Assembly: GCA_018806915.1 (NCBI GenBank)
Contig: JAGKQI010000093.1
Span: forward strand, 992,001-1,056,000
DNA: 64,000 bases
Direction of reading: 5' to 3'
Origin: Phytophthora colocasiae
Taxonomy: Eukaryota; Oomycota; Peronosporomycetes; Peronosporales; Peronosporaceae
The position numbers and the translations under genes were made by a program. Shown here in pieces: positions 1 through 64,000 of the stretch (position 1 is its first letter; each line of letters starts with the position of its first letter). A model generated the notes under the pieces. That model was not told the DNA's origin. It ran no database searches and saw nothing but the letters and a program-made list of their open reading frames with translations.

Positions 1-66
1 ATTACGGACAATAAATGAGTTAACCCCACCAATTGAGAACTGCCATCCGGTACCGAAGTTTGCCAG

Positions 67-2172
67 TTGACTATTCGAGTAACAAACTCGGACACGATTG
101 TGTCGACTCTGAGGGAAAACTGCCTGCTGGAGACTACCGTGGATGGGATCAAGCAGAGTGTCTTATTGACGAACGTGTACTACTGCGACAAGCTTGGTCG
201 CAACCTCCTCTCCCTGACGCAACTACGCAAGCAGGGTATTTGTTTTCTGTTCTCAAAGAAATGCACGTTTCACTCTCGCGATGGAAACATTGTAGGCGAA
301 GCAATTGAACGCAACGGACTATGGATCGTAAACGCAACTACTGTCGGCCCAACATGCAGTGATGCTCATGCCTTACTCGTAAACGTGAAGAAGGATACAC
401 TGCAGAAATGGCACGAACGGCTTGGTCACCTTAATTTCCAGGACCTTCTCCGGATGATGAACAACAATCTCGCTACTGATTTTGAGCCTGTGAACAAGAA
501 AATCACGTTTTGCATGGCATGCGCCGAAGGAAAGCAATCCCGAAATAAGCAACCAACACAAGACACATCTGACTCGGCTCCAACTGACGAGCTCGGCGCG
601 GTCATATGCATGGACCTGAAAGTCGATCTTAAACCCGACCGGCATGACCATCGGCATATTCTAACCATCGTCGACCATGCCTCCAACTATAACCAAGTTT
701 TGCTTCTGACGAAAGAGGAAGTCTTCGACAAGTTCTTGCAGTTCTCAAATGAGTTCCAACGTCAGCACGACCGCAAAATTAAGGTCCTCCGCACCGATGG
801 AGGGGGAGAGTTTTTGAGCGATTCAAAGCCCTCCTTGTTGCGAGGGGATTTACTCAGCGTTATGGTGTTGATTTTGAAGCCACATTTTTCGCCGGTACTA
901 AAAAATCCCAGTTTGAGGTTTATTGTGATGCTAGCAGCAATCTGGAGAACCAAGCTTCGCCAGGGCGACGTTCCGAATGCCTATCTGAAATCAGACCTGG
1001 ACAAACCGATTTACTTGAAGCCACCATCCGGAACCTCCAACGACAACGACACACGCGTGTGGCTTCTCCTAAAAGGTCTGTATGGTCTGAAGCAGAGTGG
1101 AAAGCTCTGGAACGATCTCATCAATGCTTTTCTACAGGAACTGGGATTTCAGCGCTCACGAATGGACCCTTGTCTTTGTTTTATGCGAGAACACGACAGT
1201 CTCTGCGTCTTGGGACTCAACGTGGACGACATTTTGATCGTAAGCCAAGACCCAGCCTTGTCGGATCGCGTTATGTCTTAACTGACCCAGCGCTTTGACA
1301 TTAAGGACATTGGCGAAGCAGAAGTGCCTCGGCATCTGGATTAAACGAACCTCCGAAGGAATCATAATCCACCAGCACCAAACCATACGTGGCCTATCGG
1401 AGAAATTCGGCATGAGCAATTGCAAGCCAATCGCAACCCCGACGGATGTCAACCATCATTTCTTTTATGAGCAGAGGCACCCTTTTCACGATACCAGTTC
1501 GTTCCGTGAAGCAATCGGCAGTCTACTATGGCTATCAAATTGCACTCGTCCCGATATTTCTACGGCAGTTAATTGATTCCGATTCGTATCATGCCGAAAT
1601 TACATCACTGGAATGGAATTAAGCGCATTTTGCTTTATCTTCAAGATACGAAGACAAAAGGACTGCTATACCAGAACGGAAATGGCATCAACTCACGTTT
1701 GAGGCCCATCATCTACTCAGACGCAAATTTGGCAGGTGATTCAGCTACAGTCAAATCTACGAATGGAGCTGTCTTGCCGATCAACGGTATGATTATTGCT
1801 TGGTCATCTCGTAAACAAACCACTGTGGCTCTTTCGACTATGGAAGCCGAATATGTTGCTGCATGTTCCGCTGTGCAGGACTGCATTGCGATTTACCAAC
1901 TGCTTCAAGAACTCAAACTGCTTCGTGAGACCGACTCGATTATACTCAGAGTTGACAATCAATCCGCGATCTCTATGCAAAATGCCTCCACGCAGCGAAC
2001 TCGACACTTGAATATCAAGTACCATTTCGTCCGTGATGCCATCACACGAGGTCAAGTGGTGGTTGAATATTGTCCGACGCAACAGCAAGTCGCAGACATC
2101 TTGACTAAAGCCACTGACCGAGTAATCTTCGGCCACCTTTGTACCATGCTTCATCTCACAGATCATGCTTGA
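67..2172 (+). pseudogene. Ty1/copia polyprotein remnant
   Basis: Decayed copia-type Pol. In order: a GAG-pre-integrase region (WHERLGHLNFQDLL, about 400-460), the integrase zinc site (CMACAEGKQSR), the start of the integrase core ending at VLRTDGGGEF (about 800), then an abrupt jump into reverse transcriptase (AYLKSDLDKPIYLKPPSG at about 990; VDDILIVS at about 1230). The rest of the integrase and the first part of RT are therefore deleted. A frame change near 1281-1295 and another near 1570 break the rest. The last part is copia RNase H (YSDANLAGDS, ALSTMEAEYVAA, DNQSAIS, HIxxKYHFVRD-like end) finishing at 2172. No gag is seen; the element probably begins left of the window or is truncated. 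Non-functional. Confidence 0.93.
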
Positions 2173-2179
2173 AGAGGAG

Positions 2180-2468
2180 TGTTGCAAGAGGAATTCAAGC
2201 ATGCATTACTCCTGCGATTTCGAACAGTACCTGCTACAAGTTTGCCGACGCAAGAGGATATGCGTGCTACGCATTCTCGTTTGAGTCCCGTTGGAAGGAC
2301 AGGCTAAGAAGGTAGCCAGCTTCATCTATTTTTCATCAGCAAACGCGCAGGAGGCAAGGAGATAGCCCTTACATGTAGTTCAGAGCCCAAGCTCAGTTTA
2401 TTTCTCATTCTCACTTGTACCAGCTAATCAACAAGCAACTTGAGTCTCCTACATCGCCACACTCTACA
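2180..2468 (+). repeat. Probable 3' LTR of the copia element
   Basis: Directly after the RNase H stop there is a purine tract (gaagaggag, 2171-2179) followed by TGTTGCAAGAGG, the usual arrangement of polypurine tract plus LTR start. The right end is uncertain; CTCTACA at 2462-2468 is a plausible terminus. No 5' LTR is present in the window to compare, so the boundary is inference. Confidence 0.45.
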
Positions 2469-2589
2469 GTCGACTTCCTAGCCTTCCATCGAGGAGTCGA
2501 TCTTACGCGGCATCAGTCTTGTCCGGACAGTTTTGACCAAAAAACAATATAACAATATTTTCATGACCTTAGTTAATTTTTACCAATGC

Positions 2590-3140
2590 CCCGAAGTAAT
2601 TGTTTTCTGCAGAGAACTTTGACGACGCATCTCGCACTGATGAACGTTAAGTTCTGGGGAGCACTGGGCATCACAGTAGCCTGTGCCGTACGTGACCCCA
2701 GCATTGTTGCTGGGGAAACGCTTCATGCCACCGTCGGCCTCCATGGCTACGAAGTACAGGGCTCCGTTAAAATCACAGTCGAATGTTGACCCGTCAACAT
2801 TGAAGGTGAACTCCTGGTTCAGCAGCTTAAACGTCTTGCATGTGTCCTCGGACTCCATGAGGCACACACAAGAACCAACATGAGTGCTGTAGTGGCCCTG
2901 GGGACGAGTTTTAGGCCTACACTGTTGATCTCAGAGGTGATGCCGTACGTTCCGGTGTAGTCTACGCCGTCAAGGGAATACACGTCTTGGGGTTCTTGAA
3001 GTTGGTCGCCTTCCACGTGTTTCCGGTGTTCCAGTACGTGCCAGTCTTGTAAAGCTAGCGCCAGATGGCGTACAGCACGACGGACTTGTCCTCATCTGTG
3101 CACTAACGCTTGGTGGTGGCTGCGTCGCGACTCGCGAGCG
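2590..3140 (-). pseudogene. GH7 cellobiohydrolase/endoglucanase pseudogene (N-terminal half)
   Basis: Read on the minus strand, three pieces in shifting frames follow glycoside hydrolase family 7 order: CTDEDKSVVLYAIWR (with nearby stops) near 3100-3050, then LDGVDYTGTYGITS and NSVGLKLV near 2960-2890, then [27 protein letters not shown] and [14 protein letters not shown] near 2830-2650. GH7 enzymes are secreted cellulases cutting beta-1,4-glucan, known in Phytophthora. The catalytic glutamates lie downstream of the preserved part and are absent. In-frame stops and at least two frameshifts show a dead copy lying next to the copia LTR. Confidence 0.85.
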
Positions 3141-3499
3141 GGTTCTGCAGTAATTCAGGGTGAAGACCAAAAACTTCAATAACAGAATATGTCCTTGATA
3201 AGTTCCAGATACTTTTGAATTTTGGACGGAATTTTGGACGTTATTCAAAAGTGTTTTGAACTGTTCAGATTTTGTGCAAAACCATCCCTACTTGCTTCTG
3301 TTCCTCATCACGCAAATGGTGCTTCTAGCCAATTTCAGCTCAGCTACGTACTTGTCAACCGACCACATATTGTATCGACTCTTGATTTAACCATAGCTAA
3401 ACTATTGCCATAATTACATCACTATACTAACTGTTGGCTCAGTGACCTTTGAACCCACTCGGGAGATATTCTGTGTCTGTCGCTGACCGACACAACTGA

Positions 3500-3558
3500 C
3501 CCCTCTCCCCTAGAGGGGCCAGTCTCTGCGCCTGATCTCTCACATGGAGATCAGGCGC
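3500..3558. repeat. Two adjacent perfect inverted repeats
   Basis: cccctct (3500-3506) pairs with agagggg (3512-3518), and GCGCCTGATCTC (3528-3539) pairs with GAGATCAGGCGC (3547-3558), a 12-bp perfect stem with a 7-nt loop. No gene is associated. It may be part of a decayed LTR or a small non-autonomous element. Confidence 0.7.
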
Positions 3559-3559
3559 A

Positions 3560-4560
3560 ATAAAACCTATGGAAACTACCGCGCAATTCGCCACTTTACC
3601 AAACCGTAAAAATTCCGCCGGGTCTGACCGGTTCCAAACGGACCGGTACTACTGTATCAACTATTAGATACATCTTAAGAGAATGACCGTTCAATACATC
3701 TCCTTTTCTCCCTTGAACACCAAGACCATGGGGTCAGCAACAAACACACAGAGTCAGCAAGGCGAATGAGATGCGTGATTACAGGTAAGTTTGTTCTGTC
3801 TATCATTTCTTCTGTTGAGATGAGTATCACTTTGATTTTTTTTTTATATATATATACGAGAACACAAGAAGGACATTGATGAGACTCGCGCATCTGACAG
3901 CACGATGACAGTGCTGGTTATGGACTTCTCGCAGAACCTGACGATACCGTCTGTCACCACCACGCCATCTCAATGGTACTTCTGTTTTCTCCTCGTGGCG
4001 TATATGTTTGGAATATCCTACGAGAACGAAGGTACACAAACTTAATTCCTTCAAGAAATAGCGTCTGGTAGTGTACACTGATAATTGCTCCTGTCCAAAC
4101 TAGAACAACCACGCCATCCTCTTCTTGCTGGAACAAGTACAGATCACTTGGACATATGAAAGAAACTCTACTAAATGCAATTCCAGGCAAATATCGATCT
4201 ATTAGACTGTTGCGGTCCAGGAAATGACTTGAATTCAGTATGGTAAGTCCAACCGGACATATACCACTTAGAGTTTCAATCGGAAATCGTGGGCGATCTT
4301 CACCTGGGCTGTCCAGAATCCATATCCATACTGTCCACTCGTTCTTTTTTGGCTCACAACGTCCAAATAAAGTCATTTCTGAGCCAATCGGCGTTCATAC
4401 CACGCTAGCTTCTTCCACCATTGCCGCCGCCACCACCACCAGCCTGACCATCAGGACTGTTTCTGTTTTTTGCTCGCTGTAAAGCAGAAAAACATAGCAT
4501 TTGAGCTTCGGAGGAGTCGCGCGGCTCTGCCTATACTCAATATGCATTTGTATGCTCACT
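3560..4560. other. No recognisable gene
   Basis: AT-moderate sequence with one open minus-strand frame (3954-4376, 140 codons) that has no recognisable motif, no good start context and no visible splice partners. I regard it as chance or unidentified transposon debris. Confidence 0.4.
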
Positions 4561-4563
4561 ATC

Positions 4564-4905
4564 TTAAGAACTTTGAGGTAACACGTCCGTTAGCGGGGTC
4601 TGGTTCAAGGGGACTGGCAGGTTCGTCTCGTCATCAGTTGGCGGCGGTACCGCTAGATGTAGCGATGCAATTGAGAATGTGTGCATGGATAACCCCATAT
4701 TAATAGCGTTAATCGGGCAGGTAACGAACGAGTCCTTGTCCGGAAAAAGTGAAAGACCTTGTTCTTCGAATGTTTTAGCTTGAATCAGCCGGTTGAAGAG
4801 GACGCTATCCGCAGACAAGGGCAGGCTGGACTTTGAAATGAATGTGAGGTCTGACGCCCTCCCAAATGCGTATCACATGGCCACCAACGGGACCGCATCT
4901 GGGTG
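4564..4905 (-). pseudogene. Crypton tyrosine recombinase fragment
   Basis: The minus strand reads FGRASDLTFISKSSLPLS, then EEQGLSLFPDKDSFVTCPI. These match the region around the first catalytic arginine (GRxSDL) of oomycete Crypton recombinases and align closely with the better-preserved copy at 20.6-22.4 kb (FGRTSDLALVRKQNLSV, EEPGLSLFPDTDS). Only this part remains; the HxxR box and tyrosine are missing. Upstream and downstream coding is lost. Confidence 0.7.
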
Positions 4906-5599
4906 ATCCGTTTCCTCTACTGCGTCGTAGTAAAAACCAGCAGGTCATCTTTCGTACACGCAGGAGCTTTGTCAACCATGCCTCCCTTTTACCGGAGAAG
5001 GCAATGGCGGTCCAATATTCATCTCATCTTGAGTAGTTGCTGCTCGATGCTAGACAGCCTTGAGGGTAGCACTCCAACAACCAGTTTTTCACGTTCCGAT
5101 AAATGTAGAGTTCCTGTGTTTCGCGGCGACGTCGACGTGATAATGAGCTCAACCAACTGGTATCCTACTTCCCCTCTCTCTCATCTAGGCAATCACTGGC
5201 CCTAGAACTGGCATCCGGCGCCTCTGAGGTATCCATCTAACTGGCTCATTCCTTCGTCGTCGACGCCAGCTTCGGAAGAACCTACGACTCATCATTGGCA
5301 CAGTCAACGGCTCCGATGGCAAGCGATATACCAACGTTGTTGGCGACACTTTTGGATGAACTGAATCAATAGGAACGATGGACACAATGCTGACTATGCC
5401 TCACGTTTGTTGCGCGTAAAAAAGCCGGGTGCGGGCTGAACTAAATTCAAGATAATCAAGTGAATTCCGGACGCTAGTAGACGAATGTTCGTTCATACCA
5501 ATGCAATGGAGATAGCGTATCTTCTGGATTAAGATATAAACTCCGATGGCTTTATCGACATGGATCTAACTGATACCATAATAAAGGAGCACCTTTAGA
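4906..5599. other. No recognisable gene
   Basis: Only short open frames (66-100 codons) without family motifs. Probably transposon-derived spacer. Confidence 0.4.
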
Positions 5600-5705
5600 A
5601 ACGAGTGTGGGTTTTTATTGATGGCACAGTTCAAGGGACATGTCGCCCCCAAAAGAACCAGCGCTACATGTTCAATGGTCACAAGGTATATCTGCACTCT
5701 TTTTG
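5600..5705 (+). pseudogene. PIF/Harbinger transposase fragment (DDE_Tnp_4)
   Basis: The plus strand reads WVFIDGTVQGTCRP followed by NQRYMFNGHK, the block around the first catalytic Asp of PIF/Harbinger DDE transposases (consensus xFIDGTxxxICRPxxNQRxxYNGHK). Flanking coding sequence is lost after a few codons. Opposite in orientation to the other Harbinger fragment at 7.1-7.7 kb. Confidence 0.7.
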
Positions 5706-5809
5706 AAAAGCTTACTACCATCTCATCTAAGCTACATTTGTTGCTTTAAAGAGAAAACATGCACTTAAACATCAATTATTGATTGCTCCTCACGACATTA
5801 TAATTCATC

Positions 5810-6019
5810 TTAGTCGATCAGGTCGCGCGTTCTAAAGCGACGCATTCCCTCCATCGCACTACGAACTATGTCAGCTGAAGCATCCTCTCGGCGTCCAGCT
5901 CCACGCTTCTCTTTCTCACTCTTGTCTGCTTTTTGCTGCGCATGTCCGTCAAGCTAGAAGATTACATTAGGTTTGAGGAAGCAGGAAATACACAGCCACT
6001 CACCAGTCAGTAAGCAGAT

Positions 6020-6061
<42 letters not shown>

Positions 6062-6500
6062 GTGTTCGGCCGTGCCTGAGGCTCGCAACGATTTCAGCTC
6101 CTCGCGCTTAAACATCAACAAGGGTGTTGAATCGGCGCCGACGTGCTCTAGCGTCCGCTGTGCACGTTGGAATTGCAGCCTTTATTACCCTAGTAATGCT
6201 GACCCACGCTGTCTGTGTTTCCCCGTGGGCAGCAGCCAACGGCGCGTGCTTCAGTGCCTCTTTCAGCAGTATGACGTCGCTGGAGGGCAGCAAGCGGTAA
6301 GCCTTCTTTCTTCTCCGCTGATTGCCGTTCTCAACGATGCTGGAAGGGCCCTCTCTTGCGTCCGGGTCCGAGGCGCGGGCCGAGCTGTTGCTTCCTTCTG
6401 CGCCGTCCAACGCTCTTCTTATCTCCACTTGATCCAGTCGTTGCTTGTGATTTCTGTTGACAGTGAGGAGGGCTCTAAAGTGAATTGAACGTGCTGATTT
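5810..6500 (-). pseudogene. SANT/Myb-like repeated gene, frameshifted
   Basis: The minus strand encodes LLKEALKHAPLAAAHGE, then WVSITRVIKAAIP, then a DARARRRRFNTLVDV block, a helix-rich SANT/trihelix-like DNA-binding module of a family I recall as highly repeated in Phytophthora. A frameshift follows; the next frame continues FKREELKSLRASGT, crosses a GA microsatellite, and resumes a charged C-terminus (KADKSEKEKRGAGRREDAS, then MEGMRRFRTRDLID) with a TAA at 5810-5812. The upstream start is unclear. SANT-like proteins accompany Harbinger transposases, and Harbinger fragments lie on both sides, so this may be the second gene of such an element. Confidence 0.55.
6021..6057. repeat. (CT)n microsatellite
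   Basis: About 18 uninterrupted CT units inside the SANT-like pseudogene; on the minus strand they would encode an Arg-Glu run. Confidence 0.97.
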
Positions 6501-6547
6501 GGCCAGTGAGTACCCTATACCTAAATGCTCGCGCCTCACAAGGCGAA

Positions 6548-6580
6548 TTCACTGGATTGGTCCAGCTGCACAACCTCTCT
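6548..6580 (+). repeat. 33-bp direct repeat, copy 1
   Basis: TTCACTGG-A-TTGG-T-CCAGCTGCACAAC-C-TCTCT recurs at 7777-7809 with three mismatches. The two copies bracket the Harbinger transposase fragment, so they may be remnants of one element's ends or of a host duplication. Confidence 0.75.
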
Positions 6581-7065
6581 ATTCATCCATGTCTAATTTC
6601 AACCGCGACAAGGTCTTTGTATACTACGTATCTGAGTTAGCAAGCAGGCTTTGCTTTACTATTGTGTACACAGCAGAAGTTGAGCAAACTTTGAGACAAA
6701 CCCCTTTACTCCGAAGTAGTGTTGTTTGCGCGAAAGTTCCGCATGCTAAAAAAAATATGTTCCGAATGCTCACTGCTCCTCCGCACGCAAAAAGTGCTCG
6801 GAATCTATGCTGGAACTTACTGTTAGGTTCGGCGAACCTACACCTCTACAAAGTAGCCTCCTCGCTCTCTTCATTCTCTCCATCGGCTTCCGGGTAAATA
6901 TGCAGTCTTACTAAGTCTAAATTGACGCTTCCGTCCCCTCCGAAGTTGATGTACACGTACACTAATAATTCAACCTTCTTTGTCGACAGGCAATTCCTCC
7001 TCTTGGAGTGGATTAAGTCGAAAATACTTCAGGCACTCTCGCTCGATGCTGATGATGTGGGTATA

Positions 7066-7660
7066 CTAAAAACAAGTTCTGCGAGAAAAGAGACAGCCTT
7101 GTAGTTTTCTCCGGCGTTTCTCTGAGATTCCCACCAATGGCGAGGGAAAACACCCGCGTTTTTCCTCTGTCCAGCCTCGTTTCGTGCTGGCAAAGGCAAA
7201 GAGCCACCTATTTAACTGCTCATGCGTGGTATACAAGTGTTGGACCAGGTCAACTGTATCCGAAACGTTGCAGGCTTCCTGCATAAATAGCATTCGCGTA
7301 GGTTGACAGTGTGGCAGTAGTGAGTCGTTTGTCATCGAATTGCAGCAAGCGTGAAATTTGTTGTAAATAGTGTCCAGAACCGAAGAAGTAATGGACGAGA
7401 TTGCAGATGTGTCGCGACCAAATAGGTCTTCTAAATCGCTCAAACGGGCAGAGCATGCCATGCGTCGCAAGAATATAGAGAGGGCTTCGAGAGCTGAGAT
7501 CCTGTACCGTTGTGTTGTTTGTCACTAAGCTGTAAAATCTCGTTCTTTTCAAACCGAAATTTGTCACGCCACACAGAACCTGTCGACGGTTCAGTGAAGT
7601 CGAACCGACAGGGGGTGCAACTTTTTTCTCGCCAGCAAGGAGCGCAACGAACACCAGCAC
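7066..7660 (-). pseudogene. PIF/Harbinger-like transposase N-terminal remnant
   Basis: The minus strand, over at least two frames, reads ALVTNN-like then LATHGMACSARLSDLEDLFGR and TSAISSITSSVLDTIYNKF. The LSDLExLFGR...S.I....L..IY..F pattern is typical of the segment just before the DDE core in Harbinger/HARBI1-like transposases. The catalytic core is not found downstream; frameshifts and stops make it a relic. Confidence 0.6.
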
Positions 7661-7776
7661 CTTTTCCTACAAGCTACTTCTCTCACTGTCCATTTTCATG
7701 TCGTTTTAAAAGTGACAGCACAACACTTTTGTAACTACCCAAACCTGTCTAATCGGATAGTTTCTCACAAAGTCTT

Positions 7777-7809
7777 TTCACTGGCTTGGGCCAGCTGCAC
7801 AACTTCTCT
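7777..7809 (+). repeat. 33-bp direct repeat, copy 2
   Basis: Second copy of the repeat at 6548-6580, same orientation, 30 of 33 bases identical, 1.2 kb away. Confidence 0.75.
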
Positions 7810-9040
7810 AATATCGTCAAATAGCCGACACACTACAGAGCCAATCCAACGCTAATCGACTATTTTAAGCGAATCACACGTCATTTGAGCAGTATTATTT
7901 TAGTCCATCATAACAGGTAGGTTTAGGGCCAAAGACGACTGACACGTAACCGAGGCATTTTGTCGGCAGGATTAGCCAAATGCGTAGAGCCACCATACAA
8001 ATTCCACGATTCGAACTCATTTGTGCAATACAAAGTCTAGTCATTCTCAGTTCGCGCAAAAAGCCAGTAGTTCAGTCGAGAACAGTAGAAAGCAATAGAA
8101 CAACACCAGGAGTCTCTAAGATCTGGCACCTGTGAACACGAAGCGAGTATTAGCGACTGCAAAAAGCATCTTCGATCAATTTCTTGCGAAGAAAAGCGTG
8201 AAGGGAGTTTGTCCAAGCGTCTCTTCTGGCACATCGCTTGTAAAGCTGATGGACCGCTTTGCTTCGTTTTTGGCCTAGTCTAAAGACAATGTGGTGAGCC
8301 TCGGAAGCGGAACATCTCGTTCTCGACACTCATACTCTTGAATACATGTACCTGCCAAATTTGATGAATACGTAGAGTGGGAGCAGATTCTTTTTCCCCT
8401 TCACAAAGTATGAGTTGGCAGTCTTGATAATTGTCAAATCTGAAGGTACGCGACTGAGTGCGCGTGTTTCTAGCGCCAACTTTTCCTACTATAAGTTTTT
8501 TTTGTTTAGGGGGATGAGGAGGTCCAGTTGTGAGCGAGCAAGTTCGGAACTGCTCGGAACTGCTTCGAGCATTCAAAGCATTCCGAGCACAATTGCTCGC
8601 AAGCAAGACTACTCCGAAGGGGTCCCGACCGACTACCGCTACGTTGCATCTGACCAATCATCGGCCGAGAATCACCAGAAACACAACCCCTATTGCATGG
8701 CCGGTAATGTATTTCCATGTGCGGGGTGAACCGAACCTGAACCCCAGATTCTACTAGAAAAAAAAAGAGCCCGAAATTGTCTGGAACCGGGCTTCTAGAA
8801 AATACTGAGACACTTCAAATTGTGGGAGTCAATATTTGCCAAATACTGGGCTCTTCTAGTCGATGCGAGCCCAGTTTTGTTTACGAGCCCCAACAAATCT
8901 ATTGGTTATAACTGCTACGTTGAATCTGCAATCTGGATCCGAGGCACGAGGGCTGATTAAAAGTAGTGCCATGGAAGTCAATGACACGCCTATCATAGAG
9001 CTCCCTGAGCACTACTCAGTCAACCAGTCAATCGTGAGCA
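7810..9040. other. No recognisable gene
   Basis: Open frames up to 125 codons (minus 8280-8657) lack motifs. Around 8528-8605 there is a pocket of related short repeats (GGAACTGCTC, CGAGCA) bounded by GCGAGCAA and TTGCTCGC that could fold back. No function assigned. Confidence 0.4.
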
Positions 9041-9049
9041 ATTGAGGAT

Positions 9050-9810
9050 GGAACTAGCGCATGTATCTGCTCAAACAAACCGTCTCACGGAGGTACACGC
9101 AGCTCTAACGCCCGCCAGGTAGAACAAGAAGCGCAGCAAGTATGTTGAGGAGCGCGTGGCAGAAGCTCGTATCAAAGCTGAATCACGTACCCAAACTCTC
9201 GTATGAACCAGGCGTATGGAGACCCAACGGCTCTGGAACGGCGTGTTGACGACCGTATTTAGGGCGTCCTGGCAACGCTGCAGAAGTCAAGCCTCCAACA
9301 AACACGGGCACTAGCCGAGGCTCTGCTTGCTAGTCAAGATGCCGTTCAGGAAGAGCAGATACGGGGATATCTTCAAGTCGTTCAAGAGCAAACAGCACTG
9401 AGGATTGAGAAGTCCGTTGAAGCCGCAATGATTAAGATAAACAACAGAGAGTTCTCCAACAAAAATCCACAGCGGAATTGGAACGGGACCAATTGCACAC
9501 TAGAATGAGCAATCTAGAGCAAAACTATATGCAAACCTTTGATATCGTTGTAGCTAAGGCGCAAAACCTCGCTGTTTCTGAACGTGATTCCCGATTGACG
9601 AAGTCGCTGGCCAGTTTGGAGGACTGCGTTTCACATCGGGTGGAATCAAACATATTAAATACCGTGAACAACATGATTGCGAAGTGGCAAAGGACGTTTC
9701 TGAAACAGAATTTAAAGTGGCAGGTGGAATCTGAGAAGAGGTTCACTGATTATTTAGATGCGCGGCTACGAGGAGCAAAAGTGGTGGCAAAAAAAAGCGG
9801 CAAGAGCTGA
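9050..9810 (+). pseudogene. Degenerate coiled-coil protein
   Basis: From about 9050 the plus strand shows fragmentary Glu/Lys/Gln-rich heptad-like sequence in alternating frames, ending in an open stretch 9478-9810 (110 codons: LHTRMSNLEQNYMQTF, later RVESNILNTVNNMIAKWQ, ending KKSGKS). There is no recognised domain. Repeated stops before 9478 suggest the 3' part of a decayed coiled-coil gene. A relationship to transposon-borne coiled-coil ORFs elsewhere in this window is possible but not shown. Confidence 0.4.
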
Positions 9811-10614
9811 AGCAAGTGATGGATAAGAGAAACAACTGTCAACCCGAGTCTGAGTGCCCCTAGCGGCAATTCAATCGTCTCTGACAGTGCTATCGAAGCG
9901 TCAGACGTACTATCTTGCAGACCGTGCTCGTGATCGTGCTAAAGAGCTCAAGCAGCGGCAGGCCTCATCTCTTCATTAAAACCGAAACCAAAACGATGTT
10001 TGCGTTCGAATGCAAAACAAAACGAGGAAAGGCAAAACGACAAGCGTGAATTGAGATTCAACTTGTGTATCCAGTGCGTTTTCATTAATGCATTTAGCAA
10101 CGAACCGCCCATCATTCTGGTATCATCAAGTTTAATGCAACTCATGATTTACTTACGAAGTCAATAAATACTGTAAAACCTTCTCAACAGGCTTCGGCTG
10201 TCCAGCTACAGGCTCTTGTGTCGGAGCCTACAACGAATATGGGAGCATGTACGTCATCACAGGACTTAAACGAGAATGGATCTAGACCGCTCATGTCTTC
10301 AATCAGCTTTTCATTGCTGAAAAGATTGTATAAAGCACAATCGCAAGCCATTTGTGCGATTTCCACCCGGTTCAGGTAGTACAACAGCAACGATATCGAT
10401 GTTAGGAGTGGAAGTAGACCGTCGAAAAGCAACTAAAGCGGTCTTGGCATTAGCAACGTCATTGGAATCGCTCTCATTGTATTAATATTGTAATCGTGAT
10501 CTACAAGAGACGAGTACAGTCACACCACCATAAGTGGCACACGATTGGGTCTAGCGAGGTATTGTTTAGTTATAGAATCGTAGATAAGTAAATGACTACA
10601 GTGTGTATATATGG
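9811..10614. other. No recognisable gene
   Basis: No motif-bearing open frame on either strand; the longest is a featureless 82-codon minus frame. Confidence 0.4.
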
Positions 10615-10894
10615 TACTCCCTCCGTTTCACATTACTTGACCAGATTCAGTACTTGACATGTATTGGAAAACCTTGGATTGTAACCCCTAACAAATTGCA
10701 CATGGAGCTAACGGGCTTCAGCTAGCGCGTAAAATGGACTTCAATTCGCTGGTATTTCATTTAATCCGGCATCTTTACAGTTTAAAAGGATGATGCCAAT
10801 ACAACAACCAAGTGTGTCAATGAACTACTAATTACGACAACAATTAGGGTTATGCGACTCCCTAAAACCTAATTTTTATTTGATAATAAGTTAA

Positions 10895-10967
10895 GGACAC
10901 GGCGGGAATCGAACCCGCGTCCTTCCGCACAAACGGCGGTGCTCTTATCCAATTGAGCTACGTGCCC
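10895..10967 (-). tRNA. tRNA-like sequence (probable pseudo-tRNA) inside the mariner element
   Basis: On the minus strand the acceptor arms GGGCACG and CGTGTCC pair over 7 bp, D-arm GCTC/GAGC and T-arm GCGGG-TTCGATT-CCCGC are intact, and pol III A box (TAGCTCAATTGG) and B box (GGTTCGATTCC) are present. The anticodon arm does not fold properly: only CCGC/GCGG pair, there is no U33 in the right place, and the D-loop is one base long. No amino acid is assigned. Length 73 nt. Confidence 0.6.
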
Positions 10968-11001
10968 AAAGCCCACTTTGGATGGGGTTAAACTGTATTT
11001 A

Positions 11002-11606
11002 TTACTCCATCATTAAACATCTAATGGCCTCTATCTGCAATCTCAATAGTTCTTCTCTCTCAACTTTCTGTTGACTATCTAGGAAGTGATAAGCTGCACC
11101 TACCAGATACACCGAAGCATCACACTCGTAGCTCTTCCCCAACAAACCTGCTTTACGGAGTTTCGCCTTGCCAATGTGCGGACGTTTGTAGCTGTTGTTA
11201 CCGTAGTCTTGAATAATGCACTCCATCACTTTCTGTAATGATACAAAAGTATCTTCAAGAGTCGCGGGTTGAAGGTCCTGAAAGAAATAGACCTCATGGT
11301 CCGCCGCTTTCGCCACGGCAAGGCCTTCAGCCGTTCAGGTATGTCTGTTAGGTGTTTCTTTCTGCCACATTTACCTGCACGCTTGCTCTTAAAACTTGGC
11401 AGTCCGCTGCTGGTCTTACGGTGTGTAGCCGTCTCCTTCCACACCCGATATGCCGAACTGTCGCTGCATTTAAATCGCTCAGCAGCATCTCTGATGAGAC
11501 TGCGTGGTACTTTCAGGTTATCAGACTGCTCTAACAGGAAGGCAGCAATACTAAGCTTTGTTTCTGGAGTGAGGTCCTTGTTTCGTTGTCGTTCGCCGTC
11601 CGCCAT
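11002..11606 (-). pseudogene. Mariner transposase, core deleted
   Basis: The ATG at 11606 opens MADGERQRNK then an N-terminal helix-turn-helix region (IAAFLLEQSDNLKVPRSL...AAERFKCSDSSAYRVWK) as in plant/oomycete mariner transposases, up to HLTDIPERLKAL. The sequence then passes, with a frame change near 11310, straight to the C-terminal tail (LEDTFVSLQKVMECIIQ...YKRPHIGKAKLRKAGLLG, stop at 11002). The whole DDD/E catalytic domain between these parts is missing. Confidence 0.8.
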
Positions 11607-11840
11607 CGTGAAATGGCGCCAACTCCGCAGGTCTAATCTGTAGTTTGAGTGCGCTAATTCGACGAACTGTAAAAAAACCTTCGTCGAATTTAAATAACCT
11701 CGATTTTTAGCGATATTGATTGGATGTTCTAAGCCAATGAAAAATAGCAATTTGGTATTCCACAAATCATTTCAATTTGTCAAGTAATGTGAAACAGCGC
11801 ATTCTCAATTCAAGTCAAGTATTGTAAAACGGAGGGAGTA

Positions 11841-12550
11841 TAATATTCCCTCTATTCCAACCAAGCTATTTTTGTAAATATGTATAGCAAGTTGCTCCGC
11901 CAATAAAAATAGACTATTGAGATAATTTTGGCCAATCGTGTGGACTTGTAAAATGGTTCCAACCATTTTGAAAATATGTGACATTCAATACAAAAGTCCA
12001 TACTAAAACATTTCCGACTGCCGACCACTCCGACGTGTACCAGTGGTCAGGTACATTTGTGTGAAACACAAAATTTGGGTGTGAGCTATGTAAAGAGTTT
12101 AGGGAGAAAAATTAGATGGGATTGGCGTTTGTTTTACTAAAGTATGTACGCGGGAGGAAATCGCGTAAAAAAGCCTATGGGCTGAGAAAAACGGCTTTTT
12201 CTAATACATACAAAGTTTGGCTTGAGATTGATGTGCTCTCAAGCCGGCAAATTCATAAATGAAGCACAAACTTTGCGGCTGTCCGGGTAACCAAATCTCT
12301 GTCCGGATAATACGAATAACGCAACAGCCAGTCATCTAATTAACGCACTGCTATTGGCCACCTATCTTTTAATGGCAACTTGCCAACTCACCGTGTGTAG
12401 CCACAAAGCCAGAGAGCGCCCCCACACCACTCACTACTGCTTGGCCCACGCCGACGGCGCAACTTCAATCTCATTCATCATTTTTTTACGGTACTGCTCA
12501 AGTCTTCAGCCGCTCGGCAGCAGGACATTGCCCCCCCCCCTCCCCCTTCA
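11841..12550. other. No recognisable gene
   Basis: AT-rich spacer between the mariner element and the tRNA-like sequence. It includes GTCCGGGTAACC and GTCCGGATAAT (about 12280-12312), a small imperfect repeat. No coding signal. Confidence 0.4.
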
Positions 12551-12620
12551 GACAACGTAGCTCAATGGATAGAGCGAAGAGCTACGCTCTGCGGATGCTG
12601 GTTTGAGCCCAGCCGTTGTC
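12551..12620 (+). tRNA. tRNA-like sequence (pseudo-tRNA)
   Basis: Acceptor GACAACG/CGTTGTC pairs perfectly over 7 bp; D-arm GCTC/GAGC and T-arm GCTGG-TTTGAGC-CCAGC pair; A box TAGCTCAATGG and B box GGTTTGAGCCC are recognisable. The region between D and T arms is about 2 nt short and the anticodon stem is irregular; the loop contains CTACG, reminiscent of Arg-ACG. It lies 31 nt beyond the stop codon of the Crypton recombinase. Likely a decayed tRNA or tRNA-derived repeat. Confidence 0.6.
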
Positions 12621-12651
12621 TTATGCGGTGTTGTTAAATGCATTGTTCCTT

Positions 12652-12868
12652 ACTGGCTTACTATTTCTAGAATGTTCTGTGTGTATCCAGGTACAGGGTC
12701 CTTGATAACAGTGGTTTGCAGCAGGAGTTGATTGCGATCGATCATGGCATTCAGAGCGCCAGTGCAGTGAAGAGTGCGCAAGTGCTTCAGGACAGCGCCA
12801 GACCCGTGTGACGTCGTCTTGTTCTCGGCGATGAGTGCCAGAGTGCTGCTTCCGCCAGCTTGCCAAGT
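12652..12868 (-). pseudogene. Crypton recombinase, C-terminal end (left of gypsy insertion)
   Basis: Minus strand continuation of the Crypton at 20608-22369 after removal of the gypsy insertion: the frame running into the junction (VLSLG) continues KLAEAALWHS. A frame change follows, then HGSGAVLKHLRTLH, NAMIDRNQLLLQTT and PGYTQNILEIVSQ with TAA at 12652-12654. The join falls exactly at the CCAAG duplication, so the interruption is a clean retrotransposon insertion. Confidence 0.8.
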
Positions 12869-13326
12869 GTAATGGGTCTACCTAGACCTATTAGATGGCG
12901 TACACGTGCGCTTACGTGTATGAGGAAGCGTGCAATTAGAATAGACTTAATTTAAGTATACTTATTTAAATAAGTATAATTAAATCAAATATAACTAAAT
13001 TAAACTGCAAAATACCGTAAAATGAGACTGTTATTGAATTTGGCATAAGCCAATTATGGACCTCCTAAAACTGTTTGTTATCTATTTCTAAAGGGTCTGC
13101 CAACGTGTGGTTGGTAGAAACTCTGCTCAGTGATTGGTAGAAATCCGTTATTTTCTACCAATAATATGCACAAATGCACACGAACCACCCAATAATGTGG
13201 TTCGCCCATGTATCCTTTGGTGTGTACAGCACACCAATGTCTGAGGCCCATTTCCAACCTCTAACAGTTATCCTAACTGTTAGAGTTACAAGTGGTACTA
13301 CCACTTGTACGTGTAACCCCGTTACA
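12869..13326 (-). repeat. LTR of element 1 (3' LTR with respect to pol)
   Basis: TGTAATGGG...CCGTTACA. It differs from the other LTR at three seen substitutions plus a possible 1-bp indel. Contains hairpins such as CTAACAGTTA/TAACTGTTAG and ACAAGTGGTA/TACCACTTGT near its right end. Confidence 0.95.
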
Positions 13327-13427
13327 CCATCCCCCCGTTAAGATTCGACGTATCGGTCTCGATACGTCAATCAACAGAACTTGACAAGACCGTCAAGTTC
13401 CCAAGAGAAATCCGAGTTCATTTCGCA

Positions 13428-14975
13428 ATGGACTCGCCAACGCCCACGTCTCCGTCCGCTACTGCGGACGCGCAAGCCTCACCTGCTGCCTCTGCAGCAG
13501 GAACAACGACCTCAGCAGTGCTCACTAGCACTGCTGCTTCCAGCGGTCCGACAGAGAAGCTCTCTGTCACCAAGTACCATGCTCTCCATAAGGAGAAGCA
13601 TGAGAAGAAGAAGAAGTCTTCTTCACTAGCAGAGATTAAGAATCCTGCTGTCCCTCTCAAAGAACTCTTTGGAGAAGACTACGAAGACATCCTCGACTAC
13701 GAGGAGGATGTCGAGGAGGGGGAGGTTGATGTCAAGGCTCCCGCTCCCGTGTCTTCGTCTGAAGACACGTCAGACCCACCCGTGGGATCTCGACGACCTC
13801 GTGATGAGGCCTCGGACGCTTCAAGCTCGAAGCGTCCGCGCAGTGATGATGAAGCGTCCCCCATGTCGAGGGCGCTCACTGCCCCGCGCACTGATCCGCC
13901 AGTGCGCACACCATGGATGACTACTGTGGCAGAAATCCATGACCGGTTCGGTGCTAGTTCACCACCGAACCCGATACTGTTGTACTCATGCAACAGTATC
14001 AACGACGACGATGTCGCCGCTAAGCTTGTCTTTGAGTCTGAGACTCAAAGACGCGACTACTATATCGGGCTCTTCCATGAGCTCCGATTCTATGCAGCGA
14101 AGAAGACTTCGCGCAAGAGCAAAGTGCCAGAGTGGCAGGCACTTTGTCAGTCGTGGAACGCCTTTGTTGAAAACTTCAACAAAGGCCCGAAGGCATATCG
14201 CGAGCGCGTTGCTGCGACTCGCGATCGCTACTACACGTACACTACGCGTGGTAAGTGTGAACGCCTCCATGATCAGTCCATGGAAGCGGTGATCCCATGT
14301 GCCGTTCCCTTTGGCACACCCTGTCCGTGTTGCCGACCCTTGGCAACACGTCTCACCGAAAGTGATCTCTTGGGGTACACGGTCGTCCGTGTACCCGATC
14401 ACATCAAGGAGCTCCGTGGTCGTATTGTGCCACGCGAAGCTCCGAGTGCTGTGGCTGACCGCAGCACTCCTCGTGCAGAACTTACCCCTGCAAGTTATGG
14501 TGGGCTTCGTACGCCCTCACCATTTCCGGAACGTCCTCCATCAGGACGTTCCGCGGCTCCCATGTATCTCGATGGGGAGGAAATCCTCTCCAACGAACAC
14601 GAAAACGAACCCCTTGAGAGTTCGTTCTCTTATGAGCCACAATCCGCTCAACAATCCAGCGGATCGCTCCACGCGCGTCGCGCAACGGCGGCGGAGGGGG
14701 CGGGAACACTCCCTCCGTATGGTCACCGCTATGACCATGACGATCGTGCCCTGCACGATCGAGTTGCTGCGCTGGAGCAGACACAGAGCGCTGAGATAGC
14801 TGCTCTGAAGCAGGAGGTTCGTGTCCTCCGTGCTGAGGTCTGCGAGGCAGCTCAGACTGCCTCGAACCTCTCGTCCGGTCTTGGGACGAGAGTGAACCGG
14901 TTGATCAACCGTGTCGACGGTCTCGAGAAGGCCTTCCAGGCCTCTCGCACTCCTCAGTCGGACTACCAGCCCTAG
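13428..14975 (+). CDS. Antisense coiled-coil ORF of element 1 (unknown function)
   Basis: An uninterrupted 515-codon ORF on the strand opposite gag-pol, with an ATG 102 bp inside the 3' LTR, so it could be transcribed from that LTR in antisense. In order: an Ala/Ser/Thr-rich N-terminus (1-45); a basic patch (HKEKHEKKKKSSS, about 50-65); an acidic stretch (LKELFGEDYEDILDYEEDV, about 78-100); a likely nuclear signal (SSSKRPRSDDE, about 130); a more globular part (about 160-320) with Cys-rich PCPCCRP; a Pro/Ser-rich linker; and a C-terminal coiled coil (DRVAALEQTQSAEIAALKQE..., about 440-500). It overlaps the chromodomain coded on the other strand. No known family recognised. The open frame over 1.5 kb of an otherwise frameshifted element suggests selection or recent intactness. 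Confidence 0.6.
   Translation: MDSPTPTSPSATADAQASPAASAAGTTTSAVLTSTAASSGPTEKLSVTKYHALHKEKHEKKKKSSSLAEIKNPAVPLKELFGEDYEDILDYEEDVEEGEVDVKAPAPVSSSEDTSDPPVGSRRPRDEASDASSSKRPRSDDEASPMSRALTAPRTDPPVRTPWMTTVAEIHDRFGASSPPNPILLYSCNSINDDDVAAKLVFESETQRRDYYIGLFHELRFYAAKKTSRKSKVPEWQALCQSWNAFVENFNKGPKAYRERVAATRDRYYTYTTRGKCERLHDQSMEAVIPCAVPFGTPCPCCRPLATRLTESDLLGYTVVRVPDHIKELRGRIVPREAPSAVADRSTPRAELTPASYGGLRTPSPFPERPPSGRSAAPMYLDGEEILSNEHENEPLESSFSYEPQSAQQSSGSLHARRATAAEGAGTLPPYGHRYDHDDRALHDRVAALEQTQSAEIAALKQEVRVLRAEVCEAAQTASNLSSGLGTRVNRLINRVDGLEKAFQASRTPQSDYQP
14482..14784 (-). pseudogene. Chromodomain of element 1 Pol
   Basis: The minus strand reads WIVERIVAHKRT...VRFRVRWRGFPPHRDTWEP then EDVPEMVRAYEAHH, a canonical chromodomain (aromatic residues, WxP motif, terminal helix) as found at the C-terminus of chromovirus integrases, where it directs insertion to particular chromatin. 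It is separated from the integrase part by stops and frame changes. Both strands are open here. Confidence 0.85.
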
Positions 14976-15300
14976 GTAGTCCGTGCTGCACGTACGGCTT
15001 CAACCGCCCGACGTAGAAGGTCGGGTGGAGCCTCATGCTGGACGGTATGTCCAGCCGGTACGCGTTACCATGCCGTTCAAGTACTTTGAACGGCCCAATG
15101 AATCTTGGAGCAAGCTTGCTTGCTCCAAAGTCAGACACTGCATGTTTAGGCAGGTTTTGTGTAGCTAACAAAACTAATGAACCCACTTTGAATTCATTTA
15201 TGTTGCCCCTACCAACATTATCAGCGTTCAGCTTCTGTCGATCGACAGAAGCTGCGATAGCATCCTGGACAAACTGTATGGCAAGAAGTGTTTACACTTC
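14905..15300 (-). pseudogene. Integrase C-terminal (GPF/GPY-like) part of element 1
   Basis: The minus strand reads FKVGSLVLLATQNLP, LAPRFIGPFKVLERHGNAYR and LHPTFYVGRLKPY, the GPY/F module. Compared with element 2, about 160 residues between DPRFTA and this segment are deleted, removing the catalytic Glu (PQTDGQTERVNR block). Confidence 0.85.
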
Positions 15301-15305
15301 TTGTT

Positions 15306-18300
15306 TCAGAACCGCGCTGTGAAGCGTGGATCACGGTCCGACACAATGTCGAGCGGCATGCCATGGTGTTTGAACACCATGTCAACAAACAGTCGCGCAG
15401 TCTGCGCGGCTGTAACAGTAGCCGCAAGATGAACCATCTTGCTGAATCGGTCCACAAAGACAACGATGCCCGTCCTCCGCTTGCTGTCAGGCGGAAGACC
15501 GAAGACAAAGTCCATGGACATGGACTGCCAACACTCCGACGGAGTCGGTAGTGATTGAAGAGGAGCCTGCGAGAACTGTGCAGGCATCACGCGTTGACAA
15601 ACCTCGCAAGCACGTACGTACTTGCGCACCCCACTTGTACTGGTGGTGCCAGTAGAAGTCACGCGTGAGAAAAGTGTATGTCTTCTCACGACCCGGATGC
15701 CCTGCCGTGGGGGCATCGTGATACTCGAACATGATCCTCAACCGGAGGTCATGATCATTCGGAACGACAATGCGATCTGCATTGTCGTCTACTGCACTGT
15801 ACAACAGTAGGCCTTCGTGTACACGATAGCGGTGTACACGAGCTCGAAGATGAGGGGTTAGCTTCCGACGTGCCACGTCGGAAGGTGCTGCGAGGAACTC
15901 CAGCAGCCCCTTCGCGTCTGCATCCCTTGCATACGCGTTCTTCACGTCGTCAATCAACGTTGACGACGGCACACTTGTCCTCACGACGCCAACTGCGTTG
16001 GCGTCGACCGTCTCCGCATAGTCAGGTCGACGCGATAACGCGTCGGCCACTACATTGAGTCTTCCGGGTTTGTACTCTACCCGGAAGTTGTACTCCGCGA
16101 AGAAGGACAACCATCTCGCCATACGCTGCGAGATGTGCGGCGACTTAATCGCCGTACGCAATGATGCGTGGTCTGTATAGACCACGAACGGTCTACTCCC
16201 AAGTAGATACACTCGGAACTTTGCGAGTGCATACTTCATGGCAAGGAGCTCCTTGTCATGTACGGGATAATTACGCTCAGCTGGCTTCAGCTGACGCGAT
16301 TGATAATAGACTACACGATCACGCCCTTCGTGATCTTGTTGCATCAATGCACATCCGATTGCAAAGTCGGATGCATCGCACACTACGTGGAATGGACGAT
16401 CTTTGTCCGCCACGGCCAAGATCGGCGCTTCAGTCAAGCCCTGCTTGACTGCACCGAATGCCTTCTCGCACTCGGTCGTCCAAATCCACTCAGCTTCTTT
16501 CTTAACAAGCTGTGACAACGGGCGAATCTTGCCCGCGTAGTTCTCCACGTACTTGCACCAGTACGTGGCAAGTCCAAGGAACTGCCTCAGTTCCTTCACA
16601 TTGGATGGCGTGGGCCATTCATTGATCACTCTGACCTTCTCTGGGTCAGGGCACACGCCGTCTTTCCCCACGAGACACCCCAGCACGGGTATCTCGCTCG
16701 CCCCGAAGATACACTTCTTCAGGTTCGCATAGAGCTTATGTTTCCTCATAAGCTCTAGCAGCTTCCGGAGATGCACCTTGTGCATCTCAATGTCCGTCTT
16801 CCCGTTCACAGCCCGGCTGTGGACGAACACGTCGTCGAAGTAGCTCGGTGCGAAGTCGCGCACCGAGCGCAATAGATGTGTCACGCATCTATTGAACGTC
16901 GCAGGGGCGTTCTTAAGCCCCTGTGGCATGACGAGCCACTCCCAAAGCATACCGCTTGGAGTGCTTACCGCAGTGAGAGGGATGTCCCTCTCACGCATGA
17001 GGATCTGATAGAATCCATCACGCAGATCTAGAGCACTGAAGATAGTGCTCAAGGCCATCGAATCGATGATAACATCTTTTCGCGGTATCGGCGTCTGCGC
17101 CGGTATCGTCGCATCGTTCAACTTGTTGTACGCATGAACGATGCGCCAGCCGCCCTGTGGTTTCTTAACACAGAACGTTGGGGCACTGTGCGGGGACTTT
17201 GACTCCCGCACTTGACCTGCAAGACGACGACTTTCAAAGAAGTCGTCGATCGCTTGCACTTGTTCACGCGGCAGTGGCCACTGTCGTGTAACACAGTACT
17301 TCGTGCCCGGCACGAGATCAATCTCGTGCTGTACGCCCTTGTCCTTCGGAAGCTCCGAAGGAATCTCGTCCGGGAGTACATCCTTGTACTCCCGCAGAAC
17401 TTCGTAGTAGGGACTCGACCTCAACGAGTCCCAACTCTGCTCTTCGAAGCACTGCTTCTTAGTCTTCGCACTGAGGGAGTCATCACCCTCAGTGATCCCA
17501 TCGACGACGAGCTGCTTCAGCTCTTCGGCTTCGCGATCCACTCTCTCGATATCCGAGAGAATGCAAATTTGTTCGATGCGTCCATCGTACAAGTCTCGCG
17601 CGAAGCGCTTCCAACTCATCGTTGGAAGTGTGGTCAACGCCGACGCACTCGTCGGCAGATTCTCCAACCGCATCCTCTGGTACTGTAACCCAGTACCAGT
17701 ACGTGTCAAGACGTTCAACGTCTCGACACTCGGTGTCTGCACTGCGGATACACCCGTCTCAGTCCCGGACTGAGACTCGCGCAGCTCCCTGAGCTTGCGC
17801 CGCGAAGGTCTACCATCGAGCCCGGCTCCAGGTGCTCCACGTCCAAGGCATCGCACCTTGGACGGGACGTTATCGCAATCGTCAGCGGATTCCTTCCGCT
17901 GACTCGCACTATCAAGCCCGGCTTGAGTGCCGCTCATCGCGTGCAGCGCTGCTGCACGTGAGCACGCAGGTTGTTCGGGTGCTGGGCGTTTGCAACCGCC
18001 GGCACCTCCTGCCGCGCAGTCGGTTCCCTGGACCGCTGCGCCTCCATCCGCTCCCGGAGCGGATGAAGCAACCGCATCGTCAACTCCCGGAGTCGACGTG
18101 CTCTCGCTAGCTTCCTGCGCTAGCGAGTGTTCGCTTGTACACGCATCATCAGCTCCCGGAGCTGATGCACGATCGCTAGTTCCCAGAACTAGCAGCGACG
18201 CGCCAGTGGCGTCAGCTCCCAGAGCTGACGCACGCCTTTCGGTTCCCCGAATATTATTTGCTTCGTCAACTCCCAGAGTTGACGCGACGTCGTCAGCGCG

Positions 18301-19155
18301 ACCCTTGGGGGCTTGAAGTACCTCCAAGGATACCGGTAATACCGGTATTTTACCTTCTCTCAGGAGAATGCGATTCACCTGATCATCACTCATGTGACAA
18401 ACATCATTCAGATGTTTATGCGTCAGGTGATTCACATTCACCTGACCATCACTCATGTGACCGCGACCCTTCGGCTCAGATTTCTGAGTCGACACACATT
18501 TTCTCCCAACGACTTCCTGAGTCGTTGATGGTCGCCGGCGGCGATCGGAGGCAGCGGCGGCCGCTGCTGCCTCAACTGGGGATCCACATGCACCGGCCGG
18601 TGCATGTGCAGCACTGACAGGGTCATCGCTCTCTGTCGCGCATGTGTTGTTGAAGCGTACGAGTATACGCTTCTCCCAGTTGATCACCGGGTCATGCCGT
18701 GCAAGCCACGGCATGCCTAATACCAAGTCGAACTTATCGTCTAGATCCAAGACGATAAGATCTTCTACAAACGTCCTTCGTTTGTAAGAGAAGCGCACAC
18801 GGACTACGCGCTTATCAGTCCTCACGGTGGCACCTGTTGCCAACCGCACCTCCAACACGCCGCGAGGCGTGTCGGCCTCTTCGAAGTCAAGCCTTCGAAG
18901 ACTTCCCTGTCGAACAAAGTTGTTCGACGCGCCCGAGTCCACTAGGGCACGAAGAGAGTTCGCTCTCTTCGACATCACGTTCAGGATGACAAGGTTTGGC
19001 TTGTCATCTTGCAGCTTACAGCGAGAAACCTTCTCGCTGGGGGCAGCAGTCCTCATCGTCGCGTGTCCAAGCTCGACACGCGAGACTGCATCACCAGTAG
19101 GACGCCCCGCGCCTACTGGTCCTTGGCGTTTTTTGAACGCCCGCCCGCTGTGCAC
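15306..19155 (-). pseudogene. Pol polyprotein of element 1 (protease, RT, RNase H, partial integrase)
   Basis: One open frame runs from about 19155 to 15487 (1222 codons, entered by frameshift from gag rather than its own ATG). In order: aspartic protease ALVDSGASNNF and DLVLGMPWL; a long low-complexity spacer; RT with GFYQILM, MPQGLKNAPATFNR and the active site YFDD; retroviral-type RNase H (VCDASDFAIG, HDKELLAMKYAL, TDHASL); integrase zinc site (YHDAPTAGH...). A 1-nt frame change near 15620 moves to a second frame ending near 15306 with CEVCQR, SMDFVFGLP and VSDRDPRF. The third catalytic residue is deleted. Confidence 0.93.
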
Positions 19156-20099
19156 TCGCGTGCATAGTGACCGATGTTACTACACTTGTAACATCGAACC
19201 TTGCTGTTCCTACGCTGCTGTTGACCAGCAGTCGTAGCACTCGAGAGGTCCATAGGTTCCGGACCTCCCGTCTTCACAACAGGACGCGCCGGCTTCGGCG
19301 CGTTCGCATGGAGTTTAGCTTGACGCCGGCTAAACTCCTCTTGCATTGCAAGGCTGATCGCCTCCTCGAGAGTATTCGGATACTCTCGGAAGAGATATGT
19401 TTTGACGGGACCATCTCTTAGTCCCTTCATGAACGTGACGACCTTGGTCGCCTCGTCGATCGGGTTGGCCACTATGTTCGATACCAAGTATCGAGCACGC
19501 TGGGCAAAGGTGTGAACATCATCCTTGCCCTACTGCAGATCGAGAAACTCCGCTCTCGATCTGAACTCGTTCTTCGGGGGCTCAAACGCAAGCTTGAGCT
19601 CCTCTTTGAACACCTCGTACGTGTCGAAGCACGTAGGATCCGAGAGTCGGCGCCCATAGGGCTAACTGCTCGCACGTCCGCCAAGACATGACATGGCGAA
19701 CGCGACCTTCGACATCGGATCGACGATACGTCGAGCCGCAACGGCTGTGTCGAGTTCGACAAGCCACCGAAGGAGGGTCTCGTCCTCCTTCCCCGTGTAG
19801 GTACTCACGTGGAGTTTCAACGACTCCACGCGTGGCTTAGGGGAAGCCACCGAGGCAGCAACATCTCGTTGCTCCTTAACAATGTACCCCAGAGCAACAC
19901 CGTGTTGCTCTGTCGGCGATAGCGTACGAAGCATCGTCGCTACCGCTGCCTCTCCAATGACTTGTGAAAGTCTTTGGAGAGCTTCCCACTCTGGATCTGA
20001 CAGGTGGGCACAGTCCGTGCGCGTCACGGACATGTGAGGGGTCCCAGCGGATCCCTCATCCATTGGGGAGTTCTCTACCCCGCGTTCGTATGACTCCAT
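19113..20099 (-). pseudogene. Gag of element 1
   Basis: The ATG at 20099 (MESYERGVENSP...) leads into a retrotransposon gag domain (LHVSTYTGKEDETLLRWL). A frame change near 19670 and an in-frame TAG near 19530 interrupt it; then VTFMKGLRDGPVKTYLFREY and the CCHC zinc knuckle CYKCSNIGHYAREC, ending at 19113. It overlaps the pol frame by about 40 nt, compatible with ribosomal frameshifting in the intact ancestor. Confidence 0.88.
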
Positions 20100-20148
20100 A
20101 CGAACGAACAGCAGTCGGTCGTGGGACGGACTACAAAGTGCTACCAGG

Positions 20149-20607
20149 TGTAATGGGTCTACCTAGACCTATTAGATGGCGTACACGTGCGCTTACGTGT
20201 ATGAGGAAGCGTGCAATTAGAATAGGCTTAATTTAAGTATACTTATTTAAATAAGTATAATTAAATCAAATATAACTAAATTAAACTGCAAAATACCGTA
20301 AAATGAGACTGTTATTGAATTTGGCATAAGCCAATTATGGACCTCCTCAAACTGTTTGTTATCTATTTCTAAAGGGTCTGCCAACGTGTGGTTGGCAGAA
20401 ACTCTGCTCAGTGATTGGTAGAAATCCGTTATTTTCTACCAATAATATGCACAAATGCACACGAACCACCCAATAATGTGGTTCGCCCATGTATCCTTTG
20501 GTGTGTACAGCACACCAATGTCTGAGGCCCATTTCCAACCTCTAACAGTTATCCTAACTGTTAGAGTTACAAGTGGTACTACCACTTGTACGTGTAACCC
20601 CGTTACA
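20149..20607 (-). repeat. LTR of element 1 (5' LTR with respect to pol)
   Basis: Near-identical partner of 12869-13326; followed on the minus strand by CC and the primer-binding site TGGTAGCAC, whose first eight bases fit the acceptor end of initiator Met tRNA. Confidence 0.95.
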
Positions 20608-22369
20608 CCAAGGCTCAAGACGTGGCCGCGATAGCCGGATGCAGTGTCATCCAAGATGAACCCGTCGCGTAGGAAGAGCTTCATGAACGTTACCAGCAGC
20701 TTGGTATCCGACTTCTGTTGCTTTGAGACGGGTGCTAACTTCAGGCGTGGCTCCTGAGCGTACCATGCGAACCACGTCGCATGAAGGTGAGTCACTGATC
20801 ATCGTCTTCGCTTGGGCTTCTCTTGGTCTTGGCTTGGTTGGTGCTGACGCTTATTGCTTCTGTTTTGTGCTGACACTTATTGCTTCTGACTTGTGCTGAC
20901 TTTCCTTCCATTTTAGCTTCTAGACTATCTATCCGCGCATCTTGGCGCTTGATGTGCTCCATTAACTGGTCAATCACACTACGTTGGTGGTCGATGATCT
21001 TGTTCTCGTTGGTTGGTTCTTTGCGAGGTGGTGGCAAGGTACGACGACCAAGCTAGCAGTTCAGCGACCGACGGTCCCGCGTGTTCAACAGTAGCTTCCA
21101 TGCGTCGGACAGCAAGTCCATCTTCGCGAAGCTTCTTCATCAGCGGGTAGTGGATGATCAGGTAAGCCGTCAGAACGTCTGCCACCTGCTGACTTATGTT
21201 GTACTTGGAGCTTTCCAGCTGATAGCAGGCTGTGTATAGAAATAATAGATAAAATGCGCTGGACATCACCAATCTCGAGCTGCGTCTCTGCGTCGAATGG
21301 TGCTAGGTTGAGCGCCTGCACCTCGCTTTGTGTGTCGTATCCGAGTGCCTTGCTAACCTTGTGATCTTCTCTGCTTGTGTTGAAGATATCGTTGAAGCCC
21401 TCGTTGGTGGTGCTCATGTTCCAGAGCCCGTCGCAGCCGTTAACGTGCTGTGCCCCGCCACGACGAATGGAATGCGACGTGAGCGCTTCCGCAACGCCGG
21501 CGGCGTTCTTCACTCTATCCAGCTCCCGGTTCACGTGCGCGCAGATCGTTGGAGCGGTTGTTTCAGCAGCAGTTGGGACAGCGGGGGCAGCAAGGGTGGT
21601 GAAGTCTTCAGGGTTGTTCAGGATCTCCAGCAAAGGTGTGGCAGGGGTCAAGTTGACAGCAGCTGTGACTTGGAGAGCAGAAAGGTTGCCGATCAGGCCG
21701 ACACAGGGCGCGTCCTGCGTAATCAACGCGATGACTATGGAGTGTAGCGGGCAGCTGACGAGTCGGTGTCCGGGAAGAGAGACAGCCCCGGCTCTTCGGC
21801 TGTCTTCATGCAGATGAATCGGATGAAGAACACCTCAGCCGCGTCGACTGACAGGTTCTGTTTCCGGACGAGCGCCAAGTCGGACGTTCGTCCGAACAGG
21901 TACCACAGCAAATACAGCAACGCTGCATCTTGATAGTCACTAGGAGAACGTGCATTGTTTTACAAATACAACATCGTCTTTTTTTTAATCCTTCTTTGAG
22001 CATGGTGGTGCTTTGTTCACTACTTTGCCATCTCTTTTCATACAAAAGCCGCCGAGCGTCTTCCCCATGCTCAGCATCTTTGCTTCGACAATTGTCGTTG
22101 CACAGGGAAGACCTCGAACAACCATCTAAAATACTACATAGCGGTATTCCTGGAAAGAGGCTTTCCTTTCTTACTCTCATTAAAGGCAAGATACATACCA
22201 AACATATCCAATTCAGACACAAAACACTTACCTGTAGCGTCCTGTTCAATGCATTGTTTGACACAGTCAAAGGCAATGTTTTCGCATCTGACGGATGTGT
22301 TTTGAACGCACTGATGGCGGTATCTCTGGCACGGTTGGTGCTGCCAGGTTTGAGCTCATCCAACCCCAT
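20608..22369 (-). pseudogene. Crypton tyrosine recombinase (main part)
   Basis: The minus strand, from 22369: MGLDELKPGSTNRARDTAIS, then a likely intron (GTAAGT after the RTLQ codons); a piece VEAKMLSMGKTLGG... near 22100; then LLYLLWYLFGRTSDLALVRK (first catalytic Arg), EEPGLSLFPDTD, and SHSIRRGGAQHVNG (HxxR box) near 21480; then QVADVLTAYLIIHYP, a coiled coil (IDQLMEHIKRQDARIDSLEAK) and a C-terminal region LLVTFMKLFLRDGF. Frameshifts near 21050 and 20800 and stops break it. It is completed by 12652-12868. Cryptons move through a circular DNA intermediate using this recombinase. Confidence 0.85.
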
Positions 22370-23120
22370 CCTGGTCGGATCAGACGGAGAGCTAGCAAAT
22401 ATGTAACTGATTTGTTAAATACTAGTAGTTTGCAATGCGGTAGACATAATTCCTAAGTCTCTCCGGCACGATATGTCGAAACGGCTGGCTTTGAGGACAT
22501 TCAACCTTTACTTGAATATGATTGGGTAAAATTATTTCGTAAGAACAGTTTAATTGGTTTCAATAAAAATCGAGGATTGGTCAATGTTGATACATACAAT
22601 TCAAAAGTACAGTCGGATAAGTTGTCATATTCATCCATACAAATGCATATTCCCAAAATATCCTGAAGTTTCTGACTAATAACAGAAGTTTCAACCTCAC
22701 AGGAATTTCGACTTCACGATTAGAAGTAGTCTGCAGAAAAGGATGTCATGTTGATCGCTGTCAACAACAAGAAGACGAGAGTGACAGCGCTCAATTATTT
22801 TGCAGCGTTTCTGGAAACTGAGAACATGACACTGACCTAAACCCACGAACTAATTGATGAAGACTAGACTACCGAATTTTGAGGATCGCCATACCCCCCC
22901 CCCTAAAAAAAAAAAAAAGCGGGTGAACGCCATATCCCCCGGTCGGGTTTCTCATATAAAATGATGAGCAAAAAAAAGGCCGTGTATGCTGCCACATACG
23001 CATTGCAAAAAAAAGTCCGGGTATGTGGACGATAAGTGATCCGATTAATTACCAACCGCACGATTTTTTATGCTCGCGCGATAAATGACCGATTCGATAT
23101 AAGCAAGCTAGAGGTTGTGC
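22370..23120. other. No recognisable gene
   Basis: AT-rich, with homopolymer runs (C9-A14 near 22893-22918) and no motif-bearing frame. Confidence 0.4.
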
Positions 23121-23123
23121 GTT

Positions 23124-23360
23124 TTATCCAATCAAGCTGAGGAAGAGTCCGCTAAGACCTTGGACGAAGTATGATAGGCGAATACTCTGCAGTAACACTT
23201 GGTTTAGTTGCCTCACGACACATGTGCAGATGTAGCTTTCCATGAAGTGAATGACGAGGACTCCACATTTATACCCGTCTTCTTGGCGAATTTCATCGGC
23301 TCTCTTGATAATACAGTTGCCACCATCCACGTATTGGAAATCAACTCGATCCTTGGTCAT
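23124..23360 (-). pseudogene. C48 (ULP1-like) cysteine peptidase fragment
   Basis: The minus frame includes IRQEDGYKCGVLVIHFMESYI, the Gln...Asp...Cys block (QxDGxxCGVxVxxFxE) of C48/ULP1 peptidases. Only the region of the catalytic Cys is left; the His/Asp part is not visible. In oomycetes and plants such peptidases are often carried by Mutator-like elements. Confidence 0.65.
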
Positions 23361-23491
23361 GATAGCCGTATGCCCATGTCATTTAACAATTCATCACTTC
23401 TAAACACCAGCATATAAGAAACAAACCTACTCAGTGAGGAGCAATGTAATCAGCACATACTACCACATACCATCACAAACTTTAAATACGT

Positions 23492-23902
23492 TTATATCAT
23501 CTGGTAAAAGTTCTCCTCTGTAGGTTCATCAGGATACTGCCACCCCCTTATCTTGACCTTGTTTCGACTAATTGAGCTTCGTTTCCTTGTAGATTTAAAC
23601 AAATAGGTTAATTCATTCTCCACAATTCCAGCCCAGCAAAAATACCTGAGCGGTTGATGCGTAACTTCGCAATATTCATCAAACGAACTAAAAAAAGTCT
23701 GCCAGTTTCGAAAAGCAGTCTTCTCCATCCGGCGGCACGCGGGAATCCCCTCAGACCCTGACGAGTCGGCGTCTTTTTCGCGCTTGTCCCCACTCTTGGC
23801 CCTCCCAGCCATTTTCTTAGTCACTGCCGCAGCTTTTTGGCTCGTAACTGGATACGCTCGAGCTGGAACTCTCCTACACACAACTGCAACATTAGCAGAC
23901 AA
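23492..23902 (-). pseudogene. Possible N-terminal part of a transposon-borne (MULE-type) gene
   Basis: 136-codon minus frame: a Lys/Ala-rich start, then FRNWQTFFSSFDEYCEVTHQ and later SSISRNKVKIRGWQYPDEP. The W..F...F..Y pattern followed by SRN resembles the N-terminal region of oomycete MULE/SWIM-family proteins. It is colinear with the C48 fragment downstream, so both may come from one decayed Mutator-like element. Weak call. Confidence 0.35.
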
Positions 23903-24597
23903 TCAGGCAATTCATCCAGACTCGTCTTACGCTTCTTGCGCGCTTGCTTCGGCTTGGCGCCATCCGTCCGCCACGCTTCCTGGCTTCTTTCCCCCTCCCC
24001 CGCAAATCGTCGACTGAACGTGTGGCCTGTGAGTGGCGCGAGGCCTGCAAATCATTTATTAATTTATGCAGGTAACGGATGCGAAGTTATTTATATATTT
24101 ATTTTTTACGAACCACATACAAGGCACATACTCGTATTTTTTTTGTTATGCATATGTGGCAGTAACCACTCCGAAAAAAAAAACTGGTATGCGGAGGAAC
24201 ACCATACCCCCCTTACAAATTTTCTACCAATGGGAATAGGCCACAGACACCCATTAGATCCGCGAGCGGACAAACCAGCATCGTGCCGCCGGGGGTCGAC
24301 GTGGTCGGGTGCGATATTGGGGGTGGAGGTCGTAGCTGTGCTGCTCATGAAGTGTGTGGCGAGCACATTCAAGTCGGGGATATGTTGGTGTTTCGCGTTC
24401 AAGTGGAGGACCAAGGTGATGGCGAGTTGGACTACTGCATTAAGGCTTTCATAGTGCGATATGCAACTCAGCAATGTCTCGTAGGCGTCAAGTAGGCTCC
24501 CAACACCAGTCACTGCACTCCCCAGCTTCATTCGCACACGCGATAAAATAAACTACATAAACATTTACAACACAGAGCACAAACAGTACAGTCAAAT
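23903..24597. other. No recognisable gene
   Basis: Overlapping frames on both strands, up to 205 codons, lack motifs and look like chance or debris. Confidence 0.35.
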
Positions 24598-24670
24598 GAA
24601 GGCGATGATCGGATTTGAACCGATTGCAGCAAAAGATGCTCCTCCACCCCGGAGGCACCGTAACAGCATA
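24598..24670 (-). tRNA. tRNA 3'-half-like sequence (low confidence)
   Basis: On the minus strand a T-arm ATCGG-TTCAAAT-CCGAT with B box GGTTCAAATCC is followed by CATCGCC, and is preceded by GAGCATCTTTTGCTG, which could be a long variable arm as in Ser/Leu tRNAs. No matching 5' acceptor (GGCGATG) is found, so it is at best a truncated tRNA copy. Confidence 0.3.
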
Positions 24671-24681
24671 AGCACCACCCC

Positions 24682-25080
24682 TTAGCAATCCTCATCATCA
24701 GAAACAGCAGCAACGTGCTGATTAATAGCGTTCTCAGGAAACTCATGGACCTCAAAATCTGCATGAACTCCCAGGTATTCCGACACACTAGTCCCCTCCA
24801 ACGTGTTTGCTAGGTCATCAACAACTTTTTGTTCTGCGGTGACCGAATAGTTCCCTGCCTGTCTGAGCTCGGCCATCACCTCTGCGTTTACAATTCTTGC
24901 CTTGACCAAGCAATTCAGTATACAGTCAGCACTCACATCGCCCCTAAACGGAATCGCCTCCGAGTTTTTCTTCTAATGTCAACGAGGTCATGGGTGGTCG
25001 CAAGGAAGCAATTTTGGAACTGTAAATAGTCCTGAATAGCAGGCTGGAATGTGTGCTTGAAGACCTAGACCACAGGGGTG
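24682..25080 (-). pseudogene. Possible pogo/Tigger-like transposase C-terminus
   Basis: Minus frames read FKHTFQPAIQDYLQ, then SADCILNCLVKARIV and a short acidic tail ending SDDEDC at 24682. The order (conserved FK.....; then a helix with xxIxNCxxKAxI; then acidic tail) is that of the end of DDE_1 pogo/Tigger proteins. Frameshifted near 24950. Could be another DDE family. Confidence 0.35.
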
Positions 25081-25269
25081 GGCTCCTCAAACTACCCCTG
25101 CCCGTGGTATTTTTCATTAAAATACATGTAAATACACTTCTTTCCCTGAAACAACACCAAATAACACCCAAATAACATTATTATTAGCCAATCATATGCG
25201 ACCACAACAAAAATCAGTATTGACCAACCAGACGCTCCGAATTTATAAGTCGTAGAAATTGGTCGGACA

Positions 25270-25627
25270 ATGGAGAGCAGTGACACCGCCCCGGCGAAGG
25301 GCGAGTGCCCCACATGCTCCAAGCTCGTGTCCAAGTCGAACATGGCCAAGCACCGCAAGGTGTGTGGCAAGAAGAAGCCGGCAAAGTCGCGAAAAGCGAT
25401 AAACCGGGACTCACTTTCGAGACTATCGCAAGATGGTGGAGCGCTACATGAGAGCAAGGGACCGACACCTGGCTGAATTCCAAGCTCGGAAGGACAAGGC
25501 CGAAGCCGAGCGGGGTGAGCAAGTGACCAAGTTGAAAAAGACCATCTCGAAACTGGAGAGCATTGGGCCATGTGCTACCTTTCGGCAGTACAAGGAATCG
25601 TACCTGAAGGCAAAGCAGGCGGCTTGA
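25270..25627 (+). pseudogene. Small zinc-finger-like protein, frameshifted
   Basis: The ATG at 25270 opens a short protein with CPTCSKLVSKSNMAKHRKVC, a C2HC/C2H2-type finger, followed by a Lys-rich segment. Between about 25395 and 25433 the frame changes by one and continues FRDYRKMVERYMRARDRHLAEFQARK and a coiled helix, stopping at 25627. The joined product would be about 118 residues. It sits just outside the left iteron array of the tyrosine-recombinase element; a role with that element is speculation. Confidence 0.45.
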
Positions 25628-25717
25628 AGTAGTTGAGGCTGTAGTGAGACGGGGAGGCCATAAGACTGATGTCTACGACGTTTTTCATTGCTACTATGGT
25701 GTTCATTTAACTATCGG

Positions 25718-25897
25718 GTTCATACCAAAAAGTACGAGGTCATACCAAAAGGTACGACTTCATACCAAAAAGTACGAGACATTCATACCAAAAAGTACGC
25801 TAAGATCAGACTGGAATGTACGAGTTCATACCAGGAAGTACGAGTTCATATCAGGAAGTACGAGGTCATGGAAGTACGAGGTCATTCCTAAAGGTAT
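25718..25897 (+). repeat. Left 20-bp iteron array
   Basis: Tandem units of the CATACCAAAAAGTACG type: three clean units, one expanded unit (25780-25822), two units with CATACCAGGAAG/CATATCAGGAAG, then two shortened units, with no unrelated spacers. They are reverse complements of the right array. Confidence 0.9.
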
Positions 25898-27761
25898 GTC
25901 GAGTATTCGGGTAGTTCTTTTGCTGGGCAGGCGACATTCGTGCGATGTTTGCGGTCGTTTCTAATAAACGAGGCCAGCATCGACACAGTGAATGTGTGCT
26001 CTTTGCTTGTTTCACCAGCCTCACCATAGTGATTGGCATAGTAACTGCGATAGACTGGAAATACCGCTTTCTGCCAGCGCGTCTTGTCGGACTCCCCCAT
26101 CATGTTTGCAAACATGGCGACATCTTCACCAATCAACTTTGCGACGCTAAACCAGCTGCGCGTAACTTTGGCATTAGATCGATCAGCTTGTGTCCACTCG
26201 GACAGGGGCTTGAACAAGTGCACCGAATCGTCGGGAAGCCACCACATCAGGCAAATATGAGCCCAGTCTCTAACAGCGGGAATCACGGGACTAGTATCTT
26301 GTGCGGCCAGAGGAGGATCGACATCGCGTGGCTCACTTCGCGGTGGTCTGTTTAAGTTTCCTGTCGTTAATAACCCTTTCAGCTCGGTCATTTGGGACTT
26401 AGTTTCGAGCATCAGCGTTTAAAGTTGTCGAAGGCGCTTGAGGACAGGCCCTTCTTCCACGTTTTTGCTGGCTTCGTAAGGCGCACTAGGACACCCATGA
26501 AGATAAGTCTTATCTGGCGCCAGGCAGTCTGCAAGTTCGCTGTCCTCCGTTTGAACCGTGAGATCAAGTAGATAGCGTACAAGCGTTTCTGTCGACTCTG
26601 AAACACTCCAACCGGCCCACCACTTGATCATCCGTAACGACCAGCGACGCGCTGGGTTTGCATACATGAAGCGGTACTGGGCCCCGCCGCGACGAAAAGT
26701 GTGCGACGTAAACCAACTGTTGTACCAATGCTTCGCCACGTAGCCAGGTGTCTTTTGACCCTTTCGATTCAGTGAACTCACAATACAGTTCAGTAGCGTG
26801 ATGAAACTCTGCTCTCCCATCTTTTTGCCCCAACCAACCGTCACCTTTTCGCAGCCTGTAGCGTCACCATTGACCTTCATAGCCTTCTTACTGAGACCTT
26901 TCAGCGCCGGAAAAACATAGTCATCGTCTCTCCAAGTGTGACCGTTTTCCTTCGATGCAAATTCCACCCAATCGCACAAGTGCTTGTAGGCGTTGATCGG
27001 AGCTTCATCCTCTGCGAGATTGTGGAGATTGTAGGAGCGCCCCTCTGCTATCTCGGTCTTGCGGTTGAACAGTGCGTATGTACCGGCTGGCCCGGAACTG
27101 GCGCAGCGAAACATCTCTCCACTTCAGCGTTAACACTTCGTTGATTCGGCACATACCGTAAAAGGCAAACGAAGACACAGCCTTAAACCACACGCGACAT
27201 TCCTTCGTGAAGCCTCGGACACCGCACGGTGAATCCAGAAAGGTGTGCAAAACTCCAATCATTTGGAGGGAGACTGGAACAGCTCTGGCCGGTACGTATT
27301 CCGTCGCTTTTCTCTTCTTGAGACCACGCATAAACTGGCGGACGAACGGATCGCGGGCTGGATTTCCGTATCCACGTTTTCTTCCACTTTCATCCTCCAC
27401 CACGCTCCACTTGTTCACATCCGTCCCATCGCTGTTTTCGTGTGTTGTAGTAGCTAGCGACAGCAGACCGTGCCTTCTCCGCTGTCTGTAGCGACACAGT
27501 AGTGGATGCGGAAATACTCTGAAGGTATGCGACCAACACTGCTGGAAGTTCATGATGGCGCTCCGTATGAGGATCTGGATAGCCATTGGCAAGACAGAAT
27601 TCTGCAAACCTTTTAAAGCTTGATTCGTAAACTGACTGCGTCGCCTTCTTGATCACTCCGTTTGCTGTTGCTTGGCCTTCCTTCACCAGATCGTGAACAC
27701 CTGCCATCTCGCCGATCTGAAAGTGAACCACGTGGCAAGAATCTGCGGCCGTATCATACAT
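25888..27761 (-). pseudogene. Tyrosine recombinase (Crypton-like), frameshifted
   Basis: The minus strand, ATG at 27761: N-terminal core-binding domain (VYESSFKRFAEFCLANGYP, VAYLQSIS) to about 27390. Then a frame change and FYGMCRINEVLTLKWRDV with the first catalytic Arg near 27150; then another frame change and FTSHTFRRGGAQYRF (HxxR) near 26690, followed by KWWAGWS and TLVRYLLD with the tyrosine near 26580. After an in-frame TAA (26419-26421) the same frame continues from an ATG at 26412 to 25888 (DWAHICLMWWLPDDSVHLF, DKTRWQKAVFPVYRSYY), a C-terminal domain that could be DNA-binding like the GCR1_C of some Cryptons. All core residues are recognisable although frames are broken at two or more sites. 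Confidence 0.8.
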
Positions 27762-27764
27762 TCT

Positions 27765-27844
27765 GGTATGAACGCGTACTTTTTGGTATGAACGCGTACT
27801 TTATGGTATGAACTCGTACTTGGAGGTATGACGCGTACTTTCTC
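27765..27844 (+). repeat. Right 20-bp iteron array
   Basis: Four head-to-tail 20-bp units beginning GGTATGA and containing CGTACTT, immediately upstream of the recombinase start on the minus strand. Reverse complement matches the left array. Confidence 0.93.
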
Positions 27845-28034
27845 GGTTCAGCCAGGACGACTCCACAGCCACCAAGTATGACTACACTTTCTAATTCGCC
27901 AAAGTCACAATAACAAATATTTTTCCATTTTTATTTTGAAAAAATGTCTACACTTTTTCTGAAGCGTGACGGTCGATCATTGGTCAAATAACACTAAATA
28001 ACACGTAAAAAAATAAAAAAAATTAATTATTCAA
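27845..28034. other. AT-rich junction region
   Basis: No gene seen; becomes strongly AT-rich towards 28000, probably the beginning of mitochondrial-derived DNA (possibly the end of rpl2 before rps19). Confidence 0.4.
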
Positions 28035-28612
<578 letters not shown>

Positions 28613-28826
28613 TCAACACCTCAGGCCGCACGTAAATGATTATATAGGGTTAGGTGAGTTTGCATACAAATAGCGAGATGTCTGCTTAGAGGGTCTACTA
28701 TTGAGGTGTTGTTTCAGTCATAGTAAGCTCTACTTACAGTGATAAGTTACTTTTGCAAAGCAAGGATGATTAATGATTTCGCCTTCCCCACATCCACGCT
28801 ATATTCTTGCTAGACCGGGGGAATCG

Positions 28827-28846
28827 TCATTCCTACCAGGATTTCA
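28827..28846 (+). promoter_or_regulatory. Initiator-like core promoter of the acyl-CoA synthetase gene
   Basis: TCATTCC (28827-28833) followed by ACCAGGATTTC resembles the oomycete Inr plus flanking region (TCAYTYY then a WTTT-like block), about 56 nt upstream of the chosen ATG. Confidence 0.4.
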
Positions 28847-28888
28847 CTCGCAGCTCATCTGCAACCGTCCCTGCTCCACATTGTGTTC

Positions 28889-30963
28889 ATGTTAGCTAGT
28901 CGTATACTCCGTTCAATTCCAACGAATCGCTGCCATACCGCTCCAGCCATTCTGCAGTTCCGTGGCTCACTTCGTGAGGTGAATCTTCGGTTCAATGCCA
29001 GATCTTTCACAAAGATCGTACACGAATCACCACACCCGACAGTGGAAATTCCCAACAAGACCCTCTGGGATATCCTAGGAGACCAGCTAAGCGCACACGC
29101 CGACAAGCCAGCGTTTATCGATGGTATAACGAATGAACACCTGACATTTGAGCAGCTTCACCTACGAGCGAAAAAACTCGCGATTGCGCTGGCTAAGGAC
29201 GGTGTCAAGAAGGGAGACGTATGTGACTACAACGCTTATGTGAGGCATTCAGTATAAACTAACGTTGTTGTGGCATTACAGGCCGTGATCATCCACTCCT
29301 TTAACTGTTTGGACTACCCCACAGCGGTACTCGGTGCGTATCGACAAGCCACAGTGATAAGCTACATTCCTGACCGTGCTGCTGTCTAATGATGCAGCGT
29401 TGATGTCGCTTGGTGCAGTGTGCTCCCCCGCGTCGCACATGTTCCGTCCTGATGAACTAGCCGTGCAGATCAAGGCTGCGAAAGTCAAGTTTATCATTAC
29501 CCACGCTGACCTGCAAGCCACGGCTGTTGCTGCAGCTAAACTTTGCAATCTTGAGGAGAAATTCATCTACACAATGGGTCATCAGTCTTCGAACGGAGAA
29601 AACCTTGTAAGCATCAAGTAAGTTGAATGCGTTTTGGTGTACTTAAGTACCTAGTAGCAAAATACTTATGCTTGTGCACGTATTTTGCAGTGAGCTGGTA
29701 CAACACGATGATGACTACTTCAAGCTCGAGCCGATTAACCCCGACAGCAACGTGATGCTACCATTTTCGAGTGGAACAACAGGCATCCCCAAAGGCGTCG
29801 CGTTGAGTGCGCGGAACATGCTGGCTAACGCTCTGCAGATTAACCACGTCGAGAATCTTGGTGGTCATTCTCTCGGGTTGATGCCATTTTTCCATATATA
29901 CGGGATCATGCTGATGCACCTATCAATTTATCAAGGTGCGTCCAAAGTGATTCTGCCTCGGTTTGAACCAGACACGTTTCTGAATACTTTGGCTTCCTAC
30001 AAGGTGAGGAATTCTCTTGTGGATTATTTCATGATTCAAGTTTTTTACTGATTGTTTCGCGGACTCTAGATTCGAGTTGCGCACATTGCCCCTCCTCTTG
30101 CTCTGTTCCTCGCCCACGATCCTCTCGTTGACCAGTATGACATTTCGGGGACAAAGTTTCTTGTTTCAGCTGGCGCACCGATGGGTAAAGGAGTCGAACG
30201 CCTTGTGAAGGACCGACTGAACGCCACTGTGAAGCAAACGTACGGGATGACGGAGACTGCTCCAGGTGTCAATTATGCCGAAGAGACCTATCACAAGTCG
30301 GTAAGAATGATCGGCATGAGCTCTTTACTCAGATCGATTCAATTTCTCACTTTCCCTATCATACTCCTTTTTCCCGATAACCAGGGAAGCGTTGGTCGTT
30401 TGCTGCCGAACACTCGACTTCGTGTAAAATGTACTGTTACCGAAAAGGATCTTGGCGTTGGCGAGCATGGCGAGTTGTTGTACAAGGGACCCCAGGTCAT
30501 GATCGGCTACTCCAACAACGCCGAAGCGAACAAGAACGTATTTACTGAGGACCGCTTCTTGCGCACTGGTGATATCGGCTTCATTGATGAGGATGGTTTC
30601 GTGTTCATTGTTGATCGCCTGAAAGAGATGATCAAGTACAAGGGCCATCAGGTGGCGCCTGCTGAGCTGGAGGACGTGCTGAATAACCACCCGCAGATCT
30701 CGGATGCGTGCTGTGTCCGAGGCAAGGACGCGTTCGGAGAGGAAATCCCGAAGGCGTACGTGGTGCTTAAGGACTCGACAAACGCTGCTGGACTCACTGA
30801 AGAGGAAGTGATGGACTTCGTAGCCTCGAAGGTTGCGCCTTTCAAGAAAGTGCGCCAGGTTGAGTTCATCGACGCCATCCCGAAGAGCGCCACCGGCAAG
30901 ACTCTCCGGCGTCAGCTCCAGGATTTTGAAACTCAGGACCAGCTGAAAGCTGCAGGAGAATGA
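28889..30963 (+). CDS. 4-coumarate:CoA-ligase-like acyl-CoA synthetase, six exons
   Basis: Adenylate-forming enzyme that activates a carboxylic acid with ATP and joins it to CoA. Exons 28889-29218, 29282-29333, 29398-29617, 29691-30003, 30070-30300, 30385-30963 join in frame to 574 residues, with five GT-AG introns of 63-84 bp. N-terminus MLASRILRSI... is Arg/Ser-rich without acids, suggesting mitochondrial import. Motifs: LPFSSGTTGIPKGV (P-loop, A3), HIYGIMLM, YGMTETAPG (A5), GELLYKGPQVMIGY, RTGDIGFIDEDGF (A7), VDRLKEMIKYKGHQVAPAE (A8) and the catalytic Lys in PKSATGKTLRR (A10), all intact. The ATG at 28889 is preferred to an upstream GTG. Substrate (phenylpropanoid-like, fatty or other acid) cannot be told from sequence. 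Confidence 0.93.
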
Positions 30964-31178
30964 GGAGTGGGGGCCAAACAGAAAAAGGAGAACATAGACT
31001 TCAACTAAAGAAGAAAACACTGCCAAAATGCAAAGAAAATATCCTTGCACACGCACTTTAGTCACTTACTACTAGTAGTACTTGGTACAACAGCACCTGC
31101 TTGGATTACTACATCGCATCCCATACACTAATTGTGAGCGTGACCAAACACGATTGCAATTTATGACTCACAGTTGGA

Positions 31179-31196
31179 TTCACTTCCCATATATCT
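31179..31196 (+). promoter_or_regulatory. Initiator-like core promoter of the DUF1348 gene
   Basis: TTCACTTCCCATATATCT fits the oomycete initiator pattern (TCAYTYY plus AT-rich flank) 44 nt upstream of the ATG at 31223, supporting that start. Confidence 0.45.
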
Positions 31197-31222
31197 TCTT
31201 CGCCACCAAAGCCGAGATCCCG

Positions 31223-31756
31223 ATGCTACGCCGCGTTACAATCCTTGCTAACCGCGGACTTGTGGTGAAAACGCGAGGTATGAGTGGAGTTGCTCGACCG
31301 CCAGTTCCTCCATATACAAGAGAATCCGCTGCACTCAAAGTGCGCGCTGCCGAGGATGCCTGGAACTCGAGAGATCCGCAGCGTGTCGCGCTCGCGTACA
31401 CACCCGACAGTGTGTGGCGTAATCGTTCGGAGTTCATCAATGGGCGCCAGGAGATTGAGGCCTTCTTGACTCACAAATGGACCCACGAGACGGAATATCG
31501 ACTCATCAAGGAGCTCTTCGCCTTCGATGGCAACCGCATTGCCGTGCGCTTCGCGTACGAGTGGCTGGATGCCGATCAAAAGCAATGGTACCGTGCGTAT
31601 GGCAACGAGAATTGGGTCTTTGACGACCAAGGCTACATGGCTCAGCGCTTTGCCGCCATCAATGACGTTCCTATCGAAGAGGAGGACCGCCGATTCCACT
31701 GGCCTCAAGGTCGTCGACCTGATGACCACCCTGGACTCAGCGACCTCGGGCTCTAG
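31223..31756 (+). CDS. DUF1348 / SnoaL-like (NTF2-fold) protein
   Basis: Single-exon protein of 177 residues. The first 30 residues ([19 protein letters not shown]...) are basic and hydroxylated, perhaps a mitochondrial targeting peptide. The rest matches throughout the DUF1348 family common in bacteria and fungi: [69 protein letters not shown], and the C-terminus [23 protein letters not shown]2-fold members bind small molecules in a cone-shaped pocket; no reaction is known for this group. The open frame extends further upstream, but an initiator-like site at 31179 and the family alignment favour the ATG at 31223. Bacterial-like similarity and lack of introns hint at ancient lateral transfer. 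Confidence 0.9.
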
Positions 31757-32164
31757 GCCGCCCTGGATTGTCTCGCTGTTAGCGCAACATCGCGGGCTTC
31801 TGATTTCGAAGATTTCGTTTCGGTTTTATCCAAATCCTGTCTCTACGAGTGTCTGCGAGTGCGAAGAGAAGACATGATGGTGTAGACGGACATGGTAGAG
31901 CTTTGCAGCATATTGGTTGTCACAGAGAGGTCCCCCTACAGTATGCGAGCGACTTGCGAGTCTAAAAACAAAAAGAATACTGCCTTTCTATTGGTACAAA
32001 AATCCAATTCTACTTTCAGATTGGTCAAAAATACATCGTTCTGAACCGCCAGCCTGGGCAGAAACGCAAACGGCCCATAGTCAAAAAAGCCCAAGACCAA
32101 AGTAGGAGAACTCTCTACTACCCACGCTTTGTCTGTATACGCCAGACCCAGGACATACGCAGAG

Positions 32165-32686
32165 ATGGCCACTATATACAGCGGGGCGCCGTCCCAGTCA
32201 AGATTCCCGTTCTCCACGCACACACATTACACGTCCAACGCTGACGCTGCAGCACAAATTCAGATGCAGCAATTCCGATACAGTGGCGGCTACGCGATTG
32301 AGAACCAGTTGGAGGCCTCGTCTCCGCCGTCTTTAGCGCCCCCTGGAGCATCTATTGGTTTCTTGAACAAGCAGCAGATGTACGTTGCCGATACCAACTC
32401 GATGCGTCTTTCATCCCCCGGGTACAGCAGTCAGCAGAATGTGTCAACAGCTATGTACATGCAGTCGATGATGAGTAAAATGTACCAGCCGCAGCAGCCC
32501 CATCCTCCTCCTATGGATCTATCTCAACAGCACACAGAGTTGCTGCTCGTGTCGCCTGGTGTTCCGACGCCGGTAGAGCTGTCTATTTATGAGAACAAAC
32601 AGCCCACAGGATTCCTTCACGTGACCATCGGTAACCAAACCGTTGAGTTTCTCGATGGGGTCGCTAATATGCCGCAGAAGCGGTAG
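32165..32686 (+). CDS. Unknown Gln/Ser/Pro/Met-rich protein with in-frame stop
   Basis: Open from ATG 32165 (MATIYSGAPSQSRFPFS) for 173 residues. Low-complexity Gln/Ser/Tyr/Met-rich N-terminal two thirds (IQMQQFRYSGGY, YMQSMMSKMYQPQQPHPPP), then a compact hydrophobic part (HTELLLVSPGVPTPVELS, GFLHVTIGNQTVEFLDGV). It ends at TAG 32684-32686, but the same frame stays open for another 52 codons to TAG 32843-32845, with coding-like sequence (TATREYKTGRVLLPPVYKPP and NNCQSCCHP). Either a recent nonsense change, a short unannotated intron over the stop, or readthrough. No family recognised; lies between two intact genes and is probably real. Confidence 0.55.
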   Translation: MATIYSGAPSQSRFPFSTHTHYTSNADAAAQIQMQQFRYSGGYAIENQLEASSPPSLAPPGASIGFLNKQQMYVADTNSMRLSSPGYSSQQNVSTAMYMQSMMSKMYQPQQPHPPPMDLSQQHTELLLVSPGVPTPVELSIYENKQPTGFLHVTIGNQTVEFLDGVANMPQKR

Positions 32687-33131
32687 AGGCCTTCACTAAA
32701 CGTGACTGCAACCCGCGAGTACAAGACGGGCCGTGTCCTCCTTCCTCCAGTTTACAAGCCGCCAAGTTATGATGTTGGACGCTCTCTTCTGATCAAGAAC
32801 AACTGCCAGAGCTGCTGCCACCCCTCAAATACCAAGTCTGCATAGCAAGCGTCGGTAAAACAAAGTGGAATGAGGTGGTGGAGCGCTATAGAATCTCTTC
32901 TCGTCCGTGTCATCGTGGTGTATTGCGTCAAGTTTCGTGAGCCAAGCCAGCCAGAGGCAGCTAGCTTTTCTTTTGTGTGTATTTTATCGACAGCCCAAGC
33001 ATCTTCGCTGTCGTCAGCACGTGTACTTCTTCATTCTACTTCATTTGCATCAGCTTTTTCAATTTTATCCTAAGAAGAAAGTTTTGCTTTACGACGTATG
33101 TCTATTTCTAGCCCCACGTTGGACTTGCTTA

Positions 33132-33807
33132 TTATTCCTGCGTCAGCTCAGCTGGAACAGCAGTGTCTTTCGGCTGAGGTGAAGGGACAGAGATGCCTCG
33201 TGCTCCCAACCTGCTAGCAATAGTCCCGTGTTCGAATACCAACGCGCCTACTTCAGCTTCGTCGTCCAAGATGAGGATGCCTTCACTCTCGTCAGTCAGA
33301 CCGAGCTCCGCCTCGGAACAGATCATTCCCTGTGAAATTTCTCCACGCAGCTTGGACTTCTTGATCTTGAGCTTCTTACTGTGTAAAACAAGACAAAACA
33401 ACTGTAAGTACTTGCCCCATCAAAAGTACAGTGGCGGTCACGTACAGCTCTCCTGTTGCGGGCTCCTTGATAGCCAATCGAGTGCCCACTTTTGCCACGG
33501 GAACACGCGCACCTAGACGCACATTGGGGGCGCCACAGATGATCTGCAGTAAATTGTCCTTGTCGCCGATGTTGACGGCGCAGACATTCAGACGATCAGC
33601 CTGTGGATGCGCGTGGAAATCCACGATCTCACCAACTACTAGTGTGTTCCACGTCGTCTCCACCACTGGCTGCTGTAAGGGCTTCTTCTCTGCGACAGCA
33701 GCTTCCTGACCAGCAGCAGAAGAACTCAATGCAGTAATTTGACTGCGTAGGCTTCGAAGCAATGCAGCTCGAGGATGAGCGCGGCATCGGAGCGAGCGAA
33801 GCATCAT
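33132..33807 (-). CDS. tRNA-binding OB-fold protein (PheT N-terminal-domain type)
   Basis: Two exons: 33807-33446 and 33378-33132, with intron GTACGTGACC...ACACAG; joined product 202 residues. N-terminal 45 residues are Arg/Ala/Leu-rich ([19 protein letters not shown]), typical of mitochondrial import. Then the tRNA_bind fold: [41 protein letters not shown], and after the splice [24 protein letters not shown]. This is the domain at the N-terminus of bacterial phenylalanyl-tRNA synthetase beta chains and of free tRNA-binding proteins. No synthetase core follows, so it is a stand-alone binder, perhaps for organellar tRNA. The splice rebuilds the conserved [12 protein letters not shown] segment, which supports the exon model. 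Confidence 0.88.
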
Positions 33808-34020
33808 GATGATAGCTTGACTTTCTGCAAAATGAGAGACCAAAAATGAGCAATGTATCGACCACCGAAAACGAGACTTTATTGTAACGTTAGTCAAACC
33901 TCTCATTAGCTTCTTAGAATACTGTACGTTAGATTCACGAGGCCAGCTATCGAATAGCGACAAAGAGATATGTTCACATCAGTCTCAGTCGTTCGGTGAG
34001 GAACTGCCATCGCCTCTTGT

Positions 34021-35385
34021 TTAAGCACGCGCGAAAGTTCGTCCGGTGATGGTTTTCTTCTGGGTCTTCGACTGGTCCTTCTCGGGACGAGCACGGTTCA
34101 AAACTAATGTGAATGACAAAATTCACGTTAGTGAAACGGAAGTAGCAAGAAGAACAAAGACACACGTTATCTTACCTTGCAGAAGCAGATCCACGCGCTT
34201 CCGCATGCGAATGTGCAGATACGTCTTAGAGGCCTTGATGTGATAGTGAAGGTAGTTACGCAGACCCTGCACGAGCGTTGCTGCCTTGATACGCTTCTCG
34301 GTCGTGTCCACATGGGTAGGGAAGATAGCAAGGCTCAGGTAGCCAACAAGATCCGGTGAATTGCGCAGGCCTGGGGCGTTGCGGAGCTCAAGCGGCGGGT
34401 CCTTGCCAAATGCAACAGGAGGTGCGTTGTTCACCGTGCGTCGAGTATCAACGAATTCCTAAACAACACAAAAAATAGCGTCAATAACCATGCCCTTCGG
34501 AGTCGATCGTATAGCGAACTGTAAAGATTTGTGTACTTGGAGGAACACACGCGCGATTGCTTGATCGGTCTTGTCTTCGAAGCAGACCGAGTACACGATG
34601 ATAATACGATCCGCCTGAGGGAGAACATACATTGTCTCGTTCCGACGGTACGGGATCTGAACAGCGCCCAAGGTACTCGCGTTGCCATTCTGAAGTGCTT
34701 CAAAGCATTGTTCAAAAGGAGCACTCAGGATGTTACGCTTCAGGACCGAAAGGCGTTCAATAAACGATGCTGCGTCGAGTTATAAACAGCATGAACGTGT
34801 TAGTTATAACGGAGCTTCGAGTGCAAAGTCAAACTGCCAAAACAAAAACACACGTACCAGCATTGGCCGGGGTGATCACGTCCACGTTAACTTGTAGTGA
34901 AAAGTCAAAGCCTGCCTTCGGAGCGATAAGCTGGAACTCCGGGTAAGTCACTGCAAACATTTGCTTGGCACCCAATCTACGAGTCACAGTCAAGTCAGTA
35001 CCTCATCCCTTCTTCTTAAAAGCACAGTGATGTCAACACACACCCTTCCAGCGTCTTGTAGGGAGGGTAAGCCATGGAAACAGTCAGGAGGTTGTCCACA
35101 ATTGACATGTCATACTGTACATCTACACGTATGAATCCGTCAACACATTATTCTGCATTTCCCTCTTAATTACATCTCTAAACGCACCGTCAAAGTCACA
35201 CAGACGAATCTCCAGTGGCTGCACGGGGCGTGGAGCACTACATGGTTGTAAATTAAAAACAAATTTAACAAAAAGATGTGCGAAACAACAGCAGAAGTCC
35301 AGCATTTTATCACTACATACCTCGCCCCCAGTCGGCCCTCTAGCACCTCCTTAATGATCTTGTTCTCTGACTCGAGGAACAGCAT
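34021..35385 (-). CDS. ARPC2: Actin-related protein 2/3 complex subunit 2 (p34-Arc)
   Basis: Structural subunit of the Arp2/3 complex, which nucleates branched actin filaments at membranes. Seven exons on the minus strand: 35385-35321, 35237-35188, 35122-35044, 34976-34858, 34769-34537, 34458-34176, 34103-34021. All introns are GT-AG, 62-88 bp, and the join gives 303 residues, the usual size. Family signatures: MLFLESENKIIKEVLEGRL at the start, PLEIRLCDFD, SMAYPPYKTLEG, VDVITPANA, VFLQEFVDTRR, NNAPPVAFGKDPPLELRN, RNYLHYHIKASKTYLHIRMR, and the C-terminus VLNRARPEK...KTITGRTF. Start chosen because it aligns with the conserved N-terminal beta strand. Head-to-head with a PH-domain gene, 193 bp apart. 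Confidence 0.95.
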
Positions 35386-35440
35386 CGCTACGGTGTCACT
35401 TGGACTCGAATCCTCCTCCGTTCCCAGATGCGAAATGCCA

Positions 35441-35456
35441 TCATTCCCCCAAATTG
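35441..35456 (+). promoter_or_regulatory. Initiator plus flanking element between ARPC2 and the PH-domain gene
   Basis: TCATTCCCCCAAATTG fits the oomycete Inr (TCAYTYY) followed by an AWTT block. It lies 138 bp upstream of the PH-domain gene ATG in the 193-bp space shared with ARPC2. Confidence 0.45.
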
Positions 35457-35578
35457 ACGACAGGTACCATAATCCTGGTACATCTGCCTTGAAGCACACA
35501 CTGTCGCAGACTCAGAAATACTCAGATTTGCCGTTATTTTCAGCGAATGACATCACATCCCAAATAAGAGCTGCAACA

Positions 35579-37049
35579 ATGTCAACGCGTCCGCCGCTGC
35601 CATCATCTACGTCGTCTATGAGCCTCATGGGCGCCCCCGTTGAGCTCGAATATGGAGTCTATGGTCGTGTGTTGTTCTGTGGTCAGCTGGACAAGCGTCG
35701 TGACGGCGCTGTGCGTGGCGGATGGGCTTCGCGTCTTTTCGTCCTCACACCCGAGTCATTGCACTACTACCGTAAAGCCACGGAGTTCGAACTGTTGGGA
35801 GAAGAACGCGGTCACGTACGTAGATGAAGAAGTATGCTAGGTATTTTGTACATTATTGTGAACTAATGGGGTATGACACTTATGTTCCTAACAGATCGCG
35901 CTGTCTTCGATTACGAGAGTACGTGCCATGCCAGAGGATGAAGCACCGTACTCGACGGTCGAACCGGGAGTAGAACACTACTACCTCGAAATCTGCACGG
36001 TGAGTAGTGTACTAACGTGTTCAGGTTAAATAGAGTTGGATATCAAAATGCTGACTCTTTTGCTGGACAGGAGGACCGGCTCTACTTGATGCGGACGCCC
36101 ATTCGAGAAGCATCAACGTGCGAAAGCTGGTCGATTGCTATTGAAGAGCAGCGCAAGGTGCTTCGTTCAGGGAAAGCAAATCAACGTGAGTACCCCTCGA
36201 GCTCCACTTCCTTTCCGGAGGCGTTGCCAAGCCCCACTCTGCTTGCACGCAATCATGAGCTTTTCTCCCATTTTGTAAGTAGATCATCTTACGACGCCTT
36301 TGTGTGTCGTGTTTGCTGCTGTTTGAATCTGTTCACTAGAGTATAAAAGCGTCCTCCTGTTTGCGAACGAACAGGAAGCGTCGCCACCAAGGGTAGCGAT
36401 GGTCTCGGTTGTCCATGTAAGCGAACGAGATGCGCGGCCTGCTGAAAAGGTGATCAAGCGGCGGACCGAGTGGGGAGAGAAGCTGGACCTCGGCGTGATT
36501 CCCCAAGGTGGAGCATGTGTTATCCTACTTCAAGATGGAGGGCTTGGCCGCATTGGCACTCAAGCGCTTATGAGCAGTTGGGACTCTGGACGTGTTTGCT
36601 GGATTGAAGTTACAGAGGCGGAATTCCCGACCGAGATCGAAGTTTCGGTAACATGCAAGGTTCTGTCGCAAGAAGCAAAACTCAAGTCTCCCAAGCCTCA
36701 AAGTGCCCAGGAAGGACTACCAAAGTGGGTGGAGTGGGTGGACGAGGGTTCTAGCATTGGCTTTTTGCTCATGTGCCTTTTTGTCCACTTGCTGTATGGC
36801 GTCGATGGTTTCCACTGGTCACACAAGTGCTGCCTCACGGTTGGTGCTGCTCTTGCGATCTCAACCATTCTCAACGGGTCTACGAGACATCCACCAACTG
36901 CAGCACCGACTCCTAGACACGCTAGCCCCAGAAGTCTGCTCCCCAGGCTGCAGTTTACACTCACTGTCCATCGCTGTCGGATAAAGATGGAAGGCACCGA
37001 GTACATCTACCCTGTGCGTAATCCACATTCCAGTGGCGACAAGAAGTAG
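35579..37049 (+). CDS. PH-domain membrane-associated protein, four exons
   Basis: Exons 35579-35815, 35895-35999, 36071-36185 and about 36379-37049; the join gives 375 residues. An N-terminal pleckstrin-homology domain is clear: VYGRVLFCGQLDKR, GWASRLFVLTPESLHYYRKA (core WxxRxFxL...LxYY), IALSSITRVRAMPED, HYYLEICT, EDRLYLMRTP, and the final-helix Trp in CESWSIAIEEQ. It probably binds phosphoinositides. The C-terminal half (HVSERDARPAEKVIKRRTEW, PQGGACVILLQDG, PTEIEVSVTCKVL) is unrecognised and contains two hydrophobic stretches near residues 275-315 (SIGFLLMCLFVHLLYG, CCLTVGAALAIST) that may cross or anchor in a membrane. The last 3' splice site is uncertain: AG at 36377-36378 keeps the frame, whereas CAG at 36374 does not with the GT used. 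Confidence 0.82.
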
Positions 37050-37273
37050 GCAACACGTGCTCTGAATTCAAGTATAGAGCTTGATACTACGAAGTATTAC
37101 TGTTTTGCATTTGAAGCGCAGTTACTACAGTAGTAGTCCATGCAGAACGAAGCAACTCGAAAGCGAATGAAGCAGCTTCAAAATAAATTACTTATCCTAC
37201 CATTGTTTTTCAATACGTGTCGTTTTTCTAGTGTATAGGTCCAGTGCCTCCAGTTGAGATGGAGCTTGCTTGA

Positions 37274-39778
37274 TCAGCCAACTACACGTCCAGTAGCGCG
37301 GCGAGCCGTATCCAGGAGCGAAATCACGGCTTGGCGATCGGAATCAGCGTAACCCAGCTCAATCAAGCGCTGACTGAACTCCTGGAGCGTAAGCGCGCCA
37401 CACGAAAGACTGCTCATGCCAAGCATCACGTCCATTAGGATTTCCGGCCGTTTGATCTTCAGCAGTGCACCGCGCTCAATAAGACCCATCGAGGGGAACG
37501 ATAATCTCCACAACTCGCGGAATTTACGCTCTGCCACCTCTGGGTCTTCTGGAGGAGGAGGTGGAGCAGTGGTAGCTTCAACGTTACTCGTCTCCATTTG
37601 AAACGAACGAGTGCGAGGTGCATCAGGATGGCGGCCACTGGTCTCAATCTGCTGCAATGTATCAACCACACCTTCAGATGAGCTGCGCTCGCGGAAAAAT
37701 CGTTCACGTGGTGACTGAAGCTCCCGTCGGAATTGTTGACGCGTACGCTCCTGCTGGTGATTGCGCGTGTGCACCTGACGATGGTTACTGTTGGCGTGCC
37801 GCGAGGTAGTGGACCCGTGCAGCTGCTGTTGTTTCGGCCCGCGCTGGCTGTATTCCTGAATGTTTCCAGCCTTCCCCACCGAAACAAATACCTCAGCCTC
37901 GTCCGGCAGCGCAACGATCTCTTCCACGGTACGAATAGGCTCGCCATCATCTCGAGAAATGTCAATAATCTGGTTCTCCTTGACACCGAAACGGATCTTG
38001 AGTGCATCCATGATCACCTGCGGCTCTGTTCCTTCGAAGTATGAAATGCACACAGTCCTTCCAAATGTCGATAAACTGTTCACATTCAGATGCTTGCAAC
38101 GCTGCTGCATTCTCGACTGAAGGCCCTTACGGGACCTTGGCAAATTGATCTGCCACAACCTGCTCACACACACCTGACAAACACGTCGAGGCCGCTGCTC
38201 ATCAAGTGCTCCATTGCTAGCGGCACTCTTTTCGCGTTCTGGATTCGCCAGACGTGTGTTCGTACACTTGCTGCAGAAGGCTTTGCGGCAATAACTGCAC
38301 TTGTGCTTCCACTCCAATAACGAGAACATTTTGCGACAGCGAGAGCAATTTTCTGTCTTGTTCGAGTGCACCTGCAGCGGAACAGGTCGGTCAGGGATCA
38401 AATTCTGCAGCATCGTATCAACCTCGTCCGGTGTGATGCTGTTGCCCTTGTACAGACGGAACTCTTCCAACATGAGGCACTTGACGAAACCTTGGTTGGG
38501 ATATACGACGCCACGGCTAGCCATGGCAAAATTCACGGCAGTGACGAGCGACCAGTTGTTGGCGCGCATTAAATACATGATGACGAGTGTGGCCGAGCGC
38601 GAGATACCCTGCGTGCAATGAACCAGGACGCGACCGTGTTGGGTACGCTTCGCTGACTCGATAAATCTGTACGCTGAGTCGAAGAACGGGCTAATGTCTA
38701 CTTCCGGGCGATCCTTGATGGTGACATTCAGGTACTTGACTCCATCGTTCTCGAACGTGTTGCCTACATCCAGACTCGCGTTCACGACATGAGTGATGCC
38801 CAAATGGGACACAACCTGCTTGGACTGCGCATGCCACATATTGCCTAGAAAGAGGAAACCCTCCAGGATTTCATTCGGGTAGTTCAGGTTGTGAGTGCCG
38901 CTCTTGGTGCGCGTCAACTGTCCTGAAATGTCATCTAGCAATGCCGACGTCGTGTAGAATGGGTAACGATACTTGAATGTGAGGAAGCCGTCGGACAACA
39001 GTTTGACGCTGGTCACCAGTCCTTCCTCGATAATGAGTGTCTCAAGCTTTCGCAGCCAGTTGCAAGTTTCAGAACCATCGGATTCCTCCGCTGATGTCTT
39101 CTTCACCGCATCTCCAAACAACACAACGTCACGTAGCTTCCTCTTCTTACTGGAGAACAAATATCGTTGTTCCTCGAGCAAACCGCTCTCTAAGTCATCC
39201 AATGTTTTGCAACCTTGCATGGGCGGAATAGATATGGCGGACGGAATGGAATCGTCTTCATACTGTTCTCTAGACCTCGTGTCAATAAGAATCATGCCAC
39301 GTGAAGCCTGCACCTGGTTGTAAAGCCAGCGACAATTGACTTCTCCGCGACGCACTAGACGCTTGCGAATCGGCGCCACGGGTTCAATCTCATCAGTAGG
39401 GCAGGTGCCGTCCGTGGCTGTGTCGTCCTTCACGACGTCTGTTGCTGCGCCCTTGTTGCTGGTGGCGCCGTTGCTCTCATCGCCCACCGACATGTTGCTC
39501 CTGTGTTTCTGTTTCTGCGTCACTGTAGTCAATGTAGTCGTACAGGTCGTTGTAGGGTTGAAAACGTGGCCGTTGGGTGTGGTCAGCGGTGCGATGGGAT
39601 CGGGGGAGGAGGACGCCGGCGACGGCGCTACTGGCATTCGCTGACTGCCTGCTTTGCCGCTTCGGTAAGCGAATGCTCTTCTAGGGGGCGTCGGGGCGTG
39701 GAGGCAAGTGGCAGAGATCCGGAGCCCGAGGTCTGGTTCATAACTGCTGGGCGTGGTGGAGACTGCTGCACTGTACAT
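37274..39778 (-). CDS. Rhodanese-like / dual-specificity phosphatase / FYVE-like protein
   Basis: Single-exon protein of about 834 residues from ATG 39778; a start at 39493 (MSVGDESNG) is also possible and removes a low-complexity leader. In order: rhodanese/Cdc25-like domain (NCRWLYNQVQASRGMILIDTRSREQY, about 150-280); dual-specificity phosphatase with IKDRPEVD (general acid Asp) and the signature VLVHCTQGISRSATLV (Cys and Arg present, near residue 385); FYVE-type zinc finger (CSRCRKMF...HKCSYCRKAFCSKC...VCQVC, about 485-545); a ubiquitin-like/doublecortin-like stretch (RTVCISYFEGTEPQVIMDALK, about 570-640); a Gln/Arg-rich linker; and a C-terminal helical part. The rhodanese plus phosphatase layout is that of MAP-kinase phosphatases; the FYVE suggests endosomal PI3P binding. 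Convergent with the PH gene. A shorter paralogue lies at 43354-44448. Confidence 0.9.
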   Translation of the reverse strand: MYSAAVSTTPSSYEPDLGLRISATCLHAPTPPRRAFAYRSGKAGSQRMPVAPSPASSSPDPIAPLTTPNGHVFNPTTTCTTTLTTVTQKQKHRSNMSVGDESNGATSNKGAATDVVKDDTATDGTCPTDEIEPVAPIRKRLVRRGEVNCRWLYNQVQASRGMILIDTRSREQYEDDSIPSAISIPPMQGCKTLDDLESGLLEEQRYLFSSKKRKLRDVVLFGDAVKKTSAEESDGSETCNWLRKLETLIIEEGLVTSVKLLSDGFLTFKYRYPFYTTSALLDDISGQLTRTKSGTHNLNYPNEILEGFLFLGNMWHAQSKQVVSHLGITHVVNASLDVGNTFENDGVKYLNVTIKDRPEVDISPFFDSAYRFIESAKRTQHGRVLVHCTQGISRSATLVIMYLMRANNWSLVTAVNFAMASRGVVYPNQGFVKCLMLEEFRLYKGNSITPDEVDTMLQNLIPDRPVPLQVHSNKTENCSRCRKMFSLLEWKHKCSYCRKAFCSKCTNTRLANPEREKSAASNGALDEQRPRRVCQVCVSRLWQINLPRSRKGLQSRMQQRCKHLNVNSLSTFGRTVCISYFEGTEPQVIMDALKIRFGVKENQIIDISRDDGEPIRTVEEIVALPDEAEVFVSVGKAGNIQEYSQRGPKQQQLHGSTTSRHANSNHRQVHTRNHQQERTRQQFRRELQSPRERFFRERSSSEGVVDTLQQIETSGRHPDAPRTRSFQMETSNVEATTAPPPPPEDPEVAERKFRELWRLSFPSMGLIERGALLKIKRPEILMDVMLGMSSLSCGALTLQEFSQRLIELGYADSDRQAVISLLDTARRATGRVVG

Positions 39779-39784
39779 GTACAC

Positions 39785-40509
39785 TCAGAGGCGCTTGGGC
39801 AGAGCAAGGCCAAGCAGCGAGATAGGATGGGGCTTAAGAGCCTGTTAAATAAAATGCTATTGGAAATATCCGGATTAGTTATCCAGACATTCCTTTTACG
39901 ATATATAGCTGTTTGATGGAGAAGGAACTTGTGACAGTTTATACGTACGATTTCGCAGCCACCTCCAGCTCTCTCACCGGCTCTCACTGTTTGGACCATA
40001 CATGGCGCAAGTGATTCCACGCGCCGCTTCTTCTTCCACGTTAAAGTTACAGCATTGCATGACACAACTGTAGGCTGAATCCCGTCGTCACCGGCGCTCA
40101 ATGCTGAGCGTGGACACGTTCCACTCGGAATCCGTGGGCAATCACGTCGATTGGATGGAAAAGTGAGAAGATGGCGCAGCTGAAAGCTGCGTGCCAAGCA
40201 CCGGCATCATCTCCGCCGTGGACTCCGCGGGGCTGCTGTATGTGTGGACTGTTTGTCGACGAGGATCCTGTCGGATGTTGTGCGGGGTTTCGCCCCCGCT
40301 CACAAGATGGGGCAGCTTGGATGGTCGTCCGCACATGGAGTGGAAACGCCATTGACCTGGTCAACGACAAAATACTATAAACACACAAAGATGTAGCGTT
40401 AAGCACAGCAAAACCTTCATGCACACAGTGCAAGAGACAGTTTGCCAGCGCACGTCGAGCACGACAGATCTGACTTCATCCCTACCCCTCCCCCTGTTTG
40501 ACGCTATTT
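39785..40509. other. Upstream region without confirmed gene
   Basis: Contains opposing short frames (plus 40171-40380; minus 40098-40433) without recognised motifs. Presumably the promoter side of the phosphatase gene. Confidence 0.4.
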
Positions 40510-40873
40510 GACTGTTTGACGCTATATCCCCAAGACGACGATGGACGCTGCTGGAGCTCTAGGGCGATGACGGCTACTGCAGGAGCCCTAGGGCACGTAG
40601 GAATTACCCGTGGTGAGGTTGGCGCTGTGGAGGGTCAAAGGAAGACTCGTGCGCGCTGCTGCTCGCGCTTGTGTGTGCTGCTGGTTGTTTGACTGTTTGA
40701 CGCTATATCCCCAAGACGACGATGGACGCTGCTGGAGCTCTAGGGCGATGACGGCTACTGCAGGAGCCCTAGGGCACGTAGGGATTACCCGTGGTGAGGT
40801 TGGCGCTGTGGAGGGTCAAAGGAAGACTCGTGCGCGCTGCTGCTCGCGCTTGTGCGTGCTGCTGGTTGGGCTC
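40510..40873 (+). repeat. 181-bp tandem duplication
   Basis: GACTGTTTGACGCTATATCC begins at 40510 and again at 40691; the two about 181-bp units are nearly identical (for example aggaattacc versus agggattacc). After the second copy, shorter GCTGGTTGGGCTC repeats continue to about 40921. It lies just outside the left side of the MULE transposase and may be part of its terminal region. Confidence 0.9.
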
Positions 40874-40980
40874 ACGATGCTGGTTGGGCTCGCGACTCGT
40901 GCGCGTTGCTGGTTGGGCTCAAAGGTCAGTTGAACTGCTGTCATTTCGAGGGTGTTTTATTAACAGCACATTAATCTATT

Positions 40981-42849
40981 CTACTGACAATGCAGGCCCA
41001 TTTGCTCGTGGCCTTCCTGCAGCTTGGCCAGATACGCCCCCGCGTTTCCGCTTGTTGCTCCCCGATAGACTAGCGTATCTCGACCAGCAGCGTCAACACC
41101 TCCTACAGTTCCAAGAGCATACAGTAAGTGCACACAGGAAGCCTGCTTCGACCACAGGCGACACGGGCAGACGCGTGACTCGATATCTACTGCCCAGCCG
41201 GTAGCTGGCATCCCTAACAGCTCCATTCGCGTGCTTTCGACACCAAGCTGAGCGGAGACGGGTAGGTCTTCTCGAGAGCGGCGCTCGTTGACGTTAAACA
41301 CGTGGATTGCCGGAGATGCTTGCACGTAAACGATATGATTCGCACATTCCGAGTTCGAACCGAGCAGAAACGCGATGGTGTTGCGCTCGGGCTTGTACTC
41401 GCGAAGCAAGCCAGCTCGAGCCATAGCGCTAGCGCGCCTAACCATGCGCTCATCAACTCCAGGCTCCAAAGCAAAGGCCCGAGCACGCACACTTTCACCT
41501 CGGCACAGGACGAGAAGCTGCTCAATGAGGGCGCCAACCTTCAGCTTGCGCCTTAGCGTGACGTCACGCTTAATAGCGGCATTGTACGTCTCACAGGGGT
41601 TATTAGTGGTGGCATAGCCGCCCAGCGTATGATAGCATTGCCATCGCCACACACGATCGTTTAACCACACCGTTCTGAAGTAGCTAACGAACCGATCTAG
41701 CTGAGTGTATCCTTCCCATTTTTGAAGAATCTCATCCTTGCGCTCTTGAAACTCCAAATCGCATCTGGAAAAGTGCATTTCGTGAACGTCGCGCATTATC
41801 ATTGCTGCGATGCTGGTGTCGAAAGCCCGTGTTTTCTCGTAGATCTTCTTAGCCACATGAAAGTAGCACATCAAAAACTTATACGGGCTGCTGTCTCCTC
41901 CAAAACTTTCATTAAGCGCATTCTATTGCGCGCTATCAGCATCTCCCATTGCGAAATGAACGCGAAACGGCCTTCCAGTCACTTCAAAAAACACTTTTGA
42001 CAGCATTGACAGAACCTCAGCGTACTGAGGCTGCTGCTGCTGGGACACAATAAAAATTGCAAGAGGATGAAACTTTCTTGCACGATCCGAAATCCCAATT
42101 ACTATAACCGGGTACCCAGTCTGGGTGAGCTTGTACGTGGCGTCCACGTGCAAAATGAAAGAAGCAGGATCACGGTCAGCTTGACGGAGCAGCTTTTTCG
42201 TGGTGATCCCAACCACAAAAGGGTGAGCATCGCTCCCATTTCCGACAACTGGTCTGCCATCGCTATCCGTTCGCCACGTAAACGTGAAAGCTGCATTGTC
42301 TTCTTCGCGGCCTGTAAAACCCGTTTCACGTAGCTTCAGGCGAATAGCGCCCATGCGGTCACTGCCGCCCAGCGTTGTCGTAACATGGTGGTAAACAAAA
42401 CGCTGGACAGCAGAGAGCGGTGGAGCTGTTTCCTCATCGAGGCCAAAGCGCTGAATTAGCGCTCTCCAAATACGAACAGGGCGTAGACCCTGCGTGGCCC
42501 AGTCTCGGGCGAGTTCCTTCATGGTAGGCGTTAGGCGAGGCCTGGCGTGGGCTCGCACGTGGGTAACGTGCGAGAAGAGCTCGTCCACGGCCACCACATC
42601 GTGCTCCTGGCACGAACGGACGCGCCCACGCCATGGGCACGGTGTTGCTGATGCTGCCGCAGAGCACGCTTCGCACCTACAGCGTAGCAGCTGCGTCCGC
42701 ATCGCGTGCGGAGCAGCGTCAGCGCAGACATTGCACTGGCCAACGTCACTCCATGCAATGGAGAATGCTTTGAGCGACTCCAGCAGTATGTCGGCGTCCG
42801 AGCGAGGCATGCTTGGGGTGAGGGTGGTCCAGGAGAGCGGCCGAGGCAT
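40981..42849 (-). pseudogene. Mutator-like (MULE) transposase with one in-frame stop
   Basis: Continuous minus frame of 623 codons broken only by one TAG at 41923-41925. In order: an N-terminal Cys/His region (CNVCADAAPH, CRCEACSAAA) probably binding zinc; a helical region; the MULE transposase core (FILHVDATYKLTQTGYPVIV with the first Asp, RVHFAMGDADSAQ with the second just before the stop, and YNAAIKRDVTLRRKL after it); and a SWIM zinc finger CPCRLWSKQASCVH near the end. The frame being intact except for one stop suggests a recent loss or a suppressible stop. It lies between the two phosphatase paralogues; terminal inverted repeats were not found. Confidence 0.88.
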
Positions 42850-43353
42850 TGGGGAGGAACTGGATGGCGAGGGAGGAGGGGGGGGTGCGTATTGCAGAGT
42901 GAGCCAGCAGTACTTTGTCAGAATTGCACTAGATCTTATTGGATAAAACTGGGTTTTGTGATGAACATGATTGAATAAAAATACATTGTCGTGAGACCAG
43001 TAGATTAGTGGTTGTGGCGCGATGTATGTAGTGGCGGTCTCTCTTTGTACGTGGAGCTAGTGGATTTTACTGTGCTGGTGAATGTGTACTTTGCCTGTTG
43101 TGTTTTTTGCCGTGAAAAGGACACGTCCTCCTGGTCAACCTCTCTCTGCAGCAGGTACATGTAAGCAACAACTGCAGCAAGCACATCCTTTTCCAGACGA
43201 ACCTGATAACTTCTACAACACCAAGTGGAATCGTTTTACTGTAGTGTTTTGCTTGAGATTCGCACCAGATTCGCTACCACCAGGCACTTATATCCTACGT
43301 CTATGGATATTTGCAGCAAAAAAAGTATCTTACATAGGAAGCAGAGCCATCGC
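42850..43353. other. Spacer between MULE and the second phosphatase gene
   Basis: No supported gene. Presumably includes the MULE right end and the 3' flank of the phosphatase gene. Confidence 0.4.
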
Positions 43354-44448
43354 TCACATGATGGCGCACTGCCCGTCTTTCGATGACGATACCAGCTCGA
43401 GTGATCGGGATGATCGCCGTTGCAGCCTCGCCGGCCGACTTGGCAAGCAACCGCTTGTCAGTAGATCGAGCTCGTCCTCTGTCACACTGCACTTGTTGTG
43501 GAATATCCGCCGCTCTTCTTTCATCAGTGCGCGGAGAAACCCTTCATTCGGGACAACCACGCCGCGGCCAGAGCGGACGAAATTATATGCTTGAGCCAGG
43601 GACCAATGGTACGCCCGCATGACGAACAGGATCACAAGAGTCGCTGATCGAGAGATCCCCTGCGTGCAGTGCACCAGCACCCGACAGGGCTTGCCGTCCG
43701 AAGCTGTTGATCGTTGCGCTTGTGAAATGAACTCGTACGCACCATTGAAGTACTGCGCAATGTTTTCCTCGGGTTTGTCTGCAAGCTTGGCGTTGAAATA
43801 CTTGACGCCGTCTTCCGCGAAAACGTTTTCCACCTTTCGCGTGGCATTCACGACGTGAGTGATCCCCAAGTGCTGAATGACTTGCTTGCATTGCGCTTGC
43901 CACATGTTCCCCAGAAACAAAAAGTTGCCGATAATTTCATTTGGATACGAGACCTGGTGCTCGCCGCTGTGCAACACGCCGTCGTCCACAATGCCAAGCG
44001 ACGTATAGAACGGGTAGCGCTTGTGGAACACCGCAAAACCTTCACACAGTACCTTAATACTGGCGGCACGTCCATCTTCAATCAAAAACTGTTCCAGCTT
44101 GTACAGCCATGATTCGGGATACGGGACGTCCTCGTTGTTCGCAAAGAGCAGCAAGCCACGAAGCGAGCGCTTGGCAGTTGACAGCCCCATATTCTCGACG
44201 TACTCATCATAGGTGCTACCGTTGTCATCCTCAGGAGGTGGCAAGTTGATAGCACCAAGCACTGTATTGCCTTGGAATTGATTGCTTGGCCGACAGTCAA
44301 TGAGCACCTCGCCCACGTGAATATTGTTGAAAAGCCAGCGACTGTCCACCACACATCGACGCAACGTGCGTTTCTTGCAGACGATGGCAGTCGCCTCCTC
44401 CTTCAGAGTTTCTGCTGGCGCCACTTGTCCAAGTTGCGCCTCGCCCAT
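43354..44448 (-). CDS. Rhodanese-like / dual-specificity phosphatase, short paralogue
   Basis: Single-exon protein of 364 residues (ATG 44448). Rhodanese-like domain (VDSRWLFNNIHVGEVLIDCRPSNQF, about 30-150), then YPNEIIGNFLFLGNMWQAQC and the phosphatase signature RVLVHCTQGISRSATLVI near residue 255, with ADKPEEN as the likely general-acid loop. It aligns along its length with 37274-39778 (same NYPNEI..GFLFLGNMW..Q.KQV..HLGITHVVNA frame) but lacks the N-terminal leader and everything after the phosphatase, including the FYVE finger. Probable local duplication followed by C-terminal loss or gain. An initiator-like TCACTTTGG lies on the minus strand at 44509-44501, about 60 nt upstream. Confidence 0.93.
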   Translation of the reverse strand: MGEAQLGQVAPAETLKEEATAIVCKKRTLRRCVVDSRWLFNNIHVGEVLIDCRPSNQFQGNTVLGAINLPPPEDDNGSTYDEYVENMGLSTAKRSLRGLLLFANNEDVPYPESWLYKLEQFLIEDGRAASIKVLCEGFAVFHKRYPFYTSLGIVDDGVLHSGEHQVSYPNEIIGNFLFLGNMWQAQCKQVIQHLGITHVVNATRKVENVFAEDGVKYFNAKLADKPEENIAQYFNGAYEFISQAQRSTASDGKPCRVLVHCTQGISRSATLVILFVMRAYHWSLAQAYNFVRSGRGVVVPNEGFLRALMKEERRIFHNKCSVTEDELDLLTSGCLPSRPARLQRRSSRSLELVSSSKDGQCAIM

Positions 44449-44519
44449 GGTACTAGTGGTGTGGCAACAAAATCTTCACGAAACAAGTACAGCTCAGATT
44501 CCAAAGTGACCTTCCAGAG

Positions 44520-45370
44520 ATGCACGCCGAGCCATTTGAAATGGCGCAATGCAATTGGCTAGTGGAATCAAAGAGCGGGTCCAACTTCCTGTGGCGTGGC
44601 ATATCCTTGCGAAAAAGATGCAACGGATTTGACAATTCCTAACAAAATTTGTTCGAGCCGACCTCCGACTAGAAAAGTGTTGAGCCACGGGAGTGTGGTT
44701 GCGCCAAACAACTCGTATGTTGCGAGTGAGCTGCAGTGTGCAGCAGTTTGGTACAGTACATGAGCTGATACTGTACATACACGTGTATGTACTGCACTAA
44801 AGGGACTGGATGTGTGCGCACGTGCCGCACGCGTTGAGGACACCTACAGCTTGTGGGAAGGAGGAGAGGGCTCGTTGTGCCGGATATCTCTATGCGAAAA
44901 GCGGCCCGTGGACGCAGCACGCGCGGAACCGCCTCTTCAAGAGGCCTTTGACAACAGTGCTGTACATATATAGGAAGACATCGTGCAATCCCGCCTCGTC
45001 CTCCGTTATCACCTGCGTGGCGTCTATGGCGGGTATCACCCGCGCATTTGGCTCCATTGCATCAGCCCACCTTGAAGCTTTGCTACATTTTGGCCACGGC
45101 TTGCACCCGAAACGCGCTTTGACGTCAAGCACCAGAACGGGTGGCAACAGTTTTGAGCCAGATCGACTGGTCCGTCTACACATGCCGCGTCACATGCGGT
45201 CGCATAAATGGCGCTACCTCACTTAGAGGGTTAACCGTTAATGGCCTGGGTCTTTGTCAAGAGGTTTTCTGGCCAATGTCAAACACATTTCGCTCACACT
45301 AATCAAACGCACAAAGACGAAATCAAAATCCAAAGCCTTCAGTGAGCCGTATCAAACAAAAAACCGGGCA
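44520..45370. other. No recognisable gene
   Basis: Overlapping frames on both strands (plus 44810-45226, minus 44890-45183) carry no known motif. Probably spacer beside the Helitron. Confidence 0.4.
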
Positions 45371-45400
45371 CTAGGGCTGGTGACGCCCGCTACGCGGGCG
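45371..45400 (-). mobile_element. Helitron 3' terminus
   Basis: On the minus strand the sequence ends with a perfect hairpin CGCCCGC-gta-GCGGGCG (45400-45384), then about nine bases and CTAG (45374-45371), followed by T. Hairpin plus CTRR next to T is the hallmark of Helitron 3' ends. The helicase C-terminus lies just upstream. Confidence 0.88.
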
Positions 45401-45456
45401 TGGGTTTTAGCAATAGATAGACATTTTAGCAGCAAATTATCCTGAAATACAGTTTA

Positions 45457-45684
45457 CTACTGAAAAATCTCTCGATATACAATGTTTTTGGTGTGCGCCG
45501 CACCACTTTCATCGAATGCTCTCGGATCGATGGCTATCTTGATCGCCTTTCTGGATGTAACTCTCGAAAGTGCAACGTAGAGTTGGCCGTGCGCAAACAC
45601 AGGTGATTCCAGGTAGATTCCTACGTTGTGGATCGACTGGCCTTGGGCCTTGTTAATTGTCATCGCGAACGCTGGTACGACAGG
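45457..45684 (-). pseudogene. Helitron PIF1-like helicase, C-terminal end
   Basis: The minus strand reads VPAFAMTINKAQGQSIHNVG, then SPVFAHGQLYVALSRVTS and ends at 45457, i.e. PIF1 superfamily motifs V-VI. It continues exactly from 53985-54658 when element 2 is removed (QFPV joined to VPAF at the ACAGG duplication). Confidence 0.92.
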
Positions 45685-45999
45685 TGTAACGGGGTTACAT
45701 TGAAGAGTGACTTTAGTCACTCTTCCGAAGTGGATACATTTGGTGTGTCACACATCATGGTGACACGTGGCAGGTGGCTCCGCAGCCACCTATCACCTTC
45801 TATATAGGTTACACTATAGATATCTTTTAGTTTGTATTGCAGGCCAAGCTAACAAGTATCTATAATATATTCAGTCTTAAATCTACCTAATCTTTAGTTA
45901 GTCTCCCCAAGTCTTTGGGGACCGAGTGAACTGCCGTTCACTAGGAGTTTGTATACTCCAAGCCTTCCTCTGTGTGAAGTGCTGTGTGACCCCGTCACA
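45685..45999 (+). repeat. 5' LTR of element 2
   Basis: 315 bp. Contains strong hairpins, e.g. GAAGAGTGACT/AGTCACTCTTC (45702-45725) and GGTGGCT/AGCCACC. A TATATAGG box-like stretch lies near 45801. Confidence 0.96.
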
Positions 46000-46083
46000 C
46001 TTGGTAGCACTTGTAGTCAATCCTACGCCTACGCGGGTAGATTGATTACCTGAATCCTCTGTGGCCAGAAGTAGTTGGCCACC

Positions 46084-47436
46084 ATGGATCGAAGTGAGTT
46101 TCCTCACTTGACCGACTCTCAGTTTGAGTCGGTCCGGAAGATGGCGGGCATCTTTGGGATGGATGCCTTCCGAAGCTTGGCGGCGGCGACGCCGGCCGAG
46201 CAGGTCGAACGCGTGGCGGCGTTCGACATGTACGAACGTGGGCTCATTGAGCACGTTCGAGGAACCTTTGAGGCTCCTGTGGTTGAACCGAGGCCGGTTC
46301 AACCCAAGCCTTTAAGACTCAAGGTTCTTCCCTATGAAGGGAAAGAAGGTGAAAACCTTCACTTCTGGATCCGAGAAGTTGAGCTCGCCATGGAGGCGGC
46401 TCTCATCTCGGTGGAGCGACTTCGGGTCGCTTTCGCGCTGTCTAACCTCGGGGGTCGAGCGAAGACATGGGCGTACACGCGCGAAGCGACGTCGCCTGGA
46501 TGTTTTACATCCTGGGCCCAGCTGTGCGAACAGCTTCGGGCCGCATTCCTCCCGGCGAACTATGAGTATCGCCAGCGGTCACGCTTCCTAGCCTGCAAGC
46601 AAGGGAAACGTGACCTGCACGAGTACATCCAAGAGATGCGCGTTCTCGCGGCATCTCTGGTAGGGAACCCCCTACCTGAACACATCCAAGTAACTGTGTT
46701 CATGGACGGCTTAAGAGTAAGCCCGGCCCGCACGCAACTGTTCCGCGTGCAGGTCAACACGATGGAGGAGGCGATTCAAGTCGCGCTCCAGGAGGAGTAC
46801 AGCCATACACAGGCTCAGACTCCTGCCTCTGCGTGGCAGGCCACAGCGGGCCGACGACGGCGTCGGCCAGTGCTCCTGGGAATGGAGCAGGCTCGACCAG
46901 CCCCTATGGACTTGGGGCTCGCCGAGCAGAAACGCATCCGCTGTTTCGAGTGCGGGCGTTTCGACACTTCTGCACGTGTCTGCCCCTCTGGGGGCAATGG
47001 AAGAGGTCTTCCAAGCCTCAAGGCTCTAAGGGCCGCTGGAAGAAGCCGGCGCCCAAGAGTCAGGGAACTCCGGGGACCAGTAGGGGCGGGGCGCCCTACT
47101 GGGGAAACACTAAGTCCCCATGCGGGTGGTGCGGGAGGCACACGCAGTGGAGACTTAGCCCCAGAGAGTCTTGGGACTCTCAAAGCGGAGAAGGGCAGCG
47201 GTGGGCTGCTGGTGGTACACGCGAGTGTACGGGGGTTTAACAACCCCTTTAGAGTCTTGATAGACTCTGGGGCGAGCAAGAACTTTGCTCGCCGACAAAC
47301 TGTCGCAAGGAATCGCGGCAAGTTTGAGGACGCTCTACGTGAGAGCGAGGGAAGTGGGGCTAGTCGCCGTACGACTAGCCGATGGTACGGTGGTGGAAGT
47401 ACCAAAGGTCCAGGTGGACCTGGCTGTGAAGTTTGA
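46084..47436 (+). pseudogene. Gag-protease part of element 2
   Basis: The ATG at 46084 (MDRSEFPHLTDSQFESV) opens a gag domain (LKVLPYEGKEGENLHFWI, WAQLCEQLRAAFLP, VFMDGLRVSPARTQLFR). The zinc knuckle starts CFECGRFDTSARVC and is spoiled by a frame change; the frame later returns to the protease motif VLIDSGASKNFARR. A second frame (47285-47593) carries ESFIVLEMDKYDLILG, the rest of the protease. Spacing shows at least two 1-nt frame changes. Confidence 0.85.
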
Positions 47437-47599
47437 GGACTTCGACAGCGTGGAGTCGTTCATTGTCCTCGAGATGGACAAGTACGACTTGATCCTAGGA
47501 TGCCGTGGCTTGAGAAGCACGAGCCCTGGATCGATTGGCGCGGCAAAGCCATTGGGGCTAGCCGGCCTGCAGTCTCTGACAGAGCTTTGGTGAGTCATG

Positions 47600-48680
47600 T
47601 TCCCACCTCTGTCAGGACTAAGGGCGTTCGCTGGAACCGCCAGTGACGCGGCAGCGTCCGAGGAGTATTTGGGGCTGGTGTGAGTCGGTGCTACATCGCC
47701 CCACACGAGAAGTGATCGTGGGCCATGGATGGCCGGGGCAACGGGCGGAGGCCCTTGCCCTACGTGTGGGTCTGCAACGATAGCAGGGCCCCACGCACGA
47801 AGTCGCAGCGACGTACAGGCTGCGACTGTGGTAGTGCCCGAGAGCACTAACCAGGTGGGTAACTTAGGTCCACAAGCGGATCAAAGAGTTCCGCAGGAAG
47901 CCAAGATGGCTCGCGATGCTGAAGTAGTGGCATCGCCAGGCGTACGAGAAGTAGTTCGACGCCAGGTCGCTCAGACCATAACTGATGCGGGTAACAGAGT
48001 TCCGCATGGAGCCACGAGGGCTCGTGATGCCGAAGTAGTGGCATCACCAGGCGTGAGAGAAGTAGTTCCACGCAAGGTCGCTCAGACCATAACTGATCAG
48101 GAAGACACCAAGGGTGCTTCCGATGCGGGTAACGCAGTTCCGCACGGAGCCATGAGGGCTCGTGATGCCATCGTAGTGGCATCACCTGGCGTGGGTAAGT
48201 TAACCCCACGCCATTGTCGTAAGCCGGGGTTGGTAGAATACCATCCCGAAGAAGTCCACGAGGACTTGGGACAGGAGCTAAAGGCTCCTAGGTCACAGTC
48301 GGTCGAAGAATGCTATCACCTCTTCGACGGCGTGACCGGGCATCGCGTGAAGGCGGGGGCCATCGAGTTGGCACCCTGCCTGAGGTATCAGAGCTATTGA
48401 ACCTCGAGGAAGTCGCGATGGAGGACTTCCTGGCCGAGTTGAAGGCCGGGGAGATATCGGAGATGGTTCTCCTTAGGCCGGAGCCCACTCCAGAGGAGTT
48501 GAACTCCTCCTCAGTGATGGACGAAGACGTCCTGGAGGAGTTCCGGAAGCAACGTGCGTCGCGCACGGGCTCCGAGATTCTGAAGAATCCAAAGGATCCG
48601 CTGTATCCTTTAGTGAAGGAGTTTGAGGACGTGGTGTCCAAGGACCCACCTCAAAGCTCCCACCAGACCGAGGGATCAGG
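47600..48680 (+). other. Protease-RT spacer of element 2 with internal repeats
   Basis: Low-complexity region with three imperfect repeats of a block containing GTTCCGCA...GCTCGTGATGC...GTAGTGGCATCACCAGGCGT (about 47890-48200), partly open in one plus frame (VASPGVREVV repeated). It corresponds to the long spacer of element 1 Pol. Confidence 0.6.
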
Positions 48681-50375
48681 CACGAGATTGATCTCGTGCC
48701 AGGCACAAAGTATTGTGTCACGCGTCAATGGCCCCTGCCCCGAGAGCAGAGCGACGTCATTGACGCGTTCTTCGCCGCTAAGGCGAAAGCGGGAATGGTG
48801 CGGGAATCGAAGTCCCGCACTCGACGCCAACCTTCTGCGTTCGCAAGCCGAACGGGAAGTGGCGTCTGGTTCATGCCACAATAAGCTGAACAGCGCGACT
48901 GTGCCAGCACAGACGCCGATCCCTCGCAAGGATGTGTTGTTGAACAACATGGCCGGCTGCACGCTGTATAGCGCGCTGGATCTGGTGGATGGATACTACC
49001 AGATCCTGATGCGGGAGTGTGATATCCCGCTCACGGCCGTGAGCACGCCGAGCGGTATGCTCTGGGAGTGGCTGGTAATGCCACAAGGTCTATCCAACGC
49101 ACCAGCGACCTTCAATCGCTTGGTCACACAGTTGTTTAGACCTTTGCGTGCGTTCACGCAGACGTACTTTGACGATATATTCGTCCATAGCCGTGCCGAG
49201 GAGGCAAGACGGCTATAGAGGTGCATCGAGAGCACCTCCGTCGAGTGTTTGAGGTCATGAGAGCTAACAAGCTCTATGCCAACATCGACAAGTGCGTCTT
49301 CGCAGCTGAGGAGATTAAGGTCCTCGGCTGCTTCGTCAGCAGCGTCGGGGTCCGAGCGGATCCTGACAAGGTCAAAGCCATTGCGGCATGGCCTGTTCCT
49401 CGGTCACAGAAGGACCTGAGGAAGTGGTTGGGCTTAGCCAACTACTTGCACAAGTACAGTGCTGGCTATGCGGGACTCGCAAAGCCTTTGTCGGACCTTC
49501 TGAAGAAGGAGGCCGAGTGGTGCTGGGAGCGCCAGCACCAGGATGCTTTTGATAGCATCAAGGCGAGCTTGCAATGCGCGCCCGTCCTGGCGTTGCCGGA
49601 CGATGCCAAGTCGTTTAGCGTTGTCTGTGACGCTTCCGACTATGCAATTGGCTGTGCGCTATTACAACAGGACGATGAGGGACGAGATAGGGTGAGCTCG
49701 TTCCAGTCCAGGCAGCTGAAGGCTGCCGAACGGAATTATCCCGTTCACGACAAGGAACTCTTGTCGATGAAGTATGCCCTTGTCAAGTTCAGGGTGCATC
49801 TTCTGGGATCAAGGCCCTTTGTGGTCTATACGGACCACGCGTCCTTGCGGACAGCCATCCATACGCCGCACTTATCGCAGCGGATGGCGCGTTGGCTGTC
49901 ATTCTTCGCGGAGTATAACTTCCGCGTTGAATACAAGCCTGGCAAGCTCAACACGCTTGCCGACGCTTTGTCGCGCAGGCCCGACTATGAGTTCGCTCAT
50001 ATTAGTCGGGCCACGACGGATCTTTACGATCGAATACGCTTGGCGTATCGGGACGATGACGCCCTCGCCCCTATTGTGCGGTATTTGTCCGCTGGCACGG
50101 ATGCCAAGGTCGAATGGCTTACGCCTCGACAGCGGGCACGGCTCCACCGCTATGAGTGGGCCGATGGCCTGCTCCACTATCGGGTGGAGCCCGGGGATCC
50201 TCCGCGGGTCGTTGTTCCGAACGACGAGGATCTGAAGTATGATATACTTCACGAGGCACACGATGTGCCTTCGAGTGGCCACTTGGGCCGAGAGAAGACT
50301 CTATCATGGGGTCTCTCTGATGTTTTGGTGGGCCCACATGTACAAGTGGGTGGCCAAGTACATCAAGACATGTGA
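48680..50375 (+). pseudogene. RT and RNase H of element 2
   Basis: RT begins with PGTKYCVTRQWPLPREQ (48699) in one frame, moves by single-base changes between 48740 and 48890, then GYYQILMRECDIPLTAVSTP, MPQGLSNAPATFNR and YFDD near 49170. A frame change at about 49215 leads to KVLGCFVSSVG, RNase H (VCDASDYAIGCALLQQ, HDKELLSMKYAL, YTDHASLRTAI) and the integrase zinc His pair (EAHDVPSSGHLGREKT), ending at 50375. Confidence 0.9.
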
Positions 50376-51552
50376 AACATGTCAGCGCGTGAAGCCAGCG
50401 GGGCACGCGTCGGCTCCGCTGCAGAGCCTGCCAGTCCCACTGGACTGCTGGAAGTCGATGAGTCTCGACTTTGTCTTCGGCCTTCCGGCCGATGACCAGA
50501 AGAACACCGGCATTGTGGTGTTTGTATGCCGGTTGAGCAAGATGGTGCATCTTGCTCCGGTCTCTGAGACCATTACCGGGGAACAAACTGCGAAGTTGTT
50601 CCTTGATAGCGTCTTCCGCTATCACGGGTTGCCTGAGACTGTTGTCTCTGACCGCGACCCGCGGTTTACCGCTGCGTTTTGGAAAACGCTGTTCCAATTG
50701 CTTGGAACACGGTTGACGATGTCAACAGCGGACCATCCGCAGACCGATGGTCAGACTGAGCGCGTCAACCGAGTGGTTGAGGACGTGCTGCGCAGTGTTT
50801 GCGCTGAGGCGCCGCGCTCTTGGTCAGCGCAGCTGCCTATGGTTGAGTTTGCACTCAACAACGCGGTACACGCGTCAACGGGGTTCACGCCGTTCTACTT
50901 GAACGGGCTTCGGAACCCCCAGGTGCCGCTCACACTGGGTGGGGGCACCGCGGCTTCGAGAGTAAGTGGGGGAGAGGCTCGGAAAGAGCTTTCCTCCCAG
51001 GTTTCCGGTGTGGAACCAGCCGCGTTGCGGACGAAGTTGTCGACATTTGTCGGCAACAGGCTGAATGTGATCAGCCGGGTGCGAGATGCAATGGCACTCG
51101 CACAGGACAAGCAAAAGGAGTACTCAGACCAACATGGGAGAGGAAACTTAAGTGTATTTAATGTGGGTGACTTAGTGCTACTCGACACTAGGAACCTACC
51201 TCTTAACACTGTTAGCTCCACGGTGAGCAACAAGTTGAAGCATCGCTTCATTGGACCCTTTAAGGTCCTGAGTAGGCACGGTGCTGCCTACACGATCGAC
51301 TTGCCTAAGTCGATGACGACCCACCCGACGTTTTATGTGGGTCGTCTGAAGCGGTACCATGACCCTCAGGGTCATGCGGCCCCTCAAGAGGTTGAAGGCG
51401 GCCGCGAGGAGGAGAGTGAACCTCCTCGACGCGAGGTTGAGCGTCAGGCGCCGAGCGCCCCACGTAATAGGGAGTTTGGTGACTCCCAGGGGCGAAGCCG
51501 TACCCCGGCGGAAGGTACGAGCGGTGTGGATACCAAAGGAGTAGGCCCCTAG
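50300..51552 (+). CDS. Integrase of element 2 (intact catalytic core)
   Basis: Open frame from about 50300 with the second half of the HHCC zinc site (TCETCQR), catalytic Asp in SLDFVFGLP, Asp in VVSDRDPRFTAAFW, and Glu in HPQTDGQTERVNRV, followed by the GPY/F module (HRFIGPFKVLSRHGAAYTI, THPTFYVGRLKRYH) and a charged tail to 51552. It is entered by a frame change from the RNase H frame. The DDE triad is complete, unlike in element 1. Confidence 0.8.
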
Positions 51553-53486
51553 GCGAGAGTCGAACGACGACTGGGAGTACGCGTACGGTTGCGACTCCCG
51601 GCGAGACATCGTCGCCTGAAGGTCGTAGACCTCTTGACGAAGAGAGTCAAGTGCCCGCGAAGGGGCACTACGGTCTACACGACCATGAAGATCCTGCATC
51701 GCGAGACGCAGGTCTTCCAACTGGCGCAAGACACCAGGCAGGTCGGCTGCAGGGGCAGCTTGGCCGCCATGCTCAAGACCAAGAGCACCCTCAAGCGCAA
51801 GGACACGCGCTCGGAGGAGACGGATCTCCTCCTGTTGCTCAGCAACAAGTTGGTCAAGAGGCCCAGTCGAAGGCCTCTGAGTCCCCAACGTCGGGGACGG
51901 CTCGAAAGAGCAGTCGAGCGAGGCCTCCTCCGGCTTTGCTTGACCGGAACGGAGAACGCCACTACCATGTGGAGCGGGTTCTCCAGGAGCGGCGTCGCGG
52001 TGGGAAGCGCCAGCTCCGAGTGAAGTGGCGCGGGTACCCTGCGTCGCAGAGTACCTGGGAGCCGATTGAGCGGCTCCAGGTTGACTGCCCGAAGGCTGTC
52101 GCGTGCTGGGAAGAGGCACGGCGGCAGCCTCGTAAGTAGTCCGCGGCTTCTTAGCCGCTGAACGGGGTTGGAACACAGATGTATGTGTTCCATACCCGCG
52201 CTCATTGTGAGCGCTGGACTGAGACTCAGTTCTCAGTCGCTCCATCTTATGATGGAGCTGCCGTTTGCCTACGAGGTGGGGCAAACTGGACACGAAGGTC
52301 CCGGAGGCGGAGGATGTCCTCCAGGTGATCTTCGTCACGGAGTTTGTGGTACTCCTGGGTTGACTTGACTGTCAACCGGACCCATTGCCAAAAGAGGTCC
52401 TCAGCGTCGACCCACGACGCAGTGTTCTCTGGGAGAACCCATGGGTAACCCCATGTGGGCTTGAGACCACCCTTAGTCTCAGGCTTCTTGCAGAAGCGAG
52501 GTGAATTCCTTGAGAGGAATTCGGTGCTGTGCTAGAAGCACGCACCTGGCAACAGAGAGGTTGCCTTGAAAGAGAGGTTCTTTCTGAACTAAGGCCCGCT
52601 CATAGGCGCCTTTGGAGGTATGGCCCCTATGAGAGGACGTGGGTCCTGGAGCTGCTCGAGATACGCAGCAGCTCCCGAGCCTTGATCGGGCGGGTAGTAT
52701 CCCTGCTGGTGGGCAGAGTCCTCATCGTGTTGATGAGACTCACGTGCGACCGTTGGTGCGGTGCGCATTGGCTGTTGAGCAGCCTGAAAGAGCTCTTGCT
52801 GCTCATCGAGATCGTTAGTGATCTCTTGGGGCTCGCGGATGAGCCCCTCCTCCTCATCGGCGTCATCGTCGACGTCGTCGGGGCCGAAGATCTCTTCGAG
52901 CTCCCTTCTCCTTGTCATGTCTTGACAAGGAGACTGTGAAGCATGACGCTTCTTGGAGTTGGTGCTGGGCACCTTCTCCTCTGCCAGAATGGCCCGGGCG
53001 CGTTCGCGCCCTTCCAGCAAGTGTCAGATGTCTGACAGGTGGTGGCGTAGTGTCGCCACCACGGCCGCTGGTGTTGTCGGGAGACTTGGACGCGGTGTCC
53101 TTGTCTCCATGGTGCTCCTCCGTGGTTGGAGCACCCGCCGCAGGCTTGCCCTCGGCGTCGCCGTTGTCGCTCTCGTCGCCCGAGTAGCTGACAAGAGTCG
53201 CTTCCTGTTCGGAAGGACTCCAGGAACCGGGACTATGGTCCCTATACTCGAAACGAGGATTCGGTCGAGTATCAGGCGGTAGGGACGGAGACCTACTGCG
53301 CCTTTGGCTAGGGCTAGCCGTCGCAGCAGTGCTGCTGGGCGAGCTAAGAGCCCTGGAGGCCACATCGGTGGCCTCATGAAGTGCCGAAGCCTTGCCGCGA
53401 GGCTTGGCTGGCTTGGAAGTTGGCTTTGCAGCCTTCTTCTTCCGTGAAGACGCTTGCGCGTCTGGGTTTGCACCCTTTGCAGACAT
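51550..53486 (-). pseudogene. Antisense coiled-coil ORF of element 2, frameshifted
   Basis: On the strand opposite gag-pol, an ATG at 53486 (183 bp inside the 3' LTR) opens an Ala/Ser/Lys-rich N-terminus (SSRKKKAAKPTSKPAKPRGK). After a frame change near 53020 comes an acidic stretch with RRRELEEIFGPDDVDDDAD, similar in place and composition to KELFGEDYEDILDYEED of element 1. Further breaks, then open sequence with a C-terminal coiled coil (DQLVAEQQEEIRLLRARVLALEGAL, DSLRQEVYDLQATMSRR) overlapping the linker between integrase and chromodomain. Same position and domain order as 13428-14975. Not intact in this copy. Confidence 0.6.
51651..52139 (+). CDS. Chromodomain region of element 2
   Basis: Open plus frame whose second half is a chromodomain: HYHVERVLQERR, QLRVKWRGYPASQSTWEP, CPKAVACWEEARR. 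The upstream part (Gln/His/Ala-rich) overlaps the antisense coiled-coil ORF. Separated from the integrase frame by a stop at 51550-51552 and a frame change, as in element 1. Confidence 0.75.
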   Translation: MPAKGHYGLHDHEDPASRDAGLPTGARHQAGRLQGQLGRHAQDQEHPQAQGHALGGDGSPPVAQQQVGQEAQSKASESPTSGTARKSSRARPPPALLDRNGERHYHVERVLQERRRGGKRQLRVKWRGYPASQSTWEPIERLQVDCPKAVACWEEARRQPRK

Positions 53487-53668
53487 GTTGCTGGGCTTCC
53501 AAGGAAGCCTGGTACGCGTTGGCAGTGCGCCCTGTGCTCTGTGAGAGCAGAAGCCGCAGCGATAAGAGCTGGCGGCAGGTCGATCGATTTCGACATTGAA
53601 GAGAGAAATGTGAAAGGGATTTTCTCTCTTCTCTGATTGGACGAGAGTCGAATCTAAGTGGGGGAGGA

Positions 53669-53984
53669 TGTAACGGGGTTACATTGAAGAGTGACTTTAG
53701 TCACTCTTCCGAAGTGGATACATTTGGTGTGTCACACATCATGGTGACACGTGGCAGGTGGCTCCGCAGCCACCTATCACCTTCTATATAGGTTACACTA
53801 TAGATATCTTTTAGTTTGTATTGCAGGCCAAGCTAACAAGTATCTATAATATATTCAGTCTTAAATCTACCTAATCTTTAGTTAGTCTCCCCAAGTCTTT
53901 GGGGACCGAGTGAACTGCCGTTCACTAGGAGTTTGTATACTCCAAGCCTTCCTCTGTGTGAAGTGCTGTGTGACCCCCGTCACA
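53669..53984 (+). repeat. 3' LTR of element 2
   Basis: 316 bp, matching the 5' LTR except a CCCCC instead of CCCC near its end. Confidence 0.96.
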
Positions 53985-54658
53985 ACAGGGAACTGTTTAC
54001 GTCTCAACGTAAATGGAAACTCCTTATCCTCATCATCGCTGAGAAACACGATACGTGAGATGAACACTCGTTGTCCGCGCCGAGTTCCGGACATTATGGT
54101 CGCGTCAATACACTTTTCACGCAACGACACCACTCGCAGACGCGTCCCGTTGCACAACCCTTCATCACTATTTAAGTTGCGGATCATAATGATAGGAGTG
54201 CCAACTTTGAGAACCATCTTGTGAGGCGGCATCCCTGAGAAATTGAGAGAATTCTAAAACTCAGTCTCAAATAGGCTTTGATCTCCGGTGCCGTAGAGGC
54301 TATCGTTGGAACGGTACTCTCTTGTCTCTCCAGACAACCGTTCGGCTACCAATTCGTTAATTCTGCGAGCGCTTGCATTGGTGGGAGCCAAAACTGCACG
54401 GTTCACAAAGTACTCGTCCGGTAAATCAGCACCCTCAACTCCGGGATAAACAGCGTCAATTAATGCGTTGAAATTTTGGGTACGGCGATCGTCATCCGAC
54501 TCGTGTTCGCTTACAGACACGACAGGTGGTAGCAAAGCGAAGTTTGGGAACTCATATTCTGAATCCTCGTCCGATGACTCGGTTGCTCTCGAAGAACTAC
54601 CAGACCCAGACGTCGCGACTGTGGTGTAGTGGATCCGCTGGAATGAGCAGGGATCCAA
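53985..54658 (-). pseudogene. Helitron PIF1-like helicase, upstream part
   Basis: The minus strand reads NRAVLAPTNASARRINELV (helicase motif region), an acidic linker, a nonsense TAG at 54254-54256, then GMPPHKMVLKVGTPIIMIRNL and GTRLRVVSLREKCI up to the LRRKQFPV codons at the element 2 junction. Upstream helicase motifs and the Rep domain are absent; the sequence stops at the edge of element 3 near 54625-54658. Confidence 0.9.
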
Positions 54659-55930
54659 CGTTCACACACGGCGCCCAGACACTGACTAACGGAGGGGGTA
54701 CTCCGATAACCGTGGGGTTGCTGAGGCTCACCTTGTGTACCCGTCAGTGGGCGGGATCTGCTCTCTCAGGAACGGGAGACTGTACACAGGCGTGAGGGCT
54801 TGAACGTCCTTGGCGGGGACTTGGGAGGTTGGACTTGCGTGGGTATTCCTGCACACAGGTCCTGGTTGGGGGGATCTTGGTCTTGGACTCGAAGATCTTG
54901 TGGATCCTTGGATCCGGGGTTGCCTTGATGGGTGTGGGGTCCTTTTCCTTTCCTTTACTGTCTTGCTTGCCGCCTCCTGTAGCGGTTGGTCTTGGGGGTG
55001 TTGAGAGGTCGAGGGATCCTACGGTTAAGCAATCAACACCGTTGGATCCGGGGTCTTCACTAGCGTAAGGTAAGCCGGCCAAATCGGGGATCCGGTCTTA
55101 GCTGTAGCTAGGTGTGCGAAGAAACTTGCAGGAACACTAAGGGGAGGCCAATACACTATCCTCTTCCCTTGTCTTAAGTCCCGAAGAAAACCACTTGCGC
55201 ACTAGAAGGTAAATTCGACTCTCTGATTTATGGTTATCCAGTTCCTCATCTTGTACCCTATCTTTCCCATCGCAAATCTCTATCTTGGATCATGCTGGCT
55301 CTCCTGCAACTTCTCCACTACGTCGATGTCTTGGATCGTGAGGATCCGAGCCTGGATCCTAGGATCCGACCTCCGGATCCGAGGATCTTGGATCTGGATC
55401 TTGGGATCTTGAATCTTGAGGATCCTGGATCCTGAGTCTCGGATCCCGGATCTTGGGATCTTGGATCTCGAGGATCCCGGATCCTGGGTCTTGGATCTGG
55501 ATCTTGGGATCTTGGATCTTGAGGATCCGGCTTCAGGATCCGAGGATCTTGGATCTGGATCTTGGGATCTTGGATCTTGAGGATCCCGGATCCTGAGTCT
55601 CGGATCCCGGATCTTGGGATCTTGGATCTTGGGATCTTGGATCTTCACTTAGGACTGCCGGATCCGCACTTAAGACTGCCGGATCCGCACTTAAGGACTG
55701 CCGGATCCGCACTTAGGGCCACCGGATCCGCACTTAGAACTGTGGGATCCGAACGTAGGTCAGCTAGGCCAAGTGGGTCCTAACTGAGGATCCGCCCTAG
55801 AATAGGTACCCAGTTCCAGGGACCTGTCCTTATCATAGCACCACTGTCGCACGTCACCCATCATCGTGGTCGTTCTGCGTCGTATCCGGTTTGATTTGAA
55901 TCCACTTCACCACAATCGCCCCTAGGACGA
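54625..55930 (-). repeat. Probable 3' LTR and GGATC-rich repeat region of element 3
   Basis: No long coding frame. From 55320 to 55640 the sequence is built of variants of GGATCTTGGATCTGGATC and TTGAGGATCC; from 55650 to 55750 there are about five 21-bp units of the type ACTGCCGGATCCGCACTTAAG. LTR ends cannot be proved without the other copy. Confidence 0.55.
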
Positions 55931-56168
55931 GGTTGTTGCCGCACGACGGCATCACGTCGTTCCCATACAAATTCTCAGTCCGATCCACCACTTCTTCAAA
56001 TCCTCACTTCGGCGAAAATGGATCGGTCCGACGACGCCAGTTCCTCCGCGTACACCACGGTGTTCTTCGGCCAAGATCGTTCTGCGGCCCAGCCCCCTTG
56101 TCCTCATTGCGACCAAGCCCTTCCGACCCCGCTGCGGCTACGACCCCACGGTTCCAGATCTGGATCCA

Positions 56169-58715
56169 GTGTATGATGCCATTGCCTCGCTCCAGTCTCT
56201 CGCTGCTGGGTATAACGAGATGCAGGACAGCTACCAACAAGTGCTCCATGATCTGACCGCAGCGCGCCGCCATAACGAAGAACTCCACAACATGCTGCAA
56301 CCCCGCCTGAACGTTGCCCAAGCCTTCATCGATTTCACGCAGCACCGGTACAATGTGTCCCAAGCTGCTCTCCGGTTAGCGAAACAGAAAGAAGCGGAAG
56401 CGGTGCAGGATCTGGATCGGCTCAAGGATCGCCTGCGCGAATTGGACACTCTCAAGGTCCGGTATTCCGATCTGGAAGTGTCTTCGGCAGAAGCCTACGC
56501 CGTTTTGCAGGATTATACGGTGGGGCTCGAGCAGCAGATTGCTGGGGAAGATGTCTCAGTGGAGAATCCTTCGGTAGTCCGATTGGTCCAAGATCTCGAG
56601 GATCAGCGTGAAGAGTCCTCGGAGCTACTGGAGCGTGCGAACGATCTGGAAACTCAGCTGCGAGCGGTGGAGGCCGCGCGAGATGCAGCGGAGCTCGAAC
56701 GCAATCGCACCAGCGTCCAGCTCGCAGAGGCTGCTATCCGTTGCGATCAACAAGCGCATAAGATCGAAGGCCTCCGGGCCCACCGGGATCAGCTGCGCGA
56801 GTCGCTCAAGCAACTCTCCCAACAGAATCTTGCCAAGACGGTCGACTCGCTCAAGCTAGAACTTCATGTCCAGAAAGAGAGGATCGCTGAGTTGGAAGGA
56901 CTTCTCGCCAAATCGGAGCGCAGACGTGAAGATCTTCACCGGGTACATGCACATACCCTTCAGAAGTTTAACCGAGCCCACGAAGACCTTACGCGCTTGG
57001 AACGGGAGAACTTCAGCGCTCGGGAAGAGATGGAACGTCAGCAGAGACGGGCTGAGAACAACGCGCTCAAGCGTCTGAGCGCCGAGAAACGTCTCAAGCG
57101 GGCCGAAGATGATCTACGGGAAGCGAATGATCGACGGGATCGTGCGGACCAAGCCAGAGAGAGAGCCAAGCGCGAGCTCGACAGGATCCGGAGCCAAACG
57201 CCGGACCAGCAGAAGATGAGTGCGGATCTCGATCGGATCCGCCTTGAGCGTGACGAGGCTGCGCAGAAGTCCGCCGCGGTCTCCCAGGAATTGGATCGCG
57301 TGTCAAATGAGCGAGATCAAGCTCTTCGCGTGCGAGATCAGGCGACCCAAGCTCTGGACAAGGCCACACAGAAAACTTCCACCGTAACTCTTGAGCGAGA
57401 CCAAGCGAGACAAGTCTTCGCCGGGAAAGACCAGATCATTCGGGATCAAGGGGTTGAGATCCAGCGTCTGAAGGGGGAAACCGAGCAGTTGACGGCGTCG
57501 TTGGCGCAAGCATCGGTCGACCAAGAACATCTCAAGCGTCTCCGCGGAAGTCATCAAGACCTCAAGACGAAGCATGACGCACTCAGACAGGAGCATACTG
57601 CCCTGGAGGAGGAACACCGTAGCGTCATTGACGAGCGTACCGCAGCTCTTCGTAATCTGGCGTCGATCGCTTCTATGGCGATGCGCAGCTCGTCCAATGC
57701 GCCGAGCGTACAGTCGGAGACGTCCACTGCCAAGGGGTCTTCTTCTTCTAAACGTCGACACAGCGACGTTTCTTCTTCAACAGAAGAACCTCCCCCTAAG
57801 GTCCCACGCTGCGCCAGCCCTGCGAAGTCTTCCGACGTCACGTCCCAGCCCACGCCTACTCCCGTCTACACAGAGGGGAACGACACGGAGAAACATCCGG
57901 ATTTTGACTTTGGGGACGCAAGGGAAGAGTGTTCGGGGCGGGATCCAGACTCCGCCGATTACGAACCTGGAGTAGCTCCAAACCAGCCCACCGAAGAGCC
58001 TCCTTCAAGTGAAAAAACGAAGGTCCCTGACCCAGCGGTTCTCAAGGCCCCCGCTATCAGAAGCCGAAAGAAGCCACAAGATTCCGGCGAGGGGAATTCG
58101 CCCGGATCAGCCGTACCGGGTGACCGAGAAGCCAGCTCAGATGGGGAGTCGGAGGGGTCCGAGGACGAGCAGGTACGGGTCGCCAAGTTGCGCTCTCGGT
58201 CAGAATTACGTCGGCGTTCATCCGGGGAGGGGTCAGCATCCGCTCCTATCGAGATCGGCGATGCTTCAACTGCTCCGCCTGATAACGGGTCCAGCCGTTC
58301 GTCACCTACATCCCCAGTAGCCCCCGAGACGGGCTCTCGTGGAAACGTTGAAAACCTGCAGTTTGAAGCCTTCGGTCCGTTGAAGGAGTTTGTTCCTGCC
58401 GCCCGAGATCCTCGCCCAATGGCTTCCGAAGAAGTGGCACCTTGGATCGCGAGCGAAGTTAGCCAGCTGAGTCTCCGGACGCTTTCCGCCAGTGGTTTGA
58501 CCGCTTGTCGTCGTCCTGGGTGGTTGTTCCCGCTCCGTATCGGCCGTGGTGCGTTGGATCGGGGCAGTTACGTTCCTGATCTCATCTCCCAAGCCCATAT
58601 TACTCAGTTGTACGCGACGGAGCCGTGGAAGGACCTCCAGTCTCAAGCTCCGCCCCCTCCTTACCTTCCAGGAGGATCTGTCGCCTCGACTTGCGGAGAT
58701 CTTGAGTTGGTATGA
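56169..58715 (+). CDS. Antisense coiled-coil protein of element 3 (unknown function)
   Basis: An 848-codon frame on the strand opposite Pol, with GTG at 56169. The same frame is open further upstream, and an ATG at 56018 in another frame (MDRSDDASSSAYTT, with CPHCDQAL) may be the original start after a frame slip. Residues about 1-430 are almost pure coiled coil (LDRLKDRLRELDTLKVRYSD, ERANDLETQLRAVEAARDAA, MERQQRRAENNALKRLSAEK, etc.). Then a Ser-rich part with KRRHSDVSSS, an acidic/basic disordered region (DGESEGSEDEQVRVAKLRS), and a C-terminal piece (FEAFGPLKEFVPAARDP) that shifts frame near 58670. Structural or DNA/RNA-organising role is possible; no family recognised. Convergent with Pol, not overlapping it. 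Confidence 0.65.
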   Translation: MYDAIASLQSLAAGYNEMQDSYQQVLHDLTAARRHNEELHNMLQPRLNVAQAFIDFTQHRYNVSQAALRLAKQKEAEAVQDLDRLKDRLRELDTLKVRYSDLEVSSAEAYAVLQDYTVGLEQQIAGEDVSVENPSVVRLVQDLEDQREESSELLERANDLETQLRAVEAARDAAELERNRTSVQLAEAAIRCDQQAHKIEGLRAHRDQLRESLKQLSQQNLAKTVDSLKLELHVQKERIAELEGLLAKSERRREDLHRVHAHTLQKFNRAHEDLTRLERENFSAREEMERQQRRAENNALKRLSAEKRLKRAEDDLREANDRRDRADQARERAKRELDRIRSQTPDQQKMSADLDRIRLERDEAAQKSAAVSQELDRVSNERDQALRVRDQATQALDKATQKTSTVTLERDQARQVFAGKDQIIRDQGVEIQRLKGETEQLTASLAQASVDQEHLKRLRGSHQDLKTKHDALRQEHTALEEEHRSVIDERTAALRNLASIASMAMRSSSNAPSVQSETSTAKGSSSSKRRHSDVSSSTEEPPPKVPRCASPAKSSDVTSQPTPTPVYTEGNDTEKHPDFDFGDAREECSGRDPDSADYEPGVAPNQPTEEPPSSEKTKVPDPAVLKAPAIRSRKKPQDSGEGNSPGSAVPGDREASSDGESEGSEDEQVRVAKLRSRSELRRRSSGEGSASAPIEIGDASTAPPDNGSSRSSPTSPVAPETGSRGNVENLQFEAFGPLKEFVPAARDPRPMASEEVAPWIASEVSQLSLRTLSASGLTACRRPGWLFPLRIGRGALDRGSYVPDLISQAHITQLYATEPWKDLQSQAPPPPYLPGGSVASTCGDLELV

Positions 58716-59187
58716 TGCGTTTGAGTCTGCCAATCTCCAAGCGGTTTGGGAATCCACGCATTCATTCCCCATCTCTACTGAACTACGCAAGACGGATAGC
58801 TGGTTCGCAGGCTTCTATCGTCGCAGGAAGAATCGTGGATCTCACGCGCGGGATAATTATCGCAAGCTGCAGAACAAGATATTCGAAAGGATGCGCCTAA
58901 CCGGGTGTTGTGACTTGGATCTCTGGTTGGACCCACACTTCATCCACTTCCCACTGCCTTTGGAAGATACCACTTGGTATCCGGGAGCTGAAGCCGTCGC
59001 TGCAGGAGCGGATCCTCCACAAAACCTTGTTGCCGCTCTTGAAGATTGCGATCGTCAGGATCCTTGGCGTACCCACTACCGTTCCGGATCCTCCCATCCC
59101 AGCTTCGGTGCCAGTCGACTCTCCATGAAGTTCGTCCGCTCGCTGCCGGGGTTCGATCCCGACGCTGCCAGATCCCAACCTCTGTAG
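58670..59187 (+). pseudogene. C-terminal continuation of the element 3 antisense ORF
   Basis: A second plus frame takes over at about 58670: FQEDLSPRLAEILSWYDAFE, TDSWFAGFYRRRKNRGSHAR, NYRKLQNKIFERMRL, CDLDLWLDPHFIHFPLPLED, ending at 59187. It reads like a folded domain and fits as the true C-terminus if a one-base slip near 58670 is allowed. No family recognised. Confidence 0.5.
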
Positions 59188-59309
59188 GCTGCGTTACTTA
59201 ACTCCATATATTCTTCTCGTCCACTCAGGCTTTCTTCGCTCAGGATCCGCACACTCTAACTTCAATCGTCCAAGAAACGATAGTGAGGCCCATTGTCAAA
59301 AGACTTAAG

Positions 59310-59680
59310 GATCCAACTTCAAAACCCAAGGATCCGGCTTCAGAACCCAAGGATCCAACTCGGAGATCCGAGGATCCCGCCTTCAGAACCCAAGGATCTG
59401 CCTTCAGGACCCAAGGATCCAACTTCAGAACCCAAGGATCCGACTTCAGGACCCAAGGATCCAACTTCAGAACCCAAGGATCCGCCTTCAGGACCCAAGG
59501 ATCCGCCTTCAGAACCCAAAGATCCGCCTTCAGGACCCAAGGATCCAACTTCAGAACCCAAGGATCCGCCTTCAGGACCCAAGGATCCGCCTTCAGAACC
59601 CAAGGATCCGCCTTCAGGACCCAAGGATCCAACTTCAGAACCCAAGGATCCGCCTTCAGGACCCAAGGATCCAACTTGAG
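59310..59680. repeat. 21-bp minisatellite (about 17 units)
   Basis: Units alternate AAGGATCCAACTTCAGAACC(C) and AAGGATCCGCCTTCAGGACC(C). Because the unit is a multiple of three and stop-free, several frames on both strands stay open; these are not taken as genes. Lies between the convergent ends of Pol and the antisense ORF. Confidence 0.97.
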
Positions 59681-59849
59681 ATCTGAGTAAGTGATCGGGC
59701 ATCGACCTAGCTGGCATCCGATCCCCACTCAGAGGTCACCCTTCTTTTCTTCACATGTAAATACACAATGCGTCCACTCGCAGTAGGCTGCCAGTCTTCT
59801 TCTTCCACATTGGCGAGCGCCCTCACCAATAGAAGATCCACCACCTCGG

Positions 59850-62800
59850 CTACTCCTCCTCATGCGACTGCATCGCTTGGAAGCGGTTCCTTTTGCTCCG
59901 TTCTTGGAGGAACTCATGCAGTAACGCGCCGCAGTTCAGGTCTGCTTCATCTACCCAGGTAGGGTCCTCGTACCCCTTCCAGAAAACTTGGAATTCTCGT
60001 CGGATCCGGCCATACCGAGTGGGTCGTCCGGTCCGGACGTCCGCGATCCGCTCGACTTCAAACTCGCCGTCTTCCAGATCACGCTCCCAGCTGTCCTCCG
60101 GTAACAAGGCTTCGTCGAAGTCTAAACGATCCGCTTCGTCCACCGTCAGCTGGATCTTCGGTCGGTCTGGGAATGTCCTGACAGGCTTCAACTTGGAGAT
60201 GTGCACCACCGGAAACAAGTGGTAGTCTGTACCAGCGATTTCCAAGCGAGCTGCATACTCATTCGTCATTTCCGCCACACGGAACGGTCCATGCCACAGG
60301 TGAGCCAGTTTCTTGGCGTACCCTTCCTTGACTCTGTCTAAGAACAGCCACACTTGGGATCCGGCCTCGATGGAGTGTTGAGTCGCCGCCTCGTTCTGCC
60401 GGTCGGCACGTTCCGAGATCGCCTGCTTCAAGCGGTCATTCACCTCAGCCCTGGCCAGTTGGTAGTGTCGCTGGATCTTATACCTCCAACGTCGTGGATC
60501 GGTATCTCGGCGTCCGGTACTTCCTACGGATAGTGTTGCCTCCAGAGTTGTCTTGGGATCCCAGCCATGGGCGATGTAGAACGGCGTGTCGCCCCTAGTC
60601 CGGTCTTGTGCAGTGTTCAAAGCAAAGGTCAAGCGTTCGGCATACTCGTCCCAATCTCTCTGGTCGGGATCCTGAACATACATCTTGATTGCTCGAGTAA
60701 TCGTCTGTACCATCCGTTCAGCCGTGCCGTTCGACTGTGGTCGATAAGCCATAGTGGCTCTCTGGCGCTGGCCTAGGATCCGGTTGAAAGCACGAAAAAA
60801 GTCGGACATGAACCCGGGTTCTCGGTCGTGCCGGATCACCTGGCTGGCGCCGAAACGACGAAACACACAGATCTCATATGACTCCGCCACAGCTTGAGCT
60901 GTTCGTGAGTTATTAGCATTGACGATCACGTAACCAGTAAAGAGGTCCACCCATACTAGAAGTTCGGTGTTCCCGTTCTTGGATCTTGGTAGCGAGGGTA
61001 TATGATCCATGGCGATCACCTGAAACGGGTAGGTGGCTTGAATGTTGCCTGGCGACACTCCACGGATCGTAGGTCGCCCCTTGCCCGTCTCACAATCCAC
61101 GCATTCACCGACAAATTGCTGCACGGATCTGAAAAGTCCTCTCCAGTAGAAGTGGTCCTTGATCCTCTGGTACGTACGGCCGATCCCTTGATGTCCTCCT
61201 TCTAGACTGCTATGATAGTGATGCAGCAGGTCCGCCTGGAGCGTCTCCGGTATAACCAGTCGTAACAATCCATCTCGATCGGCTTCGGCCCTTCGTGACG
61301 GCGTGCAATAGAACAACAGCTCATCCTCGTCCAACTCGAAATTGTCTGCTAGCAGACGGCACGTTTTGGCTTCGGCCGCAGTCAGATCCGTCAGCTGCCC
61401 CCGAAGGAACGACTTCAGGTTGAAGATCCATGTTTCTTCGTCTTGGGCTTGTCGGATCCGGTCGATCCTCAGCCGTTGCACGGACTCCTCGTCGAATACT
61501 CGGGGTCGCCCTTCTCTGGCTTGTCTTCGAGTAGCCACTGCACTGATCCGTGGTGTCGGAACCTCGGATCCCGAGGTCAGAATCTCATCCAACCGATTCA
61601 AAGTGACGAGATCTTCGTGGTCCGCCCCTTGGTCGACTGTAATCCCGCTCTCTCGTTGCAATGCTGCACTGGCCAAGCTGTCGGCGCTTGCGTTCCACGC
61701 TCGCTTCACATGTAGCAGGTCGTGATCCGGCCAATCCCGAAGCCGCATTAGCGCCTTCTGTCTCAGTAACGTCAGGGCCGGCGCTTTACAGTCGATCTCG
61801 CCGCGCATCTGGCGGATCACCAGATTCGAATCTCCGCAGATAACAAGTCGCTCCTTAGCCAGATCCTCGAGTAACTCGAAACATAATAGAAGTCCGTTAT
61901 ACTCTGCTTCGTTGACTGTCAGCTTCTCTGCGTATCGAGATGCTGCCTTAATCACCCTCCATTCAGGTAACTTCCAGACGATCGCGCTGAAGGATCCTCC
62001 GCCACGTTTCACCCTGGCGGATCTGTCGAAACTAACCACCCACAACTCTTCCTCCGGTCCTACGGTCGGTACTGGCATCTGGATCGCTCGGCGTGGCTCT
62101 TTCCTCGGGGCGATGTTCACTAGAGCTTGATCCACCTCGGATCTCGGGGTGATACTTGCGGCAAGGGATCCGAGGATCTCGTCCTCCCCTTTCGTGCACT
62201 TCGTGATCTCCAAAGCCCAAGGCGATAACAGCGCCGCCCATTGGCCCAACCTTCCTTGTAGTCCGGTAGAACGGAACAACCACCGGAGAGTAAAGTGCCT
62301 GGTTAGGACCCGGATCCGTCGTTCAACCAACATGGAATATCCGAGATCCAGGATCCTTAGCAAGGCCAGCACCTCCTTCTCTACGATCCCATAGTTCACT
62401 TCGTTCGGTTTCAGGGATCTGCTAACGAACATCACCGGCATGTAGATCCCATCATGATCCTGCGTCAGGGAAGCTGAGATGGCCCATTCACTGGCGTAGA
62501 CAATCACCACCGGTTGCTTGTCGGGATCGAAATGCCGAAGTGTAGGAGTCGAAGCGATCTTCCTCTTCAGGGCCTCGAAGGCGGCTGAAGCACGGATCCA
62601 CTTCTCATCCGGATCTCTCGGGCTCGACGGATCCTCGGGATCCTTGATCACAGAGTCGGTAGGCTGCAGGATCTTGCGGCTAGACCTTAACTCCGCGAAG
62701 TCGACCTCCCTCAGTTCGTAGAGTACCGACGCGTAGATCGCCATGTCCTCGATGAACCGAGCGTAGTAGTTTAGGCTACCCAGGAAAGATTGCATAGCGC

Positions 62801-63932
62801 GCAGCGATCTCGGGAACGCAAGATCCACCCGCGCTTCTCGGTCCTTCGGATGTGCCTCTAGTCCTTCGCTAGACACTCGGTGTCCCAGGTAATCGACCTT
62901 CTTCAGACCCCAGAAACTCTTGGCCACGCTAATCGACAGGTTCCACTTGTCACAGGCTTCCAGCAGTAAATGCACTCGCTCACACAGGTGATCCCAGGAT
63001 CCGGCGGTCACTAAGATGTCGTCGATGTACGATCTTCGTCCAAGTACAGACTGTTCACCGTTCGTCTCCGGGATCCCATCTCGGAAGAGATCCAACGCGG
63101 ATCCGGATCCGGCTGTGGGCGGGATCCGTAGGAAACCATACAGTGCGTTGTCCAACAAACGCTGGTAGATCTGCGGGGCATTCTTGAGACCAAACGGCAT
63201 CCGATTCCACTCAAACAATCCAAACGGGGTGATAAATGCCGAGACGGCCCTTGCGCGATCCGTCATAGAGACAACCCAAAAACCACTAGCCATATCGAGA
63301 GAACAGTACCACAACACGGCGTCGAGATCCTCCAGTAGATCATTGATGAGAGGCATAGGATATACCATCAGCCTCGTCAAGCTATTCACCAGCCTGTAGT
63401 CGATGCAGAGCCTGATATCAACGCCATTCCTCTTGATGATCACGACAATTGGCGAGGCCCATGGTGACGTAGAGACTTGGATGATCTTCGCTTGTAACAA
63501 CCCTTTGATCAGATCCGAAAGTTTCTCGCGATACTGCGGTGCCACTTTACGTACTCGCTGGGCGATCGGCTTGGCGTCTCCCACATCGATGTCACAGATC
63601 GCGCCTACGGCAGGAGGCGGTAAGGCATTACCCTTCCCGATCAGCAGGTGCTTGTACTTCCAGATCTCATTCGCCAGTCGTCGGATCTCCTCAGGCGTGT
63701 TGGAGGCTGGATCCCCCACTTGGAGATCCTCGATCTTCACTTCGACCGTTGCCGTCACAACTTCTGGTAGCACCGCCATCTCCTTCTCGAGATCCTCCGC
63801 GTAGGATCCGCCATTCTCGTGGACAAACACTCCATCGTCGGCGTGATCTTCTGCGGATCCAGGATCCGGCCGGGCACCAACCTCGAGATCTGGCTGGGAC
63901 TCAGCCACGAGATCCGGTCGGGATCCAACCAC
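59850..63932 (-). CDS. Pol polyprotein of element 3 with two RNase H domains and chromodomain
   Basis: 1360 open codons; the real start or gag junction is upstream, perhaps outside the window. In order: RT (CIDYRLVNSLT, GLFEWNRMPFGLKNAPQIYQ, active site YIDD); a degenerate retroviral-type RNase H (VVIVYASEWAISASLTQ, lacking the usual first DAS); a second RNase H of archaeal type with VVSFDRSARVKRGGG, LTVNEAEYNGLLLCFE, VICGDSNLVIRQMRG and WNASADSLASAA, i.e. a full D-E-D-D set; integrase with HHCC (HHYHSSLEGGHQG...CVDC), VIAMDHIP, VIRHDREPGFMSDFF and PQSNGTAERMVQ; GPF module (HLWHGPFRVAEM); and a C-terminal chromodomain (FEVERIADVRTG, FQVFWKGYEDPTWV). No stops, so this copy may be active. Confidence 0.93.
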   Translation of the reverse strand: MVGSRPDLVAESQPDLEVGARPDPGSAEDHADDGVFVHENGGSYAEDLEKEMAVLPEVVTATVEVKIEDLQVGDPASNTPEEIRRLANEIWKYKHLLIGKGNALPPPAVGAICDIDVGDAKPIAQRVRKVAPQYREKLSDLIKGLLQAKIIQVSTSPWASPIVVIIKRNGVDIRLCIDYRLVNSLTRLMVYPMPLINDLLEDLDAVLWYCSLDMASGFWVVSMTDRARAVSAFITPFGLFEWNRMPFGLKNAPQIYQRLLDNALYGFLRIPPTAGSGSALDLFRDGIPETNGEQSVLGRRSYIDDILVTAGSWDHLCERVHLLLEACDKWNLSISVAKSFWGLKKVDYLGHRVSSEGLEAHPKDREARVDLAFPRSLRAMQSFLGSLNYYARFIEDMAIYASVLYELREVDFAELRSSRKILQPTDSVIKDPEDPSSPRDPDEKWIRASAAFEALKRKIASTPTLRHFDPDKQPVVIVYASEWAISASLTQDHDGIYMPVMFVSRSLKPNEVNYGIVEKEVLALLRILDLGYSMLVERRIRVLTRHFTLRWLFRSTGLQGRLGQWAALLSPWALEITKCTKGEDEILGSLAASITPRSEVDQALVNIAPRKEPRRAIQMPVPTVGPEEELWVVSFDRSARVKRGGGSFSAIVWKLPEWRVIKAASRYAEKLTVNEAEYNGLLLCFELLEDLAKERLVICGDSNLVIRQMRGEIDCKAPALTLLRQKALMRLRDWPDHDLLHVKRAWNASADSLASAALQRESGITVDQGADHEDLVTLNRLDEILTSGSEVPTPRISAVATRRQAREGRPRVFDEESVQRLRIDRIRQAQDEETWIFNLKSFLRGQLTDLTAAEAKTCRLLADNFELDEDELLFYCTPSRRAEADRDGLLRLVIPETLQADLLHHYHSSLEGGHQGIGRTYQRIKDHFYWRGLFRSVQQFVGECVDCETGKGRPTIRGVSPGNIQATYPFQVIAMDHIPSLPRSKNGNTELLVWVDLFTGYVIVNANNSRTAQAVAESYEICVFRRFGASQVIRHDREPGFMSDFFRAFNRILGQRQRATMAYRPQSNGTAERMVQTITRAIKMYVQDPDQRDWDEYAERLTFALNTAQDRTRGDTPFYIAHGWDPKTTLEATLSVGSTGRRDTDPRRWRYKIQRHYQLARAEVNDRLKQAISERADRQNEAATQHSIEAGSQVWLFLDRVKEGYAKKLAHLWHGPFRVAEMTNEYAARLEIAGTDYHLFPVVHISKLKPVRTFPDRPKIQLTVDEADRLDFDEALLPEDSWERDLEDGEFEVERIADVRTGRPTRYGRIRREFQVFWKGYEDPTWVDEADLNCGALLHEFLQERSKRNRFQAMQSHEEE

Positions 63933-64000
63933 GAGATCCTTGTCTGAGGCGAACTTGTCATCTCCATGTCCTGACGCCGGTGACGGATCCTCACTTGTCC

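What the first reader, a model, noticed from the sequence alone, without database searches (positions are those of the whole stretch)
12869..20607. Element 1 is saturated with perfect short hairpins in LTRs, pol and antisense ORF
Reading along the element, perfect inverted repeats with 3-9 nt loops follow one another every few tens of bases. Checked examples (left arm start to right arm end): 14160-14186 (12-bp stem), 14326-14350 (9), 14373-14396 (10), 14527-14553 (11), 14868-14892 (9), 15862-15884 (10), 15945-15968 (9), 15984-16006 (9), 16061-16087 (9), 16167-16186 (8). For a 9-bp stem and seven allowed loop sizes, chance gives about 7 x 4^-9 per position, i.e. about 0.2 in the whole 7.7-kb element; at least nine are listed from about 2 kb. 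The hairpins cross coding and non-coding parts alike, so protein sequence does not explain them. Possible causes: reverse transcriptase template switching that perfects imperfect palindromes, or selection for a rod-like folded genomic RNA (packaging, protection from RNA silencing, or recoding).
Basis: partly seen in the sequence, partly recalled or inferred. Interest (0 to 1): 0.88.

Follow-up and report, generated by a model that had tools for sequence, protein, structure and literature searches.

The report
Retrotransposon genome packed with perfect hairpins
A mobile element in an oomycete genome, and two related families, carry tiny perfect fold-back sequences from end to end, far beyond chance, while the other mobile elements and genes tested in the same genome do not; this points to an undescribed way in which a genetic parasite shapes its own sequence.

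Summary
All ten listed hairpins are exact. Element 1 (a chromodomain Ty3/gypsy element, pol on the minus strand) has 103 perfect stems of 8 bp or more against 0.8 in dinucleotide shuffles; its pol has 51 against 1.3 in codon-preserving shuffles. Folding z of a relative copy is -25 (sense) and -30 (antisense). DNA between the elements is near chance, and 20 other LTR-retrotransposon loci and an intact chromovirus in the window have no stem of 8 bp. Element 3 and a third related family share the trait with shorter stems (modes 9, 6 and 4-5 bp). Pairing is essentially Watson-Crick: G-U gains no more than A-C. Hairpins ignore the reading frame and cost amino acids. Among copies, stems carry fewer shared synonymous variants than matched controls while private ones are equal; ten exact loop inversions indicate template switching. 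Best reading: a trait of one reverse-transcriptase clade, probably written by fold-back copying and kept by selection on pairing in both strands. Function is unsettled.

The parts
12863..13329 (-). LTR of element 1 (3' LTR in gag-pol orientation); holds hairpins at 13133-13162 (11 bp), 13259-13285 (12 bp), 13287-13309 (10 bp)
20144..20610 (-). LTR of element 1 (5' LTR in gag-pol orientation); same hairpins at 20414-20443, 20540-20566, 20568-20590
19113..20162 (-). gag region in two open frames (19665-20162, no Pfam match, and 19113-19526, zinc knuckle PF00098); 13 stems of 7 bp or more in 19156-20143
15490..19155 (-). pol open frame, 1222 aa: protease, reverse transcriptase, RNase H, start of integrase; 51 perfect stems of 8 bp or more against 1.3 in codon shuffles
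14485..15737 (-). rest of pol in three open pieces of this copy: integrase core, Tf2-1-like SH3 and chromodomain (PF00385)
13428..14972 (+). antisense ORF, 515 aa, opposite to the 3' end of pol; protein relatives in many Phytophthora species; 20 stems of 8 bp or more against 0.7 in codon shuffles
14160..14186 (.). example hairpin, 12-bp stem
14527..14553 (.). example hairpin, 11-bp stem
15862..15884 (.). example hairpin, 10-bp stem; its loop (GGC in sense) is found inverted (GCC) in one relative copy
45682..53984 (+). element 3, related family (67-77% amino-acid identity to element 1 in the pieces of reverse transcriptase that align); LTRs 45682-45999 and 53665-53984; excess of perfect stems with mode 6 bp
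59853..63932 (-). in-window negative control: open chromodomain Ty3/gypsy pol of another lineage (26% amino-acid identity in reverse transcriptase), no excess of stems of 6 bp or more (5-bp stems 29 against 18.5)

Best explanation
Element 1 belongs to one clade of chromodomain Ty3/gypsy retrotransposons whose whole sequence (LTRs, gag, pol, antisense gene) is a string of short, perfect, essentially Watson-Crick hairpins with small loops. Shown: the hairpins, their restriction to this clade among the loci tested, a family-specific stem length, no credit for wobble pairs, indifference to reading frame, an amino-acid cost, and recent loop inversions. Supported statistically but moderately: stems are protected from shared synonymous change in the replicating lineage. 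Inferred: the hairpins are written by short-range fold-back or strand-switch copying, most likely by the element's own reverse transcriptase, because only this clade has them; and they are retained because pairing in both strands (sense and antisense transcripts, or genomic RNA and minus-strand cDNA) helps the element, for example by keeping complementary strands from annealing into long dsRNA that feeds RNA silencing.
For: Enrichment and controls. Clade restriction: all 3 families of the clade that I found in this genome show the excess (the third one at 4-6 bp), while 0 of 14 other Ty3 and 0 of 6 copia loci have a stem of 8 bp or more and are near chance at 4-7 bp. Stem-length modes 9, 6 and 4-5 bp, alike in a second copy of each. 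No wobble credit. Frame-blind placement: 15 of 50, 14 of 46 and 23 of 72 stems fall in the class pairing third with third codon positions. Amino-acid cost on the element-1 branch: identity 0.49 in stem codons against 0.615 outside, while the other two families agree with each other equally (0.69) at both. Template switching: 10 exact loop-inversion alleles, 7 with two or more changed bases, against 0.3 and 0.13 at control sites. Selection: shared synonymous variants 0.0103 per stem site against 0.0288 in matched outside segments (0 of 2000 replicates as low), private variants equal. Stem codons better conserved than outside against two P. ramorum homologues (odds ratios 2.1 and 2.0). Hairpin centres of elements 1 and 3 coincide more than expected (5 within 1 nt against 1.1).
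Against: Among 32 multi-site private change clusters, gains explained by inverted copying are no commoner than gains explained by direct copying (3 against 2, 2 against 3 and 2 against 2 at three thresholds; several clusters are misalignments of one truncated copy). No fresh stem-forming change of more than 2 bases was seen among 43 copies, apart from one made by a deletion (12 rare hairpins). Created pairs do not concentrate on one arm (24 of 44 concordant, null 21.9, sd 3.3). So the origin by copying is inferred. One loop inversion is in only one of two LTRs taken to belong to one copy, so some inversions may arise in the chromosome. Of nine close Phytophthora homologues, two show significantly better conserved stem codons, and three lie below 1. 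Shared non-synonymous variants are not depleted in stems against matched segments (21 against 18.7), and private synonymous ones are somewhat fewer in stems (41 against 51.6). In element 3 the sense strand has the stronger z and a small early count favoured G-U (5 against 2). The benefit is untested: no small-RNA, structure-probing or transcript data were available.
Confidence: 0.5

Rival explanations
1. Pure selection: hairpins arise by ordinary point mutation and are selected because both strands must fold (sense and antisense RNA, or RNA and single-stranded cDNA), for compaction, packaging or escape from RNA silencing.
For: Depleted shared synonymous variation in stems with equal private variation; changes spread over both arms; fresh gains are one- or two-base steps; stem conservation against P. 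ramorum; 77 of 95 hairpin sites are present in 80% or more of copies.
Against: Frame-blind placement and loss of protein conservation need very strong selection; a different stem length in each related family is not predicted; other elements in the same host lack it.
Confidence: 0.3
2. Pure mutation: the reverse transcriptase keeps making fold-back copies, so hairpins accumulate without benefit; low stem variation reflects hairpin-templated proofreading during reverse transcription.
For: Loop inversions, Watson-Crick symmetry, frame-blindness, clade restriction.
Against: Shared inversion alleles (3) are rare next to shared stem variants (32), and no compensated pair is shared in the stems counted; no fresh long stem among 43 copies; arms not concordant; no excess of inverted-copy clusters.
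Confidence: 0.15
3. Genome-scale ordered RNA structure of the kind described in RNA viruses, selected on the sense RNA only.
For: Very large folding-energy excess, about 36% for copy L020 and 30% for element-3-family copy L069 (computed), and low conservation of positions between families, as reported for that phenomenon (abstract and passages of PMC7642675).
Against: G-U mismatches gain no more than A-C; in element 1 the antisense strand has the stronger z (-29.7 against -24.8), though in the element-3 family the sense strand has (-21.5 against -17.5).
Confidence: 0.04
4. Assembly or sequencing artefact.
For: None found.
Against: The same hairpins occur in dozens of copies on many contigs, and are absent from other sequence of the same assembly.
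Confidence: 0.01

Closest known systems
[quoted passage not shown]
   Same: Consecutive stem-loops through coding sequence, large folding-energy excess over shuffles, positions poorly conserved between relatives.
   Different: Here in an LTR retrotransposon, both strands structured, no credit for G-U, mostly local hairpins, with a stem length typical of each family; energy excess about 36% against 23.4% as the highest value named in the passage (other window size and shuffle).
Template-switch mutations that create and maintain hairpins (Monttinen and Loytynoja 2022, PMC8794818, abstract and passages seen)
   Same: Perfect stems and exact loop inversions; the paper reports loop inversions and says that they suggest an interstrand switch.
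   Different: There RNA genes (microRNA, rRNA) and DNA replication; here a whole element of about 100 hairpins, restricted to one retrotransposon clade among the loci tested, with no shared compensated pairs in the stems counted.
Chromodomain Ty3/gypsy retrotransposons (chromoviruses; the name is recalled)
   Same: Gag zinc knuckle, protease, reverse transcriptase, RNase H, integrase, Tf2-1-like SH3, chromodomain, LTRs.
   Different: Hairpin saturation and an antisense ORF opposite the 3' end of pol; an open chromovirus pol of another lineage in this window has no excess stems.
Structured Ty1 genomic RNA (titles and starts of abstracts in search listings only; not read)
   Same: LTR-retrotransposon RNA with studied structure, including models of the whole genomic RNA.
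   Different: The listings do not mention saturation with perfect hairpins; I did not read these papers, so this is not a test.

Membership tests
Chromodomain Ty3/gypsy retrotransposon | LTRs flanking gag and pol | tested here: met
   LTRs 12863-13329 and 20144-20610; zinc knuckle; pol domains
Chromodomain Ty3/gypsy retrotransposon | pol order protease, RT, RNase H, integrase, with chromodomain at the end | tested here: met
   in this copy the end of pol lies in three separate open pieces
GORS | folding energy well beyond sequence-order shuffles across the genome | tested here: met
GORS | structure is that of one RNA strand, with G-U pairs tolerated (recalled knowledge of RNA folding, not from a call) | tested here: not met
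Template-switch hairpins | exact loop inversions within perfect stems | tested here: met
Template-switch hairpins | multi-base changes confined to one arm when a stem is made | tested here: not met
   24 of 44 concordant against 21.9; at most 2 bases, one case by deletion; no excess over direct copying
Template-switch hairpins | switching done by the element's own reverse transcriptase | not testable with these tools
   needs biochemistry
Known structured RNA family (Rfam) | match at gathering score in 12800-20700 | tested here: not met
   0 matches
Silencing-evasion structure | fewer small RNAs from this family than from hairpin-free families | not testable with these tools
   no small-RNA data; Phytophthora makes 25/26-nt RNAs mainly from transposable elements (PMC3804510, abstract and passages)

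The most novel reading that the evidence does not exclude
A reverse-transcriptase clade that rewrites its own genome into perfect DNA-level hairpins of a length set by each family (9, 6 or 4-5 bp), overriding protein sequence, so that hairpin length is an inherited property of the enzyme or of its life cycle; the array keeps both complementary strands self-folded and apart.
Probability: 0.35. Interest if true: 0.95.

Novelty: new variant of a known kind. Interest (0 to 1): 0.86.

Why it matters
If correct, it is a case in which the mode of replication, or a demand for folding in both strands, dictates the sequence of an entire protein-coding element. It gives a natural series (three related families with stems of 9, 6 and 4-5 bp, plus hairpin-free elements in the same nucleus) to test how reverse transcriptases make and tolerate hairpins, whether structure protects a parasite from RNA silencing, and how template switching produces RNA structure. 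Small-RNA and hairpin annotation in Phytophthora genomes might be confounded by such abundant elements (inference).

Tried and rejected
Rejected: chance; base or codon composition; a general property of the genome or of its retrotransposons; other symmetries: mirror and direct repeats at the same spacings are not comparably enriched (the third family shows a mild excess of complement repeats at short spacers that I did not explain); known RNA families; stable loop motifs, since no GNRA or UNCG enrichment is apparent in the printed loops (not tested formally); regular spacing (centre spacing cv 0.68); placement chosen to spare codons; one-step origin by arm copying.

Limits of the counts: the hairpin searches admit loops of 3 nt or more by construction; one search shows that 7-bp arms with spacers of 0, 1 and 2 also occur in element 1 (6, 16 and 12) but less than with 3-9 (28-48). 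Stem lengths below 4 bp were not counted, so the mode of the third family may be lower. Element 3 keeps some excess at longer spacers (11, 7 and 6 at 15, 20 and 25 nt for 6-bp arms), element 1 little (3, 1, 0 for 7-bp arms).

Led nowhere: relatives in IMG/VR and GTDB contigs (none confirmed), so no DNA of other oomycetes could be read; a search for further families of the clade in this genome (machine did not complete), so other families may exist; three divergent-looking copies turned out to be ordinary family members at 97-98% nucleotide identity; the antisense ORF of element 1 gave no alignment worth the name with those of the two other families. Literature: nine searches listed no title or abstract start that reports a hairpin-saturated retrotransposon; only open-access text is covered, and listings were capped.

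Rows dropped: L018, L022 and L023 (truncated) from the copy alignments; L034 as well from the variant counts (kept). The 43 copies are 27 of the 30 best of 106 scored matches, 12 further ones from that list and 4 full-length stretches; young copies close to the window's are over-represented. For some searches I used 18 of the 120 listed proteins; p values are not corrected for multiple tests.
Full report
WHAT WAS CLAIMED AND WHAT IS THERE. They are a sample: element 1 has 103 perfect stems of 8 bp or more with loops of 3-12 nt, where 30 dinucleotide shuffles give 0.83 on average and 3 at most. About 32% of the element lies within such hairpins. Stem lengths do not fall off as chance would have them: 31, 31, 44, 20, 7 and 3 stems of 7, 8, 9, 10, 11 and 12 bp, none longer. 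With codon-preserving shuffles the excess stays: 51 against 1.3 in pol, 20 against 0.7 in the antisense ORF. In a copy whose pol frame is open over 4173 bases (L020), folding energy per 150 nt is -63.7 against -46.8 for 40 codon shuffles, z -24.8, and on the opposite strand z -29.7; two other ORFs of the window (a phosphatase gene and one of unknown kind) give z +1.6 to +1.9.

ANATOMY. LTRs 12863-13329 and 20144-20610 are 99.1% alike. On the minus strand lie a gag region with a zinc knuckle, protease, reverse transcriptase, RNase H and integrase, then Tf2-1-like SH3 and chromodomain in separate open pieces of this copy. On the plus strand, opposite the end of pol, is a 515-aa antisense ORF with 480 database relatives at E<=0.001; of the 120 listed, those that carry an organism name are all Phytophthora. 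The reverse transcriptase is 92% identical to proteins of P. cinnamomi, P. ramorum and P. cactorum and 71-77% identical to the Globisporangium and Peronospora proteins listed (120 of 1743 listed). The host is therefore an oomycete, probably a Phytophthora (inference); the window is one stretch of a 92.5-Mb assembly.

WHO HAS IT. The 46 loci fetched around this family (L001-L046, the window copy among them) carry 6.7 to 13.7 stems of 8 bp or more per kb, flanks included; 14 loci of other Ty3 elements and 6 of copia elements, 1.8 kb each, carry none. Their folding is ordinary (z -3.2 to +3.9). An open chromovirus pol of another lineage in the same window has no excess at 6 bp or more. Two related families, at about 67-71% amino-acid identity in the main reverse transcriptase alignments, have the trait with shorter stems: the excess over shuffles peaks at 9 bp in element 1, at 6 bp in the element-3 family and at 4-5 bp in the third family, alike in a second copy of each, with about 25, 25 and 41 extra hairpins per kb (lengths under 4 bp not counted). 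Folding z (sense) is -21.5 and -8.1 for these two. In predicted folds 80%, 81% and 64% of pairs span 40 nt or less, against 43-53% in three other Ty3 loci and a stretch of neighbouring DNA. The 14 other Ty3 loci, at most 36.3% identical in reverse transcriptase, lack the trait, so it is bound to one clade within the loci tested.

WHAT KIND OF PAIRING. Stems with one internal mismatch are enriched equally for G-U (2.8x), A-C (2.7x) and other mismatches (2.7x) in element 3 (7 pairs); in the third family G-U is not enriched (0.8x); in element 1 A-C exceeds G-U (66x and 34x for 9 pairs, other 14x). Smaller counts: 14 G-U and 21 A-C in element 1, 5 and 2 in element 3. Selection on one folded RNA strand would favour G-U over A-C. 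The symmetry suggests that DNA or both RNA strands are concerned, or that the stems were made by copying. Inverted repeats crowd at short spacers, with little excess from 15 nt on in element 1 and some in element 3.

COST AND PLACEMENT. Stems fall about equally into the three possible codon-pairing classes, including the one with least coding freedom (15 of 50, 14 of 46, 23 of 72). In codons wholly inside element-1 stems, amino-acid identity to the two other families is 0.49 and 0.48 (183 codons), against 0.615 and 0.607 outside (654 codons); those two families agree with each other at 0.69 in both sets. The hairpins were laid over the protein at its expense.

CONSERVATION. Of 53 element-1 stems that could be compared with the element-3 family, 6 are kept with at most one broken pair, and 2 of 64 with the third family; one stem is kept in all three, with a C-G pair flipped to G-C and 6 of 7 pairs in element 3. 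Hairpin centres of elements 1 and 3 coincide within 1 nt in 5 cases against 1.1 expected. Most stems have turned over. Against 9 close Phytophthora proteins stem codons are significantly better conserved than outside in 2, both P. ramorum (odds ratio 2.1, p 0.0098; 2.0, p 0.0025), and not in 7, three of which lie below 1; against 9 more distant proteins they are less conserved in all, significantly in 4.

VARIATION AMONG COPIES. In 42 copies, private variants per site are 0.146 in stems, 0.152 outside and 0.279 in loops; variants in four or more copies are 0.0122, 0.0381 and 0.0963. Synonymous variants shared by two or more copies against private ones: 11 to 41 in stems, 105 to 137 outside, Fisher p 0.003. 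To remove the bias of defining stems by majority pairing, matched outside segments under the same majority rule were drawn 2000 times: shared variants 0.0301 against 0.0463 per site (36 of 2000 as low), synonymous ones 0.0103 against 0.0288 (0 of 2000), private ones 0.1457 against 0.1399. Synonymous private variants are also somewhat fewer in stems (41 against 51.6), and shared non-synonymous ones are not depleted against these segments (21 against 18.7), so the evidence for selection is moderate. One-sided shared breaks are G-U in 12 and A-C in 12 cases.

TEMPLATE SWITCHING. Ten exact reverse-complement alleles of a loop occur at 9 of the 58 hairpins in 43 copies, seven of them with two or more changed bases, for example AAGGG to CCCTT in two copies and GCG/CGC in 16 and 12 copies; control positions give 0.3 and 0.13 on average. 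One more is in the LTR and present in only one of two LTRs that, by their spacing and orientation, I take to be of one copy, so some may follow integration. Published work proposes that template switching can create and maintain hairpins and reports inverted loops (PMC8794818, abstract and passages). Here it happens at these hairpins, but seems too rare to maintain them: three inversion alleles are shared by two or more copies, against 32 shared stem variants and no shared compensated pair in the stems (two compensated pairs segregate in one hairpin of a repetitive stretch). Results against an origin by copying: among 32 multi-site private clusters, inverted-copy gains are no commoner than direct-copy ones; 11 of 12 rare hairpins differ from the common state by one or two bases and one by a deletion; pairs created on the element-1 branch are spread over both arms.

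MECHANISM. I think it most likely (0.5) that copying by fold-back or strand switch, by the reverse transcriptase of this clade, is the source, and that selection on pairing in both strands keeps the result. Shown: hairpins, clade, stem-length modes, no wobble credit, cost, loop inversions. Inferred: the enzyme as author and the benefit. The element codes on both strands, and Phytophthora makes 25/26-nt small RNAs mainly from transposable elements (PMC3804510, abstract and passages); strands full of hairpins would anneal poorly into dsRNA. This is a proposal without direct test. A purely selective origin (0.3) and a purely mutational one (0.15) remain open.

NOVELTY. The nearest kinds are GORS of RNA viruses and template-switch hairpins. 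GORS fails on strand specificity; the template-switch account fails so far on one-arm changes. Nine literature searches listed nothing like it (named in Tried and rejected). I file it as a new variant of a known kind and keep the bolder reading in the section on the most novel reading.

Noticed in passing
13428-14972 (+); L067:3625-5001 (-); 51196-52371 and 52863-53678 (-): All three families of the clade have open frames on the antisense strand opposite or beyond the 3' end of pol; element 1's product does not align with those of the other two although it has many Phytophthora relatives.
   Followed up: partly
hairpin loops of element-1 copies, L009-L083: Loops are mutational hot spots: 84 private variants at 301 loop sites against 425 at 2806 outside sites (p 1e-7), with A-T exchanges raised about 3-fold; loop inversions explain a part.
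   Followed up: partly
L020 (sense) about 430-700, between protease and reverse transcriptase: A repetitive stretch of successive hairpins with loops CGG or TGG, where two hairpin haplotypes with compensated pairs segregate about evenly; may be exchanged as modules.
   Followed up: partly
3527-3559: Isolated perfect 13-bp hairpin outside the elements; 1-12.8 kb shows a mild excess of 6-9-bp stems.
   Followed up: no
55353-55759 and 59307-59681: GGATCC-rich tandem arrays with periods of about 21 bp and multiples, the second next to the chromovirus at 59853-63932.
   Followed up: no
40507-40868: Head-to-tail duplication of a 181-bp unit, 98.9% alike.
   Followed up: no
37277-39784 (-) and 43357-44448 (-): Two dual-specificity phosphatase genes, both with rhodanese-like matches (the second below Pfam's cut-off), one with a FYVE finger, with a MULE transposase fragment at 41926-42849 between them.
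   Followed up: no
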